The notes beneath the pieces are model-generated. The model ran no database searches. It had not been told where the DNA came from and saw only the letters and a list, made by a program, of their open reading frames with translations. A DNA stretch of 64,000 nucleotides from Ricinus communis (taxonomy: Eukaryota > Streptophyta > Magnoliopsida > Malpighiales > Euphorbiaceae), in contig NC_063260.1 of NCBI RefSeq assembly GCF_019578655.1, positions 7,566,501 through 7,630,500 of the forward strand, written 5' to 3'. The position numbers and the translations under genes are program-made. Each line of letters starts with the position of its first letter. Within the stretch, counting starts at the first letter, position 1. Shown here piece by piece: positions 1 through 64,000 of this stretch.

Positions 1-3000
1 TAAAATAACCAATTTAATTAGAATTTCATATACATGAAGAAGAAAAATTATTCAAGTCATTGAAGTTTTTTATTTTTTTGAAAAAAAAAAGTCATTAAAG
101 TTAGAAAAGAAAATAATAATACGGTCTCAAAAGCTAAAAATGTCCCAGTAGTTAGTATCTCCATCTATCTATGTGTTTTAATTTATTTTTCTAATTAAAT
201 CTTTATTAATAAATTAAAAAAATAAATAAAAAAAAGAATGTGACTCTTTAAAAATAGAAAAATAAAAATAAAAAACTAATAAAATATATTTAAGAATTAT
301 TTTCTCTCTCATTAAATTTAAAAAGAAATAATATATTTCTTGAGTTATTTTAGGATAAGAAAATGAATTACAGAATTTAAGAAAATGAACAGGATTTAAA
401 AGTTTGTATGATGCTTTTAGACTAAAATCTGGTCATACAAAAAGATTAGAGTTTTAGACTTTTAAAAATTGTATTTGTACAAATTATTAAACAAATTTTT
501 TAAATGACAGTAAATTATCATATATTTGAATTTCATTAATTCCTTTACCAATACTCCTAGACCCAAATTGGGTAGACTTCATTTCAAATCAACTCCATTT
601 CTTTCTCTCCATTATTTTCTTATTCTTCATATCCACTCACATAGATTATAAATTATTTAATTGCAAATATGACTTCAGAATTTTAAAATAAAAATGGAAC
701 TATTACAGTTAGGTACAATATTTTGCATTTAAGATTTCATATTTAAGCAAAAAGTCTATGGAGACCAGAAGTAATAATTATTTTTTAATTTATAGGTTTA
801 ATATTAGTACCTCTTTTTCTCTCTTCTGTCTCTTTAGCATAAGGATAACATTGAAAACTAGTTCTAGGGTTGATGGCAGTCTTAAATTCTAACATTTAAT
901 TTGATTGATCAGAATAAAATTCTTCATAAGCATTCCATTGAATATCTTGCGAGGATGACTTAAACAGGTAGCACTTAATGAGGGACCCTTCGTTCCAAAG
1001 GACAAGAATGAGAGTGGCTTTCCCGGAGCCACGATGATGACCGTGTACGTGAGATTGCATGAATTTCTGTGATTGTTCCTCAAGACTACTGATATTCTTG
1101 ATTTAATAGTCCATGCCTTGCCACAGTTTTTCTTTTTTAATCGCTCTTGTCGGATGCTTAAGTTTGAAGCATTCTTATTCTTCGGTGGAGTTTGATAGAA
1201 TCCATCCAAACACAATATTTAATAAAAAGATATTTACTCGTCTTTTATAGATGGTCCAACGATGATGATCAACTTATAAATTAGATCTGGTGATTCGTTT
1301 TTTAGATATTTTATTATTAAAGTGTCTTTATTGACTTAGTTATTGGTGCAAGGAATTAAATTATTAGATCCGGTGCTCTTTCTATATTTTTATAAAAATT
1401 TAAAAAATTTATTTAGTAAGATATCAACATTGCTAATTGAGCGATATTTGATTCGTTATCAATTAGACCCATCTATAGAAAACTTGATTTAAGCTTGAGT
1501 CCTCTTGATTGGGGATATATGGTAACACTATATTCCTTGATTAAGAATTAAAAAGATTTAAATCTTATAAGATTTAATATCATCTATTTTCTTTTTTAAA
1601 AAAAAAAGGTTTCTTATAAAAAATAAAGCCGTAAAACCATAATCTAGAAAAACAGACAAAACTTCAAAAGCTAGTTTGTCCAAGAAAAAATACCTAATCT
1701 ATGAGCATTGACCGTCTCTACCTTGTTCTTCGTGTCTTCATGTGTTAACCATTTTTCCCCCAGGCATTGAACTTTTGGTTCTTGACTAGTATATATTTAT
1801 TATATCTCTTAACAATTTTTTCCAGATCTACTGAACTTTTGGACTTTGGTTAATGTAGGGTTTGTTGTATCATACATTAAGTGCTAATTCGTACATTCTT
1901 TTCTTTGTCTTTAAAAACTGCTATTAATTTTTTATTTTTTGTAATAGAATTTTAAGAATAGTAATTTAGAAAAAAAAATCAGAGTACTCGAGAGCATGCA
2001 GATGATATATTAAAAGTATTTTATAGTTTAACTAAGATCTCAGAAATTTAAGTATGCAGCTGTATTAAACTCTTGAGGGAGTATTTTACCACCCGTAAAA
2101 ATTATGCTGGTACACTCTTAATTAAATCTAAATATGTATATTAAAAGCTAATGTGATTTTAGAAAACAATATCAGAAAATAAAAATTAAGAAAAGCTAAT
2201 TTCATAAAAATATGTCAGACTACGCCTAAATCATATTCACTTATCAATCTGTAAAACCAAACTAATAACTCCCATAAATGTGTCACTTAGGAACTCTGGT
2301 TTGCTTGTCGGTTTTTTCTTGTAACAGGGATGAAATTTGTCGACAAATATCAGAAGGCAACGAAGCAAAATCAAAATGTGAAGTGCATTCGTCTTTCATG
2401 CATACATATATAATATAAAATATATGATATCATATAATGAGTCTAATGTCTTTTTCATTTGGTTAGTGTAATTAATGATTTCCTCTCGAATGTAATGACT
2501 ATAAAAAACGTTTCATTAATTAAACTACATAAGATTAAACAAAAAGATTAATATGTTTTCATACAATACATTTATCACGCATTCGTGATTTTTATTCAAT
2601 TATTGGACCATTAAGATCTTTTCTTCTTCTATTTTTTTCTTGATAATTAACTGATAATTGATGCCACTAATTTAATAAGGTATATACTATTTATTAAGAT
2701 CTTTTCTCCTTTGATATATTTGTCTGTGCTCAGATTTTTATTAGAATTCGAACTTAATTATATGTTATAATTAGACGGTAATAAAAAGATTTAGTAACTC
2801 TAATATCATTGAGCCAAAAAGAATACCAACTTTGGCTCTTAATGCAGATTTATTATTATTTTTAGCATGACACATACTTAGGCATCTAAATTTTAACTTT
2901 TAATCATTTTATCGCTTAATTTTCAATGTAACTTAATAAATATATGACAGATACTTTTACAACCTTTTATGCTATGTTTGAAATCTAATAAGGAATTCAT

Positions 3001-6000
3001 TTCATTTGAGAAAAATACATGAGAGAAAAAGTAAAATGAAAATGATAAAATTGAAGATGATATTTTAATGTTATAGAATACATTGACAAATTAATATGGA
3101 ATTCATTTGAAAATTCTACTTATTTTGGTAGAATTTAGTTTAGCTATAATTAGTTCCACACAAATTTGAATATATAGAATTTTAAATTAACTTTCACTTC
3201 ATTTAAACCACGTAGACTTTGGATTTGAAATAAATTCTATAAATTTTATAGATTTCAACCAAGCACAATATTAAACACTTCTAATTCTCGATTTAACCTA
3301 ACAAATATCTAAATTCTATTTTCATTATAGTATTAATTAAAATACCTAGCATTCAATACACATGGCAATAAGTGGTTAAATATCACAGAAAATAAAAAAA
3401 TTTGGTATCTATCAAGTTATGGTTTTGGTGGTACCTATCAGGTTACATCAAAAGCTAATGTATTGAAGCGATCAAATAATTAAAGTTTAGGTATTCAAAT
3501 ATATAAATGGACATTTTTTTTTCTCATTCAACTAAACGTTGATTGAGTTAGGAAACATAGGAAGAAGACCATACGGTACACATGCAAGTATACAAGAAAG
3601 CATTTATGCATTCTTAGTTTACAATTTTCTTGGGTACAAGACGTTGACTTTGCTTATTGTTATTTTGATTAAGTGATTGATTCGCACTCGGTAGTCCCTT
3701 TCTCACGAGTCACGAGGATCGCATTTGAATATTTTACAAACATAATATTGTGTTTATATAATTAGTTAATTGCAATTTGTGCATCTTATAATTAGAATTA
3801 GAAGGGCATGCAATAATCTTACAGTTAACAAGTGAGCCTATTTCTTGTAGTCTTGTTGATTAGGACTCAAATCTATTTATTTATTTTAATTACCACAAGT
3901 AATGGGGCCAAAGGTTTAAATTTTGAGTTGAATTAATCTTGGTTTACAATATAAGTTCAGGAGTCGTTTTAAAGTTAATAGTATCCTAAGCTCTCTCTCT
4001 CTCTCTCTCTCTCATTTACATATAATTCTCTCACTGGCTACTGACCTGATCCAAGATCACAAATTCAAGTGACGCCAACAGTATTGTGTTTATACATAAA
4101 ATAAATAAGTCCCATGATGTATTCTACATTATTCTTTTCAAGTTGATCTTACTGTTAAACATACGTAGGCTTTGGTTGGGGGATATTTTTTAGGCTTTTT
4201 AAGGAATAGAATCAAAAAGTGATTTTTGCACATATTTACCTCATCTGATCCCTATTCTTCAACAGTTTTAGGGTCCATCACATATTTTATTTTGTATATT
4301 CAAAAATTACCTATTTGATGTTACTAACATGATATGACGCTTACATAGCATAACATAAATGAGTGACCATCATATAAGCAGAATGTATGCTGACATCAGC
4401 AACATATTTAATTTTATTAATGAACTAAATCAAATGTGCCGATTTAATTTTGTTCAAATTGCATATATATTTCTTTTGTGCACTTTATATCTTATATAAT
4501 GAGTGTGAAAATATAATTTTTTTTTTTATATATATCAAAGATTATATTAGAATGTGTTGTTTAAAATATTTATAAATGACAAAATATTATTTTAAAAATT
4601 TTAATCTAGTTACATATTTAAAATTCGAAGTCAGAAATATCGATCAAGCTACAAGAGACTCTTACCATCTCATTTTACAGGCTGTTGGACAATGTGAGCA
4701 AAGATTGTGAAAGTAGAATTCACATTATATAAAACATTATAACTCCATGAGTATACAAATTAAAAAAAAGTTAATAAGTTATACGTTTAGGCACATGATA
4801 CTTTGTATAGATAGTAGTCGTGGATACGATGTCAATTGTCAAACAAATGAATCAATTTTATAGATTGGCATTTTTAATGGAGAAAGAAAGGTGGAGTAGT
4901 AGTACAACTAATTGACAGAACCGTCAGGATGATGTGATTGTGCACCAAAAATTGTGCTCAGTTTCATCTATTTTCTCACCTATGTTCAAACTTATATAAC
5001 TTGGCACTGAAGAAACATATATATGCTCGTTAAATACTATTTTATATTGACCTTTAATTTAAGAAAAAAAAAAAAGAAGTTGAAGTGAAACACACGGTTT
5101 TAAACAATTAATATGTAGTCAAAATGCTGATACACTGTTGTCAAACATTGCCATCCATATTAATGTCCCTCCATAGTCCACATATTTATATATTTTACTT
5201 TAATTGGTTCATTGATAATGAAATAATCAAATTATTCCATGCCCAGGGGAGAACTGTACATAATTTGTTTCATTTTGATTGAATTTGTAGTAATTATTTT
5301 GTACTGCTTTGTTATTATTAAAATTAACCTTTGCGTCATTTTTTTACATACCTGTGTTCTTGAATCGTGAAGAAGAACATTGATATATACTAATTAATTA
5401 GTATCCTTTGGTCGCATCTTCAATTTCAACCACCTTCTCATAACTTATAAAGTTTTATCATTCACACAAGAGCAAAAACAAAAGAATTGAATTTTCATGT
5501 TGAGAGTATAATTAATTTCTTTTTGGTCAATGAATCCAATTATGGTACTAAAGCGTTAAAGATCTTTGACTTTTTAAAATTTTGATTTCATATTGAGTAA
5601 TTATATACTTAATAATTTTATTAATAAATAGTTCTAAAAGAAACAATTTGGTTCTATATTGAATAATCTTATTATTTAGTAACAAATAAATTAATTATTA
5701 AAAGGATATATCTCGAGAAAAATAAGAATATGTACAGATAAAATAAACTTTAGCTTTACTGGTGCAGCAAGTATTTAAGAATTTCTTCAAAATATATAGC
5801 TGTTAATGATGTATTGAATTGTTTATATTAATCTATATACTAGGTTTGTTCTGAATATATTAACTGTCTTAAAAAAATCTGAATAATTTCTAATATTTAA
5901 TAATTATTAATCTACTGAGCATTAAAGAGTTGATTGTATTGTTTATTATTTTATTCGAATCATTTTCTTATGCTGAGGTTGACCAAATTTAACAAAGATA

Positions 6001-6231
6001 TCTGAAACATTCCCTTCACCTTGATCTAATGTGTGACCAATTGCCTGTAAATGGAGCAGTTTAAGAGAAATATATAATTTTTCTTGTCTTTTTTCTTTTT
6101 TTTTTTTTTTAGTTTGACTTATTATCTTTTTCAAATATATATTATATATATGGGAATGTCCAGTGAGCTTGAGTTATTAAAACCAGAAGGTAAAGGCAGT
6201 AGAACACAAGATGAGCAATGAATACGTATAT
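1..6231. other. Gene-free AT-rich intergenic region
   Basis: No coding exon could be supported on either strand. The stretch is AT-rich with many homopolymer runs and a short CT microsatellite near 3992-4012. A MITE-like element at 2970-3271 is listed separately. A less AT-rich patch at about 880-1220 contains a 108-codon minus-strand open frame (889-1215) that resembles no family I know. It has no visible splice partners, so I do not call it a gene. Confidence 0.6.
2970..3271 (+). repeat. MITE-like element, family M1 copy A
   Basis: A stretch of about 300 bp whose ends are inverted repeats. The left end reads ATGTTTGAAATCTAATAAGG, and the reverse complement of the right end reads GTGCTTGGTTGAAATCTATA. 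The interior carries a GAATTCATTTGAAAATTCTAC block shared in variant form with 31563-31857 (same orientation) and 62788-63085 (opposite orientation). It has no coding capacity. Element class is inferred from size, inverted ends and copy number. The ends and target duplication are not exactly resolved. Confidence 0.55.
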
Positions 6232-6655
6232 TGTTGATATTTAGGGATTTGTATCTCTCCCACATTGTTAAGTTATTAAGTTTTAAGGAATATTTCTCTC
6301 ACATTGCTAAGTTAACAATGTTGAGGTACCTTCCAAGCCTATATAATAGAGGCCTCACCTTGTTATTCTATCATCCCAAAAATAAGAGAAAAATATTAGA
6401 GAGTTAACCAATTATTTTTCTCCTATTATAAAGAGAGAATTTTAATTTTTTCTCCTTTATAAATAGAGAGTTTGTAACTCCTATTATTTTCTTATAGTAA
6501 AATTCTTCTATCCTTGCTCGTGGTTTTTACCCTAATTTGTTTAGGGGTTTTCCACGTAAATCTGTGTGTTCTATTGTGTATTTTGTCTTACTTTATCTTT
6601 ATTTTCTCAAATTATTAGCTGTGATTTTGCTCTATCAGGTTCATATTTTTCTACA
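6232..6655 (+). repeat. 5' LTR of Copia element
   Basis: Starts TGTTGATATTTAGGG and ends TTTTTCTACA. About 96% identical to 10922-11345 by hand alignment. It contains a TATATAATAG box near 6340, a plausible core promoter for the element. TG/CA ends and the flanking TATAT duplication fix the boundaries to the base. Confidence 0.95.
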
Positions 6656-6657
6656 AT

Positions 6658-6669
6658 TGGTATCAGAGC
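6658..6669 (+). other. Primer binding site (initiator tRNA-Met)
   Basis: TGGTATCAGAGC begins two bases after the 5' LTR and is the standard plant Copia primer site, complementary to the 3' end of initiator methionine tRNA. It looks intact. Confidence 0.92.
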
Positions 6670-6939
6670 TTGGTTGGCAAGAAATTTCTTAAAATTCGGT
6701 GGTTGCAGCTCAGTCTGATCTTTCACATCAGAAGAGGGTTTTTTGAGGTTTCTTTGGTGCAAAAGAGCTTGTGGAGTAATAAGAATACTTACAATTTAGG
6801 GAAGGTTCTGTCTAAGGAGATTGGTATTTAAGAGGTTCGCTTGTGACCCTTCAGTCTTTCCTGGGAACTTACCTAGTGAGTTGTGTTCATTACTACGATT
6901 CATTTTACAAGCTAAAAGGCACCGTTTGTGATAGAAGCA

Positions 6940-7681
6940 ATGGCAGCAAAATTTGAGATTGAAAAATTCAACGGGAGTAATTTCTCACTGTGGAAATTAA
7001 AGATAAAGGCTGTATTGAAAAAAGATAATTGTCTTGCGGCTATCAGTGAACGACCGACAACACTCACAGATGATAATAAGTGGAACGAGATGGATGGGAA
7101 TGCTATTGTAAACCTTCATCTGGCACTTGCAGATGGGATCTTGTCCAGTATAGAAGAAAAAAAAAACGGCAAAGGAGATTTGGGACCACCTCACTAGACT
7201 GTACGAAGCCAAGTCATTATACAATAAAATTTTCCTTAAGAGGAAACTTTACACATTAAGAATGTCAGAATCTACTTCAGTGACAGAGCACCTTAATATC
7301 TTGAATACTCTATTTTCTCAACTCACATCTTTGGGCTATAAAATAGAGTCACAAGAACGTGTAGAACTTCTACTCCAAAGTCTACCTGATTCGTATGATT
7401 AACTCATCATCAGTTTGACAAATAATGTTGTTACCGAAATTGTAGTCTTTGATGATATAGCAGCCGCTATTCTTGAAGAAGAAAATCGGCGAAGGAACAA
7501 GGAAGACAAGCAGGCAGGTTCACAACAGGTGGAAGCCTTGATGGTGATGAGAGGGAGATCAACAGAACGTGGTCCAAATGGGAGTCACAATCATGGTAGA
7601 TCAAAATAAAAAAGTAAGAAGAATTATAAATGCTACCATTGTGGTAAGAAAGGTCACCTGAAGAGGGATTCTTGGAGTCTG
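6940..7681 (+). pseudogene. Copia gag remnant
   Basis: Would encode the capsid/nucleocapsid part of the retrotransposon. The ATG at 6940 opens a gag N-terminus with the family-typical F-x-G-x-N-[FY]-x-x-W pattern. The frame is lost in an A-run at about 7157-7166, where the downstream homologous sequence moves to another frame. That frame carries TAA stops at 7400-7402 and 7607-7609. The CCHC zinc knuckle at 7631-7672 keeps Cys, Cys and His, but the fourth ligand is Ser (TCT at 7670-7672), so even the RNA-binding finger is damaged. This is a decayed gag, not a host gene. Confidence 0.9.
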
Positions 7682-7705
7682 AAGAATTCCAATCCTCAAG
7701 AAAAT

Positions 7706-9217
7706 GTGGCATGCACTTCGGATGATGGAAATGTATTGTGCTGTGAAGCAGCAATATCAACTGAGAGCAGAAAGAGATTTGCTGATGTATGGCTTCTTGA
7801 CTCAGGAGCAACTTATCACATGACCTCTCGAAGAGAATGGTTCCATCATTATGAACCTATCTTAGGAGGATCTGTGTATAGTTGTGAAGATAATGTCTTA
7901 AAAATCATAGGCATTGGAACTATTAGGTTGAAGATGCATGACGGTACAGTCCGCACTATTCAAGGAGTGCGACATGTGGAAGGTCTGAAGAAGAATTTAT
8001 TATCTCTGGGACAGCTGGATGATCTTAATTGCATTATCAAAGTTCAGAAAGAAATCATGAATATTAGCCGAACAGCGCTTGTAATTATCAAAGGAGAAAA
8101 AATTGCTGCTAATTTGTATATGTTTTTGGGAGAGACTGTGCATGAAGCAGAAGCATATGTTGCTTCAAGTAGTTCAAGCGAGAGATCTGCAATGGTGTGG
8201 CATCAGAAGCTTGGACATATGTTTGAACAAGGCATAAAGGTTCTTGCTGAGAAAAATCTACTTTCTGGTCTCACAAATGTGTCATTACCCTTTTGTGAGC
8301 ATTGCATAACAAGCAAGCAGCATCGACTACAGTTCAATACATCCAATTCTAGAAGCAAGGATGTTCTAGAATTAGTTCACTCTGATGTATGGCAAGCACC
8401 AGTTTCATCACTAGGAGGAGCTAAGTACTTTGTGTCCTTCATCGATGATTACTCCAGGAGATGTTGGGTGTATCCTATCAAGAGCAAGGGAGATGTATTT
8501 GCAGTTTTCAAAACTTACAAAGCGCGGGTTGAACTTGATTCAGGCAATAAGATCAAGTGTTTGAGGACAGATAATGGAGGAGAATACACAGGTAATGAAT
8601 TTAATAGTTTTTGCAAGCAAGAAGGCATCAAGAGGCAGTTCACTACGGCATACACTTCTCAATAAAATGGAGTGGCAGAGCGGATGAACAGAACTCTGTT
8701 AGAAAGAACTAGAGCATTGTTGGGAGCTGCAGGCCTAAATAAGGCATTTCGAGGCGTTAACACACTTTGTTATGTGATTAACCGGTCTCTATCTACAGCA
8801 ATTGATCAAAAGACACCGATGGAGATATGGACTGGGAAGCCAGTTGATTATTCAAACCTCCATATATTTGGAAGTCCTATGTATGTGATGTATAATACCC
8901 AAGAAACTATGAAGCTGGATCCAAAATCCAGGAAGTGTTTGTTCTTGGAATATGCTGATGGTGTGAAGGGGTATCGCCTGTGGGATCCCACTGCCCACAA
9001 GGTTATAATCAGCAGGGATGTAATCTTCTTAGAAGATAAATTGAAGGGAGAAGATGATAGCACTTCAAAAGAAAATTCAGAGACTACAACTATACAGGTG
9101 GAAAGAAAGTCTACAGAAGAAGATTCTTCTGAAGCAGCACCAGAGCACGAAGAGGAAGAACCAGTCGAGTTTGAAGAGCCAGCCGAGTTTGAAGAGTCTG
9201 AAAGGAAAAACGTATAA
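7706..9217 (+). pseudogene. Copia pol remnant: protease and integrase
   Basis: Protease is marked by the Asp-Ser-Gly active site at 7799-7807. Next comes the GAG-pre-integrase HHCC finger (His residues near 8200-8220, Cys pair near 8296-8307), then the integrase core. The DDE residues are visible: Asp at 8384-8386, Asp at 8570-8572 and Glu at 8678-8680. A TAA at 8663-8665 sits where the family has a glutamine codon, and the frame continues unchanged after it, so this is a point nonsense mutation. The frame ends at 9215-9217, and the reverse transcriptase resumes in a different frame, implying a nearby frameshift. Confidence 0.92.
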
Positions 9218-9231
9218 AATTTACACCAACC

Positions 9232-10845
9232 TTGCAGAAAGATTATGATATAGGCAGCAATGTCGCATACTGTCTTCTAACTGAGGAAGGGGAGCCATCA
9301 ATTCTCCAAGAAGTAATGAGCAGTTCATATGCATCTCAGTGGATTGCAGCAATGCAAGAAGAGATGGAAGCTCTACATAAGAACAAGACTTGGGAGCTTG
9401 TGCCACTACCACAAGGAAGAAAGGCCATTGGCAACAAATGGGTCTTTAAGATCAAAAGAAATAGTGATGATCAAGTTGAGCGGTTTCGTGCAAGAATGGT
9501 GGTGAAAGGATATGCTCAGAAGGAGGGGATTGACTTCAACGAAATATTTTCCCCTGTGGTTCGATTAACAACTGTTCGATTAGTCTTGGCGATGTGTGCT
9601 ATATTTGACTTACATCTAGAGCAGCTAGATGTGAAAACAGCTTTTCTTCATGGAGAGCTTGAGGAAGAAATTTATATGCTCCAGCCATAAGGTTTTGAAG
9701 AAAAAGGAAAGCGGAACTTGGTTTGTAGGTTGAACAAATCTTTATACGGTTTAAAGCAGGCGCCGAGGTGTTGGTATAAGAGATTTGATTCCTTCATCAT
9801 GAGTCTTGGATACAACAGACTTAATGCAGACCCTTATGCATATTTCAAGAGGTTTGGTAAAAGTGATTTTATTATCTTACTGTTGTATGTAGATGACATG
9901 TTGGTAGCAGGCCCCAACAAAGATCATATTGAAGAACTAAAGGCACAGTTGGCTAGGAAATTTGAAATGAAGGACTTGGGACCAGCAAACAAGATTCTAG
10001 GGATGCAAATTCACCGAGACAGAAACAATAGGAAGATTTGACTTTCTCAGAAAAATTATTTGAAGAAGGTCTTGCGACGCTTCAATATGCAAGATTGTAA
10101 GTCAATTTCTACCCCACTTCCCCGTTAGTTTCAAATTATCCTCCAAAGATGAGTCCTAGCGTTGAAGAAGGAAGGATGGAAATGTCTCGAGTACCGTATG
10201 CATCAGTAGTGGAGAGTTTAATGTTCGCAATGATTTGTACACGACCAGACATTGCACATGCAGTGGGAGTAGTAAGTCGGTACATGGCAAATCCTGGTAG
10301 AGAGCATTAGAATGCTATAAAGAGGATCCTAAGATATGTTAAAGGAACCTCAGATGTTGCATTGTGTTATGGAGGATCAGACTTTATTATCAGAGGATAT
10401 GTTGACTCAGATTATGCAGGTGATCTTGATAAAAGTAAATCTACTACAGGGTATGTGTTCACACTTCGCGTGTGAGTGGGTATCAAAACTGCAGTCAGTT
10501 GTGGCGACATCAACAACAGAAGCAGAATATGTAGAAGCTACACAAGCTAGTAAGGAAGCGGTATGGTTGAAAATGATGATGGAGGAACTCAGGCACGAAC
10601 AAGATCATATTCCTTTGTTCTGTGACAGTCAGAGTGCCTTGCATCTCGCAAGGAATCCAACTTTTCATTCAAAGTCAAAGCACATACGTGTCCAGTATCA
10701 CTTCGTTCGTGAAAAAGTGGAAGAGGGCACTGTGGATATGCAAAAAATTCATACTAAAGACAACCTAGCAGATTTTCTGACGAAGGCAGTTAACACTGAT
10801 AAATTTATTTGGTGTCAATCCTCTAGTAGCCTGATAAAAGTATAA
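9232..10845 (+). pseudogene. Copia pol remnant: reverse transcriptase and RNase H
   Basis: The reverse transcriptase N-part has the conserved W-x-x-A-[MI]-x-x-E-[MI] block and the L-D-V-K-T-A-F-L-H-G motif. The catalytic Tyr-Val-Asp-Asp box is intact at 9886-9897. A nonsense codon at 9688-9690 is followed by the same frame from 9718, and another stop at 10039-10041 ends the palm. RNase H is recognisable to 10845, including the T-E-A-E-Y and C-D-S-Q-S-A blocks, but a frameshift separates its first part from the rest near 10470. This is a clear non-functional relic of the retrotransposon polyprotein. Confidence 0.92.
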
Positions 10846-10910
10846 GCAGCATGGAAAGGCAAGGAAGAAAGAACGGTGTGAAGATCTAACTGATCCTCAA
10901 TCAAATCTTC

Positions 10911-10921
10911 AAGTGGGAGAT
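10911..10921 (+). other. Polypurine tract of Copia element
   Basis: AAGTGGGAGAT lies immediately 5' of the 3' LTR and matches the usual plant Copia plus-strand primer tract. It appears intact. Confidence 0.85.
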
Positions 10922-11345
10922 TGTTGATATTTAGGGATTTGTATCTCTCCCACATTGTTAAGTTATTAATTTTTAAGGAGTATTTCTCCCACATTGCTAA
11001 GTTAACAATGTTGAGGTACCTTCCAAGCCTATATAATAGAAGCCTCACCTTGTTATTCTATCATCCCAAAAATAAGAGAAAAATATTAGAGAGTTAAGCA
11101 ATTATTTTTCTCCTATTATAAAGAGAGAATTTTAATGTTTTCTCCTTTATAAATAGAGAGTTTGTAATTCCTATTATTTTCTTATAGTAAAATTCTTCTA
11201 TCCTTGCCCGTGGTTTCTACCCTAATTTGTTTAGGGGGTTTTCACGTAAATCTGTGTGTTCTATATTGTATTTTATCTTATTTTATCTTTATTTTCTCAA
11301 ATTATTAGCTGTGATTTTGCTATATCAGGTTCATATTTTTCTACA
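10922..11345 (+). repeat. 3' LTR of Copia element
   Basis: Same length (424 bp) and same TG...CA ends as the 5' LTR. Followed directly by the TATAT target duplication at 11346-11350. Confidence 0.95.
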
Positions 11346-13927
11346 TATATGACTTTAAAATGTTGCTGGTCAAAGATTGTATGTGGAGAAGACAAACATA
11401 TGTATATGTATGTGTTGTCCTGAAGGCAGTTTGGACACGAGTCATACTGAGATTTTCTTATGATCAATATGATAATTTCCAGGAAGGAATAGTTATAGCC
11501 GTGCTTATTTCTAATCTGTTGAAATCTTTACATAATTGACTCAGGGGAAGTGCATTAAGCAACATAATATCACTCCCTCATGAGGGACACATTTTACGTA
11601 CGTGTTTACATGGTTTTTTTCTTTGAAAGAATTTTGGGTTGGTGAGCATTGACTATTTACCTTAACATGTTTCATAAGGTTAATTTTTTAGCTCATTTTA
11701 ATTGGTAATATTAATTGTGTTTGTGTCTTATATATTTTTATATGAATTTAATTGTTTCAAAGAATATAAGAATTTAAATTAAATGCATGCAGATTCGTCT
11801 ATTTTGATATTAATAATAAAAGAATTATAAATCTATTTTGGTGATGATTAAAAAGTTGATAAATTATACTGAATTTTACTTATAACAGAAAGATATCGGA
11901 CCGTTAAATTATAATAAAATCGTCACTTTACTTTAAATAATGTATCGGCCATAATTTGTGGCAAGAGAGACATAATATTTTTAAAATATTTTGACTCAGT
12001 TAATTATTTACAAATTAAGTTTTAAAATTTTCAATGTTAAACATTAATTCTTGAAAAACATGCACTGCCACACATTAAAAATAGCAGCTGAATACTCCTA
12101 CTCTTACACCGCAGAAAGAATATTAAATTATAAAAATAGCCCATAGTTAAAAATTTATTAAACTTTATATTGTAATCCAAAAGAGCTCCTTCTGTTTTCT
12201 ACCATATTAGAAGCAACTTCTTATATTAACATTTTCAATCCGCCCGTTATTGAAAAAGAAAAGACTAAATCTCGATCTTATTATAAAAGAATTATTCCAA
12301 TAAAAATTTAAATTATTATGTAAGACTCTAAAAATAATTTTAATTATATTTTTAAATGCATCTTATCCGAGTGACCGTCAAATTTGAAGTATAGAATGAT
12401 CAATTCTAAATATTTTAATTATAAAAGCACTAATACTATATAATAAAATATTAATTCATCCAAAAACTTAAGTTTTTACATGAGATTGTAACAATAATTT
12501 TATATCATTAATAATGCTAATTTATGTGTGTGTATATATATATATATATATAAGTGACTTTTTTATCATTTTATAAATATGTAAGATCATATATTCGATT
12601 TTTCTAAAATTTCTTCAATCAAACTAATATATGATTATTTATTTTTCTAATTTTTATAATTCAAAGTACCTATTCAAGCTGCATCGTAATTTTACTGATG
12701 CGGTAGTCGAAGTTGGTTAAGCTATACTCTTATCATGTATGAACGCCGTATAAATTCATGAGTTTTTGCATTTTTCATGATTTTATTACAACTTTTTTTA
12801 TTATTAATAAGTTGGTGCATTAATTTATTAATTTTCTTAATTTGATATATCAATAAAGACATAGAATTATTTTGGTTTAATACGTTATAAAAGTTATTAA
12901 GTTAGTTTCTACATTTATATACTCTATTATTTAATTGTATTAATCGGGTTTTTTTTTTTCAAATTTATTCATATACACTGTAATGTATAATATCTTTTAA
13001 AGTAAAAAAATTGACTTATTATTATTAAACAAAACTCTACTTTTCCAACATATCTACAATCCAACTTTGCGATGACAAGTATGATCTGTTGTTTCAAAAA
13101 GAAATATAAAAAAACAAAAACAAAAAGAGAAAGAGATAAAAGGATTTGGATATCCAACTCAATTCAAAGTACATGTGTGATACTGAAATGGTTTTTCACT
13201 TGTGAATACTGCCAAAGAAGACAGCCGGGGATCCTTGAGGATTTGGGTCTCTTGCTTTTTGCTCCAAAATTATATGAAAGAATTGTATATAGGGTCGGTG
13301 GTCACCCTTTGAAGCACACAAAAGTACATAATTATCTCAATTTCTTGGCCCCATATTTTAGACCCTAATCCCTATTCTTCCATTTTCTCTTCTTTCTTTA
13401 TTAAAATTTCTGCCACGTTAAACATTTCTCTCATTTTGTTAATCTGATCACATGTTTCCCATTATTCTTGTTATATTTATACCTCTTATACTTTTATGGT
13501 TTATAATTTCAAATTTTATTGATTATAATTTCTTACCTCTTACATTTTTCGATTCTTTTTTTCTTTCTTTCTCATAATGATGATATTTGAAAATTCTGAA
13601 AATATAAAAAGTTTTAAAATAATTGAAATTTATGTTCAAAAATATCAATATTAACAGAATTTGGTAGTATCAAGTTTTAATTTAAAGGTAATATATAAGT
13701 TTAGATACAAACAAAATGCTTGAGAATTATATGAATTTTCCCCTTCTTATTAAACGGGCGGGGAGCAGTCTCTTTACTACTTCCTTTCCCTTCCTTTTTT
13801 TTTTTTTTTCCTGATAAACAAAGTAAATAATGTGACAGTTTAGATGTGGAGAATAACTTTACATATCAATTCCCATGTCCCATGCTCTCATGACATACAT
13901 ATCCTTCTATATTCCACCATTCTATGG

Positions 13928-13929
<2 letters not shown>

Positions 13930-13959
<30 letters not shown>
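13930..13959. repeat. TA microsatellite
   Basis: About 15 uninterrupted TA units. Confidence 0.95.
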
Positions 13960-13967
<8 letters not shown>

Positions 13968-15109
13968 ACACTTTACAGTCTACACTCTGCCATTGAAAAA
14001 GAAAAAGGGCTCATTAAGAAAAATATATTCCCTTGCCTAAAAAGTGAGGCAGGCCATGCGATATATGCACATGCCTGCCACTAAAATCTCAATCAGAAAT
14101 AAAATTCAGAATAATATTTGTCCCAATTATTGCTTATTTATTGTAACATATAACCTATTTGTTAAAATATTTTTTAGTATTTTAAGTTTAATCAACAGTT
14201 TTATAAATGTATTATACGTGAAAAAAATTGAAGTAAGGCTATAAAAAAGTTATATTTTCACAATTAAAAAAAAAAAAAAAGCATATATCTTAACATCTCT
14301 TCTTAATCTGAGTCTTCGAGTCTAATTCTGCCATCTACTTCCGGAAACCCATCTCTTGCATAATTCAGAGCAAATAATAATCGCAATACTGTTCTCAAAA
14401 TCAATTTCAATAACAAATGATTTCATTAGCCACCAAAACTATCTGAAATCCTTTACAGTAAAATCATATATTGATAGATACAAACTCCAGGTGAAGTTGT
14501 TGACTTCTTATACTGAGGCATTTTCCGGATCACTGAAGGCACTACTCCAAATTTAAGGTTGCCATTATTAGATTAGTCTGATCACTTTGCTAGCAACGGT
14601 TGTCTGCAACAGAAAATCACTAAAGTGGGGAGACAAGACATAATAATTTACTGTTAAGAACACTTAAATCTAATGTCATAAAGAATAAAGAAAAGGGAAA
14701 TTAGAATTGAGTATTATTAGACTTTTCTTTTTACAACTGTTGCCACTTAAATCACGTTTTACGCTGATACATAACCCACACGTTTTTTTGTTATTACCAA
14801 AATTACGAAGATGGGAGTTTGTGGATGCATTAAAAGTCTAATATGACATAGAGTTATTGGCAAATAGAAATGGAACTCAAAAATATAAAGTTTAATAGGT
14901 TAATATATTTACATTTATATGATTTTTGGTATATTTTTTAGCTGATTTTAATAAAAGCATGATACTGTAAAATTCTAGTCGGATATCAATTTTGGTCAAA
15001 ATTAAAGAGTATGACATATGATATAAGAAATCACCATTAAATTTATTAAATTTTAGTTAAAACTAGAAATTAATTAAAACTATAAATAATTCAAATCATT
15101 ATTGCTGTA

Positions 15110-15570
15110 ATTATTTTGATTATAAAATCAAGTTATAGATTAAATTTTTATTTATGATATTGTAAAAAAAACAGCAAATAAAATATATTTAGATGTCTTT
15201 TTCTATTTTTAATATTTTAATATTTTATTTGTATAATAATATAGAAGTTAGTTTAAAAAATTTATTAATTAATTTTAATATTATATAAATTAAAATTTTC
15301 AATATAATTGATATTGCTGTTTTTTAAAAATTAAAATTTATTATACATTAGATTATCAATGAGTATGATATTTAAAATATATTTTTATAATTAAAATAAT
15401 CATGAATTAGAAAATTAATATATTAATTAATATAATATTAAAATATAATTAATATGATAGAATTAGAATCATATCTAATTAAAAATTAATTTATTAATGA
15501 ATATATTTATAAAATATATTAATTTTAGAATTAAGAAAAAAATATTTAATTGAAAATTAATAATACATTG
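15110..15570 (-). repeat. Degraded Helitron-like fragment, family H1
   Basis: Its reverse complement follows the 3' half of the units at 60134-61502. It shares the block containing a 'caatatcaattatattga' string, a TTTATATAATATTAAAATTA string and the final GATTTTATAATCAAAATAAT. The terminal hairpin and CTAG of the best-preserved unit (59532-60123) are not present here. It is a truncated, old copy with no coding capacity. Confidence 0.5.
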
Positions 15571-18138
15571 ATTGGTTGAGATGTTGAACTGGCATTAATT
15601 TAATATTTATTGAGGAATGGGGCCAAAAGCATAACAAACACATACAAATACACTCACTTGGTCTGTATAGATTCCATGTCAATGCGTTAGTAGAAAAGGA
15701 CACAAGCAAAGCATAAAGAGTGCCACTTGATTTCTTCTGTGATTGGCCATTATTGGAGGGCATCACTATATCTTCCTTCTTCCTTTTATGAGATCATCCT
15801 CTGATTTTGGCAATCTCTCTCTGTCTGCTCCACTTAGTGGACACCTATCAAGAACCCTGTACAATAATTTCATTTTCATGTCTTTTCCATGTGATGTTTT
15901 GGTGCCTTCATTCGTAGGTTTCTTAAATAAATCAATTATATATTTTATTCATCTATTGTAGACATGATAAATGTATGCGTACAGAATCCACTACATAGTA
16001 ATTAAGCGAAATTGTTGAATGAATATAAGATTATAAATTTTCTACTACATGAATTGAAGGCGGTACAATTTTATGTGGCCAATTGGATTTATTATTATGA
16101 TTTGTTTTCAAGTGAAAGACACTGATACTGATACTGATACTGGGCTAATGATAACCTTTCTAAAACTTACTTACTTTGATAGTTAAATTCGCTAAATAGA
16201 CTCCATCAAAAGAGAAAAAAGAAAAAGGGAAACAAATCATTGCAGGGCTGTACAAGTTAAAAGAATTTCTCATCTCTTAACTTTATAAAGATTTATATTT
16301 ACATACATTTCTCTAATATATTATGTTATCATTTTAGCCACTTCAATTTATGTTTTATACGTATTTAAGAAATCATTAGTTATAATACTATTTATCTAAG
16401 TTATAATTTAAGTGGTAAAAATCTTTATTTTTAGGAGTGAAAAATCTTAAATTTGGACATTTTTTTTCACATTAAATGAGTTTATGTCCATTAAAATACC
16501 GCATATTACCCAGTTCATAGCCTACTAGGTGTCTCAAATAAATAAATAAAAACTGACTACTAATATTTCTTTCTAGATATATTTCTAAAATAGTACTCTT
16601 ACAAGAGATAATGTAATTTAAAGCTGTGGGAAGAACTATAAGAAGCACTGCAATGAGGAAAGTGGATGAAAATCAATATAAAGTAGCCACTAAAGCACCC
16701 ATAATTTTGAAGCTCTTGTTAACTGGGGGTCCCAAATGGCAATTATCCACCTTTGCGGCCATAAAAAAGTAGAGAAATGAAGGAGAAAAGTGAAATGAAC
16801 TAAATCACAATTGGTTAACAATTTTATCAGTTCGGATTCCATTGCTTATTTTGCTCCCATTTTTAGCTCTCTTTCTTATTGTTATTTTTATTGGTGAATT
16901 AATAATTATATTCAAGAAATTAACATGCTTAATAATTCAAAGGTTAACAACACGCCAACACATTTAGCTCATGTAACTAAAGTGATAGTTATAAATTAAT
17001 TAATCAATGGGAGATAATCTTCCACTAATCAATAATCTATTGGTGACTTTTTGGTATTTAGAAAATCCTTCATCCGATGGATTTTTCATATATTTAAGCA
17101 ATTGATTAGGCAAGAAATGGTTTTAAACTTTATTTAATTCAAAGTACAATCGAGTTTAGGCGCGTCATTAGAATCATCATTACATCCAAAAGAATTGATG
17201 AATTATAAACCAAGTGTTATCTTATAAAAATATGCATAGCTAGTATGTATGTACAAGTTGCAAAAAAAGTGGTGGGAAGAATTATATTGATTCCAAAAAG
17301 TATTGGCATTATATGGTAGATAAATTAAATATTATAATTAATCTAATAGAAATAATGAAAATATAAATTATGGTACAATGTAGTTTTTTTTTTAGCTACT
17401 TTCAGTACACTATACGGTCGGATAAATAATAAGTATAAATTAAGTGATTATGGAATTTAAATTATAATTTTTTATATTATTTAATTATATAGATGATAAG
17501 TACGGCAATATGTGTGCATTGAAGTGATTAGGGTTAGGTTTGTATGGATATGGGTTAAGATGCTCAACGTGAAACTTCCAGGATCTTCACTTTCTTGGAT
17601 CGCAAGACGCAATCTAAAAGAACCCATCAAAGAACAACACTGAAAACTCTACAAATTAAAAGTCAAAATTCGGAATGCAGTATGTACAACTGAAAAGTAT
17701 CTAAAATCAAATAGCATATTACGCAAGTGAGTATGTATATATATAAACAATTATCTAACCCCTTGAATGGTATTGATTGTTTCAGAAAGATATGAGGACC
17801 ATATACATAGGAAAGGCATCAACGCAACAGCATAGTCTGTTCAAGAATTAATATAACATAACTACTTGACTTGAAATTCTCCTTGTTAATTTCTGTTCAT
17901 TGAGAAATACCAATTCAATGTTCAACACATAAGATATATACACCATTTAATTCAGCCTTTTACCATATCCAACACTAGAAATAACATAGAAACATATATA
18001 CATATTATTCATGGGCAAGTCTTTTGAAATCAATGGTAAGTCTGCTTAAGCTATGAACACCACAAAAGATGGGCATGGTATGGTCCTGTCCTTATGTGTT
18101 GAGATCATTGCTGACATTCTTTTGACATTTATTCCGGC

Positions 18139-18142
<4 letters not shown>

Positions 18143-18231
<89 letters not shown>
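18143..18231. repeat. Long TA microsatellite
   Basis: About 44 uninterrupted TA units, followed by a short TG run. It is the longest simple repeat in the window. Expect length polymorphism and possible assembly slippage. Confidence 0.97.
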
Positions 18232-18237
<6 letters not shown>

Positions 18238-19964
18238 ATTCTTAAAAATAATTACATAATATATGAGCTAGGCTTAAATTTCGAGATAATACAAATTCTT
18301 TTGTACATATTAATTAGACTTAAAATATTAATAAGATGTATATAATATTTTATTAAAAAATTCTAACTAATATAAAATGATGAATATTTTATCCGATGCT
18401 TGCCCAAAAGAGGAGCCAAGAAATTTAATGAATATAATTATAGAGACCGTTCAATTTACAAGATGATGTTTTAAAGTTGATTTTGTCCTAATGGAATCAA
18501 AGAACTTAAGGTGCCATTTTAATTTTACAACTAAACTAGCATTAAGAGCTAATAATATTGTGATCCTAATTGGTAAATATGAAATTAAATGGTAAAATCA
18601 TCAATCATATATACTATTATTGTCCTAAAGGAAAGAAGAAAAAAAATTCTCCATGAGAATTTGATTATTCGCCTGCCTTTTAGGTTATGTTCAAAAGTTT
18701 GCCGAGGTGGGAATGTGGTCCAAGTGTTGAGTTGAGACCGTTCACATGTATGTATAGAGACCGGTTGAAATATTTCCAACCACAACAACAACTGACCCTC
18801 ATCTCGAACAGAGGTCCAAATCGAAACTGGATTATTGGTTACTATTATATTTATCGGATTCATTTTTTGTTTTAATTCTGTCTGACTTCAGATTACTTTT
18901 GCACGTAAATATATAAATAAATAATATGAAAATTTCAAGTAATAATCTCTAGTGGGTAGGTTCTTTTTATGATAAAAGGTTGAAAATAGAACTAGACGAA
19001 TAATATTGTCTCATTTTTTGGCTTGCCTTTAAGAAAAGAAAATTTAATAAGGATTATTTTTTGGCAATACAGTACAATTCATTTATTTTTATTTTTGTTT
19101 TAATTCTTGTACACATAATATGGTATATAGCATTTTTATAATTTTAAAAAAAATATTATATATTATATTAGATGGATAGAAATTGAAACAAAAATAGGTG
19201 AAATATATTATTATTATTTGATATAAATTCAATAGAATTTGAATAAAAAGTGAAACTCTTATTTTGGTTTGATTTATGGCCATTTTGTGTAGGGTTTCGA
19301 TTCTAAACCAACCTATAGTTAGAGTTAACCCATAATGAAAATAATATTTTATTTTATTTTCTCTCAAGATTTTCAACCTGGCTTGCCTAATGTAAGAATT
19401 CATACAATAGATCTTCTCTTATGATAATTTTCAAACCTAAGCTAAAAGCCTAATAAAGCATCATTACATGTCTCGTATCACCTTTCTGGTTCTCCTCTCC
19501 ACCGCCCAAAACCTTTTTCCTTTTCCGCTTTTTCATTCGAAGTTATGTAAACGTGACTAAATTTCCAAAAAGTGAATCTTTCCCCTTTTCAAAAAAAAAA
19601 AAAAAAAAGAGTGGTATTTATCCAAGCATATACTTATTATGCAGATCATAAATGCTTATTATTAAATAATGTTTTGTCACAATTTAATTTTAAATAGATT
19701 TCTCTTTTTTTTTGAGTTTAATGCATTGTTAAATTTTAAAATGCCTATTCTTTTCTAGCATTTGCTTTATTGTTAATATAAAATTAAAACGACAAAGTAT
19801 TTAAGCGAAAAAAATAAAAATATTTACCTTTTAAATCTAACTTAAATTCATCATCTCCATTAAATGAATTTAGTTTTTATAGTAAATTTAAAAAATAATT
19901 ATTTTTTATTAAAATAATCCACAGCTATTCAATTTTATTTTGAGCTATCTACCCACTTTAATAC

Positions 19965-19995
<31 letters not shown>

Positions 19996-21268
19996 AATAT
20001 TTGCCTTCTCCCTTGCAGTAGTAATTGTTTTTGGTAATAACTAATACGTCTTTCTTGCTAAGGTTGACTATTAGGATAGTTGGATGAGCCTTTGTAATTA
20101 TAATTACTGCTAAAGTTAAAAGTATGCAATATTTAATGTTTGTAGGATTTAACTACTTTAAATATGTACAACCCACTTATTAAAATAGTCAACAATGCAC
20201 AGATGAAGTATTTTATATTTTAACCATTGAATTATTCACTTATTCAAAGAAAACTATTGAATTATTCACATAGTTTCCTTAAGTGTTTATATATGAGATT
20301 ACAAAATTATAATTTTTGAAGATCAATTAATCTAAAAAAAAAAAAAGAAGAAGAAGAAATCTTCCCATTTATTTGGTCAAGAGGCTGGATCGGATTGTCT
20401 TTCATGCCAACTAGCTTGTACTTGAGAGTCACTTGATTTTATTTAATGACTGTAATAAAATGAACCGATAGTACTTATAATGTCTCAGTAAGAAGGTAGT
20501 TACGAGAATCAATCAAAGAAATTACATTTCACACCTTGTCCTCTTATATTCCTACATCAATATCATATTATTATTTGTCAAAAGAAAAGAAAATGTACAG
20601 TTAAGAAACATAAATTATAAAATTTTCCGTCCAATTCAGTACAAAAAGTCAATGTCAGATTTTGAAGGGCTCTACTCAATCGACTAACAAATCTCATCAA
20701 AATATTCAAAATTTAAAAAGAAAGAAAAAACTATTTAACTGCTCTCTACATATTATACTCAGTTAGATAGGTAATATATTTTAGATATTTTATATTTAAA
20801 TAAAATTTTATAATTATTTTATATAATAACATTACTAGTAGTCAAGAAATATACATATGATAATTCTAGGAAATATAAAGGGCAAAGTCGTCCTTTTGAC
20901 TCCGATTATATCTATTAAAATTTATAGAAGAAAGCGACAACTACAGCGTTTTCACAACTCCTTAGCAGACTTTTATGAAGCCACTTTATTAATTAAAACG
21001 AATAAAAAAACAAATGTTTAAACAAAATAAAAATAAAAACACTTGACCACGAAAAGAAAATCTAAAAAAATAAAACAGGAAAAAGAAACACGATTTCTGT
21101 TTTTATTTTTATTTTTTTTTTGGAAAAAAACACGATTTCTGTTATTACACGCGGCTATCATACACGGAAGTCCTCCTTTTTCCATTCATAACCTTCAAAC
21201 CCATATTCTTCAATTTTACATTTACTAACAACATAAGGTGAATGAAGGGCATTTTGGGAATGCCACTC

Positions 21269-21278
21269 CTATATATAC
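21269..21278 (+). promoter_or_regulatory. Putative TATA box of the phospholipase gene
   Basis: CTATATATACCCC sits about 135 bp upstream of the ATG at 21409. This fits a start of transcription near 21300 and a leader of roughly 100 nt. Inferred from position and sequence only. Confidence 0.5.
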
Positions 21279-21408
21279 CCCTCCTTGATCTGTTCTTAAA
21301 TCACCTGGTTTCAGCTGGCAGCTGCTTAACATTTTGGGTACTTTTAAACTCTTCCTCTCATTGACCTTTCTCTCTAACTTTTCTTCATTCTTGATAATAT
21401 AAAAATCC

Positions 21409-22989
21409 ATGCAGATCGGTGCAACTCTTCCGGCACAGAATCTCCACCTTCTTCAGGCAAGAATTGGCAGTTTTAGATGCCAAAGATCTCCATTGAATCC
21501 ACTAACAAAATCAACAGCTTCTTGTTCTTCTGTCGCCACTCATCATCAATCTTTGAAGTCTGTTACTTCAACTGAATCAACCAAGAAACACCTTTCCAAT
21601 CTTGAAAAGCTTCTTCAGAAACAACCCCCGGAGATTACACGCCAACCTGACCCACCTCAACAAGTTGATAAACTTGCTAATAACAATAATGGGTCATTAG
21701 CTAATAGAGGTAAGAATTTACTCGAAGGATTAAACTTGGCTAGAATTTGGCCTGAAATGAAAGCAGCTGAAGAAATGTCACCGAGACATTTGAACCGTCT
21801 CCAACGCTTGTTATCCATGACGGAGCAGTATTCTCCGAGAAATCATCTCGGCTCCCGGTGGCGGGAGTATCATGGAAGTAATAATTGGGAAGGGCTTCTC
21901 GATCCTCTTGATGAGAATCTCCGGCGAGAGGTTGTGAGATATGGGGAGTATGTACAAGCAGCTTACCATTCTTTCAATTCCAACCCTGCCATGTCAACTC
22001 AGGAACCTCCCTTGCCTCGGCATGTGGCGTTGCCTGACAGGTCATATAAGGTAACAAAAAGCCTTTACGCCACCACCTCCGTAGGACTGCCTAAGTGGGT
22101 CGATGATGTAGCGTCGGATCTCGGGTGGATGACCCAAAGGTCTAGTTGGGTCGGGTATGTAGCGGTCTGTGATGATAAAAGGGAAATCCAACGAATGGGA
22201 AGGAGAGATATCGTTATCGCGTTACGTGGGACTGCCACTTGTCTGGAGTGGGCTGAGAATATGAGAGCCCATTTAGTTGGCATGCCCGGAGACCATGAGC
22301 AGACTCAGGGGCAACCAAAGGTGGAATGTGGGTTTTTAAGCTTGTATAAAACTAGAGGAGCGCATGTGGCAAGCCTGGCAGAATCAGCAGTAGAAGAGAT
22401 CAAAAGATTAATGGAAGTGTACAAAGGGGAGGCACTAAGCATTACAATAACAGGGCACAGTTTAGGTGCAGCACTAGCGCTGTTAGTAGGAGATGATTTA
22501 AGCACAATAGCCTCTGAGATGCCACCAATTGCAGTTTTTTCGTTTGGTGGGCCTAAAGTTGGAAACAGAGGCTTCGCAAACCAAATCAATGCCAAAAACG
22601 TGAAAGTATTAAGGATTGTGAACAGTCAAGATGTTATCACAAGAGTCCCATGTCTGCCTGTGGTGGAAGATCTTCACGAAGACATGCCATTGGCCTACTC
22701 GCATGTGGGGGTGGAGCTACGCATCGACTCCAAGATGTCTCCATATCTGAAGCCGAACGCTGACGTGGCATGCTGCCATGACCTGGAGGCGTATCTTCAT
22801 TTGGTGGATGGGTTCATGGCCTCAAATTGCCCATTTAGAGCAAATGCGAAGAGAAGTTTAGTGAAGTTGGTAAACGATCAAAGATCTAATGTAAAGAAAT
22901 TGTATACAAGTAAGGCTCATGCCTTGAGTTTGAATCTTGAAAGGCAGGGATTCTCCACTTCTGGTTGCCTGCCTAGTCCCTCTCAATAA
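21409..22989 (+). CDS. Phospholipase A1, class I, chloroplastic (PLA1-Ibeta2-like)
   Basis: A single-exon gene for a 526-residue alpha/beta-hydrolase of the DAD1-like lipase family, which releases fatty acids from the sn-1 position of plastid glycerolipids. The first 60 or so residues are Ser/Thr-rich with few acids, which suits a plastid transit peptide. The lipase core has the nucleophile elbow Gly-His-Ser-Leu-Gly with Ser351 (22459-22461), the likely Asp408 in the S-Q-D-V-I-T-R-V-P block, and the likely His457 in [10 protein letters not shown]. Length and lack of introns match the family. The assignment to Ibeta2 rests on the overall N- and C-terminal look and on the RGGA and PPR genes downstream, which follow the Arabidopsis order. 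It could instead be another class-I member. The start is the first ATG after the TATA box; no lesion is seen. Confidence 0.92.
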
Positions 22990-23608
22990 AATTTCTTTCT
23001 TTCCAAACAAAGATATTATCTTCTCTTTATTTCGATAGTCTTTTTTTTTTTAATAAAAATTCTATAACAAGAACAAAAAAAAAAGAGTCAAATGTCAATA
23101 TACAAAAAAAGTCAAATATTATATATATATATATATCATTTTACATGTCCTATGAGATTATAACTTCAACTAATTTCATTTTACCTCTTCAATTCTTATA
23201 TCTGTGATTTTTTTTATCACATGAATACTTATCTACTGATGTGTGATACGACGTAAAAATTATATAGATTTCAATAAATTATATATTGAGAATTAGTCGG
23301 TCCTATATTTTTCTCATAATTTTATGAAATATATCTTTTTATTTATATAATGTTATTCTCAATATCTCAATAATGTGTTAAAATATATTTTTGTCTAAAA
23401 AAATAATAACTTATAAAAATATAGTGTATAAAAGTTACGAGACATTTAAAAAATGGGTGTAAATAAATTTTTAAAAAATTTTCTCATTGCAATCAAAGAA
23501 TATTTAGAAAAACTATAATTACAAATTAATAGGATAACTGAAAGCTAGAATTAGCGGAGACTTATATATTACATAATGTGAATAATTGTTTATGTGATAA
23601 ATTAAAAG

Positions 23609-23643
23609 AAAAGAAGAAGAAGAAGAAGAAGAAGAAGAAGAAG
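23609..23643. repeat. AAG microsatellite
   Basis: Around 11-12 AAG units, just after an AAAAG-rich lead-in. Confidence 0.9.
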
Positions 23644-26600
23644 CAGCGAATTTATGTGTTTAAATGGTAAAAAAGTAGAGTTAAAGATATCAACTGGCAA
23701 AACATGTAAAAATTCAGGGTGCCGCATCTGTTTTAGGTCACAAAATTGAAGTTATATGGCAAATATTTTAGCAATTCTGAGGTAATATATATTTAAAAAA
23801 TTACACCATTTATGGTATTTTTTAAAAAGATACCTTTTTCTACTCTAGGTCTTAATATTTTATAATTATACATGTAAGTTATTTTGTTTTTTCTATTTTT
23901 ATTTATTTTGGTTTCTTTTATATGGTTTTTACCTCTTTCTCTTCTTTTAAAATTTTTTTCTTCAATTATTCATGATAGATCATAAATAGTTATATTTATT
24001 GTGTTTAATTCTCTTATATTTTAATTGGATAATGTACTTAATTGTAAAAATTGTGTTTGTTCTGATCTAGGTGGTGAAATGTCAAGAATTGAGTAGAATT
24101 CAGCCTAAATGCATATCTTAAAGCATCACTTGTCAAAAACCAAGTATTTTGAAGGAAGAGTGAAATTTTTTGTAGAAGGTCATTTTCAATAAGGCGTAAT
24201 CACACCTTACAATTTATGAGCTGTTGGAATATGTAGAAGAGAATTTCGAATTTTTTTAGTTAAATTCGTGCTGAACCCACTTTTATATTATTTTCTTTAT
24301 TTTGGAAGTGCTGGATAAGAAAAACTGACTCCCATATTATTTAGATTTTTTTTTTTGTTTAGATTACCCTTTATCTTATCATTCCTTATAGGATTAAGAT
24401 TATATATAAAGTTTATTTCTTTTTAGATAAGGATTATCTTATTAGAGTTTAGGTTTGACGATGCTAGTTCTACAAAGAAAAAAACGACTGAGAGTTTTGA
24501 TTTTATTTATTATTTTTCTTCTTCTATTCCCTACAACTCTTGTAAATTCTTACTCCACCATGTGTGGCTAAACTTTTAGCTTTTAATTCAAGAGTGAATA
24601 AATTTCAGTTGTGATTTTGTGAGGTTTTGTGCTTAACAAAAATTTTCTTTAATTGAAGTATTTTTTTATTATTTATGAATTTTTGATATTGATTGAACTC
24701 ACGACTCAATTTAATATTGATTTTTCTATTGCTAACCTTGAGTTTGTGATCCGTAATTGTCATGAACAATTGACACAAGTAGCAAGGAGCTGGCTCATGT
24801 GTGTATGTGATTGCGGCCTTTTCGAATTACATAACTTGCATGATAGGCTCTAGGGAAATAAAGGAACAATATTAATTCAATTGCAGCTATCTCGATTAAT
24901 TAATATTAGTTTAGTCATTCTCATTATTCTTAATGCTATCATTGAGTTGGTATGAAATGCTATCGTGCGCATTTTGACTAATGGTAAGTTTTGATTTGAA
25001 TGTTGAGTTTGAGTCGATTAAATAAGGAGAATTTACACTTTTTACGTCTTTTCCGAATAAGTAGACTAAGTACTTGAATAAAAAAATTGATATTTAAGTC
25101 TATAATCAGAATTACAATTGGATGGAATTTATACTCTTGAATTGGAAGTTTGGTAAGATTAATTTTTATTTAATTTAATATTCAGTTTTTATTATTTTTT
25201 TGTTTGTTTATAATTTTGGTTCAAACATTCAAAATCTTCTATTTTTATTATTTAACTTTGAAAAGCTATTCATATTGGTTCCCTTGGAATTTGACCTGGT
25301 TTTACTATTTCTACATGTTAGTTTAGAAAAATCACTAATTTATTTTGAAGAGCTTCGCCAACCCATTCAATTCTTCTCATTTTCATCTCTTTTTTCCTTT
25401 CTTTATTCATTTCTTCAATTTCCACTCTTAAACATCTCTCTTCATATATTTACACTTGTGCTTACCTAATAAGTGAGGTAGGAGGAAAAGATCGAAAAAG
25501 GAAGGAAAAGAAAGCATAGGAGGAGGAGAAACAAATACAAAAAATATTTCTTTACATCATCTGTAAATTTATCTTTTCCACTTCGTTACCTACTAATTTC
25601 TCTTCATCATCTATAGTTCAGTACTTATTGAACTAGTGCAGGCTTTCTTTAGAATCTGTAATTTCAGTCTCTCGAAAGTTACAACTTGATGAAATGAACC
25701 AACATCTCTTGAAATCTAATAATTTTTAGGATACCCAGTTGATTAAATTGATTGAAAAGCCACAGTCGAACTAGCTTTGCAAGAAAAGATGCAATTCTTG
25801 CCGGTGAGATTTTTTGAGAAAGATGACTGATTGTCCTTCAACAACTGAAATCCTTTTTTTTTTTTTTTTTTGTTACTGGTTACACATTCATTTGGCTAGT
25901 TGTTATACCTCTTACTCAATGGTACTTGATGAAATACAAATTTATATATCCCATTAATATATCCAGAAAACTTAAATAAAGATAAGGATGCTTAGCTTCT
26001 GGATATTAGGGACAAGAAGAGCGTGAAGACTTTGAGGTCTCCTAATTTAGAGATTTTGGATAAGAGTGTGGTTCAAGTTATATTCTCTGAAGATGATTAA
26101 GATGGATTGTAAAGAATGTGTTTGAGAAGTTTCCAGATCTAGACTCCATTGTTCCATTCCTCTATTAAAAGCCTTGCTGCTACTTGATAGGTTTTATTTC
26201 ACTTTGTCAAGAGGGAGATTGGGAAGCTAGCACTTGCACTAGTAGTGGCTTGCATTAGTATTCGTTATGCCAATTGTTTATAGCACTTCTGAAGAAAATG
26301 TTCACTAGCTTCATCAGCACTCTCATGCTAAGGGTAAGCTCTTTTAAGCTTAAAAAAGAGAGTAAAATTTTCAAAAAATTTATAGGCAACGTTTGCTTAT
26401 GGCCGCTTATCTTAATTAACTGCAATTTCTTTTTTCATGTTGTGACTCTCTATGTATTACGAACAGAAACTAGATCATAATCTCTTTTTATTTTTAATGC
26501 ATTTGTAATTTCCTGATGATGCATGTGTTTGTAATACAAGAGTTTACCCACTGCTCTCTTTGTCCTCTCTAATTGGGGTGGATATTATCACATTTTTACT

Positions 26601-26879
26601 TGGTACTGATATGACCACTGATGATGCGTGTGTTCATTTTGAAACTTGAGCAATTTTTACTTTGTGTTGAAGTTCTGTAGTAAAATAATTTCATTTTTTT
26701 ATTATTTTGATTGTCTTGTTTCTTGTTTATTTTAATTTTCTTTGGTTTGATGCATCCATAATCTCTCTAATATTAGTAAAATACAATAATATTAAAAAAA
26801 CCTCACATCTTATTTGATTTTATAATAAGTAACAAAGCGGGAGCGCTTGTTACTTTAGTCGGTATTAAATATAATAATT

Positions 26880-27330
26880 ACATATCTAATATACGAAATA
26901 TATATTAAATATAATAACTAGATATCAACATATGTGATATAAATATCAAAAGTATGAAATAAATACTAAAAAATAGTTTTATATACCAAATATATATTAA
27001 ATATATACGAAACATATACTAAAAATAGTTTTAGATATTAATTATTAGTTATGTATATCAAATGTTTCAGATACTAGTTGTATATTAAGCACATCAAATA
27101 ACTAAGTGTATACTAAATATGTATTAACTAAATACTAAAATTTATAAAATAGATATCCAAAGTACCAGTTAAGTATCAATAATTAGTTTCAGATGCTAAA
27201 TGTATACTAAATATATATGAAACAAATAAAAAAGAAAAGAATTTCGAATATCTATTTTGAATATTAGATATGTATACTAAATATTATCGAACGGATAACT
27301 AAATATATACTAAACATATACCAAACAACT
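26880..27330. repeat. Degenerate short-word repeat (TATACTAAATATA type)
   Basis: The words ACTAAATAT, ATACTAAA, CATATAC and AAATATATAC recur many times at irregular spacing. This suggests a strongly decayed minisatellite with a unit of a few tens of bp. No fixed period could be set by eye. Confidence 0.45.
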
Positions 27331-30300
27331 AAGTAGCAAAAAAAGTATATACTAAATTACTAATAATACATACTTTTAATTTTTTTAGGATATTTATGAA
27401 AGAATCCCAATATATTACTGTCTTCCTAGTAAGGTAAAAATTAGTGCAAAAATTTTCAATATTACTACTGTTTGATTCTATCTTGTCTTTAATCCGTATA
27501 TACATAAAATTCATTCATTTCATGGAAGAAAATAAAAGGCACTAACATGAGAGGGATACATTGTAAGAAACCACTACTGCAAAAACAAATCAAATGCATG
27601 TGACCCACATCCTTTACTTGTTCCTTATTTCATTTATATCCAAAAACATCAATCTCCATTGTTCTTTATTAGGGAGGGAGTTGAGTAGCTAGCTTTCCTC
27701 TTAGAGCCATGCCAATTGGCAAGTACCCTTTGAAGTTCAATCAACATATAAATTTTATGATGTGCTTCAGGAAATTTTTCAATCTATCTTTGAGTTGGGT
27801 ATATAAATACCCTAGAGTACTGCCCGATTTTGAATGAGAAAATTGGACGTATGAATGCTTCTTTAATTAATTCTACAAAATTTGACATGAATTGAGGTGG
27901 TCAGCTGAAGCTTACACGAGTCTTGGAAATGATTGAGAAATTCATGAATGGTTAAGATCACATCACATACAACAGACTCATTTCATATATCTTGACTCTA
28001 TGCTATCCCTATCGCAAGAATTCCAATAAAATCAAACTTAACAACACACCAGACTTAACTGACTAGCTATCTCTATTAAATTTTAATACATTTTTCCTTG
28101 AGTTGGACATTTTCCATGCGCATCTCCTTATGTCGATGCCTCCAAAATGTATTATTGGACTCTGAAATCTTCAGTAATCTCTGGGAATTGGTTGCGCCAT
28201 TGATTACAACAAGATACTGCTACATGGGGAATATAGTTATGCCGCAAATGAGCCATCCGCTTGGTTCCGATTTGAAACTCAATACTATAAAATTTATTTA
28301 ATTAATCATACTTCATTACCAAATGACATGAGCTCGAATTATGAAAAGCTTGACTCATTAGCTGGCTCATTGACTCTATAAATTAAGATATTAATAATTT
28401 AGCATTTAAATATATAATTTATACATTACACCTCGAACTTATTCACTCATAAAGAGTAATTATTTAAATTTATTTAGTAAAATATAACTGTAGATTTTTA
28501 TTAAATATCGTAATTATAATAAATATTTTTTTAATACATCAGTAAATAGTTTAATTTTTAATTTATAGCCATTTAACTCATTTAAATTTAATTAATCTCG
28601 ATTAGAGTTGTAAAATATGAAAAATTTAGTGAGTTAGTTCGATAATAAACAATTCAAATTTAAATTGAATACAAAACTCCACTGAACCCAATTTAGTTCA
28701 ACCCCTACATCTCATAGATTACAAATGAGAATATAGGTTGTTGATATAGATCTATAGTCATGCTGTTGTGAACATGAAGACTTATTTTAATTTTTAAGAT
28801 TACATTAATAACTAAATTACCAATCCTATCAAATGGAAGGCCGCTCCATGTTGGACAAGTACAAAAGGGAAATCAAATAAAAATAAGGTAATTACAATTA
28901 ACAAAGGAAATCACATTTTAATAATAAGAATTTATATTTATAATATCTTCCGCCACTTGCATCATATATACTATACTTTCCTAGTTAGTCAATTCCATGC
29001 TCGTGGATTTGATTCCCTCAATGGCCACCTTGGATGTGAAGCTTTTCTTTCATTTTCTTATGTTTGTTTCTTGGGAAAATGATAAATTTTGTTTTAGGAT
29101 CTAAAAGATAAGGAAAAATTGGAAATGGGTAGAGTAGGAAAATAGATGATTTGTGGGTCTGTGTGTATAAAATAGAGCCGCACTTCCACATAATTTTTGT
29201 CCATATTTCTTGTGTTCTGATGTTTATTGGAAAGATATGGGTTTGGCTCTATTGATTTTTAATTCTTGTATTGTTTTTTATGTTTTAAAGGATTTATTAG
29301 TTGGAACATTTTGTTTTCTTAGTAGAAATTCAGTAAAGGTAGAGCTCAAAGTTTTGAGTGTTGTTAACGTAATCATTTTGAATATTTTTCTAATGATGTT
29401 TGGTTGACATAAAAATGGAGAAAAAGACTATATATTAATTTATTATTGTGTTTTTATTAAGATTGATGTAGTGGCAATTAATTACAATTTTGACAATTTA
29501 TTGAGGATAAATTAAAAAAGAAAAGTAAAAGTTAACTTATGACATCCTATAATGGATCATTTAGCAGGTACGTAGAAACAGAAGTATGACGAGACTTGCA
29601 ATAGTATATTAATAACAGACATGCCTTTGAACACCAAACTATTAACAACTCTTGCCAAGTTCTGTTTTGGAGGTTATGGTTGCCAAATTCTGTTAGTGTA
29701 GGTATCGGATCCAATTTATTGGCTTTTAAGGCTTTTATACCTTATTGGACTTAAGCCCATTCAATACTAACGAGCAAGAGTAGGACCTATCTTTCCATAT
29801 ATATTGGACTTACTCTAATATATATGAATACTGTGAAAAAAATTTGATTTTATAAAAAATAATATTATATTAAAAATTCTAAATTTGATTTCATCCAACT
29901 ATTTCATTTCATTTAGAAAAATATATATATTCTTTTACAAAGAATTATAGTAACTTTTTATAAGTTTTAAGAATTATATAATTAGCTTCAAACTTTAATA
30001 TTTCAAATGAAACCTCGAAATATCCATCTTAATTATATTAAATTTTATTTTGAAAAAATTTATTTGCTATATATATATTACTATTCATTAAATATTTCAT
30101 AGCATTTAATACAACAAAATAAAATAGGATAAATTAATCTCTTAATAAGAGTGATAAGAAAAGCAAAGAAATGAAAAAAGAAAAACTAATTTGAAACTGA
30201 AAAATTAAATCAACAAAATAAGTCAATTGAATCGGCGATTTTAATTTTGATTATATATATATATATATATATAATCCAAGTTAATGTAATTAAAATAATA

Positions 30301-30814
30301 TCGAACTTATACTATACATAGATAAAAAATACTAACATCAAACAATTTTCAAGGTATGAGATTTTTACTAAATTTTATTCATTTAAATATATAAATCTAA
30401 ATAATAATACCTATTTCTTACCATCACAATAGACATTAAGAAGAAAACACGATGTATGTATATTTTTATATAACATGCATTCTCATAATGAAGTTTAATA
30501 GCTTTCTAAATCTCATAGTTACCAGTATATAGTATACTCTGAATATATTATGAATATATAACTTACATCAATTTTATTTTAAGTATAAAAAAAGTATTAT
30601 TAAAATATATTATAAGTATACCTTTTAATATAATTTAAACATGTTCAACTTATACTTAAACTTGGTTATATCCAAAGAAAAATTTTGATTCTCTTCACAT
30701 ATATATTTTTCTTTTCCAAACTATTAAAAAAGATAAATATAAAAAAAGGCTTGTACTATAAAACTAATGTACATTCTCTTAAAAGGTCTTAATTATACAA
30801 AAGATAATATTAGA

Positions 30815-31120
30815 TAAAAACTAAATAATTTTTTAAAATAAAATTAGGATCATTGTCTGATTAGGAAACTATTTATTAGTTAATATAATATCAAAATATA
30901 ATTACTATATTATTTTTTAGAATTTAAAGTCAATGTTTAATTAGGAATGTTAATAAATCAATAAACTAATAAAAAATGATAAAATTACAAATAAACTTGA
31001 ATGATATGTGTCAAAAGTAAGTACACATGTTAAAATAAAAATCTCATGTACCAAAAATTAAACATACATATCAAAAAAACTTAAATTTTAGAAATTAATA
31101 TATATATAGATATATAGGTA
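30815..31120 (-). repeat. Helitron-like fragment, family H1
   Basis: The reverse complement runs parallel to the 5' half of the units at 60134-61502. It shows 'tttttgatatgtatg', 'aatttttggtacatgagatttttatttt', 'acatgtgtactta' and then the TTATTGATTTATTAA block in the same order. No terminal hairpin is present. It is a partial copy of the family tandemly arrayed near the right end of the window. Confidence 0.55.
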
Positions 31121-31562
31121 CGTTTTCAAATAATAAATTAATATTGATTTATTAAACAAAATAGTAAAATAACAAACGGTAAATAAGAAAAATTTAAAAG
31201 TGGAAAATACACATGAATTTAATATTTCATAATTTCTTTTAGTTACAAAAGAATTATGATTTACAAAAATAAGGTTGATTTTATATAAATCAACAGTTTG
31301 ATGAAAAATTAATAAAGCTAATGTGAAAAAGAATAAGATTTTTCATTATCATGAAACGAATCAAATTTTCCGAAAAATACAATTTCACATAATTCTTCTT
31401 AGTTGCCAAAGGATTATGTTTTCTGAAATTGTGGTTATATTTTACGTATATCAATAATTGTATGGAAAAAATTTTGATTGAATGTCAAAAATAATTTAAA
31501 CATGAAAAGAATTTATATTTCATCACAAATGATAATCTTTTTATGCCTTTTTCTATATGTTA

Positions 31563-31857
31563 ATATTATATTTGGTTGAAATCTATAAAAAAAAATTATT
31601 TCATTTGATATAAAAAAGACATGAGTAAAAAAATAAAATAATAAGATTAAAAGAGATATTTTATTTTATGAAAAGTATTGACTTACTAATATAGAATTTA
31701 TTTAAAAATTCTACCTATTTTTTTAAAATTTAATTTAGCTATATCATATTTTATACCAATTTCATTATGTAGAATACTAAATTAATTTTAATTATATTTA
31801 AAATATATAAATTTTAAAATTAGAAATAAATTTTATAGATTTCAATCAAACACTATA
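31563..31857 (+). repeat. MITE-like element, family M1 copy B
   Basis: The best copy for seeing the inverted ends. The left end reads ATTTGGTTGAAATCTATAAA, and the reverse complement of the right end reads GTGTTTGATTGAAATCTATA, each continuing into similar AT-rich sequence. The interior block ATTGACTTACTAATATAGAA matches copy C (reverse) and resembles copy A. No coding capacity. Confidence 0.6.
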
Positions 31858-34807
31858 ACATTTTTTTTATAATTTCTTTAGTTGCAAAAAGTATTATAAT
31901 TTTATAAGAATATGAGGAATCTTCAGTAAAGCAATAATTTACAAAGAATTTACTCAATTAATAAAAAAGAACAAAATCTTTTGTAATTATAAAAGAAGTG
32001 GCTATCTTAACAAAATATTAATAATAAATTTTGTTTCATAAAATCTTAATAATAATATTACTGATTATTTTAATATTTCTCATTTCACCTACTAATATAT
32101 AATTACAGGTGAAATTGATCATAATTTAATATTCTTGGTGACTTGTCACTTTTATATTGGTCTTAAAAGACAGTATTTACTTTGTTTCTAAACAAAGTAA
32201 CATAAAAGTGCCCTTGTTGCTGATGCTGGAAAGAAACCACATCGAAGAAACGACGGGGTTTGGGGCCTATTTTATTTACTTATTTATAAACTCAAACCCA
32301 AGAAAAGTATTAATTTATTTACTATTTTTTAAAAAATTTAAAAAATTTAAGAAAATACATTCATTTTTCAATCTCAATGCTAAATGAGACATAATACAGT
32401 TTTTAAATTAATATTTTAATAATTAAAAATTTATAACATTTTAATAAAACTGGTATTACTTGTCAAATATACAAATTATTATTTTAAAAATTATAATATA
32501 CTTTTTTAATGAAGTATTATATAATATAATATTTATTAAATATATTTAACTATTTTATGAATATCTTTTAATATATAATAGATTTTATTCATATATTATT
32601 ATAAATTTTATAAATTTATTAAATAATTAGACTTAGAATAAGTTTATATAAAATTATAAAATATTTAAATTTTTCTTTGCTTTCATTTATGATTCATTAG
32701 CCACATTTAGTTTTATGTGTTTATTTTATTTAATTATATTTTTTAGAGTTATTTTTATCAAAAATAATTGTTTAATTAAATAATTATTTTTATATATTTT
32801 CTTGAAATAATTTAATTATATTAATTTAATAATTATTCAATATTTTAGTTTTAATATAATCTTAAATTTTATAATATGATATTTCTAATAGTAATATTAT
32901 TATAATGAAATAAAATATAATTTTTATTTCTTAAATAAAAAATAAGAACAAATATAAGAAGAGATGAATTTTAAATTTTCATGATAAAATGAGTAAAATA
33001 TTAAAAAAATTTAATAAATAATTAGTTTAGTATATAAAATTATATTGACCACATAAAGTAATTCACTTTCAATAATTTTATTGGATAATGAGTGTGATTT
33101 AAAATGTCAAGAAGAAAAATACATGAATGTGATCTAAATTGTTTTATAAGGGAAATATTTAAGTGAAAGGCACTTAAATATTTTTAGGGTTTGTTCTTTT
33201 TGTAGAAATTAAATTTTGAAGAATTTAAAATGTTGACGCTCATAATTTTCAAATTTTATAATTTCTAAGAATTTAAAGTTAATGTTCTTAATAGGTGAAT
33301 TTAAAAATTCTATCTTTCATATTTAAAATTTTATTGTTCTTTTTATATTAGAAATTAAAGTAATATTTACAAATTTTATGGCTAAGAAATTTTTATAGTT
33401 ATCTTTTTCTATGTCTAAATTTATTTTTTCCAAATTTAAATTCTTATAAAGTTAAATTTCAACTTTTCATTGTCTAAAATATAATAAAATTTTGTGAATT
33501 TCTTACAATTCTAAATTTTATAATTATTTTTCCAATAAAAGAGACAAAAAGGAGTCACCATTCATATCAATCTTCAGTTCATCTCAGATTTTCGTTGCAT
33601 TAACTTTTAATTGGAGATTTGTACTATTCTTGCATTTAATATGTCCCATTGGTAATTTCCCTAATAATAAAATTATAAAACTATAAACTTTTTAACTACT
33701 TAAAATATATACTGATATTATATACAAATACTATTTAAATAGATATTTTATAAATTAATAAAATATTATTATTTAAACAATAATATTTTAACACTAAAAT
33801 TTTAAAATTAAAATAATAATTTTAGATGCTTAACTAATAGTTTTTAGTAATAAGATGACTCAATAACTATAATATTAACTCAATTCTTTTTTATTATCGT
33901 CGATTTTATTAATAAATTTATAAAATAATTTTACTGAAAGTTAAAATAGAAATCAATATTAAAATATGATACTGAAATTAAATTTTTAGAAACTATATAT
34001 TATATTTGATAAGGATAGAGTCAATTAAATCTAAAATAAAATACCTATAAGTTATTCATTTAGGCCTCATCCGTATCGAAGCCTTTCATATCTACAAATT
34101 TTGTCAAAATTAATAAATTGTAAGATCCTATAATTTTATAATCTTTTTATTTTTATAAATTTATTCATATTCTCTCAAGTATTGTTTTTGAAAACTATTC
34201 TCTTTATGTGTTATGTACAATAAAACAATAGATTTTAAGAATATTTATGAAATCAATAAAAAGTTGAAACAATTTTTTATTAATTAAAATAAGAGATTAA
34301 AAAATTCACCTCGTATACTGGTTATTGGACTTATTTTGAAAATTCTAATTTTTAATTTATTAATTTTATTATCAAATGTTAGAATTAGGCTCTAAAATTT
34401 TAGCTTCATCGTATGCCTCTCAATGAGCCGCCTTTATAGATTTTAAATAAATAATGCAAAATCCAAAAGACAAAGTATGCATAATTGTCATTCAGTATGT
34501 GTATACTTAGTTTAATTTGTATTATGTTATTATTTTCAACTAAGTAAAAAAAAGTTTTTTTTTTTCTTTTATTTAAAAATAAATTGACTTTTTTTTGAGA
34601 GATTAAAAAGATACAAGACTTGTTTTAGTTCAATTAGATAATTTCATAGCATTCAATTTATATATTAAATGTAACACATCGTTCTGTTAGAAAATTAATA
34701 ATATTTATGAGACATATGATGACTCATTTTAAGGAGTGCCATTCAAAATGAACTATGAGTGAATGATAAATTGATACCCATTGAATGTTGACATAGTAAA
34801 GTTATAT

Positions 34808-34940
34808 GAAATATCAAATATCATGGATTAAAGGTGAATTAATCATGATATGTCAAAAATCATTGATCAATAATGAATTAATCATGGTATATCAAAGATC
34901 ATTGATTAATTATAATTAATTATGAAATATCAAAGATATC
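34808..34940 (+). repeat. 39-bp tandem repeat, three and a half units
   Basis: Units start at 34808, 34847, 34886 and about 34924. Each has the form G-[AG]-TAT-[AG]-TC-AAA-x-ATCAT-TGATTAA followed by an ATGAATTAATCAT-like tail. Units differ by a few substitutions. Non-coding. Confidence 0.8.
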
Positions 34941-35333
34941 TAGATATGTCAAAAGTCATTTCTCTACTTGGCATCGTATTTTTCTTACTTTTGTGTCCAA
35001 TTTTATTACTTTGTTCTCCCAATATTTGTATATTATTGTCTTTATAATATTGGTAATTGCTATTTATTTTTGAATTTTAGTTCTAGCATTTGTTTGTATT
35101 TTATATATTATTACTAACATGTTCTACATTAATAAAGTGATTATTGGTTTGATGTGATTATAAAAGTTTAAATGAGTTATTACTAACACATAAGAGTTGA
35201 CTTTAGGGCTACCGACTGTAATTATTCAATTAGTAATTCATATAGGCTCGAACTCGGGCTATTATATTAAATAATTCCAAACTATATCACAAAGATTTGG
35301 CATATAATGATATAAATTATTTGATTATTTAAA

Positions 35334-35487
35334 GGCAAAACCCAAGATTTGGCCCCTGAACTATTAACATTTATTTCAATAGGCCCTCGTACAAATAATT
35401 TATTTGATTGAGCCCTCAAACTATTAATTAGGCTCATTTGAAGGACTTTCTTGATAGCCTTATGGTCTGTGCTCAAAACGCTCTTAA
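35334..35487 (+). repeat. Left terminal inverted repeat of MULE
   Basis: Pairs with 40201-40354. The best-kept segment contains ATTGAGCCCTCAAACTATTA, identical in both arms. In MuDR-type elements the terminal repeats carry the promoters, so this arm probably drove the transposase. Confidence 0.92.
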
Positions 35488-36160
35488 TTGAGTGGTGGAG
35501 TAGAAATAACACCGCCTTGGAGTATTTTTGACAAGAAAACGATGACAAGAAAAGAGAAAGACAATAAAAAAAGGATTACAAACTTAACAAAATGACATTG
35601 TTTTAGTTAGAATCCCTAATTAAAGTTAGGGATTTGACAATTTTCATCACAGACATACTGATAAAAAGCAAGAGAGAAAATGAAATGAGTTAGGATAAAG
35701 TGAGTGTTTATTTCATAAACTAAAAAAAAGCTATCGTAGGTATATTATTCGAGTATCGTGCTTCAAAAGGCGGTGGACCAAGCTTTAACTGTCTTGTTTG
35801 TGTAGGAAATTTTTTTTTAATCTAGTGGGGGAACGACACATTGTGTTTGAAAAAGTATATATTCTTTATTCTCTTGCACTATTAACCTTTTCCATATAGC
35901 GAAACTAAAATTTTAATGGCAATTATTGAATCTGTTATTGTGTTAGGATGGGTATTATTAGTGTTTTGTTGTTTCTTTAAATATATAGTATTTTATATTT
36001 GTCGGAGGTGGTCCCTGCACTTAGAGTTAGGTATATACCGCATTTGACCATTTTAAAAATTAATTGTAAAGTATATTAACAATAATGTAATGTATATATT
36101 GGTGTTTGATTTTTGTGGTATGAGTAATTATGACTTTTATTCTTTTGATTACGGCAGATT

Positions 36161-38812
36161 ATGGCTTGTTATTATGCTAAGTTAGTAATTAGTGCTGGTG
36201 GGATGTTAATTAGAGGTAATAATCCACATTACTTAAGTGGAGTTGCCAATGTAGTAGAGGAAAATTTTAACTTGGATTTATTGTCATATCCAAATCTGTT
36301 AGCATATGTTAAAGAATTGGGATATACAAGGATATGGGGTTTATATTATTTGGATAGTAGTGGCTTTACTTTATTAACTGATGATGCTAGTATGATGCAA
36401 TTTGGTGAGAAACTTAAAATTGGTGATGAACTACATGCGTATATAGATCACTCTTTTGACAGAAATAATGGGCAAGGCAAGCTTAATCAGCCATTTATTG
36501 AAGTTGATAGTAGTCAGAATTTTGTTGTAACTGAAAAGGATTATAATGAGTTTATAAAAGAGGTTGGGATTTCTGTGAGGGTACAAAATAAAGAAGAAGA
36601 TGATGATGACTAGCAAGAGAGAGGGTTAGGAACTTCTGGAAAAGTACTAAGACAAATGTGGTCAGTGATGATATATGTGATAAGGTTCAAATACAAAAAA
36701 GTGAGATTGTTGAAGATGAGGATGAGATTAGAGGGAATAGTGATAATAAGTCAACCAACAGTTCTAAATATATTGATAGTGATGACCTAGGGAGTTATTA
36801 TAGTGAATCAAGTGAGAGTTGTGGGAATGATGTAAAAAGAAGAGCTAGTACAAGAGTGAAGTTTGATGTTGAGGTTTCCATACTAGTTTTCTGTTTGGGA
36901 ATGGTGTTTGATAATGTTACTTAATTTAGATATGAATGTGCCAAATATATTATAATGGAGGGTTTACAAGTCCATTTTGTGAAAAATGAGGCTAAAAGGG
37001 TTAGAATATATTGTAAGAAAGGTTGACCTTTGGTTTTGTTTGAAAACGTTGATAGTATGAATGAGATTTTTATTGCGAAGACTTATCACCCTAGGCATAA
37101 ATGTATTAGAATTGACATAAAAGGATGACAAACTCAATATTTTTAGCCATACTCTTCAAGAGCAGAATTATGACACAACCTATTATAAAGATTAAAGAAA
37201 AAAAGCTTTGTGTAGGATAGAATTCAAATTGAATGCAAGCATGACAGTTTATAGGAACACTAAAGTGAAAGTGATGAAGCAGATACTTAGAGATTATCAA
37301 GATCAGTATACTGACTTGGTTGATTATCTAGAGGAAATGGAAGTGACAAATCCTGGAATTACTTGTATTGTCAAATCAAGTAATGAATATGGTGGTGAAA
37401 TAAATCTATTTAAAAAAATATATGTATATTTTCAAAGCTATAAACAAGGTTAGGTTGAAGGATGTAGGTCAATTTGATCCTAAATGGGTGTTTTTTGAAG
37501 GGCCTTTGTAAGGGACAAATCTTATGTGCCACTAGGAGGAATGAGAACAATCAGAAGCTCCCATTAACCTAGGTAGTTGCAAATATTAAGAATAAAAATA
37601 CATGGGCCTAGTTTTTAAAATGTCTGAAGCATGACTTACCATTAGGAGATAAAAAAGGGTTTATAATCATTTCTGATATGCTAAAGGTTAGTAAATCTAT
37701 TTACTTTTCTAATTATGCTTAATCTTCTTTATATTAAATTTGATGTCTTGAGCTGAATTATATTATGTTTTCAAGGCCTGGAAAGTGCCATATCTAAAGA
37801 ATTGCCCAATATATGCATTATCGAATGTATGGTATACATATTTATGATGCTTAGGCCAAGAAATGGAGGGGAAAGGAGAGGAAAAAGGTATTTTGGGCCT
37901 GTGTAGAGTCTATATTCTAAAATCAGTTAAAGATTAATATTAAGGAGTTAGAAAGGTTTGGGTGGAGCATTGTGGATGATTTATTTGAGCACCCAATGTA
38001 TCAATGGGTTAAGACTTTTTTTTCCCTTGGACTTACCAAAATGTGATGTGGTTGATAATAGAAAGTAGCTTGAACTTACTATGCCGGATGACATTAGAAA
38101 GTAGGTGATGAATAATACCTAGAAGAAAATAAATTTTGCCAGCACTTGGATATTAGATATCTCTCCTAAGGTATTAGGAAAGCTTGAAAAGAATAAGGAA
38201 CAGAGTTATATATGGTACAATGATTTCAATGAAGATTAAGAATTTGAAATCACTTTCATTCACAATGCTATTGTTAGGCACACAATGCATTTGGAGAATA
38301 AAACATGAACATGCAGAGAATGATAGGTGACTGGAATTCCATGTTACCATGTAGTATGTGTTATTTACAGTCAAGACAAGGATCCAAAAGATATTGTAGC
38401 ACACAGGTATCATAAGGAGACCTACCTAAAAGCGTACTCACATTCATTGCAGCCTCTACGGGGTAAAGAGAGCAAGGGGGAAGGACAAGGATGAAGTGAA
38501 AAAAGTTGGTAAGTTAGATACATTGTAAGTTATGCAAAAGTAGTTTATATAATATAAAATGTTGCCTTAATAACGAGAAAGAAACTGAGATATGTGTCTA
38601 TTTATGATATTTCTATTATAATTTATAAGTGGCTTGGTTCTGAATTGAATTTTATTAACAGGTTCCGATTAAGAAAAGGACAAGGAGAGGTTCAAAGAAA
38701 AATTCAAATGGTGGGCAGCCAACTGAAATTGAGGCAAAAAAAATACTTTTGTGAAATAATACTACAACCATACTAAGTCGAAAGAGAAAAGTAAAGGTTA
38801 AGCTCATTCACT
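36161..38812 (+). pseudogene. MULE transposase (MuDR type) pseudogene
   Basis: It would encode the enzyme that cuts and moves the element. The first intact stretch (36161-36613, 150 codons) matches the PB1-like N-terminal region common in plant MULE proteins (G-G-x-hydrophobic...Y-x-x-G...L-S-Y...V-K-E-L-G-Y). A second frame, 36658-36924, is acidic and Ser-rich and runs into the MuDR N-terminal motif with K-N-E-A-K-R-V-R-x-Y-C near 36983-37017. Pieces of the MULE DDE domain follow: F-x-E-G-P near 37485-37505, a W-A-type block near 37560-37620, and I-I-S-D near 37660-37680. A SWIM-finger remnant G-I-P-C-Y-H lies near 38331-38350. Many stops and frame changes separate these parts. The outer limits are approximate. 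Confidence 0.85.
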
Positions 38813-39521
38813 CATCATAATCTCTGTTTCAAAAAGTTTTAGCCATATTTTGGATGCTTATTAGAATTTTATATGCAAGGACAAATACTAAAGTTGATAA
38901 AGAAGCTATTAACAAAGAACATGCGAGTTGTAGCGCCAAAGGTGGACTTATCCTTTTAATGTGACTGTAAGGAATCCATGCAACAATTCTAGGAATATTG
39001 GTGAGGGAGTTATTGATAGTAGATTTGGAAAAATGATATATTTCAAAGAGGAAGCCCTTATAGAAGGCATGTTTAGAGGCATAAGGTATTCAATATCAAA
39101 GTATAGATTGGTTTGTTAAAAATGGATACAACGTTGCCACAAAAAAATGAAGATAATGGTTCAAGGAAGTATGTCTTTTGGCAGGAACAACATCCAAAGC
39201 AATTGATTTTGTAATAAATTCTATTAATTGATACTTGGTAATTAACTTCTTTGTACTTATTATTTTTGTATTACTCAAGCAGCTAGACTGACATTAAGTG
39301 ATTTTTATTGAATGTTAATCATTGTTATTTTTAATGCATTTTAATCAATCTTATATTCTTAATCTTAATCAATTAATATTAACTTACTATAAATATAATA
39401 CATAAAATACCATATTGTTATTAATCTTTAGCGAATTCTGAGCCAACAAATTGAACAAGTACATGGTCCTAAACATTGAGCCAAAATACTGTCCACAGAT
39501 ACAACACCCAAACACCAAAAG

Positions 39522-40037
39522 CTACAATATTTTGAACAAAAATAACCCCACAACAATAATAAATACAACCATGTAAAATTCTCTACTAAACCTCCAACAC
39601 TTGGCTTCTTGGTTTGCTTCTATCACAACTTCATTTAAAGAACTAATTTGTTTCCTCAATATTTCGATCTCCTCCATGGCCCGATGAAGATGTAGGTTCA
39701 CTGTCTTTACTTTATTCAGCAAAGTAGGAGACCTTTCACTCTTCTACTCATCATGCCACTTAAAGTAATTGCAAAGTGGTGGCTGCAAAAAAAAAAAAAA
39801 AACATGTTAAATCCTACTCAAAAAACATAGAAAAAAAAGCACAGAATAGGTTTCAAAATCCATGATATATCTAAAAAGAGCACCTCCAAAATTTCCTATT
39901 TGGGTTATTTTCACTCATTGAAACAAATAGTTTTACACGACCTCCACACGGGCAATGTAATCTTTAATTGCTCCCAAATAGCCATCATCAAGGAGAAGAT
40001 CGCTTCCACCAGACCCATCTGCACTGTCACCTTCCAT
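39522..40037 (-). pseudogene. GRF zinc-finger / coiled-coil / membrane protein pseudogene inside the MULE
   Basis: Reads leftward from an ATG at 40037-40035, just inside the right inverted repeat. After an acidic start of about 28 residues comes a GRF-type zinc finger: Cys-Pro-Cys-Gly near 39954-39943, then N-P-N-R-K-F-W-R-C, then, after a probable intron ending in a T-rich AG at 39783, C-N-Y-F-K-W-H-D-E. All four cysteines survive. A coiled coil follows (E-E-I-E-I-L-R-K-Q-I-S-S-L), and a C-terminal hydrophobic stretch (V-V-F-I-I-V-V-G-L-F-L-F) probably spans a membrane. Lesions are a frameshift before the first cysteine pair and a TAG at 39744-39746 after the finger. The intron donor is unresolved. 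Function is unknown; GRF fingers bind nucleic acid in some nucleases and topoisomerases. Confidence 0.78.
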
Positions 40038-40200
40038 TTTCTTTTAGGGTTCGATGGTGGTAGAGAAAAAAAAAATAAGATGCTATAATTTCAAGAGAAC
40101 TCTAATTTTAATTTTAGAGTCCCAAAACTAACTTTCTATATGTATATTTTATTTCCCATATTGGCATTCCTTATTATTATTTTTAAAATTTTTAATATCG

Positions 40201-40354
40201 TTAAGAGTGTTTTGAGCACGCACCAAAAGGCTGTTAAATAAAATCCTTTAAATAAGCCTAATTAATAGTTTGAGGGCTCAATCGCTAAATTATTTATATA
40301 GGGACCTATTAAAATAAATGTTAATAACTTAAAGGCCAAATTATAAATTTTGCC
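40201..40354 (-). repeat. Right terminal inverted repeat of MULE
   Basis: Reverse complement of 35334-35487 at about 80% by hand alignment. Its outer end abuts the TTATTTAAA duplication. By analogy with MuDR it probably supplied the promoter of the minus-strand GRF gene that starts 164 bp further in. Confidence 0.92.
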
Positions 40355-40727
40355 TTATTTAAAAACTTAAAAAATACAAAAGAAAATTATAATACAATAA
40401 AATTGTTACATTTATAAATTAGATGTAATGGGATATCTAGCTCAATATTTCATTTTATTTTTATTTCTAACATAATTGATAACTTAAAACAACCTTATAA
40501 ATACTGCAAAATAAAAATTTAGTAAAAAGGAATAAAGACAGCAACAAAGCAGTGAAACCAAAGTAATTTTTTAATGCTTTTCTCATTGTGGTTATTATTA
40601 TTATTATTTTATTATTTATTGTTATTATTATTATTATTAAGAAGAAAATATAAAGCAAAAAACTCCAAAAAGATTTTTGTACTACATGATAAGATGTTAC
40701 ACCTTTCCATAGCATAACAAATCCCAC

Positions 40728-40788
40728 TAGGGTTTTTAAGATTAGGTTGAGCCTCACTCTCCTTTCTCTGCCGCATTGGCTAGGGTTT
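40728..40788. promoter_or_regulatory. Paired telo-boxes upstream of the RGG-box gene
   Basis: TAGGGTTT occurs at 40728-40735 and again at 40781-40788, each the reverse form of the plant telo-box AAACCCTA. Telo-boxes are typical of promoters of translation and ribosome-related genes, which suits an mRNA-binding protein. A pyrimidine-rich CTTT tract at about 40810-40860 follows and probably marks the start of the transcript. Confidence 0.55.
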
Positions 40789-40916
40789 TCCATTTTCACT
40801 CTTCAAAACGCACACCCACTTTCTCTTTATCTTTCTCTTTATCTTTTTCTCTTTCTTCATATTTCAAACTCAACCCGTTTCTTCTATATTCATTCCAGCA
40901 ATACCCTTTTAATCTA

Positions 40917-40937
40917 ATGGCTTTATTCAAGCTCTAG
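40917..40937 (+). promoter_or_regulatory. Short upstream open reading frame before the RGG-box gene
   Basis: An ATG at 40917 opens a six-codon frame that ends in TAG at 40935-40937, about 80 nt before the main start at 41016. If it lies in the mature leader, it could reduce or condition translation of the main frame. Whether it is transcribed is inferred. Confidence 0.35.
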
Positions 40938-41015
40938 AGGGTTCTTTGGTTGCTGTTTTTAAGCTTCAAAAAGAAAGGGTTTTTAGTACTGGTTTTGGAT
41001 CTGTTATTCAAACAA

Positions 41016-44000
41016 ATGGCAACCATGAACCCTTTTGATCTTTTGGGTGATGATGATTATGAGGACCCGACTCAGCTTATAGCAGCAGCTCATCTCAAGG
41101 TGGTTGAGAAGCCTAAGAAGCCGTCTGCTCCTGCACAAGCTCAAGCTCAGCCTGTCAAGCCGGCTAAGCTTCCTACTAAGCCACCTCCTCCTGCTCAGGC
41201 TGGTGAGCTTTTAATTTGTTTTTAATTTGATTTTATTGGCTTTGGGTTTCTTCTGTGTAAAGAAAGATGCGAACTTTATTTGCTTTTTTGATAGTCCGAT
41301 AATTATTTGGTATTGTGCCCTGCTAGTATTAGTGAAGAAAGTGCCATTTTAGTGTTTATATTGATTTTGATTTCCTGTTTGTTGCTTGAAATAGAACAAA
41401 AGAAATGTAAGTAGAATTAATTTACAGTCTTTCACTCTTTGTTTCTTTAATATTTCAGGTTAAATGAATGCAATATTTTCAGCTGTCTTTATTGAACCTT
41501 CTTGTTACTGAATTGATAGAGTCATAAACCCAATGAGTAAATGTGAGTTTGTCAAGTTGAAGTTTTGATTGGAATTAGTATATTGATTATTGATGTTCTT
41601 TAATATAATATCTTAGCAGTACTAGCACAATCACACTTTAGAGATAAGCTTCAGCGTACTTGGTTTTGTTCTATTTAAAGCTACTTGCATGATTGTTCAT
41701 ACTAATTAGGCGAATCTTCTCTATATATGAGACGCTTATGTTTGCTATCATATTACTGGATTGGGCATTAATCTATCTTCACATCAAATATTGTTAATAT
41801 TTTCTAGCTTAGAAAGCAAAAAAAAGTTGCGTGGAGATCAAAATTAGTTAGCATAGAGTTTTTCTCAATCTTGAGTCGTGCTTTTGTTTTGGAAATAAAC
41901 CGTGGCATTTTTGTTTATTGGATTTAATGGAGTACTGTTGTGTATCTTATGTCTTTTCCAATATGTTTAATTTGTTGATTAGTGAGGGAAGGAAAGAGTG
42001 AAGGTGGTCGTGGAGGGGGCAGAGGTGGTGGACGGGGCACTGGCCGTGGTCGTGGAGGTGGCAGAGGATTTGATCGGGAATTGAATAACAATGAGACTAC
42101 TTTTGGTGGAAACAATGGATTTTCTGGTGGGCACAAGCCATCTGAAGAGGGAGAAGGTGGAAAGCCCTCGGAGAGGAGAAGCTATGGTGGGCCTCGTGGT
42201 GGTTTTCGTGGGGGTCGCCGTGGTGGTTTTAGCAATGGTGAAGCTGGTGAAGGTGAACGGCCCCGCAGGTTGTATGACCGCCGCAGTGGTACTGGTCGTG
42301 GGTTAGTATTGTCATTAAAATAATGCTATGCTTAACTACATCCGTATGTTCCCGTATTACTAACAATTAGAATTTGTTTCTCTTGTTTATGATTTATTCT
42401 TTTAACAGAAATGAGTTCAAACGAGAAGGAGCTGGTCGTGGTAATTGGGGAACTCCTGCTGATGAAATTGCTCCGTGAGTGATTTACTCTGCTAATTCAA
42501 CATTTTGTAAAATTCTTGATATTTTACCAGGGTGAATTTTCTTTAACTCAAGGCAAATGTATTTACTTTTGTGATTGATATTTTGTAAACCAAGGGAAAT
42601 TGAGGAACCTTTAATTGAAAATGAAAAGAACATTGGTATTGAGAAGCCGTCAGGGGAGGAGGGTGCTGCAGATGCCAACAAGGACAATCCTATGAATGAG
42701 CTAGAAGAGAAGGAGCCTGAGGACAAGGTGCATTGTCTCTTTCTGGATCTGGTTGTTAGCTTGTTTGCTGCTTAGATGGTTAGGTTGCATGAAAAGTTGA
42801 TTGCACTTATGTTTCTTGTGATGTTCATAACATATGTTGGATGTAGATGAGCAGTAATAAGCTAAAGTAAAGACATTAGAATGATCAAGGTTAGGTTGAA
42901 GTTTTTTGTTTGATTATTAGATTAATGAAGTATGGGTCTGGTGTTTATTCAAGCTTGGCCTGCATTTTATAGTTGTGCCACTCAAGTCATCTGCAGATGC
43001 CTAAGAGTGATATTTCTTTATAAACTAGGTACCTTCGCTGATGAGTTTGTACCTTTGTGGATTGAGGTTGTGCCACCTAGTTTGCAGGCTGTAATCTTGC
43101 TAGAAGTTATAGACAATTTATCTAGCTATATATAAATGAATTAATCGAGTTATTGCTTCAGTAAGGCGACTTCTACAGTCTGCCAAGAACTTAAATGTAC
43201 TGCAGTTGAATAAACCACTGTTGCCTTATATGATTTGTTTTTTTGAAGTTTTGTGAAGTCCACAGTAGCATTTGTATTTCCCATTCTAAGCTAATATTTA
43301 ATTTCCATGTCCTTTTTGCTAATAGGAGATGACTTTGGAAGAGTATGAGAAACTACGTGAAGAAAGGAAGAAAAGTTTGTCTCTGTCAAAGGCTGAGGAA
43401 AGAAAGGTTGACGTGGAAAAAGAGTTTGGCACTATGCTACAGCTTTCAAATAAAAAAGGCAGTGATGAAATCTTTATCAAATTGGTGAGAACAATGATCA
43501 CTTCTTGAATGAGGTATAATATTCTATTTAATCAAATATTCTTATGACTGGCAATTCATGTGGTTTTAAGGGTTCTGAGAAGGACAAAAGAAAGGATGCT
43601 GCTGACAAGGAAGACAGAGCCAAAAAGGTGCGCATCGTTAGGTTCTTTCACTGGTGTCACTTTGAATTAAGCTCGTGTTCGAGATGTTTTGGTTAAAAGA
43701 AAAACTTATGCTCATTGGCTGTCAGTTGGTCTATTTTGGTGCTTTGGCTCTTTTGGAGCTTATCTTTTCCGTTGCAAGGCAAAATAATTTGAGCTGGATC
43801 TATTATTTATTCTTATTTTACCTTAATAAAAAAACTGTAATTTTCGTGCATTTATGCCCTGTATTTTAGTTGTCCATGTTTCTTTGCTTCAGTTTTAGTT
43901 TGCACTTTATGTTTCTCTGTATAGCTTTTTATTCTCACCATGTTGCGTTTGTTGCAACCTTCAATATCATATCTGTTAGTGTGCAATGTACCTTGATGCA

Positions 44001-44370
44001 TGATGATTATGTACATGGGGATGTTGCAAAACATCGTATTGTCCATTCACTCTTTGCTGCAGCAGAATCGATTTTTTCTTTTCAGCCCATCCATATATGC
44101 CTATTCTTTAGGGCAGCAGTTATATACTAATTTGCAGTTCTTTTTTGAAGTTCTGTTGACGGAATGAATGCTGAGTTCTCTGTTAAATGTTTATAGGCTG
44201 TGAGCATCAATGAGTTCCTGAAGCCTGCTGAGGGGGAGAGATACTTTGGTGGACGCGGTCGTGGACGTGGTCGTGGTTCTAGAGGTGGATATGGTCTGGG
44301 CAGCGCACGAGATGTAGCAGCACCCTCAATTGAAGACCGTGGTCAGTTCCCCACCTTGGGTGGCAAGTGA
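41016..44370 (+). CDS. RGGA: RGG-box mRNA-binding protein (RGGA / HABP4-SERBP1 family)
   Basis: Seven exons by GT-AG and frame: 41016-41202, 41983-42301, 42409-42474, 42595-42727, 43326-43484, 43571-43627, 44197-44370. Together they give 364 residues with no internal stop, close to the usual family length. The N-terminus (M-A-T-M-N-P-F-D-L-L-G-D) is the Stm1-like start typical of plant RGGA proteins. Pro/Lys/Ala-rich sequence follows, then an RGG box at about 64-85 and another at 131-145 (G-G-P-R-G-G-F-R-G-G). The acidic HABP4 core with M-T-L-E-E-Y-E-K starts near residue 236, and a C-terminal RG box lies at 325-338. Proteins of this family bind mRNA and ribosomes in the cytoplasm and perinuclear region and are linked to salt and drought responses. 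The promoter has telo-boxes, and a MULE lies just upstream. Identity is secure; the exact paralogue rests on similarity and neighbours. Confidence 0.94.
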
Positions 44371-45871
44371 GATCTTTCTGTGTCTCGCATACCTGCATTG
44401 GTTTTCCACTATGGAATTCCTTTGTGTTCTTCTGAAAGAGTCCGAGTCGAAGGTCATCAGCAGGAAAATTTATTTCCTGAATTAAAAAACCATCTTTAAC
44501 ATTTAGTCTTTTGGGTGTAAATTTTAGATATTCCTCCATGGGCGTATCTCTGCCTGTGATTCCTTCTCGACTTTATGCATGCAGACCTTCAACCCCCCTC
44601 CCCCCTCTCATTTTTTTTTTTTTTTTTTTTTTAATTAGGAGTATGGCGTCATTATTATGTCTTGGACTGAGTAGTGGCATCAGTTTTGGTTTGTAGTAGG
44701 TCAACAGCACTTTGTAGTCTTTTAAAATCTCTTTGCCTGTCAACGTTGCCTGTTGTGTTTTACTTATATTACTTCTCATTTATTACTTCAAGAGAAATTA
44801 ATGACCTTAGTTAAAATAACAGCCGCCGTATTGAGGTCTCTGTTCGTCAAAGTGCTTTAATTGCATCTTATGTACATAATTGGTGTAATCTGATGAAAAG
44901 GGTCGTCAGCCAAACAAATTCCTTAATGCAAATTGGTATATAATTCATCAGGTTGAAGGGTGAGTTATTATTCTTTGCGCTTTGCAATGATAGCATGGTA
45001 AATTAGAAAATTATCAAACACGTGCATAATGCAAGTTTACCAATCAATCAATTGGGGAAGCGATGAAAGTAAGCAACTCGGCTCTTAGCTCGATTGTATT
45101 AGAACTGGAATTCAGATGTAGTTGTCCAAAACTTCAGCTGATGTAGACGTAGGAGTTTTGGTACCGCCATTTCTACAAGTATCGTAGCAGTTGTGTCATC
45201 ATATCATGTAAGATCCTACTTTATCGGTCACTGAAACTTGTCTTAATCTTTGTAGGCAAGGAACCTTTTTAATTAGCGGGTTTGTCCTGGTGGAGAATCT
45301 ATTCTACTTCACATATTAGGTTGGATTCCTGTATTCGCCGTAAAAGCAAAATTACATTTTAAGCTTTCTTAATCTTTGCAGGTAAGAAACCTTTTTAGAT
45401 AACGGGTTTATCCCGGTGGAGGAATTGTTCTACTTCAAATATTAAATTGGATCTCTGTATTCGCCATAAAAGTGAACGCACTTATAAAAATGACAATTCA
45501 CTTGGTCAGTATTGCCACTTATTTTGATTATATTATATAATTAAAAAAAAAATTACTTTTGAATCTCAGGTTGGACGATATGATCCTATCTTCACGTGAT
45601 AGAGATAGATAGAAGAAGAAAGTGGGGTTGTTCCGTCCTGTTCGGGGCGAATCCGTGCGCGGGGAACAGAAATCTGCGCCCCATTTAGAAGTGGCTAGAT
45701 TCAAAACTGTAGACCATGGAAAAAATTATTCATTCTAAAAGGGTGTCATGCTGCTCTTGTTTTGTTTTTGTTTTTTTGATCTATACATGCTGTTATTTTT
45801 ACATCTCTAACAATTGCTTAGAAATTCAATAACTTTTTCCGATAGATGGCCCATGCACTTGAATTTGCCAA
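44371..45871. other. Intergenic region between RGG-box gene and PPR gene
   Basis: Contains the 3' flank of the RGG-box gene, a C-run followed by a T-run near 44593-44631, and an imperfect tandem duplication (45241-45476). A less AT-rich patch at about 45640-45690 contains GTTCGGGGCGAATCC and GCGCGGGGAAC and looks like a fragment of an old transposon. No gene is supported. Confidence 0.6.
45241..45476 (+). repeat. Imperfect tandem duplication of about 115 bp
   Basis: Copy 1 (45241-45357) and copy 2 (45367-45476) both run from TCTTAATCTTTG through ACCTTTTTA, CGGGTTT, GGTGGAG, TTCTACTTCA and CTGTATTCGCC to TAAAAG. The offset is 126 bp. Identity is roughly 80% by eye. The origin is not recognised. 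Confidence 0.85.
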
Positions 45872-47917
45872 ATGAAAACATGGAACAAGTATTTCACGTT
45901 CATACCATTAGGAATGCCTTATTTCTCAAGAAAACTATGTCCCTTCTCCTTTTGTTCTTTCACAACTTCCTCACCGATCAAACACCATAAATCTTTTCTC
46001 TCCACCTCTACCCTCCAAAACCCAGATCCTATATCATTCAATGACTCAAACAAACCACCTAATAATACCCACGATAACATTCTCAACAAATCTTCACCGT
46101 TTCATCACCATAATAATAAAGTCAACGATGTCATCCTGTCCAACCAAGTTATTACTAGCTTTATCAGATCAGGTGACCTGGATTCTGCTCTTGAACTCTT
46201 CAATAACATGACAATTAAAACCACAGTTACATGGAACTCAATTTTGGCTGGCTACTCTAGAAAGCGCGGAAAAATGAAGAATGCCCGTGAACTATTTGAC
46301 AAAATACCTGAACCAGACACAATTTCTTATAACACTATGTTAGCTTGTTACGTGCATAATTCTGATATGGAGAAAGCTCAAGCTTTCTTTGATTTAATAC
46401 CCAATAAAGATCCAGCTTCTTGGAATACATTGATATCCGGTTTTTCCCAGAACGGGAAAATGGCCAAAGCGCACAAGTTGTTCTTGCAAATGCCTTATAA
46501 AAATGTTGTTACGTGGAATGCTATGATATCAGGGTATATAGCATGTGGGGATTTAACTTCAGCTTGGAAGTTGTTTAAAACTATGCCAGTTAAGAATGTT
46601 GTGGCTTGTACAGCTATGATAACTGGGTACATGAAACTTGGATTCATAAAGTTAGCCGAGAAATTATTTAAAGAGATGTCAACGGACAATGTGGTTACAT
46701 GGAATGCTATGATTTCTGGTTTTATTGAAAATTCTAGAGCTGAGGATGGTGTGAAGCTGTTTAGAACAATGGTAGGGTTTGGAATTAGGCCGAACCCGTC
46801 AACTTTGAGTAGCCTTTTGTTAGGTTGTAGTGAGTTGTCTGCTCTACAGTTGGGAAGGCAAGTTCATCAATTGGTTTGTAAGTCTCCGTTGGCTAGTGAT
46901 ATGACTGCTGGCACATCATTAGTTAGTATGTATTGCAAATGTGGAGATTTAGAGGATGCTTGGAAATTGTTTCTTGAGCTTCCAAGGAAGGATGTAGTCA
47001 CATGGAATGCAATGATTTCCGGTTATGCTCTACATGGAGCAGGTGAGAAAGCTCTGAGGTTGTTTGATGAAATGAAGAAGGAAGGAATCACACCGGACTG
47101 GATTACCTTTGTTGCTGTATTATTGGCTTGCAACCATGCTGGTTTTGCAGATCTTGGGCTTAAATATTTTCACTCTATGGTGAGTGATTATGGAGTTGAA
47201 ACTAAGCCAGAGCACTACACATGTATGGTAGATCTTCTTGGTCGAGCTGGTAAGTTGGATGATGCTGTAGATTTGATAAAAAGAATGCCTTATAAACCTC
47301 ATGTGGCTATATTTGGAACTCTTTTGGGTGCTTGTAGAGTACACAAGAATACAGAGATGGCTGAGTTTGCTGCCAAGAACTTGCTTGATCTTGATCCAAC
47401 AAGTGCGACTGGTTATGTTCAACTTGCAAATGTTTATGCATCTCTGAACCAATGGGACAATGTTTCCAAGGTTCGAAAATCAATGAAAAGCAACAAGGTA
47501 GTAAAGATCCCTGGGTACAGTTGGCTTGAAGTTAAGAGTGTAGTTCACAAGTTCAGATCAGGGGATAGGGCACACCCAGAACTGGCTTCAATATATCAGA
47601 AATTGAACGAACTAGAGAAGAAAATGAAGTTAGCAGGATATGTTCCAAATCTTGAATTTGCATTACATGACGTGGGTGAAGAGCAGAAAGAGCAGCTTTT
47701 GCTGCAGCACAGTGAGAAGCTGGCAATTGCATATGGCCTAATCAAATTGCCATTAGGGACTCCCATCCGGGTTTTCAAAAACTTGAGAGTATGTGGTGAC
47801 TGCCATTCTGCTACAAAGTACATATCAGCAATCGAAAGAAGAGAAGTTATCGTCAGAGATAGTATAAGGTTTCATCACTTCAGGGATGGTTTTTGCTCCT
47901 GTGGTGATTATTGGTAG
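45872..47917 (+). CDS. Pentatricopeptide repeat protein, PLS-E-DYW type, probably mitochondrial
   Basis: An intronless 681-residue PPR protein. The first 40 or so residues are basic and hydroxylated with almost no acids, in the manner of a mitochondrial presequence. From about residue 85 come tandem PPR motifs with the repeated V-[TV]-[TW]-W-N-x-[ML]-I-[SA]-G-[YF] signature (near residues 121, 183, 214 and 276). Longer P/L/S motifs follow, then the E and E+ region and a complete DYW deaminase domain. The domain shows H-S-E with His613 and Glu615, the C-G-D-C-H zinc pair with Cys641 and Cys644, and a C-terminal Asp-Tyr-Trp. DYW proteins recognise specific organelle transcripts and convert C to U. 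From memory it matches Arabidopsis At4g16835 in position next to RGGA. No lesion is seen; the target transcript cannot be deduced here. Confidence 0.94.
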
Positions 47918-49135
47918 ATTTGCATCAGACAATCGACGTCTATGAACATGTTCTTCCTAATATGAAGTCCTTAATCTATGAAAACACAAAACTTGTTAAA
48001 GTGCAAGGAAGAACTTGGTTATGCTTAGTCTTACATGAGAAGTGCATCTGGCTATATTCAACCGGTTGAAGTTAATTTCAAATATAAGTTGTTGGGAATA
48101 CATTGCTTTAAGTTGGCTGCTGAATAAGGTTTGATTTTGTTATGGAGGAGAATAGGGTAATTGAGGTAATGTCATGTGTTTCACGAAGTCATATCGGGTG
48201 GTACACCAGAATTTGAGAACCGACTTCGTTGCACTAAACCTAGCATGTTTGGGAACATAAAATGGCAGGCACCAAGGGAAATTGATTGCTCTGGCATGCT
48301 TCAAAGGCTGCTTCTTGTGGAACCTGAGAGTACGTGGAAAGCTGTTCAACAATTCTCAAGTGAAGAAGGGATAGGACTCGTGTTAAGAGGTTCAGAGCAA
48401 TATCAAATCAGGTTGCCTGCGAACCTTATTCTAGGAGAACAGCTTTTAACCCCCAGTGTACGGTCAGAAAATATTGCAACGGAGCAAAGTTGCTATACAA
48501 ACTCTGCTCAGATGTGAATACCTGGTAGCCACACTGCCAGAGAATTCTCTTGCCAGCTTTCGTAGGACAACTTTGGATGCTTTGTGTAATTACTCCATGC
48601 TCGTTCTATTTTCATTTTAGATTAGATTTGAACAGTTAATTTAAGGGCACCCTTTCTACTTTTGTTGATGTCAATTTGGACTTGATTTCAGCAATTCTGT
48701 TTGGGAGCAATTTTTACAGAAATAGAGCCTACTTTCTTAAGACAAAACCACCTTTCACCAACATCAAACCAACAAATAGCAATGCAGCTTTATCATTCCA
48801 TAATAAATGGATCGAACAAAATTTTCCATAATATCGTGCATTCTACTCGAAAATAAGATGAAAGAAGAAAAAAGGAACATATAGGAGATGACCAGCAGAA
48901 TAAGGTGCATACCAGGTAAAATACTGGTATTCACCAATATTCCTAATTTGTACAGATGTTTCTTAAAATCAAATGACATTCAAAAGAATGGAATTTTTAA
49001 CAGTGCTGAGCAGCTGATTAGAAAGAGCAAATCATAACAAATAATTTTCTTATCTAACCATTAAGAAAGAACTAGTTTTACATGCAAACAAAGAACATGG
49101 TTAACATCCCAACCCAACTAAAACTGACTTCCTTT
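47918..49135. other. Convergent intergenic region between PPR and RAB1 genes
   Basis: The PPR gene ends on the plus strand and the RAB1 gene ends on the minus strand, so this holds both 3' UTRs. A 113-codon plus-strand open frame at 48176-48517 has ordinary composition but resembles no family I know. It may be part of a long PPR 3' UTR. I do not call it a gene. Confidence 0.55.
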
Positions 49136-51037
49136 TTACGAGGAACAGCAACCAGACTTCTGATTGACAGGCTGTCCTCGGATCTGCACAGTTGGGGGCC
49201 TTGCATTGTTCATTGCCGGTTGGCTTGCCATCCTGTAGATAAAGAATCAAAACCATTACAAAAATGGATCAGCAATCTAAAATACGCTAACAAATTGAAC
49301 TTGAATCAGCAATATAGATTAGTGGCAAGAAATGTAGAGAACATCCTTTTCGCATGCATTACACCATATTCAGTCTATGATAACTGCTCCAAACTAGCAA
49401 CTACTGAGATTCCATTCACTTTCTTCAGAAAGTATAATATAACATTGAAAGGAAAGGTTAAAAGCACCTGTTCTTGATTTCAGCAGCCATAGCCATGAAA
49501 GCCTGCTCGACATTTGTGGCATTTTTAGCACTTGTTTCCATAAAAGGGATCCCAATTTCATCAGCAAATGCCTGAAGAAATATAAAGCGAGTTTTAACTA
49601 AAGAGCTCTCATAGCTTATTTTAATAGCAGTCAGAACAAAGACCATTTTCAGCAAAACAGCAGGCAAACAAAAGAATCTGCACAACTGATGTTACCTTGG
49701 CAGTTTCATAGGAGACAACTTTGTTTGCTGTGAGGTCGTTTTTATTACCAACTAGAAGCTTGTTCACATTTTCACTAGCATAGCGGTCAATTTCATTCAA
49801 CCATTGTTTAACATTGTTGAAGCTCTCCTGGTCCGTGACATCATAAACAACCTAACCAGAAAACCATCAAAATCAGACAAGAGAGGCAAAACGAACGTAT
49901 AAATTATATATTAAAGAAAAGAGAACATCGAGAACTTACAATAATGCCGTGGGCTCCTCTGTAGTAGCTGCTTGTAATTGTCCTAAATCGTTCTTGCCCG
50001 GCTGTGTCCCACTGAAAATTTAACATAGAAGAGCAATATATTTTAGAACTTATGACACATATCCTACTAATGCAGAACACATTGTGCCAAGGGAAAATCA
50101 ACCGAAGTTATATCAAATAACTATAATAAACCTAGCATGAAACAACTTTCATACCCACTTCCCTAACTCATGTAGCATTTAGTCTAGAAATTGCAGAGTT
50201 CAATTGAATGGAATTCCAATTAGTAAAGTTCTGTGTTTTAAAAGTCCATGGCGAGTAGAATGTGTACTTTTAAAGGTCCACGCCAAAACTGACATCATTT
50301 CGCAAGAACTCAATTGAACTCTTAAAGTATAGATTTATTCCAAACAAGCCCAATATGCAGATCATGAAATTTTCATCACAAAAATTGGCATCTCCCAAAA
50401 ATTCAATGAAATCGCTAAAAGTGAACATAAAGCACATAATACAAAGCAAAAGTCATCTGGTAACTTACAATCTGAAGTTTAATAGTTTTCCCGTCCTGCT
50501 CCACGGTGCGAATTTTCTACACCAATTCACAATTTTACATTAAAAGTCAGATATAATTCTAATATAAAAGCAAATAGTAAAATTTACAAACAATTACTCA
50601 CAAAGTCAACTCCAATGGTACTGATATAGCTCTCCAGATAGGAATCATCCTGATTCACCAAAAGCATAACACATAAATACAATCACATCACTCGAATCAA
50701 CTTTCTTTTTCTAACAATTCCATAACTTAAATAAAAGATCGTATCGAATAATAACAAATGATCAGATACTTACAGCAAACCTGAGAAGCAAACAAGATTT
50801 TCCGACACCTGAATCTCCAATCAGCAAAAGCTTGAACAAATAATCGCTGCAAAATTAATAATTATGATCCCAAGTCAAATCAAATCACATAGATCTGACC
50901 AACAATTAAATAAAATATTAAGGAATGATTAAATTAAAAAAAATTTAGAACTGATAAGCGAATTAATCTATATCCAGATCCAAATTATATTACATAAAAA
51001 GAAACATGAGATTAAAGCTTTACTATTCAGGATTCAT
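49136..51037 (-). CDS. RABD2: RAB1/RABD2 small GTPase
   Basis: Eight coding exons on the minus strand: 51037-51024, 50846-50774, 50649-50602, 50516-50469, 50011-49940, 49851-49696, 49571-49468, 49232-49136. All junctions are GT-AG and sum to 203 residues, the exact family length. Visible motifs are the P-loop G-D-S-G-V-G-K-S (15-22), switch I Thr40, D-T-A-G-Q-E (63-68), N-K-N-D (121-124) and E-T-S-A-K (149-153). The C-terminal Cys-Cys-Ser-Ser is for double geranylgeranylation. RABD2 proteins control vesicle traffic from the ER to the Golgi at the cytosolic face of membranes. A TATA-like AATAAATAAATTA context lies on the minus strand around 51144-51156. Its 3' end faces the PPR gene. No lesion is seen, and which RABD2 paralogue it is cannot be told. 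Confidence 0.96.
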
Positions 51038-54000
51038 GATGCTGATGCTGCGTCGTGATAAAACTCAATCGAATCGCGAGAATTATCGAAGTTGTCGCCG
51101 GGAATTTAAACGGAGAATGAGAAAAATCGTCTGAGAAAAATTATTTATTTATAATTTTTTTTTTCTTTTGCTTGAATAAAAAAAAGACACAGAAGGCAGA
51201 ACCAAAGAAAGCTTTTTTGGTTTCGGTTGGAATTGGCAAGGAAGAGATATACGTGTAGTTGTATTTAAAAGAAACCCGGTTTTGTCGGAATTTAATTCAA
51301 GGTGGTTGTGACGTGTCACCAGTAACTATTGCTTGCCACGTGGTCTCTAACTTTTATTCTTATTTTATGATTTTCGCCTTTTGGATTGGTTGCCCAAATT
51401 CTTTTTATTTTTATTTGGCTTTTACTTTCAATCATGGAGCCACCCTCAGGTATCCTTTTTATTAATTTATGAATTTAACTATTTAATTGGGTTGATAACT
51501 GATCACGCCTGTAAAATATTTTTAAAAATTCTCTTAATTTTATAAAAATAAGTTCGTTAAAATTCATATTGTCATTAATTTAAGATTTCTCGTTTCTTGA
51601 AATCTCTCGAAATGAAGATCTATTTTAATGACAATGAGATCCTAAAGTACTATTTAATTTTATAATTTCGACAATACATATATATTTGGAAAAATGATAT
51701 GCACACGTCAAAAAAACTATATAATTAGCTTCTTTTTTTTTTTTTTAACAACGAATTTAATTAGTTACACACGCGAAGAAGTTTCAATTGATTTTAGTTT
51801 AAGCAAAGTAAAACTTGTTGTTACCAAGTTGCTTCTAGCCTGCGTGTACTTGTCTTCTCCAGAACGAGACAACTTTTAGCCACAGCCCTACAGAATCTGG
51901 TCGTACATATAGACAGTATACACCATCGAAGAGTCGGAAGAAAGTAAATCTAACGCGCTAGTTAGAACTAGCTGTGCATAAAATTTACTTTTGAGGTCTA
52001 CAATGGTGGCTTTGAATAGAAAGTTCTGGATTAGATGGTACGGTTGGGGTGGCAAGAAACTGCACGTGCCAAAACCCGGGAAAGTATTTTGGTTTGTGCT
52101 TGGAACCTTCTTTTTTCTGAAAAAAGGAGTAGGATTAAAAAAAAAAAAAAATGTATGGGAGTTGAGTCAACTCATGACATATTTGAATCCATTTGGAAAA
52201 TCAATGAACATATTAATTGGGTTGCATTTGAATTGAAACTATTTAGAGTAATTTGACTAGGCGAGTTAAAATTTAATAATATTTAATTTGAATTAAGTTA
52301 CAAATTTAATAAAATTTAAATTTTAAAAATATATACTATTATGTATAGAATATAACTAATACTTATGCAATTTAAGTTTTAAAATAAAAATTTACAATTT
52401 GAGTTTTAACATAATATTAATAAGTGTAGATCATGGGTTTACTGGCTTTAATAAGTACTACTTAACTCCCTCTTTTAAGTTTCTTAATGAATGAATTTAT
52501 TGTTATCAAAATTAATAAATATTTAATTTTTTATTATATATCTAATAAAAGTTATATTAGTTTTATAGAATTAATTTTTATTTATTCATAATAAATACTT
52601 ATTATATTATAATTATAATTAATTTTAAAAAATTATGAAAGGAATCCATATGTATAGCAAGAGAAGTCTAATTTCTTATAGTTTAAATTTTAACACCTAT
52701 TCACAAAATAGTTTGTTTAAAATATTTATAATAATAAATATAATTAAATAAAATAAATGTTAGTTTAAATTTCTTAATTATTATATTTTAAAATTAAATA
52801 ATTTATATTATTAAAAAATATATAAAATAAATAAAAATATATCTTCAATTAGTCAATACACTAATAAAACCAACTAATATAATATATTAAATAATTTACA
52901 TATCGAAAATAAATAGCGTATGTTTCAATTTAGCATCTTTTTTTGCTTTTTTTCTTTTTATTTCTTAATTGTCAATGAATTGCACTGAAAATAAAGAAAG
53001 AGAGGTTTACAGTAGAAGAATACGTAGGCAATAGTGAACGAGAACAAAGTTTTCAAACCATCACAAGATTAATGAGGGCTTTTTGCCATTCCATGGACGT
53101 CTGCCTTAGCATAAATAGAGCTGAATAACTTGCCCAGCAAGCTGAATCAAGTTTTTCCCTATCAATTACTACTAAAATTGAGCAGAATTTCCATTTGTAA
53201 ACTGTTGCAGTCGCGTGTGGAGTTGTCCGACAAGCCTTCAGATGCCACAAAACTTTTCCGTTGTCCTGACAACAAATTAATCTCACAACTGTTCTATTTT
53301 GGACGCCATATATTCATAATTAAATAGAGGTGATCATGGAAATTCTTATTTAAATTTAATTATTTATTTATTCCATAAAGATAAAAATATATTATTAACT
53401 AAGAAAATAAATAGAATAATTTAATAAAATATTATTTACATTGAAAAAAAAAAAGACTAATTTATTAAAATCATTTAATAAAATAAAGAGCTTATAAAAT
53501 GTTCCTTCATTCACGAGATAATTTATTTCCTCGTCTAAAAGGAAAGCTTTTCATGGAGGCTGCTTGATCATGACAACACCCTAAAAATTTTTTATTCATG
53601 GAACAACTTTTTGATCAAAAGAACGAAACCTTTTTCATCCACGAAAAGAACTTTTTGGCTCATAAATCTAAAATGTTTTGATTAAAATGTCTAAATAAAT
53701 GATAAAATTTATTTAAAAGTTTTTTGGGGACTGTAACAGAAGTGTCAAATATTTTTTTTAAATAAATATAACTATAATTAATTTATAACGTCCTGATATG
53801 GATAAAATATTATTGTTAGAAATTTTAATATATTTATATGGCTAAAATTTTAATTTATAATATTAATTATATTTATATACTTTTTAATAACGTGTTAAAT
53901 ATTATTTTGATATAAATATATTATTTTCTCTTTTGTCCTTGAAAATTAGAATTTTGCTGCAAGTACTATTTAAGAAAATAAATAATAAATGAAGCATCTT

Positions 54001-54115
54001 ATCAACGACGACCACCAGGGTCCAAAACCAAGAGTGCCAGACGCACTTTCTTTGTAAAACGAAAACGGTCGCTCGTCTTCTCTTCTCTCTATCTCACACA
54101 AGAACTAGAACAAAG
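51038..54115. other. Divergent intergenic region between RAB1 and small membrane-protein gene
   Basis: Holds the RAB1 leader and promoter (right to left from about 51110) and the promoter of the gene at 54116. AT-rich filler predominates. A less AT-rich stretch at 53040-53330 contains a 77-codon minus-strand open frame of no recognised family. No RNA gene or complete mobile element was seen. Confidence 0.55.
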
Positions 54116-54349
54116 ATGCAGAGATCATCAAGCAGTTCGCGAGTGGGTGATCAAGAGTCTCTTTTCGTCAACAACAGCACGAACACAAATTACGCGGACA
54201 AGGAGCAGCTACAGCTGCCTACATATGATCCTCTTTCACATGTTGCTAAGAAAGAAAGGTCTCGTCTCAGATCTGCAGAGAATGCCATCCATTTAATCCC
54301 TCTTGTTCTTGTTCTTTGTGCGATTATTCTGTGGTTCTTCTCTAGCCCA
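54116..54349 (+). CDS. Small single-pass membrane protein, first exon (3' end unresolved)
   Basis: The ATG at 54116 follows a CT-rich leader (CTCTTCTCTCTATCTC). The exon encodes 78 residues: a Ser-rich N-terminus, a polar segment with L-P-T-Y-D-P-L-S, a basic K-K-E-R-S-R-L-R stretch, then A-I-H-L-I-P-L-V-L-V-L-C-A-I-I-L-W-F-F, a clear transmembrane helix. The basic patch before the helix suggests the N-terminus faces the cytosol. A good donor (CCCAG|GTACCAG) follows at 54350; without splicing the frame would stop at 54394. A candidate last exon starts at 54472 and adds about nine residues, but I cannot confirm it. I recognise the pattern as a conserved plant unknown, not a named family. Confidence 0.65.
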
Positions 54350-56058
54350 GGTACCAGTTGCTTCTACCTTTTGATACTGCTTTTAAAGACTTGAACTTTG
54401 AGGTTTGAAGTGTTAAGTTGAAGTTAGCAGAGAATGGTATGAGAAATTGTTAGTGTATAGTTCTTTTTGTAGCTTTTTGGTACTTGGCTGTATGTTTTTA
54501 AGTGTAAAGATTGGAAATTTCTTGTTGGTTGTCATGATTACAAGTTTAGTCTCTCCTCCTTTCTACATAAAAAATTAATCTTCCAATAAAAACTTAGTTT
54601 TAAGTATTTTTCTGTTGACTTTTACCTGCTCTAATCCTTTCTTTCTACTCAAGTGATACACTATCTGTTTCAAAGATGATTACTGAGGATCTAGTTATTG
54701 ATTGCTTATGTTAGGCGCTTTATACTTTGATAGCAAACATTTAAGACTCAGTTCAGAGGTTTTACTATTATTTTCTACACCTTGTGATTTAATTTATGAT
54801 TTTATCATCCAGATGATACCATTCAGTTTCATTTATTGTTTTAGTGGTACCTTATGCTTGGTAGATTGAAGCTTTAGACCATTTGGATAATGGGTTTCCT
54901 TCAATCTCTTAGAATAAGAGCACAGAATTATTTTGTCCATTCAATCATGATGCTCAATTGTTCTTCAATATCTTAATCGCATGCATAATATTTTCTGGAT
55001 AATGGATGGGGCAAATACGAGATTGTTGACTTTTTTACATGTACATATGGATTTTGGTTTCTAATGAATCCAGATTGGAATCTAGTTTTCTTAATGCTCA
55101 ATTCATCTATTCTAGTGATGGGAAAGGGCCTTTGAAGATTTAGATCAAGCTCTCTCTTTCGATCTTATTATTTCGATCTTATTATCTGGAGACAGATACT
55201 GGAAATTCATGACTGATAGATACATGTGCATTTGATTTCTTAGATAACTTTTCTAATTTACGCAACTCATTTATTTTGGCAGAGTCTAGGGTTTGAAAAT
55301 TGATGATAACCATCTGATGGCATTGATTCATAAAGTGGTTTGCCACAAAGCTTGGAGCTGGATCATTTCTATCCAACAAAACAGAGATGGTTTATTAAAT
55401 CTCATCAATATGTTCTGGCATATGATACAAGCTAGAGGACTATTGCTGGGTTCACTTTAATGTAAGACTAATTTAATCTCTTAGTATAATTAAATAGACT
55501 TCTTTTTAGGCATTTTTATACTTGTTTGTATGAGTTTTATGATATAAAGGACTCTCTAGTGCATTTAGTTTGTTTGCAGTCTTTTGACTGAATAACAAAG
55601 GATATTTCATATTTTCTCTAGGCATATTTCGCCATTCATTTGTTGTACACTTCATTGGGCATCTCTTACTTGTTCTGTCTACATGGAGGACTGAAGAATT
55701 TTTTTTGGCCAGTTAGCAGAACACTACCTGATCAGAAAATATAAGGCGCTAGAAACATTCAAAATTGGTTTCATCTAAACAACTCCTAGTGACTCTCGAG
55801 GTTTTGTTTCCCCTTTATCCCCGTGCTTGCTGCTGAGGTTCCTGCCTACTGAGGAGGATAGAGATTACAAAATAACCAGTGGGAGAAGAGGGAAAAATTC
55901 TCCATCTGATGCTTATAATTTTATTCTATGTCTGTCGTTATTGTGTTCTTAGACCTTGCATTAACATTGTGTTTGTAAAATAATAGCTATACAACATATA
56001 GAGAGGCTTCAATTTGTTGGCATTCTGTTGCTTGATATCTCCTTGTTGCCCTGTAGTT
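54350..56058. other. Intron and 3' flank of the small membrane-protein gene
   Basis: No second exon could be fixed. Several AG acceptors open only very short frames in the needed phase (for example at 54472 and 55621). The right edge abuts the 3' end of the minus-strand FAD monooxygenase gene, so the two genes are tail to tail. Confidence 0.5.
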
Positions 56059-58146
56059 TCAGAGTTCTGTTGTCAGTAAAGGTTCACAATCAAAATTTGT
56101 GTGCTCCAAAATCGGTCCAAGCCTAATAAATTTAGGTATGATAACATTGTTCCGAACAGAACAAACAATTGGGTCCTCCCACTGCAATAGGTTTCCTACG
56201 AGATTTGCGCGGATGGTTAGCGGGAAGACACGGGGCCACCTTTCGCTTCCATATGACCTGAAAGCATCTTCAATAGATGCAGGTCCAGAGTTGATTGCAT
56301 TTGCAAGCTTTCTTGCTAGAACTACTGAATCCTCCAATGCACAACAAGCGCCTTGCCCCAGATTGGGAGTCATTGGATGCCATGCATCTCCAACCAGTAC
56401 AACTCTTCCCACTGAAGCAGAGGGGCTTACAACAGGCCACAGCCAACGGTCAACCAGCAGAGTTTTGCTTATCGTTTCATCTGGGGTTATATCTATTAAG
56501 TTCAGCAGTTCTGGAGGCCAGCTCCTGATTAGTTCCTTTGCTTGCTTCTTCAACTCAGATGGATCAGTGATTTTTGGACCTGCAATAATACAGTATATCT
56601 GACTGTTAGAATCTACGTTAAATGAGAATTTCATTGGACTGCCAAACTGATTTCAAATGAAAAGACCAATATCTGATTAGACTGGAATCAGATCATGGAA
56701 AAACAGGAGTATATTGACCTGGAGACTGGCTGTTGTAGCAGATAAACCAGTAAACTTTTGTTGGGGAAACAGGTACATATCCAGCGCGCAACCCTCTTCC
56801 ATATACATAATTTACTCTCGGTTCAAATGGCTGCCCGTTGTCATAAAATCCTATCCCGCGGAATGCCGAATGCCCTGCATACTTAGGCTCAGGGAATCCC
56901 ATCCACTTTGCGATTGGAGATCGAATGCCATCACAGCCAATAACAACCTGTTGAACGATAAGAAAACGAGATGAGACAACACAGACAACATACTGAAGAA
57001 GAAAAGCCGACGTTTCAATTGATCAACCTTTGCAAGTAGTTGGGTTCCATTAACAAGTTTCAGGACAGTTTCTCCATTCTCACTCTTCTCAATCTTATCC
57101 AGCCCTGAAGAGAAACGGATTGCTTCTGGTGGCAGTTGATTTGCCAGAGTCTTCAGAAGTATTCTCCTCTCTACTGCTCGGACTTCTTGGCTATGCCATC
57201 ATGTTATTAACAGTAAATCCGAAAACAAAAATCAGTACATATTTAAAGCTGTTAAAGATAGTAAAATTAGAAACCCTTACGTGTAGAAAATGACAAGTTT
57301 TAATGCACCTTTCGTCCTCATCTTTAAACCTGAAGGAGCGGAGCTCCCTTCCGTCTTCTGTCTTCACAGCCATCCTGCACAGCTGACACATGAACAAACT
57401 CAGAAATAGCAAACAGCATATATACTTAACACATTCTATGTAATACTTTTAACAGGAAGACAATTACATTTATAATTTATACCCTTGAATTTCAAGAAAC
57501 TGGCTTCTGAGATCGCTTCCAACTCCGAGTGCATCCAATACCCTCCATCCATTTTTGAAAAGGGTGAGTGATGCTCCACCAGTTCTAAGTGATTCAGACT
57601 GCTCCAGCACCACAGACCGAATTCCGAGCCTAAACATTGGCAGGATACATTATTGTCAATAAGCACTTAGTTACTAGAATTGTATAGCCAATAAGGTTTA
57701 GATCCTTCCAAGCATTAAGAGACAATCCTGACATGATTTTAGCACACAGCAAACATACAAATTTTCCTCCTCTTCTTCCGAAGAATTCCCATAGAAAAGA
57801 AACAAATCTAGCAAAATATCTTTACATAAGCGACAGAAGCAAAAGGTTATAAACTAAAAAGAGAGGAAAAAAAAGAATCTGCTGATGATAGGTAAGGGCT
57901 TGATTAATCATACCTTTGGAGAGACAGTGCAGTGGCAAGGCCAGAAATCCCAGCACCCACTATTACAATATCCTCCTTACTGAGATCAGTTTTGATAGCT
58001 CTAGTTATGGACAAAGAATTGGGTCTAGTTCTGATGCAGGTAAGAAACCAAGACTGACTTTCTAGGAATGGTCGAGTTTTAGAAAGGGCAGAAGATGAGA
58101 TATAATTGGAGTTGAGGAAGGGAAGAGAGGACGATGCGATAGCCAT
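56059..58146 (-). CDS. CTF2A: FAD-dependent monooxygenase, chloroplastic (CTF2A-like)
   Basis: Six minus-strand exons, 58146-57914, 57629-57483, 57374-57309, 57190-57028, 56947-56719 and 56579-56059, give 452 residues with GT-AG junctions and an open frame. The first 50 or so residues are Ser-rich and lack acids early, a likely plastid transit peptide. The flavoprotein fold shows all three class-A fingerprints: the dinucleotide-binding G-A-G-I-S-G at 64-69, the D-G motif V-I-G-C-D-G at 205-210, and the G-D motif G-D-A-W-H-P at 343-348. Segments such as S-Q-E-V-R-A-V-E-R-R and M-T-P-N-L-G-Q-G are those of the plant CTF2A/CTF2B/MO1 group, which resemble salicylate and zeaxanthin-epoxidase-type hydroxylases. 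The true substrate is not known to me. No lesion is seen. Confidence 0.93.
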
Positions 58147-59496
58147 TGCAAAAGCAGAGACCGCAGAGGAGAAGAGTTGGGTATGGAAACAAGTGGTGGA
58201 GGTGCAACGGTTTGGTGCTTTTGCGCCTAGATTTTACCCGGGAAGGAAATTATTTCTATATGATGTTGATACTCAATTTCTTACTTAGGTCCTCTTTCGT
58301 TCGGCTAATAGAGTGTCGATGATGATAGCTCGTAGCTGATGATTGATAAATTAAATCGTTTGGTAAAATTTTATTAGTGGTTGTTGTTAGTATATTAAAT
58401 AACTATTAAAAGTATAATTTATCGTTAATATATTTTATTTTATTATTATATTTGATGATACAAATTAATAAAAATAAATTATAATAATTAGAAATATTAT
58501 ACTTATTTTCTTTAGCTCAATTGTATTTATTATTAAAAAATTAAAGAAATTATTTTAAAAGTAGAAATTTAAATTTAAATTCTATTACTAAATTTTTTAA
58601 TTTCAAATACTATAATTATAAATATTATAATTATTTAACTATTAAAAATAATTTTAAAATAATAATTATTTATTATGTATAAAATATAATTATATGAGAT
58701 CAACTTATAGTAAATTATTGTTAATAAATTTTAATAAAGATAAAAGTGTCTGGATAAATAAAAAAATCAAATCAGCTATTAGCTGATAAGAAAAAACTCT
58801 AAATAGAGTTGATACAATAAACATCTAACTAGAACTATATCAGTTATCAACTGTTATTTTTAAGTTTTCATTAAACATTTTAATATAGTTTTTCAATAAG
58901 AAATACTATCGGCTCTATTATACTTCTAAACCACACTTTCTGTTAGATTTGAAAATTATGCCTATGTTTTTGGGCTTATGTGGCTCCATCTTAACCTTAG
59001 ATTATACCCGCACGCCGAATTTGGGCCATGCTCTCAAATATTATCATGACAACTTTTTCAAATATCTTAAAACAAAAAAAAAAAATTATTTTTATTATAT
59101 AATTTTTAAGGATTTATATTTTTTTTAATTTTTTTAAATTTACAATGTGATTACTTTTCAGTTATTTTTAGTTATATTTTATTGTTTTATCTAAAACAAT
59201 AAAAAAAAATAATAGAACAATCAAAACATAATCTAAAAAAATAAAAAATTATATTTTTAATATTTTAATACAGTAAAAGTTAAAGATAAAAAAATATAAA
59301 TTTTATAAAAATGAAAAAACATAGATGTTTTTGTTATTATTCCAATTATCAACCATTTTTATCTTAAAAAGAAATGATATCTCAAAATCTCGGAAAAGAA
59401 AAAGTTGGAGCTTTCACTTTCTTTTTTTTTTGACGATTTTAGCTAATTTTTGTTAACTTTTTATATGATCAAATTCATGCTTTTAAATTTCTGTTT

Positions 59497-59531
<35 letters not shown>
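58147..59531. other. Intergenic region upstream of the FAD monooxygenase gene
   Basis: Holds the CTF2A-like promoter (reading leftward), a possible hAT-type MITE (58291-58900, separate entry), then very AT-rich filler ending in a TA microsatellite at 59501-59531. No gene is supported. Confidence 0.55.
58291..58900. repeat. Possible hAT-type MITE
   Basis: The left part carries AGCTGATGATTGATAAATTA and CGTTTGGTAAAATTTTATTA. The right part carries AGCTATTAGCTGAT and ACTCTAAATAGAGTTGATAC. This mixture of GCTGAT words and 'TTTGGTAAAATTTTATTAG' is common in plant hAT-type MITEs. Clean terminal repeats and an 8-bp duplication were not found, so this is tentative. Confidence 0.3.
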
Positions 59532-59534
<3 letters not shown>

Positions 59535-60123
59535 TTGAGACCTAAAATTCTTTTAACATATCGAATATATATGATATTTACTTTGACATGTGTACCTATC
59601 TTGACACATGAAATTCAAGTTTATATGTAATTTTATTATTTTATTATTAACTTATTGATTAATAAGTTATATTTCTAATTAAATATTGATTCTAATCATA
59701 TGAAATAATATATTAATAATAAATGAGTTCTCTAATTAAATAATAATTAATTTTCTAATTAGATAAAAATTTTAATTATATAAAATAGTATTTTTAGACA
59801 TTATATTCATTAATAAATTAATATTTTAATTGTATAGTAATTTCTAATTCTAAAAATGATAATATCAACTATATTGATAGTAATAATTTATATAATATTA
59901 GAATTAATTAATATATATTTTTAAAATAATTTTTATATTATTGTATTAATAAAATTTTAAAAATAAATTAAGAATATTTAAAAGTAGTCAGTTTGCTATT
60001 ATTTTTTATAATATTATAAATTAATATTAAATATTAAATATTTTATTAAATTAATCCATAAATTTGATTTTTTTATAATCGAAATAATAAAAACGGTCGT
60101 GCAACGCACGGGTAAACGACTAG
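59532..60123 (+). mobile_element. Non-autonomous Helitron-like element, array unit 1
   Basis: Begins TCTTTGAGACC after an A and ends CTAG before a T, as Helitrons do when they insert between A and T. Near the 3' end is a perfect hairpin, CGTGC-AAC-GCACG (60098-60110), followed by GGTAAACGA and the terminal CTAG (60120-60123). This matches the usual plant Helitron 3' layout. It has no coding capacity, only 592 bp of AT-rich sequence. Confidence 0.7.
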
Positions 60124-60133
60124 TATATATTAA

Positions 60134-60803
60134 TTTATAAGACCTATTTTTTTTTGACATGTGTGCTTAATTTTTGACACACATAATTTTTATTTTGACA
60201 TATGTATTTATTTTGATACATGAAATTTAGACTTATATGTAATTTTGTGATTTTTTCTATTAATTTATTGATTCATAAGTTATATTTCTATTTAAATACT
60301 AACACTAATCCTAAAAATAGTATATTGATTATATTTTAATATTATATTCAATTAATTAATAATTTTCTAATCGAGTAATAATACTAATTCTATAGATAGC
60401 ATATTAGTTATATTTTAATATTATATTAAATAATAAATTAATTTATAATTAGATAATGATTCTACAAAATAGCATCTTAGATTGTCTTTCTAATATTATA
60501 TTTAATAATAAATTTAATTTTTTGATTATACAATAAATTCTTAATCTTTAAAATTCCTAGTATTAACTATATTGATACACGAGTTGATATAATATTAAAA
60601 TTAATTAATAAATAATTTTAAACTATTACATTAACAAATTTTAAAATTAAAAAAAATATTTAAAAATATTTAGTTTGCTATTATTTTTTAAAATTTTATA
60701 AATTAATATCTAATATTAAAAAATTTATCGAATTTTATTTATCAGTTTGATTTTATAATCAAAATAATAATAAAGGTTATGCAATGTACGGGTAAACAAT
60801 TAG
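60134..60803 (+). mobile_element. Helitron-like element, array unit 2
   Basis: Homologous to unit 1 over its length: the GACCTA start, a TTTTGACATATGTATTTA block, the TTATTGATT-x-ATAAGTTA block, and TTATAATCAAAATAATAA before the end. The 3' end is a decayed form, ATGCAATGTACGGGTAAACA then TTAG, with the hairpin weakened. It starts about ten bases after unit 1 ends. Exact limits are approximate. Confidence 0.6.
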
Positions 60804-60815
60804 TATGTATAAATT

Positions 60816-61502
60816 TCTGTGGCCTAAATTTTTTTGATATGTATGCGTAATTTTTTATACATAAATTTTTTATTTTAATATGTGTACTTAGCTTTGACAT
60901 ATAAAATTCAAGTATATGTGTGATTTTATAATTTTTTTATTAATTTATTGATTTATAAGTTAAATTCATAATTAAATACTAACTCTAATTCTAAAAAAGT
61001 AACATATTAATTATATTTTAATATTACATTAACTAATAGATAATTTTCTAATAAGATAATGATACTAATTCTATCCTAAGAACTAATTTATTGATTATAT
61101 TTTAATATTATGTTAATTAATAAATTAATTTTATTTTAAATAATTCTAATTTTAAAAAATAATATCTTAAATTTTATATTTCAATATTATATTAAAAAAT
61201 AAACTAATTTTTTATTATATAATAAATTTTAAATTTTAAAAAATAGCAATATGAATTATATTGATATATTAATTTATATAATATTAAAACTAACTAATAG
61301 ATAATTTTAAAAGAACTAATAGATAATTTTAAAATAACTTTTATATTATTGCATTAATAAATTAGAATTAAAAATTTAAAAAATTTAAAAATAGTTAGTT
61401 TACTATTATTTTTAAAATTTCATAAATTAATATTAAATATTAAATTTTTTATTAAATTATGTCTATCTATTAATAATGATTTGTGCACCAGTAAACGATT
61501 AC
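60816..61502 (+). mobile_element. Helitron-like element, array unit 3
   Basis: Starts TCTGTGGCCTAAATT, parallel to unit 1. It carries the same ordered blocks and ends near GTGCACCAGTAAACGATTAC, with the hairpin and CTAG lost. A short internal duplication (TAATAGATAATTTTAAAA, twice near 61285-61335) is unique to this unit. It is the most diverged of the three. Confidence 0.55.
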
Positions 61503-61646
61503 TACTCTTTAATGGCACAATTTTCAGTTTAATAGTGATTTAATGTGGATGTAGTAAATAATAAAAGAAAAAATCTAAGTTAATATTAATTTTGATAAGC
61601 GGAGAAACCATTAAATAATTGATTTGGATCTTCAACTCCAAAGCTA

Positions 61647-63880
61647 ATGGCAAGTTCGACAAATGATCAAGATCTGCAAAAGATGTCTCCCGTGCAGTTT
61701 ACAACCGCACCCACCATTGATGTTTCACTCTTGGCTAAAGATTCTCATCAGATGAAACATATGGTCATCAAAGAAATTGGCAAAGCTTGAAAAGATTTTG
61801 GTTTCTTTACGGTAAGCTCAAATTCTCACCTCAATTCTATTCCTCAGCTATTCTTTCCTAATCAAATTTAATTGATGTTCTGAAGTTTCTATGAATTTTC
61901 TGCCTGTTAACCAAGAGCATCAGTAAACCAAGAGGGTTCTTGCTGCTGTTTTTTCTTTTTTCTGGATTTGGGGATTTGCAGATCTTTAACCACGGAATAA
62001 GTCCTGAATGTCAACGCAAGATTCTTCGGCTTGCCAGTAGAAGAGAAAAAGAAGCTGGAGTCTGATGATGTGAACAAGCCAGGAAGATATGCGACCTTAA
62101 TTCAGGATGAAAGTGAGCGTAAGAAATTCACAAGGGAGTTTCTGAAGATTTATGCACACCCGTTAGAAGATTGAATTGGATCGGATCATGGCCTGAAAAT
62201 CCACCAAATTACAGGTGCCTAATTTCTCGTCGTTCTCATCATTAGTATGGCATGCATGCTGGTTTACTTGTTTTAGTTTTCTTCCTCATTTATTTTCAAC
62301 CATAAATGCGGTCAAAGAATTTTCATTGTTATCCTAATCAGATAAGATTGCCTTTTGTTATTAGTCTTTTCATATAAAGAGATTATGTGTAGAGTGATCA
62401 TTTTGATGAGTGTTCCCATTTTTATTTTATTTATTTAATTAAAACGGTATTTTTTTATTTTCTTTTATTGGAAAGAACGGTATACTTTAATACTGGTGTG
62501 TATGAATGTTCTATTTTATAGTTTATATATTATATTTTATAAATTCAGATACAAAATAATTTTACAGATATTTCAAAAAATATAATTAAAATGACTAATA
62601 ACATGTCAAAATGGAATGAAACGGTTGATATCATGAATAAAAAGAAATAAAATAGTTCTTGATTTTAGATTTTATTTTAAAAACTGTATTTCAACTCTTT
62701 GATTAGAACGAAGCAAATATGCTAACATTATTGCATGTAATGACCTATAAATTATATAACAGTAAATTCATTAAATTAAGTAACATAACATATGGTTAAA
62801 ATTTATAAAATTTAGAAATTTATTTGTAAATCTAAAAGTTTATATATTTTGAATAGAGTAAAAGTTAGTTTAGAATTCTATATAATTAAACTTATGTGAA
62901 ATTGGTTAAAGTTAAAGTAGATTTATTAAAATAAGTAAAATTTTTAAATAAATTTTATATTAATAAGTCAATATATTTCATAATACTAAAATGACTCTAT
63001 TAATTTTATTATTTCTATTTTATTTTTTTTCTTATAATTATTTTTAATGAAACAAATTTTTTAATAAATTTCAACCAAATATAATATAAATAAAAAATTT
63101 AACTTCCAGCGTTTATTCTTGTGACATGTTTTAAAAAGAATGATAGTTTTATTTTGAAGAAAAATATTTGAAAAGACCGATAAAATTAGGCATGATTCGT
63201 AAAATAGAAGCCTTTTTTGATTGATAGATACACGAACACACTAGAGAATTCCTGTTTCTGAAAATTTAAAATTCTAACCACTTCTGCATATGATTTAATC
63301 ATGAAACAGGCCAAAGATGAAAGCATACACCACAGAAATGAGAAGCCTGAGCTGTGAAATTTTTGGCGGTATCATGGAAAGTCTGAACATGAATCCCACA
63401 TATTGGCAACATAAGATAGAACAAGGAATGCAAATGAGTATAAACAACTATCAATCAACAGTTTCTCAATCTAACATCCTGACAGGAGCAGCACCACGTA
63501 CAGACCATACTATAATCACTATTCTTCTACAGAGTAGTCCTGGCCTTCATGTCATGAACCCTAGTGATGGGACTTCGAAGGCTTGCATACAACTCAAGTG
63601 TTCCTTACATATCCTAGTTGGGGATCATCTTGAAATGCTTAGCAATGGCATGTACAAGAGTATTCTGCACCGGGCGATACCAGCAGCTAGTGCAGGTTAA
63701 GGAAGGTTATCTATTGCTAGTTTCCATAGCTTTGCCATGGATGAGGTGGTGGAGCCTGCTATGGAATTGATAGACGACAATCATCCAAAGGGTTATAAGG
63801 GGAGCAGCTTAAGAGACTACCTGAAGCATCTCTCTTCTAAAGAATCAAAGCCCTTTATTGAAACTCTTATCATAAAATAG
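61647..63880 (+). pseudogene. 2-oxoglutarate/Fe(II)-dependent dioxygenase pseudogene
   Basis: Three exons with GT-AG limits: 61647-61811, 61982-62214, 63310-63880. The gene is of the plant specialised-metabolism DOXC type: D-F-G-F-F then N-H-G-I in the N-domain, T-I-L-L-Q and P-G-L-H-V-M in the core, and a C-terminal S-L-R-D-Y-L block as in DMR6-like and hyoscyamine-6-hydroxylase-like enzymes. Lesions: TGA at codon 48 (61788-61790), a frameshift and probable deletion early in exon 2 (about 62015), further disruption near 62172, and TAA at 63698-63700. The first iron ligand of the His-x-Asp pair is Arg (CGT at 63497-63499). The Asp (63503-63505), the distal His (63668-63670) and the Arg-x-Ser pair remain. 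A MITE copy lies in intron 2. The substrate is unknown. Confidence 0.88.
62788..63085 (-). repeat. MITE-like element, family M1 copy C, in intron 2 of the dioxygenase pseudogene
   Basis: Its reverse complement begins near ATATTTGGTTGAAATTTATT and carries the block TATTGACTTATTAATATAAA shared with copy B, ending near AAATTTTATAAATTTTAACC. Same size as copies A and B, opposite orientation. No coding capacity. Confidence 0.55.
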
Positions 63881-64000
63881 TCAACTGAAAAATAAACTCT
63901 ATTCCCAACAATGATACAATAAAAGAAGAAAACAAAATAAATTAGCCAATTTTTCCATTATCGATTGGTCTCCTTTTAAATACAGATTGGAGAGTGATTT
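63881..64000. other. 3' flank of the dioxygenase pseudogene to window end
   Basis: Contains AATAAA at 63892-63897 and 'caataaaag' near 63927, possible polyadenylation signals left from the former gene. Nothing else is seen. Confidence 0.4.

What the first reader, a model, noticed from the sequence alone, without database searches (positions are those of the whole stretch)
35334..40354. Two-gene MULE with MuDR-like convergent layout but a GRF-finger membrane gene in the second position
Maize MuDR carries two convergent genes driven from the terminal repeats, the transposase mudrA and the helper mudrB, and mudrB-like genes are not generally known outside grasses. This element has the same layout. 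A transposase reads in from the left repeat, and a second gene reads in from the right repeat and starts 164 bp inside it. The second gene is unrelated to mudrB: acidic start, GRF zinc finger with four cysteines, coiled coil, C-terminal membrane helix. That combination inside a delimited Mutator element suggests a captured or co-opted accessory protein. Whether this association is already described I cannot tell.
Basis: partly seen in the sequence, partly recalled or inferred. Interest (0 to 1): 0.78.

Follow-up and report, generated by a model that had tools for sequence, protein, structure and literature searches.

The report
Jumping gene carrying membrane-anchored zinc-finger gene
A decayed jumping gene in the castor bean genome carries, facing its transposase gene, a second gene for a zinc-finger protein with a predicted membrane tail, and the same pairing recurs in other castor elements, so the second gene looks like a regular part of this kind of transposon and not a one-off capture.

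Summary
Window 35334-40354 is a Mutator-like element (MULE) with 154-bp terminal repeats (81% identical) and a perfect 9-bp target duplication. A transposase remnant reads from the left; a GRF zinc finger, coiled coil and C-terminal hydrophobic-helix gene reads from the right, starting 164 bp inside the repeat. Both genes are broken here. A flanking gene is 100% identical over 518 aa to castor bean. In that genome the pairing recurs. Eleven related loci carry the GRF gene; in the 10 with detectable transposase coding sequence the genes converge. All 7 with both repeats located have 9-bp duplications (3 perfect, 4 with one mismatch). Starting from the transposase, 11 of 13 loci have the GRF gene, two of them in a divergent clade. 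A second transposase lineage gives 15 GRF-transposase neighbours within 6 kb, all convergent, against 0.6 expected. The gene is therefore a resident second gene of some MULE clades, in mudrB's place but a GRF protein. Purifying selection on it is not shown, and its cassette is less diverged than the transposase even in its intron, suggesting exchange between lineages. Function is inferred only. My searches of an open-licence library found no paper describing the pairing.

The parts
35325..35333 (.). left copy of 9-bp target site duplication TTATTTAAA
35334..35487 (+). left terminal inverted repeat, 154 bp
36161..38464 (+). transposase remnant, MULE type; pieces lie in two frames with stops; read-through hits PF00872 (22.1 bits, cut-off 21) and PF10551 (22.4 bits, below cut-off 27.6)
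36149..36613 (+). longest open stretch of the transposase remnant (154 codons)
39522..40037 (-). GRF-coiled coil-hydrophobic tail gene, broken (frame break before the first Cys pair, in-frame stop at 39746-39744)
39872..39954 (-). GRF zinc finger, exon 1 part (three of the four cysteines)
39783..39871 (-). probable intron of the GRF gene (acceptor after a T tract; donor not certain)
   Evidence: and sequence; castor gene model P0001 skips the same stretch
39522..39782 (-). exon 2: fourth cysteine, coiled coil, C-terminal hydrophobic helix
40201..40354 (-). right terminal inverted repeat, 154 bp
40355..40363 (.). right copy of 9-bp target site duplication TTATTTAAA

Best explanation
The element is a dead copy of a two-gene MULE. 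In this and related MULE clades the transposase gene starts at one terminal repeat and a gene for a small GRF zinc-finger protein with a C-terminal hydrophobic (probably membrane-anchoring) helix starts at the other, the two converging. The GRF gene is a resident component that travels with the transposase and groups with it in the nearer clades, with probable exchange of the GRF cassette between sub-lineages. Shown: recurrence, convergent layout, delimiting repeats and duplications, matching nearer clades. Inferred (my estimate about 0.3): the protein is a transposition helper in mudrB's place, binding single-stranded or forked DNA of transposition intermediates through the GRF ribbon, oligomerising through the coiled coil and tethering to the nuclear envelope or ER by its tail. 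The confidence given is for the resident-gene part.
For: GRF side: 14 DNA matches fall into 11 loci. In all 10 with transposase coding sequence the genes converge. 7 of 7 with both ends located have a 9-bp duplication, 3 perfect and 4 with 8 of 9. Transposase side: 11 of 13 loci carry the GRF gene. L035, of a clade at about 59-62% DNA identity, has its own repeats and a perfect duplication TTTATCTTA. Second transposase lineage: 15 of 96 merged GRF loci have a transposase match within 6 kb, 15 of 15 convergent, gap 2.1-3.1 kb; random placement expects 0.56, maximum 6 in 5000 trials. Control: 7 window stretches of 8.4 kb outside the element have no transposase-profile match (best 36). Clades (L024,L025), (L026,L027,L029) and (L030,L032) occur in both gene trees. 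GRF domain: PF06839; the plant relatives' profile matches solved NEIL3 GRF domains at E 1.9e-11; a model of relative P0012 is a beta ribbon followed by one long helix. [quoted passage not shown]
Confidence: 0.85

Rival explanations
1. A host GRF gene (or pseudogene) was captured by a MULE and hitch-hiked to higher copy number without a function for the element.
For: The window family's GRF gene shows no clear codon constraint; six of 10 aligned copies have a stop at one codon; a 1751-bp deletion derivative kept the GRF gene and lost the transposase coding part (L023).
Against: The pairing recurs with a transposase clade at about 59-62% DNA identity (L033, L035) and with a further lineage in 15 loci; a useless passenger would hardly stay convergent at 2-3 kb over such divergence. 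Open gene models with similar motifs occur in several other plants.
Confidence: 0.15
2. The GRF protein is an anti-silencing factor of the element, in the manner of VANC of VANDAL21, and not a transposition helper.
For: VANDAL21 encodes such a product, VANC21 (PMC8616336 passages); accessory genes of plant MULEs vary by clade (PMC6446971 table passages).
Against: No sequence link to VANC was tested; a C-terminal membrane helix would be unusual for a factor acting on chromatin (recalled, not searched).
Confidence: 0.2
3. The GRF loci are a dispersed host gene family and the MULEs merely insert next to them.
For: Some GRF matches look like host genes: a tandem-GRF 241-aa frame at C10:1735496-1735762 has no listed transposase neighbour.
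Against: In 8 elements (7 of the window family and L035) the GRF gene lies between both repeats and a target duplication; constant orientation and spacing.
Confidence: 0.02
4. Similarity of GRF genes between sub-clades of the window family reflects later transfer of the GRF cassette (gap repair or recombination), on top of an older association. This is compatible with the best explanation.
For: Net between-clade divergence: GRF core 0.035, exon 2 0.063, intron 0.094; terminal repeats 0.135-0.139; transposase third codon positions 0.325. Deeper branching differs: GRF joins the L026 group with L030/L032 at 95, the transposase tree does not.
Against: The nearer clades match; regions compared are short and some copies lack exon 2, so the numbers are rough.
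Confidence: 0.4

Closest known systems
Maize MuDR (mudrA transposase plus convergent mudrB)
   Same: Long repeats, 9-bp duplication, two convergent genes starting at opposite repeats (MuDR layout recalled and from the finding).
   Different: The second gene is a GRF-coiled coil-hydrophobic tail protein. Relation to mudrB was not tested; mudrB is described as of unknown function and apparently required for integration (PMC6446971, passage).
Plant MULEs with an antisense plant mobile domain (PMD) gene (MUDR, MUDRAVI2, MULE-Solanaceae_1)
   Same: Second gene antisense to the transposase inside plant MULEs (PMC6446971 table, passages).
   Different: PMD instead of GRF; that paper's main text holds the word GRF 0 times.
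VANDAL21 with VANC21
   Same: Plant MULE (recalled) with an accessory gene.
   Different: VANC21 is a silencing suppressor (PMC8616336 passage); no comparison of sequences was made.
Plant GRF-type domain-containing proteins (GRF, coiled coil, C-terminal hydrophobic helix)
   Same: Same architecture; 14 of 23 hits have a hydropathy peak of 1.7 or more in the last 50 residues.
   Different: Named hypothetical, uncharacterised or GRF-type proteins (one or two otherwise) in the list; none of the names shown says transposon.
NEIL3 and APE2 GRF zinc fingers
   Same: Zinc ribbon of the same Pfam family; profile match to NEIL3 at E 1.9e-11, to an AP-site lyase entry (5u6z) only 0.4; Foldseek match to NEIL3 7jl5 with probability 0.89 but E 0.21.
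   Different: Domains of repair enzymes, not mobile; no membrane tail (recalled).

Membership tests
Mutator-like element (MULE), TIR type | long terminal inverted repeats | tested here: met
   154 bp at 80.6%; repeat pairs in 6 further elements
Mutator-like element (MULE), TIR type | about 9-bp target site duplication | tested here: met
   perfect here; 7 of 7 delimited family members (4 with one mismatch) and L035 have one
Mutator-like element (MULE), TIR type | MULE transposase domain | tested here: met
   read-through of the broken gene: PF00872 22.1 bits, cut-off 21; PF10551 E 1.7e-4 but below cut-off; PF03108 below cut-off
MuDR-like two-gene MULE | second gene converging from the opposite repeat | tested here: met
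   window and 9 of 9 other family loci with transposase coding sequence
MuDR-like two-gene MULE | second gene homologous to mudrB | not tested
   no mudrB sequence was compared; the second gene is a GRF protein
Pack-MULE (captured host gene fragment, no transposase) | host gene fragment between repeats and no transposase | tested here: not met
   transposase remnant present; the GRF gene recurs with transposase
GRF zinc-finger protein (PF06839) | Pfam score above cut-off and four cysteines | tested here: met
   36.2 bits against 25.9 on the read-through; four cysteines
Functional accessory gene under purifying selection | excess of third-position change | tested here: inconclusive
   weak in exon 2, none in the GRF core; for the transposase, informative third positions exceed all but 64, 0, 83, 664 and 52 of 5000 shuffles in five segments
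Transposition helper or anti-silencing factor | effect on transposition or methylation | not testable with these tools
   needs bench work

The most novel reading that the evidence does not exclude
The uncharacterised angiosperm family of GRF-coiled coil-tail proteins is in the main the second gene of a major plant MULE clade: a widespread dicot counterpart of mudrB with a membrane anchor. I recall no other membrane-tethered helper of a cut-and-paste DNA transposon, but did not search for one.
Probability: 0.5. Interest if true: 0.82.

Novelty: new variant of a known kind. Interest (0 to 1): 0.66.

Why it matters
Accessory genes of plant MULEs are poorly understood. A GRF-coiled coil-membrane protein as the regular partner of a MULE transposase could reassign many hypothetical plant GRF-type genes to transposons (castor gene model P0001 lies inside such an element and P0021 matches one best) and would pose a testable question: why would a DNA transposon need a membrane-anchored, probably single-strand DNA-binding protein?

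Tried and rejected
Viral contigs with P0001 and P0012 and a 22-bp repeat pattern, and prokaryote genome contigs with the castor pair A1, gave nothing. Alignment A3 was too diverse for the search for related loci. A Pfam MULE-domain search of castor listed only 150 of 607 candidates; with 149 of them (one on contig C76 dropped) 3 of 63 GRF loci lie within 8 kb against 0.49 expected, maximum 4, and these three are two same-strand and one divergent pair, so that route did not show the convergent pattern. The transposase query was used instead; it is also capped at 150 of 778 candidates, so its counts are lower bounds. Of its 20 top-ranked transposases 10 have a listed GRF locus; one of the other 10 was fetched (L055) and holds weak GRF matches downstream on the other strand; the other nine were not looked at. 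End-finding failed for L026, L030, L031, L033, L049, L054; L024, L026 and L031 have one repeat located, L030 none that I count. Searches with the right repeat and with P0001 in the castor genome did not complete, nor was P0021.

Rejected: chance ORF (PF06839 score); one-off capture (recurrence); single-copy host gene (14 DNA matches).

Literature: no paper linking GRF zinc fingers with MULEs was found in the searches (open-licence PMC library only; Repbase and most subscription papers are not in it). One search listed 20 of 173 papers. The 7, 2, 4 and 3 papers listed were seen as listings; only PMC9266487 among them was opened, by passages.
Full report
What was checked. The window lies in castor bean or a genome nearly identical to it: the gene model P0078 of Ricinus communis matches window 45872-47179 and 48269-48514 at 518 of 518 residues. 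The element at 35334-40354 has terminal repeats of 154 bp (80.6%) and a perfect 9-bp duplication.

The two genes. On the plus strand a transposase remnant runs from 36161 to about 38464. In its read-through PF00872 scores 22.1 bits (cut-off 21), PF10551 22.4 (cut-off 27.6) and PF03108 15.2 (cut-off 25). The longest open stretch is 154 codons. On the minus strand the GRF gene runs from 40037 to 39522. Its read-through gives PF06839 at E 6.6e-9, four cysteines and a C-terminal hydrophobic helix. It has a frame break, an in-frame stop and a probable intron. Both genes are dead in this copy.

Recurrence in castor, from the GRF side. The GRF gene's DNA has 14 matches in 11 loci (window and L023-L032). 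Mapping repeats, transposase and GRF gene shows that in all 10 loci with transposase coding sequence the genes converge. L023 is a 1751-bp deletion derivative that keeps the GRF gene and only sequence from beyond the transposase's end. L029 holds the GRF gene in a block present three times. Both repeats are located in 7 of 11 loci, and all 7 have a 9-bp duplication: perfect in the window, L025 and L032, with one mismatch in L023, L027, L028 and L029. The mismatched ones are A/T-rich and each is weak evidence alone. Castor gene model P0001 lies in L023 (127 of 129 residues in exact 8-mers). P0021 has its best match in L027 with only 70 of 121 residues in exact 8-mers, so it may be that locus in another strain or a further copy.

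A second lineage. P0012, an Ipomoea nil GRF protein, has 51 castor matches at E 0.1 or less. Six of the top 12 loci were fetched with about 4 kb flanks (L049-L054) and all six have transposase-profile matches in convergent position, the one of L052 weak (6.8e-4). Seven 8.4-kb stretches of the window outside the element have none (best 36). The 12 loci L037-L048 as first held had 1.5 kb flanks and show no transposase in them, as expected from the spacing. With a 245-aa piece of the L049 transposase 150 places were listed (of 778 candidates), 146 after merging. Merging GRF loci gives 96; 15 have a transposase place within 6 kb, gap 2.1-3.1 kb, and 15 of 15 are convergent; random placement expects 0.56 with a maximum of 6 in 5000. 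Four of the six fetched loci are among the 15. Many of the 96 are weak matches (E up to 1), so 15 of 96 is not a rate for true GRF genes.

Evolution. GRF and transposase trees share the clades (L024,L025) (support 87 and 100), (L026,L027,L029) (99 and 100; L031 only in the transposase tree) and (L030,L032) (96 and 100); the deeper order differs, the GRF tree joining the L026 group with L030/L032 at 95. Net between-clade divergence of the transposase is 0.115, 0.106 and 0.325 at codon positions 1, 2 and 3, so the transposase was under selection while active. For the GRF gene it is 0.043, 0.059 and 0.086 in exon 2, 0.028, 0.037 and 0.040 in the core, 0.062 in the N-terminal part and 0.094 in the intron; for the terminal repeats 0.139 and 0.135. 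Thus the GRF cassette differs less between clades than the transposase and the repeats even in the intron, which suggests exchange between lineages; codon constraint on GRF is weak or absent. In the exon 1 alignment 6 of 10 copies have a stop at one and the same aligned codon, either shared or recurrent.

Architecture and wider family. A profile search found 23 proteins at E 0.01 or less; the 21 with a species name are from flowering plants (that they are flowering plants is recalled). Fourteen of 23 have a hydropathy peak of 1.7 or more in the last 50 residues. The castor locus C4:5420304 is 45% identical to P0012, the window's GRF protein 26%. The predicted model of P0012 (mean pLDDT 79.7, pTM 0.43) is a small beta ribbon followed by a helix from residue 68 to 136. 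The relatives' profile matches NEIL3 GRF domains in the PDB at E 1.9e-11 and 3.6e-11; the fold search supports NEIL3 only weakly (probability 0.89, E 0.21).

Mechanism. Shown: position, recurrence, shared nearer clades. Inferred: DNA binding by the GRF ribbon (from NEIL3, PMC9266487 passages), oligomerisation by the coiled coil, anchoring by the tail. The most likely role is a helper of transposition or integration in mudrB's place; anti-silencing is the main functional rival.

Known or new. A second antisense gene in plant MULEs is known, with a PMD domain in most members of several clades (PMC6446971, passages). A GRF-membrane gene as that second gene was not found in the searches made. I rate it a new variant of a known kind.

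Noticed in passing
window 6230-11219: Copia-type LTR retrotransposon with 300-nt terminal stretches 97% identical (6230-6529, 10920-11219) and a pol region broken into several open stretches.
   Followed up: partly
window 40938-48514: An RGG-rich gene and a PPR gene lie side by side; in Dovyalis and Cinchona database proteins (P0065, P0116) a hyaluronan/mRNA-binding domain and PPR domains occur in one predicted protein, suggesting a conserved neighbourhood.
   Followed up: no
L029 (C8) about 3500-8700: A block of about 1.7 kb holding part of the transposase gene and the GRF gene is present three times in tandem inside one MULE.
   Followed up: partly
L023 (C9) 3302-5052: 1751-bp deletion derivative that lost the transposase coding part but kept the GRF gene and both repeats; castor gene model P0001 lies there.
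   Followed up: yes
GRF exon 1 of L024, L025, L026, L028, L030, L032: A stop lies at the same aligned GRF codon in 6 of 10 copies; shared descent or recurrent deamination of a methylated site are possible.
   Followed up: no
G000 C10:1735496-1735762: Two GRF matches in one 241-aa open frame without a listed transposase neighbour, probably a host gene.
   Followed up: no
G000 C6:14084033 and C6:14087013: A MULE domain in a 750-aa open frame with a GRF match 3 kb downstream on the same strand, a layout unlike the convergent pairs.
   Followed up: no
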